Shown: positions 1 to 64,000 of the stretch, piece after piece
How positions within the stretch are numbered: position 1 is the first letter of the stretch
Layout of the letters: every line of letters starts with the position of its first letter
NCBI RefSeq assembly: GCF_037975245.1
Contig: NC_092571.1
Coordinates: 22,553,917-22,617,916 of the forward strand
DNA: 64,000 nt
Direction: 5' to 3'
DNA from: Apostichopus japonicus
Lineage: Eukaryota > Echinodermata > Holothuroidea > Aspidochirotida > Stichopodidae
The notes under the pieces: generated by a model
Told to the model about the DNA's origin: nothing
Database searches by the model: none
The model's input: the letters and a program-made list of their open reading frames with translations, nothing else
Made by a program: the position numbers and the translations under genes

Positions 1-3000
1 TGCCTGGGCCTTTCTATAATGTCAAAATTCCAGGTAAGCCGTTTAATCTTAAAGGGATATGCCTATGGAAGTAATCCGCTACTTAAAGAAAGGCACATCT
101 ATTCTAAACACAGAGGCAAAGACATTAAGAGGATTCAACAATGACGGGGAGGGGGTGGGGAGGTGGGGGAGGGGTGGGGAAGCTTGAACTTAAGGCAGTT
201 GGAGTGACATTGTCTTGAAGAAGGTAACCGCAAAAATCACCTCAAAACACCCGACCAAATGACTCTTCGTGTATTCTGTATCACACTTTCCAGCATTTGA
301 ATGTTCTTTTCTACAAAGCAGTAATTTTTGTAAGTACGTTTTCTTCATGAAAAGGGAAAGGACACTCTGGTTAGAGTTTTCTAAATTTATCCAATGCATG
401 TCATCCTTAAAATTGAAAGGGGCACTTTTCCTTTACCAAAGTGGAACGGGGGGGGGGGGGGGACGAGTGTTACGGAAACAAAGAAACAAAATCATAATCA
501 ATACTACCAAGCTTAAAAGAATACTTTATTCATTTTTTTTATCTTACCATGGTAAAGCTATATTTAATTGACCTCATACTTCCTCTTCCATTTTGGTAGG
601 TCATGACAAAATCGTTGGAGAAGCTGGGGTACTTCCACCAATTATAACGATGACAATACCTTTGATATTTACTGAAGCATCACCGCCCTCAGCATCTACA
701 GAACCTGGGTTAGAAAGCGACGCGGTCCATACCAAGACAGCTCTCGTCGCTTCGAGAGATACACCAAGCATTGTACCAGAAACAGATGTACAAACATTTA
801 CAGACGGACAGACAACAGAACAGTTGTTACTAAAATCGACAGAATTGGGTAGGTTTGAGGATACAGCGTTACTATCAGGAAGGACGCCCCCATCACTAAG
901 TGTATCTGAGCCGGCCTATGGAGTCATCGATTCGTATGATGTATCCAGTGGTTCTTCTGAAACTTCATCTATTTTTGAAGATACGGCCATAGGAACAAAA
1001 TCACATACGCCGGAGTACCCGGAAGTGACAGGAAACGTCATCGTGACGTCACTTCCAGTAACGCCGAAAGGTCGATTACCGGTATTGGTAGATCGCCTTG
1101 GAAGAACGATAGTCAATGAAGGAGAGATGACGCAACAACAAGTAGATGACGTACTGAATATTATGCAGAATATCTCTTTGTTTCGTCATATTCCTGAGAA
1201 GGTGAGAGCAAATTACTATATACGCTATAGCAAATGAACTTACTTAAAAGAATAGTCCAGGTCAAGATTTCTTTTTCATATGTTAAAAAGGAACATAATC
1301 TAAGCATTCTGGTAAAATTTACATTCAATTTCTATGTACTGTTTTTGAGATATTGACAAGTTGAAGTGGCCATCTTTCGTACCAAAAGTGAACTTGGAGC
1401 AAACAGCAAACAAATTTCAATAGAATGCTTAGATATATGTTCCTCTGTCACATATCAAAAAGAAATTTTGGCCTGGACTATTCCTTTAAAGGCCCAATGA
1501 GAAATTCACCCAATGCACTGAATATGCATGTGATACCTGCACACAAGGGCGGCGGAAGCACTTTTAATCTGGGGGGGGGGGGGGCGCCGACGTCAAAGAG
1601 CACTTTGCAGAAATTCGATTGGACTGATGCAGCCTGATATTTAGTACCCTTTATAACTCTTATTGTATTATCTTATTTGCGTATACATATCACTCCATCA
1701 ACGCCCCCGCCCCTCAAGGAAAATATGCATACTAGCACTGCAATATCCAATGTGCACATTGGGAAACAAGGAGCAAGTTTTCTTTCGAGACAAAATGAGG
1801 TGAAATCATGCTAATTGCTAAAGCAGGAATCTGCCGAATTAGAGTTTAGTTTTGTTAAGAGCTTAACAATATTTTTCCATTCGAAAGAGCTTTGAGTTTG
1901 ACCAACAGAAATTCATAGTTCTAAATTAGGATTAGATCTCTGACTGAAATATCGCTGCCCTAATAAGGTGATCAAGAGTACAATTTTTATGTAGAAAAAG
2001 GGCACATTTTTAATCTGAGGAAAAGTGGGGGGGGGCACGTGCCCCTGTGCCCCCGGTTCCGCCGCCCTTGCCTGCACTAAGTGGCATGAATGATTTGAAA
2101 CAATTTAAGCATACATCCCAAAAATGCAGTAGGGTTGTTGTATAATAATTGCAATTAAAACTCTGACTCATTTTTCTTGAAACCTTCACAAATTGTAATC
2201 ACTTTTCGCCTTTCTTTTAGTAAAAGCATCTTTGTTTTAATGCCGGATGTGTCCTAGTTGTTTAATAATCAGAAATGGATACCACTTCAGATTCAAGAAA
2301 GATGTCCTTTTTACTACTGCTTAATTAAATGTCAATTAAAACCCATAAACTGAAAGATCAATTTTTTTTGAGCTGTAAATTATTTTACATTTATAATTGA
2401 TCTATCGGAATAATAGTTCATGCCTTCTTTGTTTTTCATTTACAGATCGCTGTAGACGTTATTCACCACATAAGTGATTTCATTGACACAGCCACATTGG
2501 CGCCATTATCGAATATCAGTCACATAAGTGAGCGCCTTAATCAAATATTGGACAACATATATTTGGACGGTGGTAACAAATTTCACGTCGTTTCGAAGAA
2601 TATGAAGGTTTCTAGCTTCAGAATCAATACTTCGAAAGATGCCAAATCTTCTTCACGGAATTTCTTGAGTTTCGGTCAAGTTTATCCTACAGGATCTTCT
2701 ACTTCTCAGTTGGGCCATAATCCTATTGATATTCAATCTCAGAAAATACTACAAGATGGCGTCGAGGCCGGTTTCTTTGTTCCACGAAAAGCTCTCCCTC
2801 TACTAGAAGATGACACAGGTAAGTCATTGGTGGAAGTATCGCCTGTTGCATATTAGTTATTCTTGCTGTAAAACAAAACATGTACTGCTCACTTAGCCTT
2901 TACACCTGTGTACAGAGTAAGTGAGACGTCCAACAAATGGAAACAAAATGGCGCCTAAGTTTAAGTTGTCGGTACTCTCAGTATAAAGGAACTCTTTTGT

Positions 3001-6000
3001 ATATAAGCATGGTGCTGCCATATACCAGGAGGGAGACGACTAATATCGTCACCATCCGTGGTCAGAGATGACGTAGGCCGAAGGTACGCAAATTATGGGG
3101 CGCGATCAATACTTGGGTCGCAACAACATGTTGCTGGACCGGCGGACTCTTCCGAACTGGTCGGAAAAAGTTTCGGGCACGGCCGACAGAGATATATTAA
3201 GTTATTGTCTTAACACCGAGTTTGTTAGTTCAAGCTAGCGTTCATGCATTCTATTCTGAGAGGTGGAGATAAGTAGATCCAGTTCGTGGGACTAAAAGTA
3301 ATTGAACCACTGGCGTAGGCTATTTTAATGTCTGTCGCTTAAAATGTGGTTCAGTTTGGCAATTGATTTTTCATGGGCCTACTGATGCCTGTCCTTTACT
3401 TTTAGGAGTTTGTACTAAAGAAGTATCCCTTTTGGGGTTTGTGTCAGTGATCACAAAGGCACAGTCCTAAAAGGGAATGAGTAAAAATAGGCTCATGAGG
3501 CGCTGGTAATGGTGTCTTTCTTTCAGGGATTTTTGCTATAATTAGAATTCTGTGCATTGACTACGTATATCTTCTGCACGGTACATGGTACATGATGTTT
3601 CCTAGTAGCTGATAGGGAATGAAAAATGTAAAAGAAGAAAAAAGAAAGAAACTTTATTTTTACAAGTTTTGCTGCAAAGATTTTCTATTTTCTTTACAGG
3701 CAAGACGGACATACGAGTTAACTTTATCGTCTTCTCAAACGATCGTCTCTTCGATGCGGGGCCTCTTACCAATTTAAGCATGGAACGACCCTTCAATACC
3801 AGTCGCGTTACTTCACTAGACGTAACTGTTGGTGGACAAAGGGTTACGTCTCTCAGCAACGTGGTTTCACTAGCATTTCAAGTACCAAAGGTAAAATGAT
3901 AGACTAGTTAAAGACGTTTTATTATATTCTTTAAGGAGATATACTGTAAATGTCATCATGTCACTTCAGGCCTAGGCTTGCACTCACACTCCGTCACGTC
4001 ACGACAATACATGACACGAACCTTCACGACACCTGACGTCATGACACGATGATACATCACACATTGTATGATAGAGAACGACACCATCACGTCACAAGTG
4101 TAAACGTTCTCAAAATATCACTATACGAACTGATACAGCAAAACAAGACGAAAACAACAAATCGTCACAGAACATAATGGTACAGTATCTCACAACATAT
4201 CATTGAAACATATTAATCCGTCAGAGTAACAGTTAGAATGACGTAATCAATTATGTCACGTGATAATCTTTGAATACGAAACTTGTATTTCGTGATTTTC
4301 TCACAATGTAGGTTATTTTAATGTCATTCATTGTACATACTATGTCTCTCTTTCTTGTATACAAAAGGCAACTTCTCAGGGCAGCCGCATCTGCGTTTGG
4401 TGGGATTTTGTTTTGAATAGTGGTCAAGGTGGATGGTCTAAAGAGGGCTGCAACGTCTCCATGGCAACCGATGAACACGTTATTTGTCATTGTAACCACC
4501 TTACTAACTTCGCAGTCCTAATGGTAAGTTCTTTTTTTGGGGTACGTGCAGTTATTCTCTGTTTACAACTTTACTTGTTTTCATGCATGATGCAGTGTTA
4601 CTAGCCATAGGGAACTATCGTCCTTTGCAGACTATCGTCCTTTGCAGACGATCAGTTGTCGTTCGAGTTGTCATATTTTCTGTACGAAGTAGATAGGTCG
4701 CGTCAGGTGACCGACTCAGAACTGTTCATGTTTAGTCGACTCGAGTTTTAAACGGCTTTGATGAAGTTTAGACCAGTCGAACTCTTCTCAGAATGGTTTG
4801 AGCTTATCGAGCCTAACAGTGTAACACGACTTTTCTTTCGAAAAGTAAACAAATACAAAATATTCATTAGTAAATGTTACCTATTTTACCGTATATCAAA
4901 TCTGAGACCTAGGCTGATTCGTTCAGGCTAAACAAGTTCAATTTATGAATACTCATATTAACGTCACCATCTACAGATGCCGGTCGACGAATCACACCCT
5001 GTGATCCTGGACAGGATAACTGAAGTCGGATGTGCATTATCGATTCTGAGTCTTGGATTGACGTTACTGACTTATTTAACGTTCAAGTGAGTTATTGCAT
5101 ATATTTCATGTCTCGTACAGCAAGCAGTTTGGTTATATATGGAAGTTATTCAACAAACAGCTAGGAAATTATATCTTAGAATTCATGCAATGGGTTAGCA
5201 ATGAAACAATCTGAACATAACACATCACAAGAGGTGTTCAGAAGAAAATGTGAGGCTACCCCCCCCCCCCCCCTCACTACGCCCTCTTCACCAAACATGC
5301 CATCGATCATAGTTCTTTTTAAAGTCTCCTTACCATCTAGTTTTTCATAATGTCTGAATCCATCGTAAAACATGTAGGGCATAAATATCTTACAGACTAA
5401 TCTAATAGGCTATTTGGAAACATCTTCAACATAAATTTATTTCTAAAGCCTCGCGAGAGATATATAGCACCATTTTGCATTTATATAAGCACCGTGAATT
5501 TGTCAAAAACGAGAGGACCCTTCTTCCTGAACAGATCGTTTGTCCAGCCTCCCCCACCCGATTGGTCACCCTACAGTGATCCGCCACGGTCTTTCCCCTT
5601 CGTATGAAACTCCTTCCGGGGGCCCCTTATCGCTGATTCCGATCAAATCATTCACCTATATTTTTGTTTGTTTTTTGTTTTGTTTCTTAGGAAATTGATG
5701 CCCACCACAGCTCAGCTGATCCTGATACAATGGGTTCTCGCTTTACTCTGCCTTTATACTACCTTTCTCTTTGGCATTGATTACGTAACTCATCCAATCA
5801 CTTGTCAGGTTGTGGCGGCGCTGTTACACTTCTTCACGTTAGCCTACATCTGTTGGACGAGCGTAGAAGCACTACAGATGTATTTTGTCATTGTTCAAAC
5901 GATGAATGGTCTTCCCCGTGCAAGGAAATTCATACCGTGGTCCACTGCATATGCATGGGGTAAGTAAACTGTTTTGATTTATGGAAAATGAGCTCTTTGG

Positions 6001-7357
6001 ATTTTGTTCAAATCTCTCGGATTGTTATTTACGATACTTTGACGAGGAAAGGCCTTTTGGCACTAATATATGAAAGTAAGCCTGAAGGGATGGGGATGGG
6101 GATGGTGGTGGGTGTGTGGTCGGGGATTGGGGTAAGTGACAATCGTTCATAACAGATGAGGTACGTTCAGAAAATAGACCATTGGTATGATATATTCATT
6201 GACTTTACCAAATATAACTTGTCCCAAGTTTTTTTTATAACTTTCTTAAGTCTTCTAACTATAACATTGTCATATCAAAGGACGGGAAATATTCCGGTCG
6301 TTGATATCTTAGGTTTATTCCTTTATATATATTTGTATTTATTTTTTTTACATTTATTTTTCCCTCCCCACCTGTCACACACTTCCTTCACACCCCACCC
6401 ACCCCTCCCAAACCCTTCCTCCTCGCGGGTGTCAATTTTCAAATTGGGTGTCGCAAACAACTCCCTTGAGCGCCTCCATAATTTGTTCTAAGTAATTTCT
6501 CTTGATTGTTTTTCTTCTGATTAGGTTGTCCTTTGGTAATCGTGGCAGTTTCCCTATTGATATCTGGAGAAGATCGGCAAGTTTATGAACTACAAAAATA
6601 GTGAGTCAAAAAACAAGAATCATTAATATATGATAAGAAACATATTGCAATTTAATATCCATTTCAGTCTCAAAGTCAGCATTTACATTCCAAATGTTGT
6701 TGATGTCCCTTTTTTATCAATTACCAACAGGATGCTGGGGAAGAGAAGTGTGAGTAAGGGGGTGGGGTCCTCGTCGGTCAATAAGCATGAAGTGTGGTTT
6801 CACAGCCTTGCAAAAATGAATATACCATAGTTTTATGAAATCAAAGTTTATTTATAGATTAATATTACACACTGAAAACCAATATTTAAACCTGTACTGC
6901 AATGCAATGTCCGATCCATATGGTCAGGATGTGTACCATCTTTGTAACCACAATTCGATTTGGCAACAGACTAGAAATAATTGAGCAATAATGGTTGGCT
7001 TTCTTATTTCTTTAAAAGCTCAAATTTCGTTCCAAAGAAGAAAACGATTTTGATATAGTGTTGCTTTGGCGTTCCAAATTATTAAAATGAAACTTTGAAT
7101 GAAAGTTTCTTCTTCTTTAAGCTGAATTATTCCATGGATAGTCCACATTCAATTGGCTAATTTTTTTCAAACCTTGCAAACTCTTCAAGCGCATAAACCC
7201 TTTTTGCGAAACTTGCGTCGTGCACAATAGCTTAATGTTACGCTTTATAACCTCTTTTCATACATTTATATTGATTATTTTACCATTTCAATCATTTGAT
7301 CTTCTTTTGTTTTGTCTTCATAATTTTAAGTACAATAACAATCTATTTTTAATCACG

Positions 7358-7402
<45 letters not shown>

Positions 7403-8012
7403 CATATATATATATTTCTTTATGTCTGTTTTCCTATATAGCTGTTTTCTACAACAAGGATTGACGTTCTACTACGTTCTACTGATACCGATAGGTGCCA
7501 TTTTGCTGTTCAACGTCGTTTGTTTTCTGTTGATTATTTACCGCATCAACTTCACAAGGCCTAAGGTTACAATGATGCGTAGAGATCGAAAGAAACTAGA
7601 CTTCGCTACTGTTAAAGCCAAACAGGCTATGACGATCGCCATCTTGGTTGGAGTTACGTGGATTATAGGGTTCTTCGCCACAGAGGGCAGAAACTTCGTG
7701 TTTGTTCTTGCATTTTGCATTTGTAATTCATTCACCGGGGTGATTGTCTTTCTACTATTTTGTCTTCTGCGTAAAGAAGTCCGCCATAAATGGAAAGAAA
7801 TGCTGCATTGTGGTTGCTGTTTTGTAAAACAGGATCAATTTAGAAGGCGTGGTTTCAGCGACACATCAAGCGTAGCTCGACAATCGTGTACTGTGCGGAC
7901 ACATAGCATCAGCCTTGAATTTATGCCAAAGACTATGATAGTGGATTTGTCTAGCCCAACAATCAGCGATTGTCTTGAATCTCCGTTGACGGACAGAAGT
8001 GATTTATTTTGA
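1..8012 (+). CDS. Adhesion G-protein-coupled receptor, 3' part of gene (nine exons; 5' end outside window)
   Basis: Exons: 1-33 (partial), 600-1201, 2446-2818, 3700-3890, 4368-4523, 4977-5086, 5691-5959, 6525-6600, 7442-8012 (stop TGA). All junctions are GT-AG and the phases agree, giving 792 residues in the window. Residues about 20-150 are Ser/Thr-rich, like a glycosylated stalk. Exons 3-5 form a GAIN-type region ending in a GPS motif (WW...GWSKEGC...C-H-C-NHLTNFAVLM). The autoproteolysis tripeptide HLT is intact, so cleavage between Leu and Thr is expected. Exon 6 carries TM1, exon 7 TM2-TM3 with the TM3 cysteine (ITCQVVAALLHFFTLA), exon 8 TM4 and exon 9 an ECL2 cysteine (KYCFLQQG) plus TM5-7. 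A tail of about 80 residues follows. Family knowledge: plasma-membrane receptor activated by its tethered stalk peptide. N-terminal ligand-binding domains lie upstream of the window, so the subgroup cannot be named. AATAAA signals lie at 8,248 and 8,267. Confidence 0.93.
1248..1485. mobile_element. TTAA-flanked MITE in GPCR intron
   Basis: A 238-bp element whose ends are inverted copies over about 65-70 bp (AGAATAGTCCAGG... against ...CCTGGACTATTCCT). TTAA is present immediately outside both ends (1,244-1,247 and 1,486-1,489). TTAA duplication is typical of piggyBac- and Kolobok-type transposases; no transposase is encoded. It lies in the 1,202-2,445 intron of the adhesion GPCR. Confidence 0.7.
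1544..2070. mobile_element. hAT-like non-autonomous element in GPCR intron
   Basis: A 527-bp element with short inverted termini (CAAGGGCGGCGGAA / TTCCGCCGCCCTTG), G-tract sub-terminal sequence on both sides and an 8-bp flanking repeat with one mismatch (cctgcaca at 1,536; cctgcact at 2,071). The 8-bp duplication and CA..TG ends suggest hAT. No transposase ORF. It sits 58 bp beyond the TTAA MITE in the same intron. Confidence 0.6.
7358..7413. repeat. (TA)n microsatellite upstream of last GPCR exon
   Basis: Nearly pure TA dinucleotide tract ending about 30 bp before the AG acceptor at 7,440-7,441. It lies where a pyrimidine tract and branch point would be expected. Confidence 0.9.
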
Positions 8013-8247
8013 AAAGTTACTCGTTTTTCGAGCATAACATTACGTTCAGTCCAATGTAATTAAACCATCATATTGTGATGTCATATGAATCTACAGTGAC
8101 GTCATATGGTATGATATGTAATATTAAAAATCCCCAATATTGCCCATGCACGTTAAGTTTATCAGATTCCTTAAGCTTTGTTATTGAGAATACTAAGCTA
8201 TTACAAATTATTCCAATGCACACGCTGAAGAAGGTATCCTTTTGACA

Positions 8248-8272
8248 AATAAAGACATTTAAAGACAATAAA
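8248..8272 (+). terminator. Two polyadenylation signals for the adhesion GPCR
   Basis: AATAAA at 8,248-8,253 and again at 8,267-8,272, about 240-260 nt after the stop codon. Both are plausible cleavage signals. The rest of 8,273-9,403 shows no gene. Confidence 0.5.
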
Positions 8273-9403
8273 AGACATTCGTGTGGTAAAATATACGTGG
8301 AATGAGCGTACAGTACTATACAGGAAGTTGGGTGGGTGGAGGAGGATGGTGGGGGTGCGTGGGGTGGGGGATGGGGGGTTCAAGGAATACAAATGACCTC
8401 TAAGGGCTAATAAATTCTAACGATATCAAGGAATATAGCAGGTGTTGTAGCTGGTTTATCTAAAGTAAATTCTACAATTAATTCTCAATGTTTTTTTCCA
8501 GTTTAATCTGCATCAAAAGTCGCTTAAAATATAGATACATTTTCATAACATTCTGAGCAACGTATAGTCCTTTGACACGAAACGGCTCGTTGTGGAACAT
8601 TTTTGTTCGGAAAGGTATCAAGATATCGATTTATTGTTAACGACGTACATACGGGTCAAGTTCGACCAGGAGTTTGACCCTGACTAGCTCATCTTTATAT
8701 AGAGACCCACTAGGCACTCCTTGCTGCGTAGTATGTATTACTATTTACTTTATATATTTACTGCCTGTTCAGTTTAGGTTGCTTAATATATATATGACAT
8801 AGATTACAAAGAGAAAATGATAAATATACTTGACGAGGCTTTCTCTTATCATTAATAAAGCTCATCAGAATTGGTTCAAAAGTATTTTTCTGAAATTTCT
8901 GACCCTCCAAATTAGTCCCAAAATGAGGAATGTTAAAATCTGATATTTAGTATCTAGGTGAGATAAAATACTTTGTTGTTTTGGGATTAAATATCCTGTC
9001 AAAGATTGCTCATGTGTGACCATACTTGATTTTCTAGCATTATTTGATTTTATAGCGTATTTAGGAGCAATACTGATGGCCTATCAAGTTAAAATCATAC
9101 GAAAGATTCTGTTAGTAATGTAATATCTTTGCTAGCGTAGCTCTATACGGTTTATCTCATTCACAGATAATAACAGTATTTCATTAGATAAAATAAAGTA
9201 GAAACATAAAATTACATCTATTTACCACTTTGATAAAATGAACTACGAAAGAGAAAACGATCTCTTTCCTTTAAGTAGGTAACATTTTCCCTCCTGGAAT
9301 TATACAAAAGAGCACGAAACGAGTTAGAGATGAAGATTTGGAGGCTTGCACCCTTTAGAAGTATTTGGTCACTACATGTGCTCCTCTGTCGTCGACTTCT
9401 GGT

Positions 9404-10028
9404 CGTGCTTATGGAAAGCCATTTTAACATTTAATCGGGAATTTTAGATATCTTAAATTGTTTCTCATTTTAGATATCTAAAATTCTATTTCAGATATCT
9501 GGAATTCAATTCGAGATATCTGAAATTTAATTCGAGATATCTGAAATTTTATTTCAGATATCTGAAATTGAATTCGAGATATCTAAAATAGATTTCGAGA
9601 TATCTGAAATTCTAATTCAGATATCTGAAATTGAATTCGAGATATCTGAAATTGAATTCGAGATATCTGAAATTGAATTCGAGATATCTGAAATTCTAAT
9701 TCAGATATCTGAAATTGAATTCGAGATATCTGAAATTGAATTCGAGATATTTGAAATTGAATTCGAGATATCTGAAATTCTAATTCAGATATCTGAAATT
9801 GAATTCGAGATATCTGAAATTCTATTTCAGATATCTGAAATAGAATTGCAGATATCTTGAATTCTCTGGTATTTCGAGATATCTGAAATTGATTTTAAGA
9901 TATCTGCAATTATTTGTAGATATCTTAAATAACTTGGAGATATCTGTAATTTAATATGAGATATCTGAAATTATTTCGAGATATCTCAAATTCCTTATTA
10001 AATGTTAAAACGGCTTTCCATACGTGCT
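9404..10028. mobile_element. Fold-back element of about 21-bp GATATC repeats with TIRs and 6-bp TSD
   Basis: Element body 9,410-10,022 (613 bp). The ends are inverted repeats of about 30 bp beginning TATGGAAAGCC and ending GGCTTTCCATA. The hexamer cgtgct flanks both sides (9,404-9,409 and 10,023-10,028) as an apparent target duplication. The interior is a tandem array of roughly two dozen units of 21-22 bp around the palindrome GATATC followed by TGAAATTGAATTC-type sequence; orientation flips between units. It contains no ORF. It lies between the convergent ends of the adhesion GPCR and the sulfotransferase. Confidence 0.8.
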
Positions 10029-10097
10029 GGCATAGTGTCCTGTTCTAATCCTGTTATCTTTAACAATCTTGACTTAGTGTTGTCGTACTCCGCGGGG

Positions 10098-10497
10098 TGA
10101 CGTCGATATTAATTTGTTTATACATCAGGCAGTTATGACGTCACATCATACATCTTGCAACTACTTACGTCATTGATTCCAGTTGTTCTTGGTATATATA
10201 GTAGTATCGTGCTCACATTTCCTACTACTCTCCTCACCTATCTTAGAATACCGTGCCACAGAGCCATCCTAGGGCCTATAACCGTTCAAAATATGTACCG
10301 AGCACCGCGGTCACTGATCTTACACCATGTAGGCTAAAATATATATCGTTGCATAGTGTTCCTACAGAACCCATACCGGACACACACACCATGTATCGAT
10401 TTAGCACCTCTACCAATTTCATTAAGTGTTGCTTAAGTACGATTCCGATCACAATGTGTGACGTCATTGTCACAGACCACGTGGTGTAATGACGTCG
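10098..10497. promoter_or_regulatory. Cluster of CRE-like TGACGTCA sites
   Basis: Perfect palindromic TGACGTCA at 10,136-10,143 and 10,459-10,466, and one-base variants at 10,098 (TGACGTCG), 10,165 (TTACGTCA) and 10,490 (TGACGTCG). A CACGTG E-box lies at 10,478-10,483. CREB/ATF proteins bind this octamer. The location just 3' of the sulfotransferase stop codon makes a regulatory role uncertain. Confidence 0.35.
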
Positions 10498-10597
10498 ATG
10501 AAAAAAGCTATGCATTTGTACACCAGAATCATACACTGCAGCCCGGGTTGCATTTTAGTCTTCATGATGGCAAGTTTTGAACGTCACTTTTCATCGT

Positions 10598-12962
10598 TCA
10601 GTCTTTGACGTCTGCCCATAACCATCTATCCTCTCCTAGCAGATTGGCTAGATCTTTGTTCCATTGTTGATAAAATTGGCGGAGAAATGTTTTCGTTACA
10701 TCAAGCATGGGTCCAACATTGGATTTCTTTCGGTTTACGTTTTTCATTTTTGAATTACAGATCTTCTTAACTGACATTCCATTCAGCGTTTCTGGGGAAA
10801 AATTATAAGAAACAATGCAATATCATTAATTGTAATTCTTGACATTGTCCTCCTTCTTAATTATACGCCCCGCCCTTCATCTATGCATCTCTTGTTAATT
10901 AAGGTATAGGTGTATATATGTGCAATGTCAATAGCACCTACATTAAACTGACTATTGGGGGCCTGGCAGGCATGACCTATTTTCTAAAGAAACAAAACAA
11001 TTTTGACCATTTTTGTGGAGATCATCGCCCCTCGCCCCTCGCCTCGCCCGCCCCTCGCCTCGCCCCGCCCTCGCCCATCGCCCCTAGCCCCTGGAATACG
11101 CCACTGCTGACGATATCTCGGGCTTATGCATCTGCTATGATGCAACCAGCCAAAAAAAAAAATCCTTGCAATGTTACCATTTTTTGGGTAAACAAAGCCA
11201 TGCTGCTTTAAGCTCGTAAATTGAACATATTTTTATCGATATATATATTTCACTTACCGACTTCTAAAAATGCAAACACTTTTGGCAAGAAATCGAAACA
11301 GTGTAGGTGCCAATCTTCAAGACGAATAAATAGCATCTGGTCACGTGGAAAAACACTGAGCCAATCACGAGCGAAAACGGAATAGACTCCTATCATTGGT
11401 CGCTGTGGAGAAAGTTCAACGCAGTTGAATTACATATCACCATCACTCATAACGACTGTTTATAAAATCCAGGATCCGCCAATGGCATTTATGAATATGT
11501 ATGACATTTATGACAAGTATGAATATGTATGGCTAGGAGGGGTCAGGATGGGTGAGTACCGGTTAGATTGCAGGGTGTAAGTTTATGAGTATGCTTGGGA
11601 GGGTAGGGGTGCTGGTTACTTCAGTTTCTTTCTTTCTTGATTATTCTTCGAGTGTAACGTATTGGTTCCACATGTGACGAGTCACGTAAAAAAGGCACTC
11701 ATGTCTAAGTTCACTGTAGTTTTCTTCTTTATGCGATTCAGTAAACATAGTCCCTACAATATTTTTCATTCTCCATACTGATATGTTTACACGTCGTCTC
11801 AAAGTAAACATATAATCTATACTCACGATATCTCCGTTTTCCCCGGCACTCTGATAAACACATTTTCTCTTAGAGTGTTTCTCTACACACTTATTAAAAT
11901 CCTGGATCCGTTCAACGACTCGATCGTGGAACGATTCTGGTGTCGGATCTTTTGAGAAATAAATATACTCGGAGTAAAGCCTGGAAGAGAGGAAGACGAG
12001 AGAAAGGCGGTAACTCATTGTCATCTTTATATTCATGTTTAATTAAACATTGCGAGTGGGTAGTGGGGGGGGGGCAGAGGGGATACAACCTCCGGGAACA
12101 GGGGTCAATCAGTGGGATCGGGAATATGTTATAAAGAATAATGGATTATAATTTACATCATATAATTAAGAAAAGAGCAGGATTAATAAAAGGACATGGT
12201 GAAGCCCGACCTGGGTCTCGACCGACACTGCAGGGTCGTCAAATTGACAATAGACAGTATAAAGGTTACATGGGGAGGGAGAATGGCAGGGAGCATAGGT
12301 GTGACCATTTGTAGGTGACATGGGGTTAGTGTTTTACGTAGGCTAATATTCTAATTACCCACCCGCCGCACTAACTGTTGTAATTGTATTTTGAACAAGT
12401 CAAGAGTTCAACTGTTTCTCGCCAACACGTGACATAATAGAAAGGAACGAGGTATAGGATGGTTTTAATGACATCAATGAACTACTTAGCGAACGTGTGA
12501 TAGGATATGACAGGACTGTCAACGTGTTGTGGTGAAGAATACAGACGTTAAAGCTGTATTGTGGGTTGTATCTATCACGCTCTACAAATACCAAATGAGA
12601 CAAAACAAATATATCGAAAGTATTGATAAAATATCGAAAAATTATGGGGAAAGTCGTTCCGTATACTAACAAATGGAAGTCACTTTACGTTAATTATTGC
12701 TGTAACGAATCAAGATAACCTTCGTGATATTTAACGTTGGGATTTACCTGGCCACTGGTTCCCTAAAAGCTGCTATAAGTTTAGCTTTAGGTGTGACCGT
12801 CTTGATCACGTGAGGAAGAAAGAGTTGCGCATTGGGATCATCTGGATCAAAATATTCCCACCATCTGCGCATGTCCCATAGATATGAAGCCGATCCGTCA
12901 CCTGCAGAATGACAGTATGATGTGTGTTCAATCGATGTGGTTATGCGATATACAGAGAAAGG

Positions 12963-13042
<80 letters not shown>

Positions 13043-16000
13043 CATATATATGAAAGATGTACGAATAATTACGATTTTTTAAATTAAAAAATATGAACAA
13101 AAATAAATGTACAAACGTGTTATTGCTATGCAGACAATATTTTGTATTGCATATTCTTACACAACAGAAATATAGTATGATGTCAGATTAATAATTCAGA
13201 TTGGAAGATCCAACGTTTCGCACAACTGGTACATGAGTAAAATATAGCTTTTGGCATTATTAATTTTATTTTTTATTTTTGTATCATAGCTATTAATATA
13301 CAATATTAGAATATCTATCTATATCTATATATATTTAAACTGAGTCAGTTCCCTTTCGATTTCGACATTTGGCTCTCCGAATCCAAGGGATTCAGAGTCA
13401 ATATTGTGAACATGGTAAATATGAAACGATTAACAGAAAACAAAGAGGCAGTGGCACTATATGAACACATCAAAAATTGCAAAATGACAGTTCCCAGACA
13501 CGACTTTTTATCTAGGTTGTCTCCCAAACTGAACAGGTTTTTCTTGGCTGTTTGGTGTATGGAGTTGTTCTTCATAAACATATCTACCATATAAGCCAAA
13601 AATGATGGCTGGGTTTGTGTCCCATTTAAAAATGGGGGGAACGGTGTCCATTTAAGACCTCTCTGGTACAGGTAGGGTCCGGATATACTTAGAACAACGT
13701 AGACAAAAAAAACCTAGATATTTCAGTTTTGTTGGAGAAATACTTTATCACTCTTATTCTAAGAATCTAAGTAACTTCTTTGTTTTGATCTTATCTATGT
13801 AGCGTCTATACCTTGTAGTTGTAAGGATTTGACTGATATCGTCAAGAAAGAAAAAATTAAGGGGGAACGGTGTCCATATAAGACTATTCTGGTACGAGTG
13901 GGGTTCGAACCCACGCGGACATTTATCCATTGGAACTTAAGTCCAACGCCTTAACCACTCGGCCATCGTACCAGCTACGACAAAGTTCTTGGCTGAAGTT
14001 TGCCTAAAAAAACTTTTAAGAAAAGCTAAAACAGATGGGCAAATGTAAAACCTTAACTTTTGTATTAAGGAACTACGTAGAAAAAGAAACTTAGTTATTT
14101 TCTTTTTGTGTGAGAAATATTTCATCACTCCTAGTTTAAGATTGAAATAACTTCGTTGTATTGAACTTATCGATTTAAATCCTATAAATTGTTGTATGTC
14201 GGGATTCGACAAGGAAGAAAAAGGAAGGAGAAAAAGGAGAACGGTGTCCATATAAGTCTACTCTGGTACGAGTGGGGTTCGAACCCACGCGGACATTTGT
14301 CCATTGGAACTTAAGTCCAACGCCTTAACCACTCGGCTATCGTACCAGCTACGATATAAAACTTGGCTGAAGTTTGCCAAAAAAGGCCAACAAAAGGTAA
14401 AACAGATGGGTAAATGTATAAACTTAACTTTTGCATCAAGGAACAACGTAGAAAAAGTAACTTAGTTATTTTCTTTTTGTGTGAGAAATATTCCACCACT
14501 GCTAGTTTTTCGATTAAATTACTACGTTGTATTGAACTTATCTATGTAGGGCCTATGAATTGTTGTATGTCGGGATTCGACAAGAAAGAAAAAAATATGG
14601 AGAAAAAGGAGAACGGTGTCCATATAAGACTACTCTGGTACGAGTGGGGTTCGACCCACGCGGACATTTGTCCATTGGAACTTAAGTCCAACGCCTTAAC
14701 CACTCGGCCATCGTACCAGCTACGATATAAAACTTGGCTGAAGTTTGCCCAAAAAAAAAACGAAAGGTAAAACAGATGGGTAAATGTATAAACTTAACTT
14801 TTGCATCAAGGAACAACGTAGAAAAAGAAACTTAGATATTTTCTTTTTGTGTGAGAAATATTCCACCACTGCTAGTTTTTCGATTAAAATTACTACGTTG
14901 TATTGAACTTATCTATGTAGGGCCTATGAATTGTTGTATGTCGGTCTTCGACAAGAAAGAAAAAAATAAGGAGAAAAAGGAGAACGGTGTCCATATAAGA
15001 CTACTCTGGTACGAGTGGGGTTCGACCCACGCGGACATTTGTCCATTGGAACTTAAGTCCAACGCCTTAACCACTCGGCCATCGTACCAGCTACGATATA
15101 AAACTTGGCTGAAGTTTGCCAAAAAAACCAACGAAAGGTAAAACAGATGGGTAAATGTATAAACTTAACTTTTGCATCAAGGAACAACGTAGAAAAAGAA
15201 ACTTAGTTATTTCTTTTTGTATGAGAAAAAATTCCATCACTGCTAGGTTTTCGATTAAAATGACTTCGTTATATTGAACTTATCTATGTAGGGCCTATGA
15301 ATTGTTGTATGTCGGGATTCGACAAGAAAGAAAAAAATAAGGAGAAAAAGGAGAACGGTGTCCATATAAGTCTACTCTGGTACGAGTGGGGTTCGAACCC
15401 ACGCGGACATTTGTCCATTGGAACTTAAGTCCAACGCCTTAACCACTCGGCCATCGTACCAGCTACGCTATAAAACTTGGCTGAAGTTTGCCAATAAAAT
15501 GTAAAACAGAGGGGTAAATGTATAAACTTAACTTTTGCCCCAAGGAACAACGTAGAAAAAGAAACTTACTTATTTTCTTTTTTTGTGAGAAATATTTCAT
15601 CACTGCTAGTTTAAGATTAAAATAACTTCGTTGTATTGAATTTATCTATGTAGGGTCTATAAATTATTGTTTGTCGGGATTCGACAAGGAAGAAAAAAAA
15701 AGGAGAAATAGGAGAACGCTATCCATATTAGACTACTCTGGTACGAGTGGGGTTCGACCCACGCGGACATTTGTCCATTGGAACTTAAGTCCAACGCCTT
15801 AACCACTCGGCCATCGTACCAGCTACGATATAAAACTTGGCTGAAGTTTGCCAATAAAATGTAAAACAGAGGGGTAAATGTATATTCTTAACTTTTGCTT
15901 CAAGGAACAACGTAGAAAAGAAACTTAGTTATTTTCTTTTTGTGTGAGAAATATTTCATCACTCCTAGTTTAAGATTGAAATAACTTCGTTGTTTTGAAC

Positions 16001-19000
16001 TTATCGATTTAAATCCTATAAATTGTTGTATGTCGGTCATCGACAAGAAAGAAAAAAATAAGGAGAAAAAGGAGAACGGTGTCCATATAAGTCTACTCTG
16101 GTACGAGTGGGGTTCGAACCCACGCGGACATTTGTCCATTGGAACTTAAGTCCAACGCCTTAACCACTCGGCCATCGTACCAGCTACGATATAAAACTTG
16201 GCTGAAGTTTGCCAAAAAAAGCCAACAAAAGGTAAAACAGATGGGTAAATGTATAAACTTAACTTTTGCATCAAGGAACAACGTAGAAAAGAAACTTAGT
16301 TAATTTCTTTTTGTGTGAGAAAAAATTCCATCACTGCTAGTTTTTCGATTAAAATGACTTCGTTGTATTGAACTTATCTATGTAGGCCTATGAATTGTTG
16401 TATGTCGGGATTCGACAAGAAAGAAAAAATATGGAGAAAAAGGAGAACGGTGTCCATATAAGTCTACTCTGGTACGAGTGGGGTTCGAACCCACGCGGAC
16501 ATTTGTCCATTGGAACTTAAGTCCAACGCCTTAACCACTCGGCCATCGTACCAGCTACGCTATAAAACTTGGCTGAAGTTTGCCAATAAAATGTAAAACA
16601 GATGGGTAAATGTATAACCTTCACTTTTGATTCAAGGAACAACGTAGAAAAAAGAAACTTACTTATTTTCTTTTTTGTGAGAAATATTTCATCACTGCTA
16701 GTTTAAGATTAAAATAACTTCGTTGTATTGAATTTATCTATGTAGGGTCTATAAATTGTTGTTTGTCGGGATTCGACAAGAAAGAAAAAATATGGAGAAA
16801 TAGGAGAACGCTATCCATATTAGACTACTCTGGTACGAGTGGGGTTCGAACCCACGCGGACATTTGTCCATTGGAACTTAAGTCCAACGCCTTAACCACT
16901 CGGCCATCGTACCAGCTACGATATAATAATTGGATACAATTTGCCAAAAAGCTAAAAAGATGGGAAAATGTAATTTAACATTTTCTTCAAGGAACAACGT
17001 AGAAAAGGATAACTTAGTTATGTTTTTTTTTTGTGTGAGAAATATATATTTCACACTGTAAGTTTAAGATTGAAATAACTTCGTTGTATTGAACTTATCG
17101 ATTTAAATCCTATAAATTGTTGTATGTCGGGATTCGACAAGGAAGAAAAAGGAAGGAGAAAAAGGAGAACGGTGTCCATAAAAGACTACTCTGGTACGAG
17201 TGGGGTTCGAACCCACGCGGACATTTGTCCTTTGGAACTTAAGTCCAACGCCTTAACCACTCGGCCATCGTACCAGCTACGATATAATACTTGGCTGAAG
17301 TTTGCCAAAACACCAAAACAAGCTAAAACGGATGGGTAAATGTATAATCTTATCTTTTGCTTCAAGGAACAACGTAGAAAAAGAAACTTAGTTATTTTCT
17401 TTTTGTATGAGAAATATTTCATCACTGCTAGTTTAAGATTAAAATAACTTCGTTGTATTTAATTTATCTATGTAAGGCCTATAAATTGTTGTTTGTCGGG
17501 ATTCGACAAGGAAGAAAAAGGAAGGAGAAAAAGGAGAACGGTGTCCATAAAAGACTACTCTGGTACGAGTGGGGTTCGAACCCACGCGGACATTTGTCCA
17601 TTGGAACTTAAGTCCAACGCCTTAACCGCTCGGCCATCGTACCAGCTACGACATAATACTTGGCTGAAGTTTGCCAAAAAACAGCTAAAAAGATGGGTAA
17701 ATGTATAATCTTAACTTTTGCTTCAAGGAACAACGTAGAAAAAAAACTTAGTTAATTTTTTTTTGTGTGAGAAAAAATTCCATCACTGCTAGTTTTTCGA
17801 TTAAAATGACTTCGTTGTATTGAACTTATCTATGTAGGCCTATGAATTGTTGTATGTCGGTCTTCGACAAGAAAGAAAAAATACGGAGAAAAAGGAGAAC
17901 GGTGTCCATATAAGTCTACACTGGTACGAGTGGGGTTCGAACCCACGCGGACATTTGTCCATTGGAACTTAAGTCCAACGCCTTAACCACTCGGCCATCG
18001 TACCAGCTACGATATATCACTTGGCTGAACTTTGCCAAAACGCCAAAACAAGCTAAAACAGATGGGTAAATGTATAATCCTATCTTTTGCTTCAAGCAAC
18101 AACGTAGAAAAAGAAACTTAGTTAATTTCTTTTTGTATGAGAAAAAATTCCATCACTGCTAGTTTTTCGATTAAAATGACTTCGTTGTATTGAACTTATC
18201 TATGTAGGCCTATGAATTGTTGTATGTCGGGATTCGACAAGAAAGAAAAAATATGGAGAAAAAGGAGAACGGTGTCCATATAAGTCTACTCTGGTACGAG
18301 TGGGGTTCGAACCCACGCGGACATTTGTCCATTGGAACTTAAGTCCAACGCCTTAACCACTCGGCCATCGTACCAGCTACGCTATAAAACTTGGCTGAAG
18401 TTTGCCAATAAAATGTAAAACAGATGGGTAAATGTATAACCTTAACTTTTGCTTCAAGGAACAACGTAGAAAAAAGAAACTTACTTATTTTCTTTTTTTG
18501 TGAGAAATATTTCATCACTGCTAGTTTAAGATTAAAATAACTTCGTTGTATTGAATTTATCTATGTAAGGCCTATAAATTGTTGTTTGTCGGGATTCGAC
18601 AAGGAAGAAAAAATATGGAGAAATAGGAGAACGCTATCCATATTAGACTACTCTGGTACGAGTGGATTTCGAACCCACGCGGACATTTGTCCATTGGAAC
18701 TTAAGTCCAACGCCTTAACCACTCGGCCATCGTACCAGCTACGACATAATACTTGGCTGAAGTTTGCCAAAAAACAGCTAAAAAGATGGGTAAATGTATA
18801 ATCTTAACTTTTGCTTCAAGGAACAACGTAGAAAAAGTAACTTAGTTATTTTCTTTTTGTGTGAGAAATAATTCCATCACTGCTAGTTTAAGATTAAAAT
18901 AACTTCGTTGTATTGAACGTATATATGTAGATCCTACAAATTGTTGTTTGTCGGGATTCGACAAGAAAGAAAACGTAACGAGAAAAAGGAGCACGGTGTC

Positions 19001-22000
19001 CAAATAAGACTACTCTGGTACGAGTGGGGTTCGAACCCACGCGGACATTTGTCCATTGGAACTTAAGTCCAACGCCTTAACCACTCGGCCATCGTACCAG
19101 CTACGATATAAAACTTGGCTGAAGTTTGCCAAAAAAATCCAACAAAAGGTAAAACAGATGGGTAAATGTATAAACTTAACTTTTGCATCAAGGAACAACG
19201 TAGAAAAGAAACTTAGTTAATTTCTTTTTGTGTGAGAAAAAATTCATCACTGCTAGTTTTTCGATTAAAATGACTTCGTTGTATTGAACTTATCTATGTA
19301 GGCCTATGAATTGTTGTATGTCGGTCTTCGACAAGAAAGAAAAAATATGGAGAAAAAGGAGAACGGTGTCCATATAAGTCTACACTGGTACGAGTGGGGT
19401 TCGAACCCACGCGGACATTTGTCCATTGGAACTTAAGTCCAACGCCTTAACCACTCGGCCATCGTACCAGCTACGCTATAAAACTTGGCTGAAGTTTGCC
19501 AATAAAATGTAAAACAGATGGGTAAATGTATAACCTTAACTTTTGCTTCAAGGAACAACGTAGAAAAAAGAAACTTACTTATTTTCTTTTTTTGTGAGAA
19601 ATATTTCATCACTGCTAGTTTAAGATTAAAATAACTTCGTTGTATTGAATTTATCTATGTAAGGCCTATAAATTGTTGTTTGTCGGGATTCGACAAGGAA
19701 GAAAAAATATGGAGAAATAGGAGAACGCTATCCATATTAGACTACTCTGGTACGAGTGGATTTCGAACCCACGCGGACATTTGTCCATTGGAACTTAAGT
19801 CCAACGCCTTAACCACTCGGCCATCGTACCAGCTACGACATAATACTAGGCTGAAGTTTGCCAAAAAACAGCTAAAAAGATGGGTAAATGTATAATCTTA
19901 ACTTTTGCTTCAAGGAACAACGTAGAAAAAGTAACTTAGTTATTTTCTTTTTGTGTGAGAAATAATTCCATCACTGCTAGTTTAAGATTAAAATAACTTC
20001 GTTGTATTGAACGTATATATGTAGATCCTACAAATTGTTGTTTGTCGGGATTCGACAAGAAAGAAAACGTAACGAGAAAAAGGAGCACGGTGTCCAAATA
20101 AGACTACTCTGGTACGAGTGGGGTTCGAACCCACGCGGACATTTGTCCATTGGAACTTAAGTCCAACGCCTTAACCACTCGGCCATCGTACCAGCTACGA
20201 TATAAAACTTGGCTGAAGTTTGCCAAAAAAAGCCAACAAAAGGTAAAACAGATGGGTAAATGTATAAACTTAACTTTTGCATCAAGGAACAACGTAGAAA
20301 AGAAACTTAGTTAATTTCTTTTTGTGTGAGAAAAAATTCCATCACTGCTAGTTTTTCGATTAAAATGACTTCGTTGTATTGAACTTATCTATGTAGGCCT
20401 ATGAATTGTTGTATGTCGGTCTTCGACAAGAAAGAAAAAATATGGAGAAAAAGGAGAACGGTGTCCATATAAGTCTACTCTGGTACGAGTGGGGTTCGAA
20501 CCCACGCGGACATTTGTCCATTGGAACTTAAGTCCAACGCCTTAACCACTCGGCCATCGTACCAGCTACGCTATAAAACTTGGCTGAAGTTTGCCAATAA
20601 AATGTAAAACAGATGGGTAAATGTATAACCTTAACTTTTGCTTCAAGGAACAACGTAGAAAAAAGAAACTTACTTATTTTCTTTTTTTGTGAGAAATATT
20701 TCATCACTGCTAGTTTAAGATTAAAATAACTTCGTTGTATTGAATTTATCTATGTAGGGTCTATAAATTGTTGTTTGTCGGGATTCGACAAGAAAGAAAA
20801 AATATGGAGAAATAGGAGAACGCTATCCATATTAGACTACTCTGGTACGAGTGGGGTTCGAACCCACGCGGACATTTGTCCATTGGAACTTAAGTCCAAC
20901 GCCTTAACCACTCGGCCATCGTACCAGCTACGATATAATAATTGGATACAATTTGCCAAAGAGCTAAAAAGATGGGAAAATGTAATTTAACATTTTCTTC
21001 AACGAACAACGTAGAAAAGGATAACTTAGTTATGTTTTTTTTTTGTGTGAGAAATATATATTTCACACTGTAAGTTTAAGATTGAAATAACTTCGTTGTA
21101 TTGAACTTATCGATTTAAATCCTATAAATTGTTGTATGTCGGGATTCGACAAGGAAGAAAAAGGAAGGAGAAAAAGGAGAACGGTGTCCATAAAAGACTA
21201 CTCTGGTACGAGTGGGGTTCGAACCCACGCGGACATTTGTCCATTGGAACTTAAGTCCAACGCCTTAACCACTCGGCCATCGTACCAGCTACGATATAAT
21301 ACTTGGCTGAAGTTTGCCAAAACACCAAAACAAGCTAAAACGGATGGGTAAATGTATAATCCTATCTTTTGCTTCAAGCAACAACGTAGAAAAAGAACTT
21401 AGTTATTTTCTTTTTGTATGAGAAATATTTCATCACTGCTAGTTTAAGATTAAAATAACTTCGTTGTATTTAATTTATCTATGTAAGGCCTATAAATTGT
21501 TGTTTGTCGGGATTCGACAAGGAAGAAAAAATAAGGAGAAATAGGAGAACGCTGTCCATATAAGACTACTCTGGTACGAGTGGGGTTCGAACCCACGCGG
21601 ACATTTGTCCATTGGAACTTAAGTCCAACGCCTTAACCACTCGGCCATCGTACCAGCTACGATATAATAATTGGATACAATTTGCCAAAGAGCTAAAAAG
21701 ATGGGAAAATGTAATTTAACATTTTCTTCAACGAACAACGTAGAAAAGGATAACTTAGTTATGTTTTTTTTTTGTGTGAGAAATATATATTTCACACTGT
21801 AAGTTTAAGATTGAAATAACTTCGTTGTATTGAACTTATCGATTTAAATCCTATAAATTGTTGTATGTCGGGATTCGACAAGGAAGAAAAAGGAAGGAGA
21901 AAAAGGAGAACGGTGTCCATAAAAGACTACTCTGGTACGAGTGGGGTTCGAACCCACGCGGACATTTGTCCATTGGAACTTAAGTCCAACGCCTTAACCA

Positions 22001-25000
22001 CTCGGCCATCGTACCAGCTACGATATAATACTTGGCTGAAGTTTGCCAAAACACCAAAACAAGCTAAAACGGATGGGTAAATGTATAATCCTATCTTTTG
22101 CTTCAAGCAACAACGTAGAAAAAGAACTTAGTTATTTTCTTTTTGTATGAGAAATATTTCATCACTGCTAGTTTAAGATTAGTTTAGTTTAGTTTAGTAG
22201 AAAAAAGGATCAGGAGGGACACTTAAGTCCCCATCAAGGACCCTATAAAGAGAGGGAAAAAAACTGAAGACACAAACACTCAGACCCGATTACAATGCTT
22301 AAAGTGCTTGTCCAAAGCATTCTTAAACCCATTGACACTACTTGCAAGTACAACTTTCTCAGGCAAACTATTCCACTCATTCACAACCCTATTAGAAAAA
22401 AAGTTATGCCGAATATTAATCCTACTATGCGACTTTTGAAGTTTAAGACAATGACCTCTAGTACAACTACTGTTTGCAAACATGAAAAAGTCGGTAAAGG
22501 ATAAATTGTCGAAACCATACACAATCTTGAAAACCTGGATCAAGTCCCCACGTAACCTCCTAAGCTCCAGTGTGGTGAGATTCAACAGTTGTAACCGCCT
22601 ATAATAAGGAACCCTCTTTAAGGAACTAATCATCCTAGTAGCCCTCCTCTGGACCTTTTCAAGTACTTCCTTATCCTTAGCAAAATAAGGGTTCCAAGCC
22701 TGCACAGCATACTCCAGATGAGGCCTAACCAACTGCTTATAAAGCCTAACTACGATGTCCTCTTTCAGAAAACTGAAGTTCCTCTTGATCATACCTAAAA
22801 CCCTATTACCTCTTTTAGCAGCTTCAAGACAATGTTTGGAAGGTTGCAGAGACGAGTCAATGTAGATACCTAGGTCTCTTTCAACAGAGACCTCCTGTAA
22901 CTCCACACCATTTAGATTGTATGTAAACTTTTGGTTACTACTACCAATGTGCATTACCTTACATTTATCAATATTAAAAAGCATTTGCCACCCCTGAGAC
23001 CAGGAAAAAATCTTATCTAAATCCGCTTGAAATTTCTCAGAATCGCTTTTGGAAGAGACCTCAGAATACAATTTGGTGTCATCAGCAAACTTCTTAGCTG
23101 TACACAAAATATCTCCGTCGATGTCATTTATATAGGCAACAAACAACAGGGGACCTAATACAGACCCTTGTGGAACCCCACTAGTAACGTTCTGCCAAGA
23201 AGAAGCACAGCCATTAATTACCACCCTCTGTTCCCTATTACCAAGCCAATTCCCGATCCAAGACAGTAAATTCCCTATGACACCCATGCTCTTCAGCCTA
23301 AGTAAAAGACGCTGGTGGGGAACTTTATCAAAGGCCTTCTGGAAATCCAGGAACACAACATCTACAGACATCTGCCTATTTAGTGAGCTTGTTACATCTT
23401 CCATAAACTCAAGGATATTAGTGAGACAAGACCTTTTTTGACAAAAGCCATGCTGAGACTCTCTGATCAAAGACTGACTGCTGAAGTGACAGACCAAAGA
23501 CTTTTTAACAATAGACTCCATGACCTTACAAACTACACTAGTGAGACTAACGGGCCTATAATTACAGGGCTTAGTCTTATCACCCTTCTTGAAAATTGGG
23601 GTAATATTAGCACATCTCCAGTCCCTAGGAACATAACCTTCATCCATAAATTTACTAAAAATCAACGAGAGTGGAACGCAGAAATAGTGTGCAAGAGTCT
23701 TCAACAAATACGGATGGATTGCATCCGGTCCAGAAGCTTTAGAAACATTTAGACGAAGCAGCTCCTTTAAGACAACGTCATCCGAAAATAAGACCGTATC
23801 CAGTTTAGGCCTATCACTGCCCCCCTGAAAATCTGGAATACTACTCGTATCTTCCCTTGTGAAAACCGACACAAAATAGTCGTTCAAAAGATCTGCAACA
23901 TCCTGACTATCAGTAACTATCTTATCAGCCTGTGGTGCCCTAAGGGAAACAATTGCATCTTTAACTTTCTGCTTAGACCTGACATAAGAAAAGAAGGCCT
24001 TTGGGTTATCCTTAATTTTTAGGGCGATGCTTTTTTCGAAATTCAATTTTGCATCAGAGACTAAGCATTCTACTTTCAGCTGATGAATTTTAAACTTGGC
24101 CAAAAGAGATTCAGATTTAGTCCTCCTAAACAACTTCCACATTCTACGTTTTTGCCTAATTGCACATCTAACTTTCTTATTCATCCAGTGAGGCATACTG
24201 CTTTTACGACGACGATTCTTCCACGGAACATGATTTTCCATAATGACCTTTAATTTATCAGCAAAACAAATCCAAGACTGAGAAGCACTCATATCACTAA
24301 ACAAATTAATCCAATCTGTACCCTTTAGTAAAGTTTCAATTGCCTCTGTATCTGATCTCGAAAAATCAGGGACTTTTTCCTTGCTAATAGAACTTACGAC
24401 CTTACAAACAACATCAAAAGCTAGTATATCATGATCACTAGTTCCTAGTTTTCCTAGACCGGTCAAATCAACAACATTGCTTGGATTAGAACTCAAAACA
24501 AGATCCAGGATGTTATCCCCCCTAGTAGGGAAAGTAACATGTTGATGTAAAAAGCAATCTTGCACAACATCTAGAAAATTACTACCTTTCCTACTACTAG
24601 AACCATCTATCCAATTAATGTCAGGAAAATTAAAGTCGCCCATTATAACAACATCACCTTTAGCAGCCTTTCTAATTGAATCAAACAGCACGACATCATT
24701 ATCATCGCTGCTGTTAGGAGAGCGGTAAACAACACCTACAGTGATAACGTCCCTGGACCTCTTGGAGTTGTTTGTGGACAACTCGCACCAGACAGAATTA
24801 ACAAAAGACCCTTGCAACTGAGATTTCTCAACACTTACAATGTCATCCCTAACATACAGTAAAACTCCCCCACCAACCCCATTATGAGTATCCCTTCTGT
24901 CCTGACGATACACAACATACCCCGGGTGAGAAACCTCAGCACTATCAATGTCCTCCCTTAACCAAGACTCGGTGATACCAAACACATCCGGTTTCAGATC

Positions 25001-28000
25001 CTCGAGAAGCACAGTAAATTCAGCAAAATTTTTACGAATACTTCTAGCATTGGTAAAGACAATCTTCAGCCTATCCCTGAAACTATGTACCTTAGCATGC
25101 CTCCTAAAGTTAGAACTATGACTATCACTTATTTTGCTCTCAAAACGCCTATAATCGCCTCCACTAGGAACATAATCCTTATCCAAACTAATTCCTGACT
25201 TCATCGCCCCCCAATTTAGTTTAAACATAGCTGTTCAACAGAGTAATTCACCATCCTACCAAACAACGAGGCCCCAGTATTAGCTAAGTGCAAACCATCC
25301 CTGGCGAACAGATCCCTTCTACCCTGGAAAGATGACCACATGTCAACAAATGTGAAGCCGAAGTCGGCACACAAACTATACAATAAACCATTCAAAGTTA
25401 CAATCTTTTCTGACAGAACCTTGCTGTCAAATCTTGGCAACAAACTGCATATGACAACTTTAGCCCGAGTTGATGCTAGTCGACACATCAATTCGTGGTA
25501 CCTAGACTGAATAATGTTTTGCGACTCCTTCTGCACATTGTTAGTGCCTACCTGGACTACAACCACCTCCTCATCTGACACGATTTTGTTTACCCTGTTA
25601 CTGACATCCTGGATTTTAGCACCTGGCAAACATACCCTGACCCTTTTTGCTTTATCCGCCCTGCAGAACTCTCGGTCTACATACCGTACTAATGAATCCC
25701 CAATTAAAATAACTTCGTTGTATTTAATTTATCTATGTAAGGCCTATAAATTGTTGTTTGTCGGGATTCGACAAGGAAGAAAAAATAAGGAGAAATAGGA
25801 GAACGCTGTCCATATAAGACTACTCTGGTACGAGTGGGGTTCGAACCCACGCGGACATTTGTCCATTGGAACTTAAGTCCAACGCCTTAACCACTCGGCC
25901 ATCGTACCAGCTACGATATAATAATTGGATACAATTTGCCAAAGAGCTAAAAAGATGGGAAAATGTAATTTAACATTTTCTTCAACGAACAACGTAGAAA
26001 AGGATAACTTAGTTATGTTTTTTTTTGTGTGAGAAATATATATTTCACACTGTAAGTTTAAGATTGAAATAACTTCGTTGTATTGAACTTATCGATTTAA
26101 ATCCTATAAATTGTTGTATGTCGGGATTCGACAAGGAAGAAAAAGGAAGGAGAAAAAGGAGAACGGTGTCCATAAAAGACTACTCTGGTACGAGTGGGGT
26201 TCGAACCCACGCGGACATTTGTCCATTGGAACTTAAGTCCAACGCCTTAACCACTCGGCCATCGTACCAGCTACGATATAATACTTGGCTGAAGTTTGCC
26301 AAAACACCAAAACAAGCTAAAACGGATGGGTAAATGTATAATCCTATCTTTTGCTTCAAGCAACAACGTAGAAAAAGAACTTAGTTATTTTCTTTTTGTA
26401 TGAGAAATATTTCATCACTGCTAGTTTAAGATTAAAATAACTTCGTTGTATTTAATTTATCTATGTAAGGCCTATAAATTGTTGTTTGTCGGGATTCGAC
26501 AAGGAAGAAAAAATAAGGAGAAATAGGAGAACGCTGTCCATATAAGACTACTCTGGTACGAGTGGGGTTCGAACCCACGCGGACATTTGTCCATTGGAAC
26601 TTAAGTCCAACGCCTTAACCACTCGGCCATCGTACCAGCTACGATATAATAATTGGATACAATTTGCCAAAGAGCTAAAAAGATGGGAAAATGTAATTTA
26701 ACATTTTCTTCAACGAACAACGTAGAAAAGGATAACTTAGTTATGTTTTTTTTTGTGTGAGAAATATATATTTCACACTGTAAGTTTAAGATTGAAATAA
26801 CTTCGTTGTATTGAACTTATCGATTTAAATCCTATAAATTGTTGTATGTCGGGATTCGACAAGGAAGAAAAAGGAAGGAGAAAAAGGAGAACGGTGTCCA
26901 TAAAAGACTACTCTGGTACGAGTGGGGTTCGAACCCACGCGGACATTTGTCCATTGGAACTTAAGTCCAACGCCTTAACCACTCGGCCATCGTACCAGCT
27001 ACGATATAATACTTGGCTGAAGTTTGCCAAAACACCAAAACAAGCTAAAACGGATGGGTAAATGTATAATCCTATCTTTTGCTTCAAGCAACAACGTAGA
27101 AAAAGAACTTAGTTATTTTCTTTTTGTATGAGAAATATTTCATCACTGCTAGTTTAAGATTAAAATAACTTCGTTGTATTTAATTTATCTATGTAAGGCC
27201 TATAAATTGTTGTTTGTCGGGATTCGACAAGGAAGAAAAAATAAGGAGAAATAGGAGAACGCTGTCCATATAAGACTACTCTGGTACGAGTGGGGTTCGA
27301 ACCCACGCGGACATTTGTCCATTGGAACTTAAGTCCAACGCCTTAACCACTCGGCCATCGTACCAGCTACGACATAATACTTGGCTGAAGTTTGCCAAAA
27401 AACAAGCTAAAATGATGGGTAAATGTATAATCTTAACTTTTGCTTCAAGGAACAACGTAGAAAAAGTAACTTAGTTATTTTCTTTTTGTGTGAGAAATAA
27501 TTCCATCACTGCTAGTTTAAGATTAAAATAACTTCGTTGTATTGAACGTATATATGTAGATCCTACAAATTGTTGTTTGTCGGTCTTCGACAAGAAAGAA
27601 AAAGTAACGAGAAAAAGGAGCACGGTGTCCAAATAAGACTACTCTGGTACGAGTGGGGTTCGAACCCACGCGGACATTTGTCCATTGGAACTTAAGTCCA
27701 ACGCCTTAACCACTCGGCCATCGTACCAGCTACGATATAAAACTTGGCTGAAGTTTGCCAAAAAAAGCCAACAAAAGGTAAAACAGATGGGTAAATGTAT
27801 AAACTTAACTTTTGCATCAAGGAACAACGTAGAAAAGAAACTTAGTTAATTTCTTTTTGTGTGAGAAAAAATTCCATCACTGCTAGTTTTTCGATTAAAA
27901 TGACTTCGTTGTATTGAACTTATCTATGTAGGCCTATGAATTGTTGTATGTCGGTCTTCGACAAGAAAGAAAAAATATGGAGAAAAAGGAGAACGGTGTC

Positions 28001-31000
28001 CATATAAGTCTACACTGGTACGAGTGGGGTTCGAACCCACGCGGACATTTGTCCATTGGAACTTAAGTCCAACGCCTTAACCACTCGGCCATCGTACCAG
28101 CTACGATATAACACTTGGCTGAACTTTGCCAAAACGCCAAAACAAGCTAAAACAGATGGGTAAATGTATAATCCTATCTTTTGCTTCAAGCAACAACGTA
28201 GAAAAAGAAACTTAGTTAATTTCTTTTTGTATGAGAAAAAATTCATCACTGCTAGTTTTTCGATTAAAATGACTTCGTTGTATTGAACTTATCTATGTAG
28301 GCCTATGAATTGTTGTATGTCGGTCTTCGACAAGAAAGAAAAAATATGGAGAAAAAGGAGAACGGTGTCCATATAAGTCTACTCTGGTACGAGTGGGGTT
28401 CGAACCCACGCGGACATTTGTCCATTGGAACTTAAGTCCAACGCCTTAACCACTCGGCCATCGTACCAGCTACGCTATAAAACTTGGCTGAAGTTTGCCA
28501 ATAAAATGTAAAACAGATGGGTTAATGTATAACCTTAACTTTTGCTTCAAGGAACAACGTAGAAAAAAGAAACTTACTTATTTTCTTTTTTTGTGAGAAA
28601 TATTTCATCACTGCTAGTTTAAGATTAAAATAACTTCGTTGTATTGAATTTATCTATGTAGGGTCTATAAATTGTTGTTTGTCGGGATTCGACAAGAAAG
28701 AAAAAATATGGAGAAATAGGAGAACGCTATCCATATTAGACTACTCTGGTACGAGTGGGGTTCGAACCCACGCGGACATTTGTCCATTGGAACTTAAGTC
28801 CAACGCCTTAACCACTCGGCCATCGTACCAGCTACGATATAATAATTGGATACAATTTGCCAAAAAGCTAAAAAGATGGGAAAATGTAATTTAACATTTT
28901 CTTCAAGGAACAACGTAGAAAAGGATAACTTAGTTATGTTTTTTTTGTGTGTGAGAAATATATATTTCACACTGTAAGTTTAAGATTAAAATAACTTCGT
29001 TGTATTGAACTTATCGATTTAAATCCTATAAATTGTTGTATGTCGGGATTCGACAAGGAAGAAAAAGTAACGAGAAAAAGGAGAACGGTGTCCATAAAAG
29101 ACTACTCTGGTACGAGTGGGGTTCGAACCCACGCGGACATTTGTCCATTGGAACTTAAGTCCAACGCCTTAACCACTCGGCCATCGTACCAGCTACGATA
29201 TAATACTTGGCTGAAGTTTGCCAAAACACCAAAACAAGCTAAAACGGATGGGTAAATGTATAATCCTATCTTTTGCTTCAAGCAACAACGTAGAAAAAGA
29301 AACTTAGTTATTTTCTTTTTGTATGAGAAATATTTCATCACTGCTAGTTTAAGATTAAAATAACTTCGTTGTATTTAATTTATCTATGTAAGGCCTATAA
29401 ATTGTTGTTTGTCGGGATTCGACAAGGAAGAAAAAATAAGGAGAAATAGGAGAACGCTGTCCATATAAGACTACTCTGGTACGAGTGGGGTTCGAACTAA
29501 CGCGGACATTTGTCCATTGGAACTTAAGTCCAACGCCTTAACCACTCGGCCATCGTACCAGCTACGACATAATACTTGGCTAAAGTTTGCCAAAAAACAG
29601 CTAAAAAGATGGGTAAATGCATAATCTTAACTTTTGCTTCAAGGAACAACGTAGAAAAAGTAGCTTAGTTATTTTCTTTTTGTGTGAGAAATAATTCCAT
29701 CACTGCTAGTTTAAGATTAAAATAACTTCGTTGTATTGAACGTATATATGTAGATCCTACAAATTGTTGTTTGTCGGTCTTCGACAAGAAAGAAAAAGTA
29801 ACGAGAAAAAGGAGCACGGTGTCCAAATAAGACTACTCTGGTACGAGTGGGGTTCGAACCCACGCGGACATTTGTCCATTGGAACTTAAGTCCAACGCCT
29901 TAACCACTCGGCCATCGTAGCAGCTACGATATAACACTTGGCTGAAGTATGCCAAAACGCCAAAACAAGCTAAAACGGATGGGTAAATGTATAATCCTAT
30001 CTTTTGCTTCAAGCAACAACGTAGAAAAAGAAACTTAGTTATTTTCTTTTTGTATGAGAAATATTTCCATCACTGCTAGTTTAAGATTAAAATAACTTCG
30101 TTGTATTGAATTTATCTATGTAGGGCCTATAAATTGTTGTTTGTCGGGATTCGACAAGAAAGAAAAAATAAGGAGAAATAGGAGAACGCTGTACATATTA
30201 GACTACTCTGGTACGAGTGGGGTTCGAACCCACGCGGACATTTGTCCATTGGAACTTAAGTCCAACGCCTTAACCACTCGGCAATCGTACCAGCTACGAT
30301 ATAATACCTGGCTACAATTTACCAAAAAAACTAAAAAAGATTGGAAAATGTACCTAAACCTTTCTCCGAGGAACAATGAAGAAAAGGAAAGTTGTCAAAA
30401 ACTTTATTCTAATACAAGTGGGCTTCGAATTTACGCTGATATTTGTCCATTGGAACTTAAGACCATGGCCTTAATTCGTCTATAACATCGCTTCTAATAA
30501 TAATAATAACGATAAAACAAAGATTTATCATGCGCACGTATCCACCCAGAGAAGGGCGCTCAAGGCACTCAAGCTTGTCGCATACGGTGAGTCTTAAGCC
30601 TCTTTTTTAAAGGAGGAGACACTCTGATCCATCTTGATTTCAAGTGGTTACATATTCCAAAATGGTGGTGCAGCGACTGACAAATCATTACTAATTCAGA
30701 TCTATGTTATGGATGATTTTTGCAGACATTTTGATTAAAATATGTCAAAAACCAAAGTCTTGTTAGTTTTATATGAAATTAAGAGACTTGTCTTAAAATG
30801 TGAATAACATACGTACCTAAAACATATTTACTAGCGTAATTGGGCATCTGCTGCATCTTTTTAATAGTGCTAATAGACCGGCTGATGTACACTCGTGCCC
30901 TGTTGCGATCTGGTTGGAAAAAAAAAAGAAATTAGCAGCAAAATAGATCGTTATGATCACAATGTCTCGTAAAAGGCAGTCTTGTGTTATCTACAGGGCC

Positions 31001-32709
31001 TGATGTAAGAACTGGGATGAGAAGAATGAGAAAGGGATATAAAATCGTAACGCCCTTATAGACATGGCCAACGTAATACGTTTTCGTCTACGCACGTAGC
31101 CGCGCCTCACTTACGGCATGCACACAACACGAATATATTTACAGTTCACTTTCACAATGATAGCAGATATATTTCACATCTCGTATTGTGACGAAATGTA
31201 GTGGAGTTATGGTCATCCGTAGCAAATCGGAGGGTGTGTGTGAAGGGGGATGGTGCTGGATTGGTACTGTGGTGACCTCACTTGACTTATACTTTGACCC
31301 TTGGAGCAAGCATAGGGTGGTCTCTCCTCTTTTGCTCGTAATTTTACAGATTGAAGTATAACGTCGAGAGAAATGCGAAGTGATTATCTTATGTTTAAGT
31401 TAACATCGTGAGAAAGAGTCTCTAATATCAGTCGTTTAGACTTACTGCTTCTGGTCCACCAGTGTGGCTCTTTTAACACATTAATAATGTAAGGATGTTT
31501 CACTAGGCGATCCCAGATGTCGGTGGTTCCACATTTCGGCATTCCAAGGAGATAGAAATAAGGCAAGCATCTCATCGCATGTTCTGCATTAGACCAACAA
31601 AAACCTTGATACCCAGGTTGGAACCTCGGTGGAACGTTCTTAAACACCTATCAGATCAAAGAAGATAAACTGCACATGTTCAAACTGTCTCAAGTATCAT
31701 TCAAGTGATATCAGTTTAGCTATACCGAAATCGTTTGAACTATACCTCATGATATGTGCACATCAAAATTCTGTCCTTAACATAACTTAGTATAAATGGC
31801 ACGCCATAGAAAAGTATAGTTATGATATATGTGAACATGAAAGCTTGTTGAAGGCGTCTGCTGTCCAAGTATTGATGATGGACGCGAGGGTCAACTAATT
31901 AATGAGATAGCAAGATGCTTCAAAGGTACCGATGTATTCGTTTTGGAAAACCAAAAAAGAAGAAGTTTAATACTTACCACAGGAGCTAACCGCCGCATCT
32001 CTTCAGAAATATTCCAATCTCTCGTGAAGTCGTCAACCAATTCAACAGTTTTCCCACCACCTTTTCCACGTTTACCCTTTCGACCACCCTTTCCTACATT
32101 TTGTTTGGTATCTATTTCTTTCTCCTCCTCCTCCTCCTCCTTTGCAGCTTTTCCTTCATCATTGCCATTCTGCAAGTAATCCTGCTCATCGTGCCGATGA
32201 GATTTCTCGTTACCCTCTTCTATATCGTCGAGCTCGTGCAAACGATGATCATTTCCTCCATAGTACGTACTATCCCCAGCAGCTTCTCGCCGCTCGCTGT
32301 ACTCAAAGGCAACGTCAATCAAATCTTCTTGCTCAACTTCATTCGAATCTACTCCGATAGCTGATGTGTCTTGGTCGAGATCTGATTCCTGTTGGTCAGG
32401 ACCGTTGCTGTAGTTCGGATAGTCTTGTTCATAGCCATCATTGGACGTTAGGTCATGAGAATCTTCTTCTTGATGGATGCCGTCGCCTTGGTAAACACTA
32501 TTACCAACACTATTACCTATGATTTGCTGAGACTTCCTAACAATTTCTTCGACGTGAACCACGACGTCAGCGACCTTCAACTCGGCATGATGGTTTGGAG
32601 GAACATTAATTTCAGCAAATTCTTTCTCGGTTTTGTCATTTTCGTCAGAGTAGACAAAAGTCAGGTCTATGTAAATGACGATAATCACCAAGATAATAAG
32701 TCCCACCAT
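10598..32709 (-). CDS. CHST15-like carbohydrate sulfotransferase (type II Golgi membrane protein), seven exons
   Basis: Exons in transcription order: 32709-31978, 31647-31446, 30909-30817, 12901-12748, 11980-11827, 11402-11258, 10791-10598 (stop TGA). All are GT-AG with matching phase, encoding 557 residues, close to CHST15-type length. Residues 2-20 are a hydrophobic signal anchor. Residues 21-240 are a very acidic stem ending in a Glu run and a Lys/Gly stretch. The PAPS 5'-phosphosulfate loop is PKCGTTDIWDRL (about 281-292). The 3'-phosphate motif FREPVARLYSEYIYF spans exons 4-5. The C-terminal part (GVYSVFARDWLSVFPRDQ, RLEDW, NVGPML) also follows the CHST15/GalNAc4S-6ST pattern. Family role: PAPS-dependent sulfation of glycosaminoglycan GalNAc in the Golgi lumen; the exact acceptor is unknown. 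Intron 3 (12,902-30,816) holds the tRNA array. The frame stays open upstream of the ATG through an acceptor-like cag, so the short cytosolic N-terminus could be completed by an upstream exon. Confidence 0.9.
12962..13052. repeat. (TA)n microsatellite
   Basis: Long TA dinucleotide tract in the first part of sulfotransferase intron 3, about 60 bp beyond the exon 4 acceptor on the transcribed strand. Reading frames through it give only Tyr-Ile runs and are not genes. Confidence 0.9.
13352..13594 (+). pseudogene. Unidentified coding-like fragment
   Basis: An open stretch on the plus strand reads like real protein (e.g. RLTENKEAVALYEHIK, RHDFLSRLSPKLNRF) with balanced composition, unlike the surrounding AT-rich intron. 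It has no clear promoter and no partner exons were found. I do not recognise the family. It could be a captured or retrotransposed exon, or chance. It sits just outside the tRNA array, antisense to the host gene. Confidence 0.2.
13890..13972 (-). tRNA. tRNA-Leu(UAA), copy 1
   Basis: Cloverleaf as in the consensus: acceptor GGTACGA/TCGTACC with discriminator A, anticodon loop CTTAAGT (anticodon TAA), long class II variable arm, T loop TTCGAAC. One change: GGAC becomes GGAT in the variable arm, leaving a G-U pair. The flanking hairpin is degenerate. Confidence 0.88.
14264..14346 (-). tRNA. tRNA-Leu(UAA), copy 2
   Basis: Differs from consensus by G to A at position 9, between acceptor and D stems; stems intact. 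Hairpin loop GGATT (plus-strand reading). Confidence 0.88.
14636..14717 (-). tRNA. tRNA-Leu(UAA), copy 3, T-loop deletion
   Basis: One base is missing in the TTC of the T loop (loop TCGAAC, six bases), which also damages the internal B-box promoter. Probably inactive or weak. Loop type GGATT. Confidence 0.7.
15007..15088 (-). tRNA. tRNA-Leu(UAA), copy 4, T-loop deletion
   Basis: Same one-base T-loop deletion as copy 3, so the two descend from one damaged unit. Hairpin loop type GTCTT. Confidence 0.7.
15378..15460 (-). tRNA. tRNA-Leu(UAA), copy 5
   Basis: Consensus sequence. Loop type GGATT. Lies between damaged copies 4 and 6. Confidence 0.93.
15739..15820 (-). tRNA. tRNA-Leu(UAA), copy 6, T-loop deletion
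   Basis: Third carrier of the T-loop deletion. Its spacer is of another type (CTATCCATATTAG variant before the tRNA), so the deletion sits in different spacer backgrounds, suggesting conversion. Confidence 0.7.
16099..16181 (-). tRNA. tRNA-Leu(UAA), copy 7
   Basis: Consensus sequence. The only unit with hairpin loop GTCAT. Confidence 0.93.
16470..16552 (-). tRNA. tRNA-Leu(UAA), copy 8
   Basis: Consensus sequence. First member of a block repeated about 4,011 bp later (copy 19). Confidence 0.93.
16831..16913 (-). tRNA. tRNA-Leu(UAA), copy 9
   Basis: Consensus sequence. Upstream flank of the divergent TAATAATTGGATACAA type, shared with copies 20, 22, 24, 26 and 32. Confidence 0.93.
17192..17274 (-). 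tRNA. tRNA-Leu(UAA), copy 10
   Basis: One change, T to A, just 3' of the anticodon stem (CCAATGG to CCAAAGG). Structure kept. Confidence 0.9.
17561..17643 (-). tRNA. tRNA-Leu(UAA), copy 11
   Basis: One D-loop change (GAGTGG to GAGCGG); the A-box remains plausible. Confidence 0.9.
17922..18004 (-). tRNA. tRNA-Leu(UAA), copy 12
   Basis: Consensus sequence. Hairpin loop type GTCTT. Confidence 0.93.
18292..18374 (-). tRNA. tRNA-Leu(UAA), copy 13
   Basis: Consensus sequence. First of a three-unit block (13-15) repeated as 16-18 with period 1,094 bp. Confidence 0.93.
18654..18736 (-). tRNA. tRNA-Leu(UAA), copy 14, T-arm mutated
   Basis: Two changes replace the conserved C60-C61 by A-T, losing the G53-C61 pair and weakening the B box. 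Likely defective. Confidence 0.75.
19016..19098 (-). tRNA. tRNA-Leu(UAA), copy 15
   Basis: Consensus sequence. 3' flank of the CCAAATAAG type with GCACGG, shared with copies 18, 29 and 35. Confidence 0.93.
19386..19468 (-). tRNA. tRNA-Leu(UAA), copy 16
   Basis: Consensus sequence; equivalent of copy 13 in the 1,094-bp block but with loop type GTCTT, so the blocks differ slightly. Confidence 0.93.
19748..19830 (-). tRNA. tRNA-Leu(UAA), copy 17, T-arm mutated
   Basis: Carries the same two T-arm changes as copy 14, as expected from block duplication. Confidence 0.75.
20110..20192 (-). tRNA. tRNA-Leu(UAA), copy 18
   Basis: Consensus sequence; block equivalent of copy 15. Confidence 0.93.
20481..20563 (-). 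tRNA. tRNA-Leu(UAA), copy 19
   Basis: Consensus sequence; block equivalent of copy 8. Loop type GTCTT. Confidence 0.93.
20843..20925 (-). tRNA. tRNA-Leu(UAA), copy 20
   Basis: Consensus sequence; block equivalent of copy 9. Confidence 0.93.
21204..21286 (-). tRNA. tRNA-Leu(UAA), copy 21
   Basis: Consensus sequence. Equivalent of copy 10 in the 4.01-kb duplication but without its A change, so that mutation arose after the duplication or was converted away. Confidence 0.93.
21572..21654 (-). tRNA. tRNA-Leu(UAA), copy 22
   Basis: Consensus sequence. First of the two-unit, 728-bp higher-order repeat. Confidence 0.93.
21933..22015 (-). tRNA. tRNA-Leu(UAA), copy 23
   Basis: Consensus sequence. 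The spacer on its higher-coordinate side, which is its 5' flank, is interrupted by the LINE at 22,181. Confidence 0.93.
22280..25228 (-). CDS. LINE ORF2: endonuclease-reverse transcriptase (982 aa, intact)
   Basis: The N-terminal part has AP-endonuclease (EEP) signatures: FTNARSIRKN, ITESWL, GVVYRSPN, GDFNFPDINW and GTSDHD. The middle has a reverse transcriptase: PVSLTSVVCKVMES, DFQKAFDKVPH, SGVPQGSVLGPLLF and the catalytic FADD (KKFADDTKLY). The C-terminal thumb follows (RDLGIYID, VRPHLEYAVQAWNP). No stop or frameshift is seen over the full length, so the insertion is probably recent. The ATG overlaps the end of ORF1 by 13 nt, suggesting coupled translation. Function: target-primed reverse transcription of the element RNA. 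Confidence 0.93.
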   Translation of the reverse strand: MFKLNWGAMKSGISLDKDYVPSGGDYRRFESKISDSHSSNFRRHAKVHSFRDRLKIVFTNARSIRKNFAEFTVLLEDLKPDVFGITESWLREDIDSAEVSHPGYVVYRQDRRDTHNGVGGGVLLYVRDDIVSVEKSQLQGSFVNSVWCELSTNNSKRSRDVITVGVVYRSPNSSDDNDVVLFDSIRKAAKGDVVIMGDFNFPDINWIDGSSSRKGSNFLDVVQDCFLHQHVTFPTRGDNILDLVLSSNPSNVVDLTGLGKLGTSDHDILAFDVVCKVVSSISKEKVPDFSRSDTEAIETLLKGTDWINLFSDMSASQSWICFADKLKVIMENHVPWKNRRRKSSMPHWMNKKVRCAIRQKRRMWKLFRRTKSESLLAKFKIHQLKVECLVSDAKLNFEKSIALKIKDNPKAFFSYVRSKQKVKDAIVSLRAPQADKIVTDSQDVADLLNDYFVSVFTREDTSSIPDFQGGSDRPKLDTVLFSDDVVLKELLRLNVSKASGPDAIHPYLLKTLAHYFCVPLSLIFSKFMDEGYVPRDWRCANITPIFKKGDKTKPCNYRPVSLTSVVCKVMESIVKKSLVCHFSSQSLIRESQHGFCQKRSCLTNILEFMEDVTSSLNRQMSVDVVFLDFQKAFDKVPHQRLLLRLKSMGVIGNLLSWIGNWLGNREQRVVINGCASSWQNVTSGVPQGSVLGPLLFVAYINDIDGDILCTAKKFADDTKLYSEVSSKSDSEKFQADLDKIFSWSQGWQMLFNIDKCKVMHIGSSNQKFTYNLNGVELQEVSVERDLGIYIDSSLQPSKHCLEAAKRGNRVLGMIKRNFSFLKEDIVVRLYKQLVRPHLEYAVQAWNPYFAKDKEVLEKVQRRATRMISSLKRVPYYRRLQLLNLTTLELRRLRGDLIQVFKIVYGFDNLSFTDFFMFANSSCTRGHCLKLQKSHSRINIRHNFFSNRVVNEWNSLPEKVVLASSVNGFKNALDKHFKHCNRV
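25216..25705 (-). CDS. LINE ORF1 remnant: SGNH/GDSL esterase-like domain
   Basis: The reading frame is open from the 5' edge of the insert, beginning IGDSLVRYVDREFC: the GDSL catalytic-serine block lies at the very first codons. It continues through VVQVGTNNV and ends near DGLHLANTGASLFG, the His/Asp-containing block (D-x-x-H). CR1-clade ORF1 proteins often carry such an esterase domain. Everything N-terminal to GDSL is missing, so the copy is not autonomous in its present form. About 162 residues remain. Confidence 0.8.
25826..25908 (-). tRNA. tRNA-Leu(UAA), copy 24
   Basis: Consensus sequence; first tRNA beyond the LINE insertion. Confidence 0.93.
26186..26268 (-). tRNA. tRNA-Leu(UAA), copy 25
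   Basis: Consensus sequence; second position of the 728-bp two-unit repeat. Confidence 0.93.
26554..26636 (-). tRNA. tRNA-Leu(UAA), copy 26
   Basis: Consensus sequence; 728 bp after copy 24. Confidence 0.93.
26914..26996 (-). tRNA. tRNA-Leu(UAA), copy 27
   Basis: Consensus sequence; 728 bp after copy 25, with near-identical spacers. Confidence 0.93.
27282..27364 (-). tRNA. tRNA-Leu(UAA), copy 28
   Basis: Consensus sequence; the 728-bp series ends here, the higher-coordinate (5') flank being of another type. Confidence 0.93.
27645..27727 (-). tRNA. tRNA-Leu(UAA), copy 29
   Basis: Consensus sequence. Loop type GTCTT; spacer like copies 15 and 18. Confidence 0.93.
28016..28098 (-). tRNA. tRNA-Leu(UAA), copy 30
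   Basis: Consensus sequence. Loop type GTCTT; spacer like copy 12. Confidence 0.93.
28385..28467 (-). tRNA. tRNA-Leu(UAA), copy 31
   Basis: Consensus sequence. Loop type GTCTT; spacer like copy 13. Confidence 0.93.
28747..28829 (-). tRNA. tRNA-Leu(UAA), copy 32
   Basis: Consensus sequence; third occurrence of the copy 9/20 type of unit. Confidence 0.93.
29108..29190 (-). tRNA. tRNA-Leu(UAA), copy 33
   Basis: Consensus sequence; last intact copy toward the high-coordinate edge. Confidence 0.93.
29477..29559 (-). tRNA. tRNA-Leu(UAA), copy 34, T-stem broken
   Basis: Two substitutions turn the T-stem strand GTGGG into GTTAG, so it no longer pairs with CCCAC. Probably a pseudogene. Confidence 0.65.
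29839..29921 (-). tRNA. tRNA-Leu(UAA), copy 35, acceptor-stem mismatch
   Basis: Second acceptor base changed (GGTACGA to GCTACGA), giving a C-C mismatch. Activity doubtful. Confidence 0.7.
30209..30291 (-). tRNA. tRNA-Leu(UAA), copy 36
   Basis: One change (G9 to T). First copy on the transcribed strand of the host intron; stems intact. Confidence 0.85.
30408..30486 (-). pseudogene. Decayed tRNA-Leu(UAA) at array edge
   Basis: The anticodon arm (CATTGGAACTTAAG region on the plus strand) is still readable, but the acceptor stem, D arm and T arm have many changes. It marks the array boundary. Confidence 0.75.
30488..30690 (-). repeat. Degenerate LINE/SINE-type 3' tail with (TAA)n
   Basis: An ATAATAATAATAACG tract followed by gggcgctcaaggcactc, which resembles the complement of the gcgccttgagcacc tail at 56.6 kb. 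Such (TTA)n-ended tails are typical of L2-type LINEs and their SINEs. It abuts the edge of the tRNA array. Confidence 0.4.
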
Positions 32710-33616
32710 TAATCTAAACTGTGGATGTAAGAATAGAAAACAAAATGTTTTTCGTCTGCAAGTTCCAATAAGAACAGCTGTTTACTCAACCTGTCTGTAT
32801 ACCTGCAACTTCAGCTTGTAACATCAGACAGTCGGCATTGTGGATCATATGGTCACATGCACTATAAACTATTTTACACTCTTGCTGGTTATAAACTGAA
32901 TAGCATTTTGAGAATTATCATCGTTTTTGGGACAGGTTACCCCTTTTAACGTTGATTCCGAGGACACCATTAAAAGGATTGCTTTATGCATGACGATGAT
33001 TGCTTAGCAAACTTATTGAAAATGTTTCTGAATCTTTAGGCGAAAACCACATCCTAATAGCATGTTGAATCGCAAATACATGAAGTTTTCAAACTTTAGG
33101 GTAATTTATAAATGCATCTGGCAACAGTAGAATAGATGATATCATCAGGGCACTGCAGCTGAAATGTATTTGCTTTTCGTTTATATTTGTCAATCATTTA
33201 TCCACAGAGGGAAAGAATATTTCTACTAGAAAGATACATTTTGATGAATTTCATGAAGTACAGAGAACAAATAAACAAACATTTCAAATGTCTCTTTTTT
33301 TTCAAGGATAAATCAGTTGCCCAGATGACATCACAGCCCCCTGTTGTGATCCAACTTCCTGAAGTAATTGCTGGTTTAACCAGTAAAATTAGGTGACATT
33401 CAATCAACCATATCTTGATCTGTTGGGCAAGATATTGAGACTAATTTTTCAACTAGCCGAGGGGAATATTTCTCTCTTCAATATAAGCTACATATCGTTT
33501 GTCACCAGAAAATTCTTTCAGATACTTCTTAGCATCTATGTCCTCTATGCCTACAGTCAAGAGGAAATGAACTGAATAATGAACAAACCAATTAACAAAG
33601 CAAGGCTTTCCTATTC
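32710..33616. other. Region upstream of the sulfotransferase first exon
   Basis: On the minus strand the sulfotransferase frame remains open through a cag acceptor-like site about 12 nt before the ATG. This could be the 5' UTR/promoter or an intron leading to an upstream exon; I cannot tell which. No other gene is seen. Confidence 0.3.
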
Positions 33617-34156
33617 CTCTAGAGCAGGGTTTCCCTAACTTTATCCCCACAAACCCCCTGTGGATATTAGAGTTGTCAACGAGCCCCAAACTTTTCGAGA
33701 CACGATTTGAGTCATTATTATACCATAATACGCATACCAGTGCTTCAAAAAAGATCAAGTTCATCGTGTAATATTGTTATGGAAAAAAAAACAAGAGATG
33801 AACAAATATTTATTTGGAAACTTCAAGATCAGATCAGCTCTTTATCTTCACGACGTACTGTCATTCGTACACCAACTTCACCAAAGCCATGCGGCCTGTT
33901 TCTGTTTCATAATTCAGTAATTTATCACGTGCACGGAACGGTACTATGGCACAATATGCGTATGGAACGCGAAAAGAGTTTGTCGATAGGTACGACTTTT
34001 GTACATTACTGTAAGTTATATGATATATCAGATTTTAGTTCAACAAAAAGTTCTCTAGTTTTGACTTTCAGAAATGTCTCACGAACCCCTGGGATGGACT
34101 CACGCACCCCCTGGGGATTCATGTACCCCTGCAGTTAGGGAACCCCTGCTCTAGAG
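33617..34156. mobile_element. hAT-type MITE
   Basis: Body 33,625-34,148 (524 bp). Inverted termini CAGGGTTTCCCTAA / TTAGGGAACCCCTG and a perfect 8-bp target duplication ctctagag at 33,617-33,624 and 34,149-34,156. Both are hallmarks of hAT transposons. No transposase is encoded; the 143-codon frame inside is incidental. Confidence 0.85.
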
Positions 34157-37100
34157 GTTCGGCATCTTTCCGTCTCTAGCAATGATTCAGAAGATTCGGT
34201 GACCTGTCGTCCACCTCAAAACTCAGTGATATATTCAGGCATGGATAAAGGTCAAATTTCATCTCACAGGCGGGGTTAATGAAATTCAAAACTTTGTATA
34301 TTGGGGAAAGTGTATAGGGTGAAGTTGATGTAGTGAGTGAAGAGAATTCAGGCACATCGGCTAGGATTACTAGAGACTTGTTTATTTTCTAGTTTCGACG
34401 GATGTCTCAGCCATCGGTACTGGCAAAGTCCGGACCAGGCTACTAAATGGGGAAGCTACCAGTTACTAAAGAACAGCTACTTCCGAAACTTTTTATGATG
34501 CAAACAAATGGTGCAGCAGATGTTTTAATTTCATACATTTGTAGCACAACACACCACCCAGAGCAGTAGAGATGTAAAGTTAATATTCCCTTTTCTCAAC
34601 AATAAACAAGAAGCAATACGATTTCTGTACTTAGATGACATCAACCGCATATTCAATGCTTGAATAACGCAGACCACATTAAAGGAGGACCATATTTTCC
34701 TTTAATTTGTAGAGCTATGCATCTCGAGGTTAGCTTTGATAATGTATAGAAGGCTAACAGAGAGAACAATAACATGCACTTATTGTTTTAGAAAATGAAG
34801 GAAACAAGGAATATCGTTTTCCAGGATACTCAGGGAAGTCAAATACGTAGTACAGCCTGCCATCACGGTTATCACGGTTATCTTGCCATTATATCCTCAG
34901 TATCAATCACAGAAACGTATAGTTGTTTCATAATTTCCCACAATTTGATGTATTAACTTTTGGACAATTTTTAGTTTCCCCTTTTTGTACTGAAGCAGCC
35001 TTCTTTCCCATTTTTTTTTATTTGAAAGTGCATTTTCACTTTTGTTGAAAAATTAAAGAAACTTGCAAATGAAATATGTCGCTTTGTTGGAAAATGTACA
35101 AAGTTAGAGATTTGTGGTACCGACGTGCACACAGGAACCTTTTGTTGGATAGTTGAGAGGTGATTATGTGATTTATACACTCAAATCAAAGTTGGAATGT
35201 CCTATGCAAAGTTCCCCCCCCCCACCCCTCCCACACCCTAAGATTGAACCCTCGGGCGCCTCTGCTTATATGAAGACTCCTCCTGAACATGTGTGGATTA
35301 GCTCCAAGGTCAAAAGGACTTTGAACTTTGTTGGATTTTTAGCATGTTAAGACTTAGGTCGCCCACTACGGACGACCTGTGCATACCGATATACGAAAAA
35401 GCGTTCGCCTCTGTTTAAATTCCTGATTACGTCTGTCCAGCTGTTTCTAGAGTTGGACTGAATTTGGTGTATATATGCCTGTATTATATATATTTAAACT
35501 GTAGTCTTAACCTTGTTAATATATAATCCAGGTTATTATCCTGTAGAACATTTAGAAAATGTAATATTAAAGAAATAATTGCATCATATTAATTAAAATA
35601 TCATATAATTGATTTATTGTCGAAACGTTTAATTTGGTACAAAATTTTTCTTCTCTTTTCTTTCTTCAGGGAGTCTTCTACATTGTTAAGCTAATGTTTG
35701 CTTTATATTGTATATTTGCACGTGAAAAAAACAAAATAAATCAAATCAAATCAAATCAAATTATACCGACCAATAGCGTGTTGCAAACTGTGTACGTAAA
35801 ACGAAGAACGTGTAACGTTGATTTTCTGCGCATAAGTAGTCCTACGTTATGTCTATATAAATGCATAGGCCTACACGTCTTTATGACGGAAATAATATAG
35901 AAACATAGGCAGAATTCCTATAAGACGGACAAAGAATCAACTTACCGGCTTTCTATGAATCGTTAGATACATTTTCTTTTCGCCATAGCATCAACTAATA
36001 CGCTTTAAAGATTTGAACCGGATTTCGTGTAACTAGTACCGTACGTAACACGTTACGGGTGGTCTTCAGTAACACACAACACCACAGTCTGTATATATAG
36101 TCCCTTAGCAGCTTATATGCGAATATGTACACAGTTATCTATCGAATTGTGACTTCATACTTTAGTTAAGAGTTCAACCAAGAATTGGTTTCACGAAGGT
36201 GTTCATTCAAGCTTAGCAAAATCTATTATAAAATTTTCAAATTTCCTAACAAAAGATTGCTACCGTTGGGTGCATTCGAATGAGACGGATAATGACAAAA
36301 GGCCATCCTTTTATTTGTCCAAAGCTTGAAGAAGTGTTAACAATCGTAAAAGAAGGAACATTTTGGCTGAATGAAATGTCATGCTTACATATATTTTTGT
36401 GTGTGTTCCCTACTGAATATTGAATTCATAATTCAAAGGTTTAATACATGACCCCATGACTTCTTATATAAACCTAAGTTATAGTCTAAGTATGCCTCAT
36501 AATGCAATATTTGACGTCCACAGTAAAAAAAAAATCGGGGGAGGACTAACACACACCCCTACCAAGGTGTCGTCTTTAATTACTCCAGGGCAGCCCCCAC
36601 CTTTATAAAATCCTTTATTCACCTCTGGCCCTCCCATAAATGTTCAGGCCCCTATCTTAATCAGTCGGAGGAATTTTTAATTTATTATTACCATTTATTA
36701 GCACAATCTTGCATTTACAAATAAGTATATAGACCTTACTTACCATCTAATTATGACTGAGAATGCAAAACTAGACTACTAAATTTTTAAGTTTTTGTTT
36801 TCCTGGAGTAGGACCCAAAACTGGTTCAATGAACACAGGGCAGCACGCATCCTTGCTTCGCCTCTGTCCTATCCATAAAAGTCACTCCATAATGAACGGA
36901 AGGAGTCTGCCTTTTAATATCTTGACCAATCTTGATTTTTTTTTTCCCCCTCATATACACGATATACAGATAGGAAAATCCTCAGCTATTATCTAAACGT
37001 AATGTGTTCAAGCTATACAGTTCAGGAAATGCTCACCTATGATCTACACGTAAATTTTAAGGTCCAATCAACAGACCCTAATTTCAGATTACACTTATCG

Positions 37101-40100
37101 GTTGATTGTTCTTCGCGTGGAAGAAATCATAACGCGTGTTATGACCAATAGGCTATAATATGACACTAACGGCGATCCATAGTCGAGTGACAGAGCAAAC
37201 GTACCATACTCGTTATAAATATCATACAGGCCAATGATAATATATATAGGAGAGGGATATATTGTATGAAGGTAGTTTGATGTATTGGTTGTATGGATGT
37301 GAAAGGAAGAAGCATTTGGCGATAGGGAGTAATGGTTGGGTGGTAAAATGATGTGGATTGAGTGTTTGCCAGGAAGAGAGTTATTGGGTTACATTTTTTA
37401 CGGTTTTATTTCATTTATTTTTTCCAGTTAATTATCTGCTCTTAGTTGTTCGTGACCCTCGGGGTGCATTTTTCTCTCAAACCTCAAACTCACTTTCTTG
37501 CACACTTCCAAAACACTTCTATATGGCTTAGATAAGACAATGATACCAACAACAACAACAAAAAGTAGATATGTTAACAAATTGTCAGAAAGTTTCAAAA
37601 CACAAAATAATCGTTTTATTTATTTTGAGAAGAATCTTGTTTCTGCTTTACATTATATTCCGTGTAACTTGTGCAGATTAATGTTTCCTCTCCCTCCACT
37701 CCATCCACCCCTCTCCCTCTCTCCACATCTCTTTCTCTCGTACCCTCTCTATCTCTTCATAAACTCAGTTTCTAGTCAGCATGCTCTTTCATAAAACGAA
37801 AAACGAAAGAAATGTGGAAGTTCGATACTACAACTTTGTTGATTCTACACTTTTTTTGGGCGGCAGTATAATTTCGAAAAGAGATATTTATTTATAATCC
37901 TATTAATTTCTTTATACTGTATTGTAAATATTATATTTTTGATTGTCAGCTAAACAATAACATGCCAGATTGCAACATTTTTTCCCACAAAAATATGAAG
38001 TTCATTATTAAAGTTGAGAAACACATTGCCTTCAAGAATAGAACTCCAAAGTCTCGCAGAAACAACTATAAAGCTTTGCAATGGAGTCTTGCTTATTTGC
38101 AATGATGAATTGGAAAATTAATATGACGAGTACATTATACTGTATACATTATATTGTCCGTGTATGAATTATGTAACAAACGTACTGTATTTCATGAATT
38201 ATATCTGAATAAATGAGATGGGCCAAAAATGATTCTACGCTTTATCGAATTTCGACGACGCGTCCACAAACCTATATCGCTTCATTGATTGGTTACTGAC
38301 TTACACACCACGTATAGTAAACATATGCTATGTCCCCTGCAGTGGATTACCATAAACACAGCTTGAAAACATGTCATGTTGGGCAGGACGTCAACAATTC
38401 TAATCTTTGGAAAGAGTGGTTCTTCCGTATTGACAATTCACCCACTCAACCCCCTACCGGTGGACCCTACAACCACCAAATCCAAGGCTTTGCTTTTATT
38501 TATTCCCTCTTATAAATCACTCATTCACCCTTGGAGCAATTAACGGACCACTTAATCACCTGTTGATTAACGTTAACAATTATAACAATAGAGTTAGATG
38601 ATTAAAGCTTTGGGGTCGCTTCGGTTCCTTTTCAAAACTGAACAATAGTTTAATCACCATCTTTTAGCCAAGATCGATAGGTACAAGACCCTATATATGC
38701 CAAAGTTTCGCATTCGTATTTTCTTTAAATCCGGACGTTGGTATACCTCTCAATGCCTGACTGAGTGAATGTTCCTATTGTGATGATCATGACGGGCGTT
38801 AATAGCTCGACTGGGACCACGAGTCCACAGAATACAAAAGGTACAAGACAATCAATCAAAGGAATCTGCCGCTTATTGTTTATCGACCCAACTAAAACCT
38901 TTAGAGACCCCGTAAAAAGAAAATTAATAGCCTGTCTGTGCTTGACAGCTAGGGAGGTGGAACAGTTAACAGAAGGAATCGATTTCATATGTTAAGAGAC
39001 ACAGATAACATATTACGCTGAAGGTATTACCACCATGGACCGCACAGGTTAATCTTGAACCGTTACGTCGGTATAGGGTTAGGGCCCCTTTACAGAACCT
39101 GAAACAATCTTAATTTAAAAACTAACAGTTTAAAGCAGAAACTACAATTTTTTTAACATCCCGAAAACTTGTTCCGTCTGAAAATGACAAAGTTTCGATG
39201 AAACTGCCTATGTGAATAGCGCCATCTTATTAGACGTTTCGTCCGCTGCTTGTTTACGCCTTCGTTAGAAGACAGCAAGTTGTATGATTATTAAAGCTCA
39301 TTCAGCCATCTTCATCTTTTCCTCGTGAGTGTCTTTCTCTTATCATCTTCTGTGAGCTGTGATAGATTAGGAGGTGTTTTTGTAGTTTCATCGGCAAGTC
39401 GAGTCAACCGAACAAGTAAGTTCTAACCGCGAGATACAAACAAAGATCGCATTTCTTTAATTTTCTAAAATATCAGAAGATGTTTGTTGGTCGATTTAAA
39501 AAAAAACAGCAACGATCTGTTAAATTGAGGACGTCAGTGGAAAATATACACGTGAGTATTTTAAGTCACGTTTCATTGGTTACTGTATCGCTGGTCATCG
39601 CTTGTAACCTCAAGAATGTATAAAATATGATAATTTCAGTTGATTCCATAAATGTTGTGTTTTACAAATAAGATTCTAATATTCTTTCCATAGTAGGCCC
39701 ACTGTAAATTGAAGAAATTTTTTATGTAACTGCATAAAATTGTTAACTTTGCCGAAAGTGGTAACAAAAGATGAATAATTAGAATATATACGTGTAGCCT
39801 ATATAATACAGAGCTCATGAAAGGAAGCGCATTGACCCAACGTCAATCTTGATAGCTTCGTCCCATTGTTGATATATAAAATGTTGTGATTTATTCATTT
39901 TTATGCAGATACATTACGCAACAGTCAAGTTGTGATGGCAATGTGAACAACAGCTTTGCCTGTACTCAGTTGTGTTTCTTTAAAAATGAACTGATTTTAT
40001 CATCTTGAATGGTCAATTGTGTGACTTTTTAGGGTATAGGATTTTATTTTTAAGTTGTTAATGTGTGTGATGACTTCATCACAACTAAACAGTAATTTCA

Positions 40101-42577
40101 ATTAACATGTAGAGGTTTTCACATTGTAACCAGTGACAAATAATGAAAAGCACAATGACCGTTTGAGGTGTTGGCAATATATGCCAACACAAAGATTGTT
40201 CAATGTACTCTGAATGAAATGAATAAATTAAAAAAAAATAACAGTTAATTATGCATTTAGAATAATGTGTACAATTCCAGTAGCACATGAACGTAACGAA
40301 GAAGATTCATTGGAAAGCTCCCATGTAACTGCAGAATAAGGGACTGTTACTGCAAATGTCATAGGCGTGTTATGTAAATGCTATATTTTTATTATTGTAT
40401 ATTTTTTAATTTTATTATTTATGTATACCGAAAGACAACGCAAACCTCGACTCCGCGGAGTTATGTATATGCTTAAATTTACGATGTTTATATCTGCACA
40501 TGATGGCTATATAGTGCATATATACACAGTACATATTATCTATAGCATATAATATAATAAACAAATATGCTTTTGCTATTTTCCGTGATTTTAAGAAATA
40601 AACAAGCATTTGGTTTTCAAATTTTGAAATTAGCCAGTAGCAGTAATTCTGTTAGATATTTAAATTCTATAGTTCACATGATGGTCACGTTTTATGTATT
40701 CATAAAAGTCCCAAGTCATAAACTAAACGCAAGAAAGGTATCATAAAATTCCACGGATTTTTTTTTATTGATCTAACGTCATCAAAAGAGCTAAAACTTT
40801 TAACTATGGAATATAATCATTACTTCTTTCTCGTATATATATTCTCTCATACATGGAAGATAAATTTCCCGAAGTACCATTTGCTACCGTGCCAATTCAC
40901 TGAACTTACGTATGTCACATTATCATATAGCCTAATTCCTCCATATGGTTGTCAAAAGACGGAAAACACTGCTACAAATACGCGTTTCCACTAAAGGTAC
41001 CGTAATTAAAAACCAATGTAAATTAATCCTTAACTATACTAAGCAAACTACGACCATTCGATATAATTTTGTTTGTGTAAACAAAGAATAGAATTTCTTT
41101 TGTCACGCATTCGTTTCCAAACCTTCACAATCTAAAGTAAACAGAAGATATAGGGACAGAATATATAGTTTCATTCACAAAAGAGATTGGTATGGAACCA
41201 AATATAACCTATTTTAAGACCACAGGTTACCCAACTATACTACTCGCGAGGCGATAGAGGAGTTTCTTCTAACGGAGAGAGGTGGTAAAACTTCAGACAT
41301 TTTCGCACGACAACGTATTTACCGATGCATGGGATGTGGTATTGTTATAACATCCCTCATTGGAGCTTTCGAGTTCTAATTTACACTTAAGGTTAAATGG
41401 TGAGATTGAATTGATATAATTAGACAGGTTTCAATACAAATTCTACATTATAAGTTAGACATGGCTTTTAAAGACACATGTTAATCCTGCATAAAAAATA
41501 AAACATGTACACGGCATATACAAATATAACATTAGAACATTTCAAACACCTAAACAAATGTAAGAAATGTACTCGGGAAAGCAAAATTGTAAACGAGTCA
41601 CTTTATTTTCAGATTTTAAGGTCGAGTCGAGAGATTTTCCTGGCTCGAATCTTGCAAGTCACTGATTCTTATACTGTATAATCTCTATGGAGAAAATTAC
41701 ATATTAATTTGTTCGAGTCTTGAGTTTTGAAATTTAGTACGCCATACACAGTCTATAAACATATAAAGCAAACTTTGTGTTTTCAACATTGACGATTGTG
41801 AAAACGTGAATGGAAACATTTACAAAGACCTACGGAAATGATGTGACGAAATTAAGGAGAGTATAAATAGGTTGAATATAAAAAGAATGATAAGGTTAAT
41901 TTGGCAGCGTTGCTGTCTTGAATACTATAGCGTATAGGCTTTTGAATTTGTACCCAATCATTAGTGCTAAAATAGACTGTGTGTATTGAAGATGATATGC
42001 TCGCCTCCCCTCCCCTCTCGAACTTCTGCCCCAGACCCCCCCCCCCCCTCCCCCGCAGTTTCACCACATTCATCTTTCGATATTGCGATATATACTTGCA
42101 TAAGATGCAATACATATCTACGACGCAGATAATAGGCTGCATATATTATTATCAACTTGTGAATAACCAAATTTTTCATACCCGGTTAATTCACACATCC
42201 CCATATATAGCCGTATTGTATGACAGTGTCTCTTGTACTGTCAGTTCTCTAACATCTTTACGGAATTATATTGCTTACTATATATTTATAAGTATGCAAA
42301 ATAATTTTATATATTTTATCGATCTTCTGCCATGAAAGTACAGTCCTATTTATAAAATCGATTTTTCTGGTTGGAGGCAATCGGAATTACGTTAAAGGAA
42401 GCGTCCGGATGGCATCCTTGCATATACGAATTAAAAACATGTCATGCAGCATTAGAGACCTTGCATTACTTCGAGAAGGTTTTAATGTACCGGAATACAC
42501 ATAACATGTGTAAGTTCTAGTGTAGGCTTCTGTGAATTATTTTGTATATTTGTATATATATATATATATATATATAT

Positions 42578-42633
<56 letters not shown>

Positions 42634-42900
42634 ATATACCGATATATGTATATACAATAACACTTGGAAGGTCAGCATTCAAGAATACCAGAAGGTTAAA
42701 TAATGGTCATAAATATTTTTAAATATTTTAAAACAAAACTTACGGTCGCCATTCAAAGGTCTATTCCTGTTAGGCCTACACTAATTTTGTTTTGAGTAAA
42801 TCTGATGAATTGAGGGAATATTCAGGGACTAATTTTGAAATTTTGATTTCATTTTAGTACACTCAAATTTGTAGAAGAAGGACAACTGATGACATTTAAA
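34157..42900. other. Gene-poor region
   Basis: Nothing I can support as a gene. A frame at 38,725-38,988 (-) has a hydrophobic stretch and looks mildly coding, but has no recognisable domain or partner exon. There is a short (AAATC)n tract near 35,740, poly-C/poly-G runs near 42,040, and otherwise AT-rich sequence. Confidence 0.4.
42547..42632. repeat. (TA)n/(TG)n microsatellite
   Basis: TA tract interrupted once by tacaaat and ending in a short TG run. Confidence 0.9.
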
Positions 42901-42949
42901 TATATTTCGATCGATAACACCTGTAAGTGCAATTAATGTGCGTCTGCAC

Positions 42950-45290
42950 GCAGGTTTCGTACCTATTACTTCATGACCTTCATTGGCTACCTGTCAAACT
43001 GCGTATTGATTACAAGGTACTCCTGTTAACCTTTAAATGTATTCATGGTATTGCGCCACACTACTTGGGTGAACTTGTTCAAAGTTATACCCCAACTCGC
43101 CGTCTGCGCTCTAGCGCCCAATCATTGCTCTCTATGCAACCTGTGTCCACTAAATCTTATGGCGAGCGATCTTTCCAGTACTCCTCTATGGCGGGCCATC
43201 AGTCTCAAATCATGGGAGATCGACTTATACCGATTTAAATCGACATATACCAGTTTCCTTCGACATATACCAGTTTCCTTCGACTTATACCAGTTTCATT
43301 CTACATATCATCGATTTAAATCGACATATACCAGTTTCCTTCGACATATCATCGATTTAAATCGACATATACCAGTTTCATTCTACATATCATCGATTTA
43401 TTTTACTTATCATCGATTTAAATCGATGATAAGTAAAATAAATCGATGATATGTCGAAGGAAACTGGTATATGTCGATTTAAATCGATGATATGTAGAAT
43501 GAAACTGGTATATGTCAATTTAAATCGACATATCATCGATTTATTCTACATATCATCGATTTATTTTACTTATCATCGATTTAAATCGATGATAAGTAAA
43601 ATAAATCGATGATATGTCGAAGGAAACTGGTATATGTCGATTTAAATCGATGATATGTAGAATGAAACTGGTAGAAGTCAATTTAAATCGACATATCATC
43701 GATTTATTCTACATATCATCGATTTATTTTACTTATCATCGATTTAAATCGATGATATGTAAAATAAATCGATGATATGTCCATTTAAATCGACATCTAC
43801 CAGTTTAAATCGATGATATGTCGAATTAAATCGGTAGAAGCCAATTTCCGTGGACTTATACCAGTTTCTAGCGTCTCAAATCGACATATACCTATTTAAA
43901 TCGACATATCATCGATTTAGCTCATTAACATATTCCAAATCCCGATTTCGGTGATGATTGACATGTGAAGATACGTCACGTGAAGTCACCTGACAAGGCG
44001 GGCGAATAATTGAAAATAAACACGAGCACAGTGGAATGCATGATTTGAGCTTGAATACTGTAACTGTTAAACCCCATGGGTATATACTTAGCTACATTAA
44101 AACGTAACCTTACAGTAGGCCTCACTGCAGAACAATATCATCTTTGTTTATAGTGTAACTGGAGTAGGTAATTGCATCTGTGTACGTACTGTGGGCCTAT
44201 TCAGTTGCATGTGTATTCCTATACTATAGCGCCACGTGTTCGAGTAGACAAGCCCAGTTTGCATTGATATAATTGCACGTCATTGACATATCTGTTATTT
44301 CAGCCTTATTGTTACACCGACATCTTTTTGCAAGTAATTGTTCATAATTACCATTGACATACTGTATAACCATGATGAACACCCTTTCTAGCTTCGTAAT
44401 TTTGGAACTATTAAATTACTCGCCCGCCTTGTCAGGTGACTACACGTGATGTATCTCCACATGTCAATCATCACCGAAATCGGGATTTGGAATATGTTAA
44501 TGAGCTAAATCGATGATATGTCGATTTAAATAGGTATATGTCAATTTGAGACGCTAGAAACTGGTATAAGTCCACGGAAATTGACTTCTACCGATTTAAT
44601 TCGACATATCATCGATTTAAACTGGTAGATGTCGATTTAAAAGGACATATCATCGATTTATTTTACATATCATCGATTTAAATCGATGATAAGTAAAATA
44701 AATCGATGATATGTAGAATAAATCGATGATATGTCGATTTAAATTGACATATACCAGTTTCATTCTACATATCATCGATTTAAATCGACATATACCAGTT
44801 TCCTTCGACATATCATCGATTTATTTTACTTATCATCGATTTAAATCGATGATAAGTAAAATAAATCGATGATATGTAGAATGAAACTGGTATATGTCGA
44901 TTTAAATCGATGATATGTCGAAGTAAACTGGTATATGTCGATTTAAATCGATGATAAGTAAAATAAATCGATGATATGTCGAGGGAAACTGGTATATGTC
45001 GATTTAAATCGGTATAAGTCGATCTCCCATGATTTGAGACTGATGGCCCGCCATACTCCTCAACCCTCCTTTGGAATAAACTCCCACTCAACATAAAGAA
45101 TGTCGTGTCTGTTAAGATGTTCAAAACTGTTTTGAAGACACACACCTGTTTTCATTGTCATAATTGTTATGTTTACTCTTATTGTATATTGTGTACATAT
45201 CTTTCACTTTCTTTTGTACAGCGCGCCAAGACTTTATTGTAAGTTGCGCTATATAAGAACTGTTTATTATTTTTATTATTAATTATTCCT
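42950..45290 (+). mobile_element. L2-like LINE 3' fragment, split by a fold-back element
   Basis: 42,950-43,186 encodes the end of a reverse transcriptase-type ORF2 (LHWLPVKLRIDYKVLLLTFK, IHGIAPHYL, SYTPTRRLRSS). After the insertion, 45,062-45,240 continues the same frame (LLWNKLPLNIKN, MFKTVLKTH) to a stop. It ends in a GCGCTATATAAGAAC...(TTATT)n tail typical of L2-type elements. Only the last part of the element is present, so it is an old 5'-truncated copy. Confidence 0.75.
43181..45061. mobile_element. 1.87-kb fold-back element with very long inverted arms and 6-bp TSD
   Basis: Body 43,187-45,055. Termini TATGGCGGGCC / GGCCCGCCATA; target duplication ctcctc at 43,181-43,186 and 45,056-45,061. 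The two arms (about 43,187-44,010 and 44,415-45,055) are inverted copies. Each is packed with short modules: ATCGATTTAAATCGAT palindromes alternating with CGACATATACCAGTTTC and TACATATC types. A unique central spacer of about 400 bp has no recognisable ORF. The flanking LINE frame is restored if the element and one TSD copy are removed. Confidence 0.85.
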
Positions 45291-46274
45291 CTTACGTAAC
45301 CAACAAGGCTCTGCAAATCTCGATGAGAAAGAAATGAACGACGGGGTCTCTAAGACCACCTTGGAAAATGACCGTTAATGACCATGCGTCAATGACGAAA
45401 GTATTTCATTGTGGTATATTTTATAACTTTCGTATAAGATTGTCACATAGTCTTCCAATACCCTCCTAATAATATCTCTTATTTTAATTGCAATCACATA
45501 GAATGTTCAATATATAAATTTAAGTGAGTGACTTTTCAGTTTATATTGATCTCTTTACAGATCTATCTACGACGCCAAATGAGCGATCATCGTAAGCATT
45601 AACCGAGGAGTTGCCAACCTGCTGTGTAGATCAATTCAAGAGCTTTACAATAACAGCCGTGTATAACTGTCCAATCATAATTAACAGTCATGTTATTATC
45701 GTTCCACGCGGGATGTCATAAACGGCGTTCGATAATGGAAGCTTTTCATACTTTTTCTCGATCGATTTCAGTTTGCGATGATAGAATACACAGCTATTAA
45801 TGGCAGCGAAGTTGTATGTTTACATGGTATTAAAGGATGTGTCGTAACAGGAGCACACGAGAGTATCATTTTCAATATCTCATGTAGAAGTAATCTAGAT
45901 ATTGTATCAAATCAGAACCGAAACTAATGAAATGATAACCAGTAACAACATAGAATTGTCAATAAAAGCAAACGAAGGAATACAATTTTTTTTATTGAAT
46001 TCTCATCAAATATTTAATATCTTGCAAAATAACTTAACTTGATTCAGATCTCGGTCAAAAAGACGGGAAAAACAACACAGCATATCAAAACAACAAGAAT
46101 TAATGAAAGCTTAGGTATAGCACATAATAAGAATTCTGTAATAGGCAATTCAGACAGAGTAAATCTCAACGTTGTAATAAAATATAACTAAGAACAACAG
46201 CAGCAATAATCAATGATCAATAACTATCTCCATCAGGTCTGGGTCGATCATATGTTCACTAATTTGTTTTAAAG
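45291..46274. other. Intergenic, upstream of the 7TM receptor
   Basis: AT-rich; no gene or repeat family recognised apart from a short A/T-rich stretch near 45,985. Confidence 0.4.
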
Positions 46275-46282
46275 TATATAAA
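46275..46282 (+). promoter_or_regulatory. TATA-box candidate for the 7TM receptor
   Basis: TATATAAA 50 nt upstream of the receptor ATG, which would imply a 5' UTR of only about 20-30 nt. Confidence 0.4.
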
Positions 46283-46331
46283 CTTCTAATCTTTTAAGAA
46301 CTTTTTGACTTAGAAGACTATAACATAAACA

Positions 46332-49300
46332 ATGAATAACGCTTCCGACTCCATGCCCACTGAAGAAATCAGTCCAATAGGGGCAGGGATATCACTGGTG
46401 GCTCTTCTGACCTTTGACATCGCTGGTAGCATCGTTTTAATGTTTTCACTTTATCTTCATCTCCGAAAAGTGAAGGAGAGGCAACTAAACACGCGAACTG
46501 CTTTTCAGTTATTGTTGTATTTCACGATGATTGAGTTTGCATACAGTACTTTTGTGGAAAGTATTTCAGTTGTGTGTTACCTCAACGCATCGTTCAATTT
46601 GACGATGTCTCGTGCTTTATGCTTATTTCAAGCTTGGGCTGGTTTAACATTAACAGGCTCCGCTACATGGACTATGACTTTGCTAGCTGTTGAAAGGTTC
46701 TTATCTGGAACGAAACCAGTTTCTTCACAGGGACAAAAGAGAAGACGTGACCGATTATTTTATACTTGTTACACAGGTATTACCATTTCCGCGATATTAG
46801 CTGTCGTCCCGGTAACCAGAGAGGACAGCGTAACAATCTTCGATCCATCGAGAGGTTTCTGCCATTTTAGTTACAGTGTCAACGATGATCCTCTCATGAC
46901 GTCATTTTGTATATGCATAATCGTTTTGACCTTGATATTATTCCAAATCCAATTTTATTCATTTGTGAACCTTTTATGTGAGGAACGCCAAACAGTGAAA
47001 GCAGTTAAGAATAAGATCAAACTTGACTATGAAGAACAGAATACATCAAGACATCAGAATCTAGCAATTTATCAAGAATATTGGTTATATCGAAGTAAAC
47101 ACCGGAGGACATTTGGAGGCAGACATGAATGGAACTTAACCGCCACCGTACTATCATTAGTCGTCTGGTTGTGGGTGTGTCTATTACTATTCCTGGTGAG
47201 TTTGGCTTGTCGATGTTATGATATAGGCCTAACTTGACTTGTTGTTGTTGTTGTTGATGTGATGATGGATAGAAATCGGTGGGGAGGAAACGGGGAAGAG
47301 AGGGAGAGGGGGAGGGGGACTACGGGAGATTTAAGGTAGGGAAGGGTGATTTTGCGTAGATAATTTGGCAACACGTATAAGTTGTGATCATTCTTGCAGA
47401 CACTAGCAGGAAGTCAGACATATCTTATACTGTTGGCTGAAAACTTCATCTCAAAATCTTGGTCAGAAATCTTCAGATATATTTGATTGAATTTTTATCC
47501 ACATAAACCCTTCCGTACTCCAAGAAGTAGATAATAGTAGGTGTTTTGTCATGGTTTCATCATAAGAGACAATGTTCTAAAGCTGTTTTATTTGAATAAT
47601 AATATTGCTGCTGATTTATTGTTTGTGCTACATTTGGAAGGTTTGCTTGATTTGAAATGTTAAGCTCAATTATTTCATTATTGATATCTCTTATTCGGTT
47701 TTTACCATAGACAGTCATAAAAATCTCCTCGATAAAAAATGATATTCGGAAGCGGTTAAATGACCTAGAAACTTTCTTAAATAATTAACTTTAGCCACCA
47801 GAACATTTCAAGTTTAAGTTTCACTGATTTTCTCTAAAAGACAGTGTTTTGTGATCTCCAAGCTGAAGTCAGCATGTGTATATACTTTTAATCACCCCTA
47901 AGTATAATTGTACCAACTGTCTTTCTTCATTCAAGATCGATTTATTCCTTTTATACTAACAGGTCTCATTAGTCAAATCTCAGTTAGGAGGAGAGGTTTC
48001 TCCACAGATCAGGTTTGCTGCCGTGAGCATGCTCTCCATTCATAACGCAATCAATCCCTTCCTGACGATCTTCATTTTCGCGCCATTTCGTCAAAGGGCA
48101 TTACACTTCATAACGTGTGGGCGAATAGAATACAGCAGAGATGATTTCATACTAAGTAAATATCTAGAGCATGACGTCAACAGCAACAGCGAACCTAATT
48201 GGTGGAGAGTTGTTGAGCGCAACCAATGGGACGAGACCATACCTTCTGAGAGACACAGGAATGGGACGTACGTCTATGAGAATGACGTTACTGATGATGT
48301 AGATTCATATTATGAAAGTGAATACGAAAGCAATAGAAGTTACAGTCATGATGGTTAGTGCACACTGCATATATGATTATACGAATGCATGAGAATGAAT
48401 GAATGAATGAATGGATGGATGGATGGATGAATGAATGAATTAGTTTCGTGCAACTACTACATTTCTCACATAGTGGTATATTTGAACAAACTGTTGGCCA
48501 TGAATCGCCTAATAAAGTAACTTGCCGTGAACATATTGTGTATGTAATTTAGTCACTTTATAACTGTCGTGATTCACCGCTTCAGCGTTTAACCTGATAG
48601 AACAAACCAAAATGTTATTGTAGTGATTTTCATCAAAAAGTTATGTAAGAACCATTACGTCTATTACGTTATATTTTCCTTTCAGATGTAATGTCTGGTC
48701 GTTCTACGCAGTCAACGGTTCCATCAAGTGTTTACTATCTGAACGATGACGGTGCGGTGGATGTAAGTAACGATTACCTTCTTTCGGTACCGGTTAACCG
48801 ACCCGGAGCCGGTAGCGGAGAGATTGTTGAACGGATATTCATCCTCCACGAATCTGCAAAGATTGGTAGCGATGGCAACGGGTTAATAAAGACTTCATCA
48901 GAATTAATAGGAGAGGACGTGTCAAATTCTCCGAAACTAAGAAAAGTTGTCCAAAGCTACAGGTTTCAAGAAATGTTGAAACGTAACCGTCGCGACCGGG
49001 AAGATATCTCTCCGCGATTATTTAAAGTAGTTCCACCAGATTCATCTTTACTGCAAAGTGAATATACTATGAGAGATGCAGATAGCAAGGTCACTAACGA
49101 AGGAAAGCAAAGTGCTACCTTTATTGAGTCTGTCCAAATGACACCTAAACTGAGGCGAATTGTTGAATCACCAGCTTTTAGAACCGCTGCGCTTCAGTCG
49201 GATTCTTTCGTTATAGATTCTGAATCGAGTTCGTCAAGCCCAGAACATTTAAGGCGAAGTGGACCACATAAAGCTTCAAGAACGGAACAAGGCAATGTTA

Positions 49301-50673
49301 CTAGTACCCCAAAGCTAAAGAGAATTGTACAATCTCAGAACTTTAAGCAATTTGTCATGAGGCAACAAGAAAATACAGAATCTTCGAAATTAACAAAGGG
49401 ATCTAAGACACCTCATCTTATAACAGTGGTTGAATCGAGATCAAACCAAAATGGCGCTGTTGCTAGGGCCAAAAGTAGGAGGTCTGTTCTATCTCACAAC
49501 GATGTAGAACTGTTAGAGTTATCCGATGAAAGCACACAATCAGTCGATAGACAAATAAATACACCAGGAAAAAGGAGAAACATCGCTAAAAAGTCGCAAG
49601 AAAAAAGTCTCGAAGGTTTGAAGAGAAAAAATGTGCGAGCGAAATACATAAACAGCTTTCCACAAGAAACTGCTTTGCTTCAAGATGTTGGTGCTAAACC
49701 TCTCCAAATATTGGGTCTGTCACCAAAGTATAGCAAGAATAAACCGGAAGAAAACGGCTTATTTTCAAAAGGAGATGACAGACCAGAAATTCTGAACGCG
49801 CTTTTCCAAAAGGCATTGCTGGTCGGTAGTTCAACGAAAATAGTTGATGTAGACGAATTGAACGAAACGACTGGTAGCAGTAGCGGAAGACTAGCAAAGG
49901 GATCACGTGATTCCTCTCATGGCCAGTCCATGGGCCGAAACAAATCTGACTCTTGGGGTAACGGCCTTGACGGAAAGGAAATTTTAATTGATGCAAAGTT
50001 TTCTGCAACTTCAACAGGAAGGGACAATAAGGAATATGTTAAAAATGCTACGAAAAGTGGAAAGGTAACTTTTCAGTTAGATGACGAGACACTCAAACAA
50101 AAAGAAAAATTAGACAGCGATCGGGTTGCAATGGACACCTCGGGAAAGTTGGGTAAGTCTTCAGCGACAAATATGGCTAATTTATCTCTGAAGGATGATG
50201 AAGGTGAATGTTTGGACGTTAAAGAAACATTTATGGGGAAAACAGATAAGTTCGTCATGGATAAGAATGATTACAAGGAACAAACAGTTGACAAATTTGC
50301 TGACCAACTGAGTCAGGACTGTAATGTTCAAGGAGATGACTGGGTAACATTTAGTCATGAAAACAGTGAAACGAGTATTTTACAAGATGAAGCAGTGCGT
50401 AGCCAAAGTAACAATTTTCAGGAAGAGGTTTCATTACCAAATAAAGCGTTTCCTGATCAGAAAACTGAATTACAAGAGAAAGTAGCAGAAGAAGATGAAA
50501 CCGAAACTAGTTTTGATAGAGGAAGGGTTGACGTGGGCCTCAAGGGAAAAGCAGTAGAGACACTGGATGACAATAGCAACAGAACATCAATGAACGATAA
50601 GGGTAGTCGGGTGCCGGAGGTACCAAAGATTGTGATTAGCGAAGAAGGTTCAAATGGTATCGGGACAAGCTAA
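46332..50673 (+). CDS. Rhodopsin-like (class A) 7TM receptor with a very long cytoplasmic tail, three exons
   Basis: Exons 46332-47195, 47963-48353 and 48686-50673; GT-AG junctions in phase (0 and 1), 1,080 residues. The start ATG gives a short extracellular N-terminus with NNAS and is preceded by a TATA box. Seven hydrophobic segments are present: TM1 near residues 19-43, TM3 starting CLFQAW with VERFL in place of DRY, an ECL2 cysteine (RGFCHF), TM6 LSLVVWLWVCLLLFL and TM7 ending NPFLT, a variant of NPxxY. The nearest feel is prostanoid-receptor-like, but ligand and subfamily are not determinable. The third exon encodes a polar tail of more than 660 residues. It carries five copies of an [ST]P-[KRH]L-x-x-[IV]V motif, in SPKLRKVVQS, SPRLFKVV, TPKLRRIVES, TPKLKRIVQS and TPHLITVVES (about residues 500, 527, 571, 626, 660). 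Class A tails are usually under 150 residues, so this one is exceptional. A polyA signal is at 51,387. Confidence 0.85.
48394..48441. repeat. (GAAT)n/(GGAT)n microsatellite
   Basis: Tetranucleotide tract changing from gaat to ggat and back, in the second intron of the 7TM receptor. Confidence 0.9.
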
Positions 50674-51082
50674 TGCTAATAGACAAGGATTGACACGTGA
50701 AAGCCACAACAGGTGTAATAGAACAATGAATGATGACGTCACTAATCTGGAGGACACTGAAGGGGAACGTATAAAGGAGGATCTAACTGGTAATGGCGAA
50801 TGCGATGAGGTTATGTTACCAGTTATTACATTAAACGAGTTTGGTATTTCTGAATTGGGGGCCGAGAATTCTTCAATGGCAAATGAACTGAAGAAGGGTA
50901 AGTTTGGTCAAAACTACCATTTACCAAGTGTGGGTTACAAGGTGAACTCGAATGGAAATGAGTGCTTAGAGAATAGCCCTATAAGGCATCAAGTGGATGT
51001 TTTCGTAGAGTCAGTTATACAGAACATTTTAAAAGAAAATGGCGAGACTGATAATAATAACAAAGATGGCATTTTATCATAA
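50654..51082 (+). pseudogene. Frame-shifted continuation of the receptor tail (possible)
   Basis: The +1 frame overlaps the last 20 nt of the receptor ORF and stays open for 142 codons. Its composition is acidic, Asn/Glu/Ser-rich and like the preceding tail (e.g. NDDVTNLEDTEGERIKEDL). Either the stop at 50,671 is real and this is 3' UTR, or a one- or two-base indel in this allele or assembly separates the true C-terminus. No intron of workable size fits between them. Confidence 0.35.
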
Positions 51083-51386
51083 TCTATGTTTCAAACAGGT
51101 GGATGGCATTGTAGGTAGGGGTTATTTGGGGGGGGGGGGAGGTGAGGAAAGGCATTTTAACCACATTCTTAGTGTGGGACGAGAGTAACCTCAGCATGAA
51201 CATTGTAACACATAGGTTTTACCTGGAGGAGCTGGTGGGGGGGGGGGGGGTAGATGGTGGGGTTTCAAGCAGAGGACCATTGCCTTCTGCGTTCATTATC
51301 GGCTAGACTGATACTCTGTGAGCTTTAAAAGTTTCCCCGACTGATGTAGGTGGGTGCACAGACCTCACATGAAAGAGACAGAGGCG

Positions 51387-51392
51387 AATAAA
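51387..51392 (+). terminator. Polyadenylation signal for the 7TM receptor
   Basis: AATAAA about 0.7 kb after the receptor stop and about 0.3 kb after the end of the overlapping frame. Confidence 0.45.
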
Positions 51393-53432
51393 ACTGTTTA
51401 TATAGGAGACATGGCATATATAAAAATTATATTAAAAAATTACAAAAAAAATGAAAAGATAAATCGACACAAGAACGATTTGATAAAATTCAAATAAATT
51501 TTATTTTTACTTTCTTCATCATATTATATTAAAAGTCATCTTATGATACAGATATTTATTGACCAATAATTTCTAGTCTTACCGGTCAAAATTAAAACTT
51601 TGATGTTGACCTCATCACACGGCTGAATATTTCTGTGAAATAAGAAGTGATCGAGGGCCAGCCCTAGTGAGATGCAGCATCAGAGATGAAGATGTCATTC
51701 CATCTTCTCAAAGAGGGGTGACTAATTTTATGATTTAAAAGGCAATACCAATAAGGCACTCCAGTGTTTAAAGAGGCAGTGTTGTCCCATCGGTTCTAAT
51801 GTGTGACATATCCACTGTTTAACAATCTCTGAATAGAAGTAACAGGATCGCATGAAAGCGCTCACCCGCATGTGTGCACACCTGTTAAACTTGCATAATG
51901 ACGCACTGGGTGATTGACTCGGTTCATGGTCCCACTTGTGCGGTTGCACCAAATGAGAAACATGCTTTAGAAAAACAAATACATGTGGGTTGACTTGAAA
52001 AGAAGTCTGTTTCAATAATCACCAAAACAGCATCGTATATACTTATATTGACCAACTCCTGGTACCGTTATGAACTGGCAGTCTTAGACTGCAGCTTGTC
52101 ATATTTCGATATGACAGCACCCTTTGTTAATTTGTAGGTGTGGCTGGAGTGTCACATTAATTGACCCCAGCTCGATTGTAAAGAACATGACATGACCGAA
52201 GAATACCTGTCTTTTGTTTATTCTATCAAGAATTGTTTAAGTAACTCGGCCTACCGAATATGATGGACGTAAAGAGTGAAGTTTGTGACAAACAGACTCT
52301 GGATACAGCAACATGTGATGATTACATTTCTATGGTGTCATATCTCACAATTTGTGCGACAACGACTACATTTCTGTGATGTCATCTCCCACATTTGGTG
52401 CGACACGATAAACACATAAAGTGTATCAGAGTATTTCTCTCCAGATGAGGGTATTTTAACATCTATGGCAAGAAATGAATTGTCAAATATAAAGAGGGTT
52501 TATTTCATTTTATTATTAAATATTAGTGTCACGCATTATCTGACTTATGAAACAAACTTGACACATTTCGACATTTTTTATTAAAGTGTATTTTAGGTCA
52601 GGTGAAATTTTCAAACACGACCAGTGAAGTTTGAACTCAAAGGCATCTTTCAATTTCCAATAGCTTATGGTTTATAGGTCAATGCCGCACTCACTTCCCT
52701 CCGTTAGAAGTCAATATCATGTTCGAATTCTCCCTCATATCTTTCTAACCACACCTACCCCCTCCCCTTCTCCAGCACACCCCTGGTTAGTATGTTGAGA
52801 TCAGACACTCCAAAAGAAAAGTGTTCTTTTTCTCTTTTCCTTTTTCAGAAAGTACAAAAGAGAGTGGTTTTATACTTCTCAACTGATACATTTGTTAGTC
52901 AATCTCAGGGAATCAAGTAGTTTTTAAAGTTTGCATAGCAGTTTTTAAGGCTCTGGATTTGGTCTCTTTCAACATGCAATGTTTCCCGTGTACAGAAACC
53001 TGCTATACATCTTTGTACTTGTATAGCGATTTGCCCATTTGCATAATACTTTGTGATGCGATATTATATAAATAATTTGCAGAACCTCCATATTTCTATT
53101 TCCATCTATAATTTATTTCCTTATTTCTTATTTCCATTTCTTATTTTTTTTTTTTTTCAACCCTGTTATAACTGCTACACATCCCCTTTTCGTTCTTCCC
53201 TGGTGAGGAGGATCGGGAGGTCAAAGATAAAACAATCTTCCCCATCTACATCCACAAAGTTGTTCAAAATAAAAAATATATGATCACGGCCCATCCCTCT
53301 AGAAGATATCACATTAAGGTCCCAAGATCCTCCTCAAGGTAACCATGAGATATGTTTTGACTGCCAAGTTTTTCTTTTCTTTTCTGCATAATTTGAGTGA
53401 TTGTCAATATTTCACATCTTCCCGGGTCTTTT
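51393..53432. other. Intergenic between convergent receptor and fumarase genes
   Basis: No gene recognised. A weak approximate duplication around 52,318-52,400 (acatttctatggtgtcat / acatttctgtgatgtcat) and a pyrimidine-rich tract at 53,090-53,155 are visible. Confidence 0.4.
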
Positions 53433-56400
53433 TCATTCCACTTGCCATTTCTTGAAGAAGTCGTTCCCTTTGTCGTCGACCACGATGAAGGCCGGGAAGT
53501 CCTCAACCTCGACCCTCCAAACAGCTTCCATGCCGAACTCGGGATATTCTAAGACCTCTACCTTTTTGATGCAGTTTTGAGCGAGAATCGCGGCAGGGCC
53601 TCCGATAGACCCCAAGTAAAATCCACCGTGTTTCTTGCAAGCACTCGTCACCTTCACGAAAGAAAAGAGAGAGAGATAGAGATGGATGGATGAGAGAAAA
53701 TAGAGCGTGAAATATTTTTCCTAAATAATCTGAAATGTCTTTCTTAACCAAATTAATTAAAAAAAAAATTGAAACCAGATACAGTCGAGTTATTTCAATA
53801 ATGTTCTGCATAGGTAACAAGGGCTATGTTGATTGCTCTTTTGTCAAAAATGGAAAAATTTTGATGTTTACTCCTCAACAATACTGAAAATGTAGGTTTC
53901 ACACCCGATAGTTATTATTAAATATTAATTGTTATTGTTAAAGAAAGTAGAATAGATAAGGTAGGCTATGCTAGGTCTTATCCTTTCTTACTCCAGAAAT
54001 TTTTTGGGGGGTTTGCTCATTTTTCTTTTCATATTGTTATTATTATAATTATCATACCACGAGAATGTAATATAACCCGTTGGTTAATTTACACCATTAG
54101 ACCTCAACTTAAAACTCTTCACCATTCCAAGTTATAAATAAGAAAAGGACCTAATTGGTCATTTATAAAAGACAACAGTTGAGTTAGCAAAATGGCCATC
54201 TTTAGAATAAAACTACGAAAACAATTCCAAACCTGTCTGCTTCGGTTGCCCTTGGCGAGCATCACCATGGAACCACCAGCTGCTTGGAATTCATCCACGT
54301 ATGAATCCATCCTACCGGCTGTGGTGGGACCAAAGGATCCAGAGGCGTACCCCTGTCAGACAAATACAAAAAATTATAATCATAATCATAAAAGAAGTAA
54401 GCTCTCTGGTAATAGGTAGTAATTTATCATATTAATTTTATTCAGTGACTAAAACTGCAAATTAGAACAGAGATGACTTGTAGTATTATAATAGTCAGGT
54501 AAAGGAAGCTGATGGAATATTGTTAAAGATATGTTACCAGCAGGCCTGACGAGGGGTGGGGAGGGGAGGGGGCTAGTGAGGGGATACATACCAGGGACCC
54601 AGAGTCAATTAGGGGGTGTTGAAAAATAATGATGGGGACTGGGAATTATGAAGTAAAGAATAATGTATTCTCATTTTCATAACATACTGAAGGTTAAAAC
54701 TGAAGAGGTGTGTAAGGTGTGGGGAAGGTGATAAAATTGTCCCAAGGGCTTGTAATGACTCTTGTAGGCTGTAGCCTCTGAGTGGGGCTATAGCCCAGGA
54801 GATTGAGGCTAGCTAAGGGTCCCAAGAAAATATGGGATGAAGAATTATGTCATATACAAATGAAAGAAAAATGAAGTCTTCAAATGGAGGTCCAGTGATG
54901 TAATTGTCGCCACGGCCTGATGCTGGAATGTGAACACCTACTCTTTGTATGATTAAGAGCATTCATGTGATCTGTACAATTAAATGATGGTCAAAATGGA
55001 AATATGTAATACAGACAGAACTGGCCTTTTGTTTCATATTTATTAACCACTATTTGACTCATTTCTGGCTACTTCCTTTTGTCATTTCATCCATTTTTGT
55101 GGAAATTACAATCATTTTATTTATTTCCGAAAGATGGTCCACAACCTTAATAGCCCCTCTTCATATCCCTATCTCCCCCACTCCTTCTCCCCCCTTGCCC
55201 CTTCCCTCCCTCACGCCCTGGATCTTATGAACAAGCGAACCGAATCTTACTGTAGGAGTCTTGGCAGGACCAGCATAATACACAGGATGGTCTTTGATGT
55301 ATTGTGGAAGGGAGCCCTCATCTTTCAACCTCTCTAGTAATTTTGCATGTGCGATGTCCCTGGCAACGACTAGAGTCCCTGTTAGGCTGAGCCTGGTCTT
55401 GATCGGGTACTGAGACAAATTACGAAGAATTTCACTCATTGGTTGATTGAGGTCAATCTGTAAAAAAAATTTAGAGAGATGTTTAAAATATTTTACACTT
55501 CTGGACAGAAATTCCTAGACCTCTGAGTTTGTTTTGATATCAAATCTGTCACTTTTATTTCTTTTGAAATCAAAGAATTCACAAAATAGAGAGAGAATGT
55601 TAAGGAAAGTGAGATTAATGGAAACAAAAGTTCCAAGTACTCTTCATTAACGAATTAATGACAATAGAAGACAATGAAATCCATTGTCTGACATTTTTCT
55701 CTTCAGAATATATATATATATATATGTTATAACAAAAATCCACATTTACTCCAAAGAAAATATTATTAGAGAAAACCAGAGAAATAAGATATGACTCATG
55801 ATTGAAAAATAAGGAGTAAAGTTTTAGGACATATATTTTTGAACTACTCCTTATTTGTCAATTATTAACCATATCTTATTTCTCTGGTTTTCTCTAATAA
55901 TAATAGTAATAATATATATATATATATTTATATATATATGTATACAATGTTGCCTATTGTATAAAAAAATGATGTTACTGAAATACAGAATATACTCCTG
56001 TTTGATATTGTGTATGATCTGGAATATATATTATATTCCTGTTTGATATTGTCCCATTCTTCGTTCCTTCAAGCAAAGTCATACCCTGCTTCCTGCTTGA
56101 AACTGAAGCAGCCACTTACGACTTACCTTGACAACATCTCCGCCGAGCTGGTCTTCTTCAACCTCTGGAAGGTACTTGATGGGGTTAGTCTCCAGCTGTT
56201 CCAAAAACACTCCGTCTTCTGTAATTTTACCTAAAGCCTTTGGCAAATCGGTTTAAAAAGACAGAAAACCATTTTACTTATAGTGTTTGTTTTAATCAAG
56301 ACAATTAATTTTAAACAAAGAAGAAGGACTGGTGCCAAATCGGTTTAAAAATACAGAATCCATTTTACTTATAGTCTTTGTTTTAATCAAGACAATTTAC

Positions 56401-59400
56401 TTAGAACAAAGAAAGAAAGACTGGTGGAAAATCGGTTTAAAAGGACAGAATATGTTACTTTCACATGATTCACATACAATGTTTTACTCTCTGGGTTGCC
56501 ATGGAAACTGGCAGAAGACCAAGACTGGCAGAAGACCAAGAGAGTACAGTACAAGATATAGTTATATATAATACCATCCAACTTGTTTACCTTAATTTAA
56601 GTTTTTCTTTTACCATACCTTTTTTTGTTTTGCGCCTTGAGCACCCAGCAGGGCGGATATGTGCACATTATAAATCGCTATTATTATTATTACCTGTCGA
56701 TCTGCTGAGCATGACACACCGATGCCCACAGGACACGAAGCACCATGTCTGGGCATCCGAACCACTCGGACATCGTGACAAAAGTATTTACCACCAAACT
56801 GAGCACCGATCCCCGTCCTCCGAGATAACTCGTGTATTTTCTCTTCCAATTCGATATCTCTGAATGCTCGACCAAATTCGTTACCTGAGCAGAAATATGA
56901 AGTTATTAAATTATAAAGGAGGAAAACCAGAAAGCCAACAGGCTTAGAGATGCCTTGCTACATTGTATATCAGAACCTTTATAATAATCCACAGACTTTG
57001 TCATCTGGGTCAGTGTAGGCTTCCAGGTGATTATAAAGGGGAATGCAACCAATGTGTCTGAGCAAGCGTTTGTATGAACTGAATGGAATAGTTAGGTACT
57101 CACTATATAGCTAGCATATTTTTGAGTAAAATGTGCCAAAAAATTGCTTCAAAAAAAATCTTCAGCATCAATGGAATATTCTTAATTACTTCCATCTCGA
57201 CCTCAGCAAAGATTCTTAACATGTGGGTTACCAGAAAAATGTCAAAACAAAACATTACAAATTTAAAAATAGGGCACCAAATTGCATAGTAGCTCACACC
57301 AGATTTATCATTTTTGAGGAGCGTGTCTCAATGAATGAACATATTTGGCACCTAAATTTATACGCCAGCGGTTTTTCATAACTTGCCTGCCTCCAGACAC
57401 TACTTGAAACAACTGAGTGTTGGGCTGACTTTGCATTCCGAGTAGTATTACTGCTTTTACCTATTTTTGTGCAGTACGCACATAGAGCGTTAAGCCTTCA
57501 TCGTTAAGCCTACATCTAATAATGTGTGTGTGCTAACAAAATGGACTTGATTTTCACGGTTAGTACGAGGGGAAGGACTATAAAGGTTGGTTTCTTCAAA
57601 CTGGTACAACCTGCTGTCTATCTTATAAAAGTCTGGTGTTGATATCAAGTCAAAGTAGAATCTGGAGAGTAAAATTCACCTGATGTGGGTAACGTGTCTA
57701 AATATTTTGTGGATGCAAGTTTCACAGTTTTCAAAGTAAGTTCTGCCGACAGACCGCCGATTACGACCGACAGATGGTAGGGTGGACATGCTGCTGTCCC
57801 GAGGGTCTGAAACAGAGATGGATGAGAGATTTAAAAGCTATAAGCAATAACTTTTGTTTTGTATAACCCTTAGATTGCTGATGACAACGCAAACCTTGTT
57901 AAAATTCGTGAAAAAACTGCTAATATTTGACTGAAATTAACAAACATGCCCAGAATATGCTCACCTTTATTTTTTCGTCAACAAATTTCATCAGTTTCTC
58001 TGGATTCAAAAGTGCTTTCGTTTGCTGATAGAGAAACGTTTTATTTGCGGATCCACCTCCCTTGGCAAGGAATAGGAAGTCGTACTGATGTCCTGGGGTG
58101 GCGTAAAGTTCTATTTGTGCGGGTAGATTAGTTCCTGTGTTGGCTTCTTTATACATGTCAAGAGGTGCAACCTGATAATTGGGAAATGAAAAACAGCAAA
58201 ACATTGGATCAAATTCTCACTCTTGGCGGGAAGAAAAAATTATTCCACAGTAATTTACATATTCATGAAAGGAAATGTATATAACACCACTTAAGCAAGG
58301 CACATAGGTACCTGATTTACAGGTTTAGAGAACACAGCATTTGGGTATAACCTGAAATCATAAAAAGTTTGAATAGTATAAACATGGTTGTGAAATCACA
58401 ACTTTACTTTGCACTATCAAACTTATCACAAAGCTTCCTTTGCTAAACCTTGTCTCCACTAAGACATTAATTCTGAGCCACAACATTTCAGAAAATTTCA
58501 CAAATTTATATTGCAAGGTGATGGTAAGGTTACAGAATTGAGAGTTACAAAGGTAAAACTGAGTTGAGTAAACTTAATGGAGAGAATTCTCAGTTCTAGA
58601 AGCTTGTGTGAAATTGGAGCCATTAAACATTTTTCTTACAAGCTACTTAATATGCAGGATCTGCAAATAGGATAATGTTGTTATACAGAATGAACCAAAC
58701 AATACAATACTTAATAGTCAGTTAAATCTGGGATGGTAGAAAGCCATACATCTCTTGCCAAGGCATCCTAACAGTTTTTTAATACGTAGGAGGTACAGCT
58801 AAAATTTGTCAGCTAACAATTAAAACAAAGCTGCAAAAAAACTTACCTGTGAGTATCTAAGGTTAGTGTCACGATAAGTATTAAAAACACCTCTTGATAT
58901 ATGTTCTTCATCTCGTTCATCCGTCCAAACATTTTGACCTCTCTTCCCTGAAAATATGCAAATAGATCTTTTGTTTTAGAACACACGATATGTCCTAATG
59001 GAGAACACTTTCAAACTGCCTTAACAGATGTTGACAAGCACATCTTAATCAATCAGTGAGTTGAATTATAAAGATAGGCCACATGGTCAAAACAAGTGGT
59101 CTGGTCTGCAAGTTAAATTCTAACAATGTGTCAGCATGGACGCATCTCCCAGTGTCTTAACAGGATGTTGAAACAAACTTATATGACACCTTAGGGTATG
59201 TCAAAAAGACAAACTGCAATGAATGGTACCATTTGTTACACATATACAGCATTCTCTTACATCGACAGTCACAAACCCTAAGTACAAACTCAGAACTACT
59301 GAGCAACAAATTAATTTAAAAGCATTTCTGCCTTTCTGTGGAGCTTTTCAACATTGCTAGGAGTGACATCCTTATATTTCTGGCTATCCAATGATAAAAT

Positions 59401-60708
59401 AAATTTCAATTCCTTTCCTTGAAACTGAAAAGAAAAATATTAAGAATTCCTTTTGTTTGATGAGGCACATCCTTACCAATGACAATGGCTGTTCCTGTGT
59501 CCTGGCATCCTGGAAGCACCATCCCTGAAGCTATGTTGGCATTTTTTAAAAGTTCTAAAGCGACAAATTTATCGTTGCTTGAAGACTCTGGATCTTTTAG
59601 TATATTGCTGAGTTGCTGTTAACATTTTTCAAAACAAAATATGAAAAGATTTTTGACACATGTTTGTTAAAGATTGACTATGTGTAGGAAATTAACTTTT
59701 GATACATGTTAAATATACGTATTTTCATGAGTCGTGGTTAAATTTCAGTACTTTGCTTATATTTTTTTTAAATTCCCTTTTAAACATTGTATGCCTACCA
59801 GTCATAGAAGGCTGTACAGCTTAACACAGAACATGTACAAATTATGTAAATGCAGACACAATAATTACTCTGAATGTCCCCCAAAATGAGGAAGGTAAAT
59901 ATACTATTGTTAATTTCTTAGAACACCAAAACATTTCAATTAAGTTTAATAACCTAATGTCTATGTTTTATTCAACTTCAAATATTTACACATTAGCACA
60001 CAAATATTTCTACATCCTGCTAATATAACAATTTTTTATTTACAATTTATTTTAGTTTCTAATCTGGAATGTCATCAAATAATTCTAGACAATCCTTCGA
60101 TTGTGATAATTTTTTAACAACATTGGTGCATGGCAATCTCATAATGTTAGTGCATTTTTACACCAGATTAAAGAGGCATAGTGTACATACTCCACCACCT
60201 TTTCTTGCCCCTCACTCTTTTTTGCTATTACTTTTCTCTGTACTGATACAACTTGATACACATAGGTACCTGCAGATGTTTTGGGCGAAGCAAGTGTGCG
60301 ATGTCAATCATTGCTTGTGAAGTTAACATCGTCAGGGCTTCTGGTTCCACTTTCAATATCTTTCGGCCTTGGACCTCTATGGTTGAAACATAGTCTCCTG
60401 TGTGGTTGTATGAGAAAAGGTAGACATTACTACAAATTATTTGGTGAAAAAAAAAATACATTCTTATCACATTGCTTTAAATCAGGAGCAAAGAAATTAT
60501 TGGATATGAAAAATGTCACCATACCTGTGAGCTTCTTATATGGTGTTTCAACTTTGACATCTTTTTCAAACAATTCCTGATAAATAAATGGCTTGGTAGC
60601 AGCTGCTTGTGGTTTGGAAGCCTTTGTTCTAATCAGCTGATGGCAGACATTCTGCGGGATACGCCACCCAAAGGAACAACCCACATTCCTGAAACTTGCT
60701 GACAACAT
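53433..60708 (-). CDS. Class I fumarate hydratase (4Fe-4S type), mitochondrial-type leader, 11 exons
   Basis: Exons in transcription order: 60708-60525, 60397-60270, 59615-59477, 58947-58847, 58171-57965, 57806-57680, 56884-56694, 56237-56127, 55457-55251, 54352-54233, 53651-53433. All are GT-AG with consistent phase, 577 residues. Reaction: reversible hydration of fumarate to L-malate. Signatures in order: [13 protein letters not shown] (Cys141), [45 protein letters not shown] (Cys260), [33 protein letters not shown] (Cys346, Cys354), [35 protein letters not shown] and [17 protein letters not shown]. Cys141, Cys260 and Cys354 are the likely cluster ligands. The first 30 residues are Arg-containing, hydroxylated and free of acids, as in a mitochondrial presequence. 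Animals normally rely on the unrelated class II enzyme. The ATG at 60,708 was chosen for this leader; an in-frame ATG lies 84 nt upstream. Confidence 0.93.
55762..55902. repeat. 141-bp hairpin-forming inverted repeat (MITE-like)
   Basis: Arms ATTATTAGAGAAAACCAGAG... and its complement enclose a second inner inverted pair (AATAAGGAGTA / TACTCCTTATT). It lies in the fumarase intron between exons 8 and 9. TA-rich borders prevent calling a target duplication. Confidence 0.6.
56245..56452. repeat. Tandem repeat, about 91 bp x 2.3
   Basis: Three starts of an AAATCGGTTTAAAA-type unit at about 56,246, 56,337 and 56,428, in the fumarase intron just upstream of exon 8 on the transcribed strand. Confidence 0.7.
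56612..56692 (+). repeat. L2/SINE-type 3' tail touching a fumarase splice donor
   Basis: gcgccttgagcacc followed by acattataaatcgctatt and (ATT)n. The (ATT)n end runs into the fumarase exon 7 donor, so the intron begins GTAATAATAAT on the minus strand. Confidence 0.55.
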
Positions 60709-61634
60709 CTGACGTGGGAAAGAATTGGGAGTAAAATGTATAAGATATTGTAACTGAACATTACAACATAAAAGGATGCAAAAAACTTCCATACTCTCAT
60801 GGCAGACAGGCTAAGCCTTATGGGGTAATAAAATTGCTGTGATTCTTGTACAGCTTCTAAATGATTACTTTAGTGTCGAGTGTAACTGTAACGTTAGGAA
60901 TTGCTGGCACTTAGGCACTAGGCTACAGTACGTAAAGTAGCATTGGGCATGGGCTGATATCACCAACACCCTACTGTTTATGAAAAACCTGTGGTATTAG
61001 GAGTACAACCTGTTGTCGGTTTGTGAAACCAATCACCTGTCCTACTTTCTACCCACCCCTTGAGCCAAGCCAACTAAGTAGTCTGCTTTGGCCTTGCTTT
61101 ATTTTGACTCAAACTTAACTTTAGCAGAACTGGGCCTAACATAAACAGTAACATGATTTAGGCTTAACTTAGGTCCTACTCCTAAGCCTACCCTGGATAT
61201 TGCAAGCATACTGCAGCATACCACGCAGTAAGTTGCGTAAACTATTTGGTTTTTTAACTGGAGAACATTAAAGAAAGCCTTCTCACTTTCCTACGGGCTT
61301 CGTGAAAGAAATCTCAACTTGTCACGGAGCAATGCGTAGCTCTGCTAGCAATCAAACCTGTTACCTATCCTGTTAACAGTTAATGTGACTGTCTCAACTA
61401 TTGAGATCTATGGGACTTTGCTATGACTATGATGTATCTCCTATTAGTAAAACGGCTGATGTAATTAGTCTAACAATTAATGTCGAATACGGTTTAAAGA
61501 TCATATGTAAATTACGTGGGGGTCAAACTTGAGATCTTGCGGGAAGACTCTGTGTGAAGTCTTTCTTTGTCCGCGTGGTATACCGGTATATGTTTACATT
61601 TTCAGACAAAATTTGTTCAATATTTACGTCCAAC
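60709..61634. promoter_or_regulatory. Divergent intergenic region between the fumarase and the next gene
   Basis: About 0.93 kb separates the two start codons on opposite strands, so a shared or bidirectional promoter is likely. No TATA box or other clear element is visible. Confidence 0.4.
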
Positions 61635-61742
61635 ATGCCGAAAGGAGTCAAAAGAGGAACAGGGGATTCGAAGGAGAAGAAAAAGTCCCGAAAGAGATCA
61701 AAGCATTCAGTAGAAAAATCATCGGAGCCAATGGAGAAAATT
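61635..61742 (+). CDS. First coding exon of an unidentified gene (Lys-rich N-terminus)
   Basis: ATG followed by 36 codons rich in Lys, Arg and Ser (MPKGVKRGTGDSKEKKKSRK...), ending at a good donor, ATT|GTAAGA. Without splicing the frame stops after about 13 more codons, supporting an intron. The basic composition suggests a nuclear protein, but the family is not recognised. A candidate next exon in phase is 63,524-63,558 (after TATTTCAG; WKEIEHFQNQA), with only a weak donor. The rest of the gene would lie past the window end. Confidence 0.45.
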
Positions 61743-64000
61743 GTAAGACCTTCGCGACTTTTCCGTACATTGCGAACTTAACTAAATTTTTGTTCAAAAT
61801 TCCCAACTTTAAAAAACACGCAAATTTCACTTTATCGATACAAAGTCAGTCACATTGTTTTTTGGGTAAATGATACCTTAAATCATACTCAAATGTTACA
61901 TTGATCGACGGTTGTGGTCATAATGAGGCAGTAGGTTGTAATTCTCGGTCAAAATTGTAGTGGAAAAAACATGGAATTATCCCGAGCACAAGAATTGTTT
62001 GTTATACTTAGCGTCATAGTACAGTCATTGTGTGTGATACATGTACTGTAGCGAGTACACAGTACGTACCATTCATTATGATCAATACTGTGTGAAAGCA
62101 ATATGTACTTATGAACTTATGCAATGATTGGACTAGTACATTCGTGTAGCGTAATCACAATAGGCCTATCAGCTCGGCCTATAAATACGAGGTGCGAGAG
62201 TTGTAAAATGCAGGAAAGACAATATTAGATCCTTTGACAATTTTTGTTATCCATTTCATTCTTAAAAATAAATCTTATGAAATATTTCATAATGACAAGA
62301 AAGAAAATAACATATTTCTTTCTTTTAAGCATTGTTGTTCTTCCAAAACATAAACTTCATCAAAAATATTCCAGTCAAATTTGTTGTTATGGCTGGCTAG
62401 AAATTAAGCAACTTTTTTGTATTTCCACGTAGAACTTTTTATCTCGCTCTTACAAATTAAAAATAACATTTTGACTGCATTTCTGACAGTTAGGAAGTAC
62501 ATTAATGTTGACATCCTGAATTTGGCAAAACCAAAGTTTAAGCAAATTAATCACTGTAATTAGCTTAAAATATATCTTGAGAGTTTAAATGGTCAAGTAA
62601 TATCAAACTAGCCATTTTGATACAAAAGTGTGTTTAATTCCCAGAAATTAATTAAAAAATATCGTTATAAGGCCTTTTAGGTAATTAGTCCATTATCAAT
62701 ATACTGCATAAATGCTATGTGTCATATACATGATTAATTGAAAACCTGTTCACAAATCAGTCGTATGGAACAATGAAAGTTGATGTGCTTCTCGATCATG
62801 ACAACTTGACTGGGGAAATGAGGAGTGGAAGGGAAGAGGGGGCAAAACAAACTAGAAGCTAGATTTGTTTTGAGGAAGTGAGAAATGCACCTAGCCTTCA
62901 CAAGATTCTAATGAGTAATACAGCTTGAATTTGTTTCATTGTAAATGTTAAAAAATATGCCAGCCCTTTGCATTTTTATCATTCTTATAGAAACCTTTTC
63001 CAAGGTCAGTGTCCCCCTCCCATCCGACCATTTTCCCATGCAAGGAATTTGATCGAAAATTGGACATTCTACTTCTCGCTCAAAACTCTTAATTATGACA
63101 TGGATAAAAAATATGACATGAAGCTAAATCCCATTTGGCCTTTTCTAGCAATGATACTTTACATCTAGCATTATATAGCTCATCGATTCTATCCACATAC
63201 TTGCAGTGTGTATTAAAGTTTTATTTACCATGGTTTGTATCTCATTAGAGTATAATATTCTCAGCTATTATAGACAAGTTACTGTGCTACATAAATGTAC
63301 AGTGGTATAATATACTGTACATACATACAGGTAGTGGTATGGCATACTGTACATACATGTATACTTAAAAACCTATGATAGGGCTGAAGGTTTGTTTGTC
63401 AAGACATTTGATGGGGCATACATTTTACTGATAAGCCTTTGCAAAGAAACTGTCGTATTGTACTGTACAGTAGAATAATATGCATACTGTAAGGTTAACA
63501 TGAAATGTTATCATATATTTCAGTGGAAAGAAATTGAGCATTTTCAGAATCAAGCTAAGTACTGTGCTTTGTTGGCTTTGAAAGTTTTATCCTAAATCCA
63601 AAATCCTAAACCTAAGTCTCTTACAATTGATTGAGGGTATTGTGTTAAAGGCAGGTGGCTTTAGTTCTCCCTTTAGCCCTTATTGTTCTCAGTGGTCTGT
63701 ACAGGAGTTACATTGAGTAAGGACCTTGCTGGCTAAGATCTTGTTTCAGCATTTTGGCTAAGATCATTCATAGTATGGTTCCCTCTCTCATGATACGCAG
63801 TTGACAATGATCACCAAGTCACAGTTGGTGCAAGGGGACTGTAGGCATACTATATATCTGTACAGTAATTTTTACTCAGCAGTTATGCTTGCAAAGATCA
63901 CCAGTATGACTGAACTGCATTTTTAAATGTCTCTCTCTCTCTATGCACATCTTTACTTCTTTAGAAAGTTTGACATTGAAAAAAGTATATAAAAGCAATA
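61743..64000. other. Probable intron(s) of the 61.6-kb gene
   Basis: AT-rich sequence without recognised domains or mobile elements. The only exon-like site noted is at 63,524. Confidence 0.3.

Follow-up and report, generated by a model that had tools for sequence, protein, structure and literature searches.

The stretch of Apostichopus japonicus DNA analysed here (64,000 nucleotides, referred to below as the window) contains 36 tRNA-Leu(UAA) genes arranged in tandem within one predicted intron of a sulfotransferase gene, on the same strand as this gene. The array is real, and the pattern of change among its copies gives good support to the view that it would be a working one. It probably arose by amplification of a single tRNA-Leu(UAA) gene inside the intron, which led to a selected array of Pol III genes that would be spliced away together with the intron. 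This account starts from features of the sequence itself, namely the array, the in-phase intron model with its open host frame, the contrast in conservation between tRNA and spacer, the decay at the edges, the recurring blocks of units and the flanks of an inserted LINE.

The tRNA array and its host gene

ARAGORN detected 36 tRNA genes in the 64-kb window, all on the minus strand and between positions 13,889 and 30,292, and identified each of them as tRNA-Leu with the anticodon TAA. The Rfam model RF00005 gave the same count, with bit scores of 50.6-65.7 at a cut-off of 29. Thus, both programs reproduce exactly the number of tandem tRNA-Leu(UAA) genes proposed in the first-pass annotation. Tandem Repeats Finder (TRF; 23.2 + 12.7 copies) and the alignment of the units show head-to-tail repeats of common descent with a pitch of 360-374 bp; the single larger step of 3,893 bp contains an insert. 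Units are named in the order of transcription, from U01 (30208-30292) to U36 (13889-13973). The array, its insert and its edges comprise the following features.

30384..30475, minus strand: decayed copy bordering the array on its 5' side, with a tRNA relic of 81% identity over 70 bp (unit query, alignment)
25825..30292, minus strand: tRNA-Leu(UAA) genes U13 to U01, 13 genes, pitch 360-371 bp (ARAGORN, Rfam)
22193..25702, minus strand: LINE of 3.5 kb within the spacer of unit U13 (frames, flank comparison)
13889..22016, minus strand: tRNA-Leu(UAA) genes U36 to U14, 23 genes, pitch 360-374 bp (ARAGORN, Rfam)
13636..13681, minus strand: decayed copy bordering the array on its 3' side, tRNA 3' end and trailer, 80% identity over 46 bp (unit query, alignment)

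The cloverleaf with a TAA anticodon and a long variable arm was recovered, the arm being visible in the alignment of one unit and in the fold of one unit. One unit together with 45 bases of its trailer is predicted to fold into a cloverleaf, the stability of which is unremarkable in comparison to shuffled sequences (z -0.95; 34 of 200 shuffles folded equally well). Each intact copy contains what we take to be A and B box sequences, as judged by eye against consensus motifs. Downstream of every one of the 36 genes a run of at least five T, a putative Pol III terminator, begins 28-40 bases past the gene, and seven copies carry an additional four T at 8 bases past the gene.

A permissive Rfam scan of an 841-bp stretch of the array (26900-27740) returned 11 matches, three of them tRNAs. 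The eight others (E 0.035-0.89) lie far below their gathering scores, and thus none was taken as a real spacer RNA. Beyond the array, a unit query matched the window at the two edge relics and, over 45 bp of spacer, at 62277-62321. Since the copies form a single tandem block and are not dispersed, an origin as a tRNA-derived SINE was rejected within the window. An exact-pattern scan of viral, bacterial and archaeal contigs, where little was to be expected, yielded no relatives of the array.

The host gene was modelled with seven coding exons on the minus strand, which join to an open frame of 557 codons; all six introns have GT-AG borders.

31978..32709, minus strand: host coding exon 1, from ATG (exon model)
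31446..31647, minus strand: host coding exon 2 (exon model)
30817..30909, minus strand: host coding exon 3, on the 5' side of the array (exon model)
12902..30816, minus strand: predicted intron 3, between coding exons 3 and 4, 17,915 bp, GT-AG, phase 1, codon split G/GT (exon model, junction sequence)
12748..12901, minus strand: host coding exon 4, on the 3' side of the array (exon model)
11827..11980, minus strand: host coding exon 5 (exon model)
11258..11402, minus strand: host coding exon 6 (exon model)
10598..10791, minus strand: host coding exon 7, ending with the stop codon (exon model; Pfam Sulfotransfer_1 on the joined protein)

At the predicted junction, exon 3 ends with AAATATGTTTTAG at 30817 and is followed by gtacgt, and ttctgcag precedes GTGACGGA at the start of exon 4 (12901). 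The array interval proposed earlier, 12902-30816, coincides exactly with this intron of the exon model; the in-phase junction with a codon split between G and GT, the common strand of copies and host (both minus) and the apparently intact state of the host gene, as judged from its open frame through seven exons, were likewise confirmed. Pfam Sulfotransfer_1 matches residues 277-539 of the host protein (E 6.5e-7, 29.4 bits, curated cut-off 22), and this match crosses the junction between exons 3 and 4 at about residue 343. A chance agreement of the splice phase was ruled out by the frame through all seven exons together with this match across the junction.

When the C-terminal 289 residues of the host protein were searched against solved structures, four distinct sequences were matched. 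Three of these are heparan sulfate 3-O-sulfotransferase 3A1; the matches are weak, and the two alignments printed each consist of two collinear pieces. The fourth is labelled Sulfotransferase with nothing further. The host protein may resemble CHST15. UUA accounts for 5 of its 36 leucine codons, and thus the host gene itself is no heavy user of UUA. Without the array and the LINE, intron 3 would measure 1,075 bp; the remaining five host introns span about 0.3-0.8 kb, as calculated from the exon coordinates. Elsewhere in the window, secretin-type and rhodopsin-type seven-transmembrane receptors, a fumarase gene in pieces and introns of the spliceosomal type were observed, a combination that would suggest an animal source.

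Sequence change within the array

For the comparison of tRNA and spacer, 35 units were aligned, leaving out U13, which is split by the LINE; counts refer to 34 units, as U36 with its drifted spacer was also set aside. Among these 34 units, spacer positions have a diversity of 0.111 per site and tRNA positions one of 0.0077, i.e. about 14 times lower, and 8 of 83 tRNA columns are variable compared to 105 of 278 spacer columns. On the spacer tree, parsimony requires 195 substitution steps for the 278 spacer columns but 9 for the 83 tRNA columns, one-base losses being excluded from these counts (binomial P 2e-13). Windows of 83 columns slid over the spacer contained 38-85 steps at all 196 positions, as compared to the 9 steps in the tRNA. 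The last two units behave in the same way: in U36, 1 of 83 tRNA bases is changed whereas 29 of 185 bases of the adjoining spacer are mismatched in a local alignment (P about 1e-5), and in U35 the corresponding values are 1 of 83 and 23 of 278 (P 0.007). All these P values are optimistic, since descent and exchange link the units to each other. In all 36 copies taken together, diversity already climbs over the first 10 or so bases beyond the gene ends and reaches 0.25-0.37 at 30-60 bases upstream of the gene, where the alignment is uncertain owing to T runs. The strong conservation relative to the spacers supports the view that the tRNA genes are functional and suggests that natural selection has preserved working tRNAs while the spacers drifted.

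An identical tRNA sequence of 83 bases is present in 24 of the 36 copies. Five further copies carry a single substitution that we regard as mild (U01, G9T; U26, T16C; U27, T44A; U35, G9A; U36, C48T), and seven were judged to be damaged. In the latter group, U02 is changed in an acceptor pair (G2C), U03 in the T stem (G61T and G62A), and U20 and U23 at the end of the T loop and in the B box (C70A and C71T); U31, U33 and U34 lack one base in the T loop and B box. This sorting is our own judgement from the copy sequences, damage meaning an expected impairment of folding or of the B box. On this basis, about 29 copies (24 + 5) would likely give normal tRNA.

The spacers were assigned to types at a threshold of 96.5%. 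From U01 to U12 their order is A B C D E F G B A D A D, followed by the interrupted U13 and, from U14 to U36, by D A D E G B E G B E F H C D E G I E G J J K L. When its flanks are joined, U13 is 99.7% identical to U09, U11 and U15, which are all of type A. Thus, U09-U16 represent the dimer A D repeated four times; U17-U22 are the trimer E G B repeated twice. Four sets of units are exact whole-unit duplicates (U09=U11=U15, U10=U12, U14=U16 and U20=U23), 30 distinct sequences are found among 35 units, and the divergence among the whole units U01-U35 reaches about 20%. This recurrence of dimers and trimers is, as we infer, the pattern expected from unequal crossing-over. Both decayed edge units are located within intron 3, and decay at both edges of an array is expected where pairing partners are missing. 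In the relic at the 5' edge, 12 of 65 aligned tRNA bases are changed (counted by eye from the alignment), and thus copies outside the array proper do drift in their tRNA part.

The LINE in U13 contains an endonuclease-reverse transcriptase frame of 984 codons, uninterrupted between two stop codons (22280-25234), and a frame resembling GDSL/SGNH esterases (25216-25728), which extends past the edge of the element. Such a combination of esterase and reverse transcriptase is presumably typical of CR1-like elements. By eye, both ends of the LINE adjoin sequence that matches the uninterrupted unit U11; the end coordinates are uncertain by a few bases, as TAAT is common to both joints and may represent a short target duplication or chance. 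From the close match of the joined flanks to the intact type A units, the insertion looks recent. The damaged copies, the LINE, the decayed edge units and the recurring spacer blocks are additions to the first-pass annotation, which lists none of them.

Proposed origin and alternative explanations

The explanation that we favour starts from one working tRNA-Leu(UAA) gene that lay in an ordinary intron of roughly 1 kb. Unequal crossing-over would have expanded this gene to a head-to-tail array of 360-374-bp units, in which every unit would be a separate Pol III gene with its own internal A and B boxes and a downstream T run. Selection for enough tRNA-Leu(UAA), perhaps together with gene conversion, would have kept most copies intact while the spacers drifted, and copies displaced to the edges of the array would have decayed. 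Upon expression of the sulfotransferase, Pol II would read through the whole array and the LINE, and the array would be discarded as an intron. The parts of this account that we infer are transcription by Pol III, the splicing, the role of crossing-over in the growth of the array and a benefit from dosage. Interference between polymerases, release of tRNAs from the pre-mRNA and a changed dosage of the UUA-decoding tRNA, as raised by the first-pass annotation, are conceivable consequences.

The array could also be mostly silent, in closed or methylated chromatin like the tRNA clusters of Arabidopsis, perhaps with activity in special cells and with only some of its copies supplying tRNA. Silencing of clustered tRNA genes is described in Arabidopsis (PMC12308677, PMC10701932), and intronic tRNA genes of C. 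elegans show reduced Pol III occupancy, which is further reduced when they lie on the strand of their host (PMC4999229). Prolonged silence should however relax selection on the tRNA, and no relaxation was seen. CpG is not depleted in the spacers (observed/expected 1.05) as compared to 0.78 in the rest of the window and 0.48 in the LINE, and all 34 units have CG at 13 of the 14 CpG sites of the consensus, arguing against long-standing germline methylation, provided that the species methylates its DNA; CpG content is informative for the germline alone. Furthermore, one Arabidopsis cluster regains activity in root tips although it is highly methylated (PMC12308677), and thus activity may coexist with methylation. 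Overall, a mostly silent array appears unlikely.

Another explanation is that the host promoter governs the array, i.e. that passage of Pol II jointly opens or blocks the 36 UUA-decoding tRNA genes. For the intronic tRNA gene sup-7 of C. elegans, a supply tied to host expression has been reported (PMC4999229). We regard such control as quite unlikely here; if it operated, the supply of tRNA-Leu(UAA) would follow the tissue- or stage-specific expression of the sulfotransferase. The tRNAs might also be cut from the spliced intron. Poly(A) signals in the array number 7 in the sense and 35 in the antisense orientation; as the units are copies of each other, no conclusion was drawn from this.

Uniform tRNA sequences might also be found in a functionless satellite derived from a tRNA gene and homogenized by unequal exchange and conversion alone. 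Exchange is indeed evident from the exact whole-unit duplicates and the recurring blocks. Moreover, the same T-loop base is lost in U31, which belongs to spacer group E, and in U33 and U34 of group J, which hints that the tRNAs may owe part of their uniformity to exchange between units, although a repeated loss of one T from TT is a possible alternative. Selection thus need not be the sole force. However, exchange alone should even out spacer and tRNA equally, whereas the units differ by up to about a fifth of their positions and the tRNA hardly at all. In addition, the boundary of conservation tracks the gene to about 10 bases, and the tRNA of the terminal U36 is nearly unchanged next to its drifted spacer. 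A functionless satellite is therefore very unlikely.

Highly improbable is an assembly error in the position or copy number of the array: the longest exact repeat of 942 bp cannot be crossed by short reads and a single assembly was examined, but the window is free of N, decayed units lie at both array edges inside the intron and argue against misassembly, and the single LINE as well as the many distinct units serve as anchors, so that the location is credible and the exact copy number less so.

If the selected array of Pol III genes favoured here is expressed, it offers a natural multi-copy test of the passage of Pol II through Pol III genes on the same strand, and of the coupling of tRNA supply to a host gene. 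Identical tRNA genes normally preclude telling individual copies apart. The diverged trailers would permit this here: as many of them differ, groups of copies and some single copies would be distinguishable in precursor RNA. In addition, a single array shows conservation of genes and exchange of units together, with the decaying edge copies as an internal control.

Comparison with known systems

In the human tRNA VNTR at 1q23.3 (PMC4041453), tandem tRNA genes including tRNA-Leu are likewise found in 9-43 units per allele that are 98% alike. The human unit is, however, a GC-rich segment of 7.3 kb in which five tRNA genes, representing four kinds, are distributed over both strands, whereas the present array has one kind of tRNA per AT-rich unit of 360-374 bp and is intronic; the main text of the human study contains no word beginning with intron.

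The tRNA-Cys clusters of Arabidopsis (PMC10701932) resemble the array in having one tRNA per unit of about 420 bp, units that are 84-94% alike, a pseudogene at the edge and a putative transposon inside. The reference genome, however, has four copies, compared to 36 here, and the cluster is reported to be largely silenced. Elsewhere in Arabidopsis one or two tRNA-Cys genes are intronic and tRNA-Pro clusters often overlap introns (PMC10701932); unlike in the present same-strand array, the intronic cases are oriented opposite to their host. In C. elegans, 44% of 609 tRNA genes reside in introns of protein-coding genes, and 56% of those are in sense orientation to the host (PMC4999229); the passages used make no mention of a large array in a single intron. 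Clusters of fifty and more members, consisting of genes and pseudogenes, are described for Nematostella and teleosts (PMC2888827), where most pairs in Nematostella and zebrafish combine different kinds of tRNA and intronic clusters do not appear in the passages used. Tandem tRNA arrays are also reported for Entamoeba (PMC2652664).

With regard to a Pol III unit within an intron of a Pol II gene, the array is comparable to the MIR in intron 1 of Polr3e, for which an effect on Pol II elongation was measured (PMC5358760). This MIR is one antisense SINE, in contrast to 36 sense tRNA genes in the present case. In a search of open-licence titles and the beginnings of abstracts, in part with narrow terms, no same-strand tRNA array this large in one intron was among the matches listed. 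Large tRNA clusters and intronic tRNA genes are thus each known, and their combination on the same strand as the host and at the present size is a variant of these arrangements.

CpG sites and trailers of the tRNA array

In the 34 tRNA-Leu(UAA) array units compared (13636-30475; the unit split by a LINE and the one with a drifted spacer were left out), 13 of the 14 consensus CpG sites are CG in every unit. Within the spacer, this holds for six of seven sites in 34/34 units, in contrast to the variability of the spacer itself, where 105 of 278 columns differ among the same units.

A short inverted repeat, TTGTCG-AATCC-CGACAA, lies shortly past the T run of the ninth unit (27214-27230), and this or a slightly shorter version is present in most of the 36 trailers. 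Distant from the array and on the opposite strand, 45 bp (62277-62321) match part of the spacer at 84%.

LINE, fumarase pieces and a long open frame

22193-25702, LINE located in a tRNA spacer, ending in ACTAA repeats
48649-50673, uninterrupted frame of 674 codons between two stop codons
53433-58216, minus strand, fumarase gene in pieces (Pfam Fumerase and Fumerase_C)

The LINE looks from its sequence like a recent insertion, and its endonuclease-reverse transcriptase frame runs uninterrupted for 984 codons between two stop codons. The 674-codon frame gave no match in a Pfam search; by eye, PKLRRIV-like motifs recur in it.

Other repeats and the fumarase type

At 9472-9992, a 21-bp unit is repeated in tandem about 25 times, and both strands carry long open frames there. 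Repeats of 20, 41, 61 and 163 bp are densely packed at 43220-45023, and their units were also seen by eye in inverted orientation. The fumarase is presumably the class I enzyme, a type unusual in animals.
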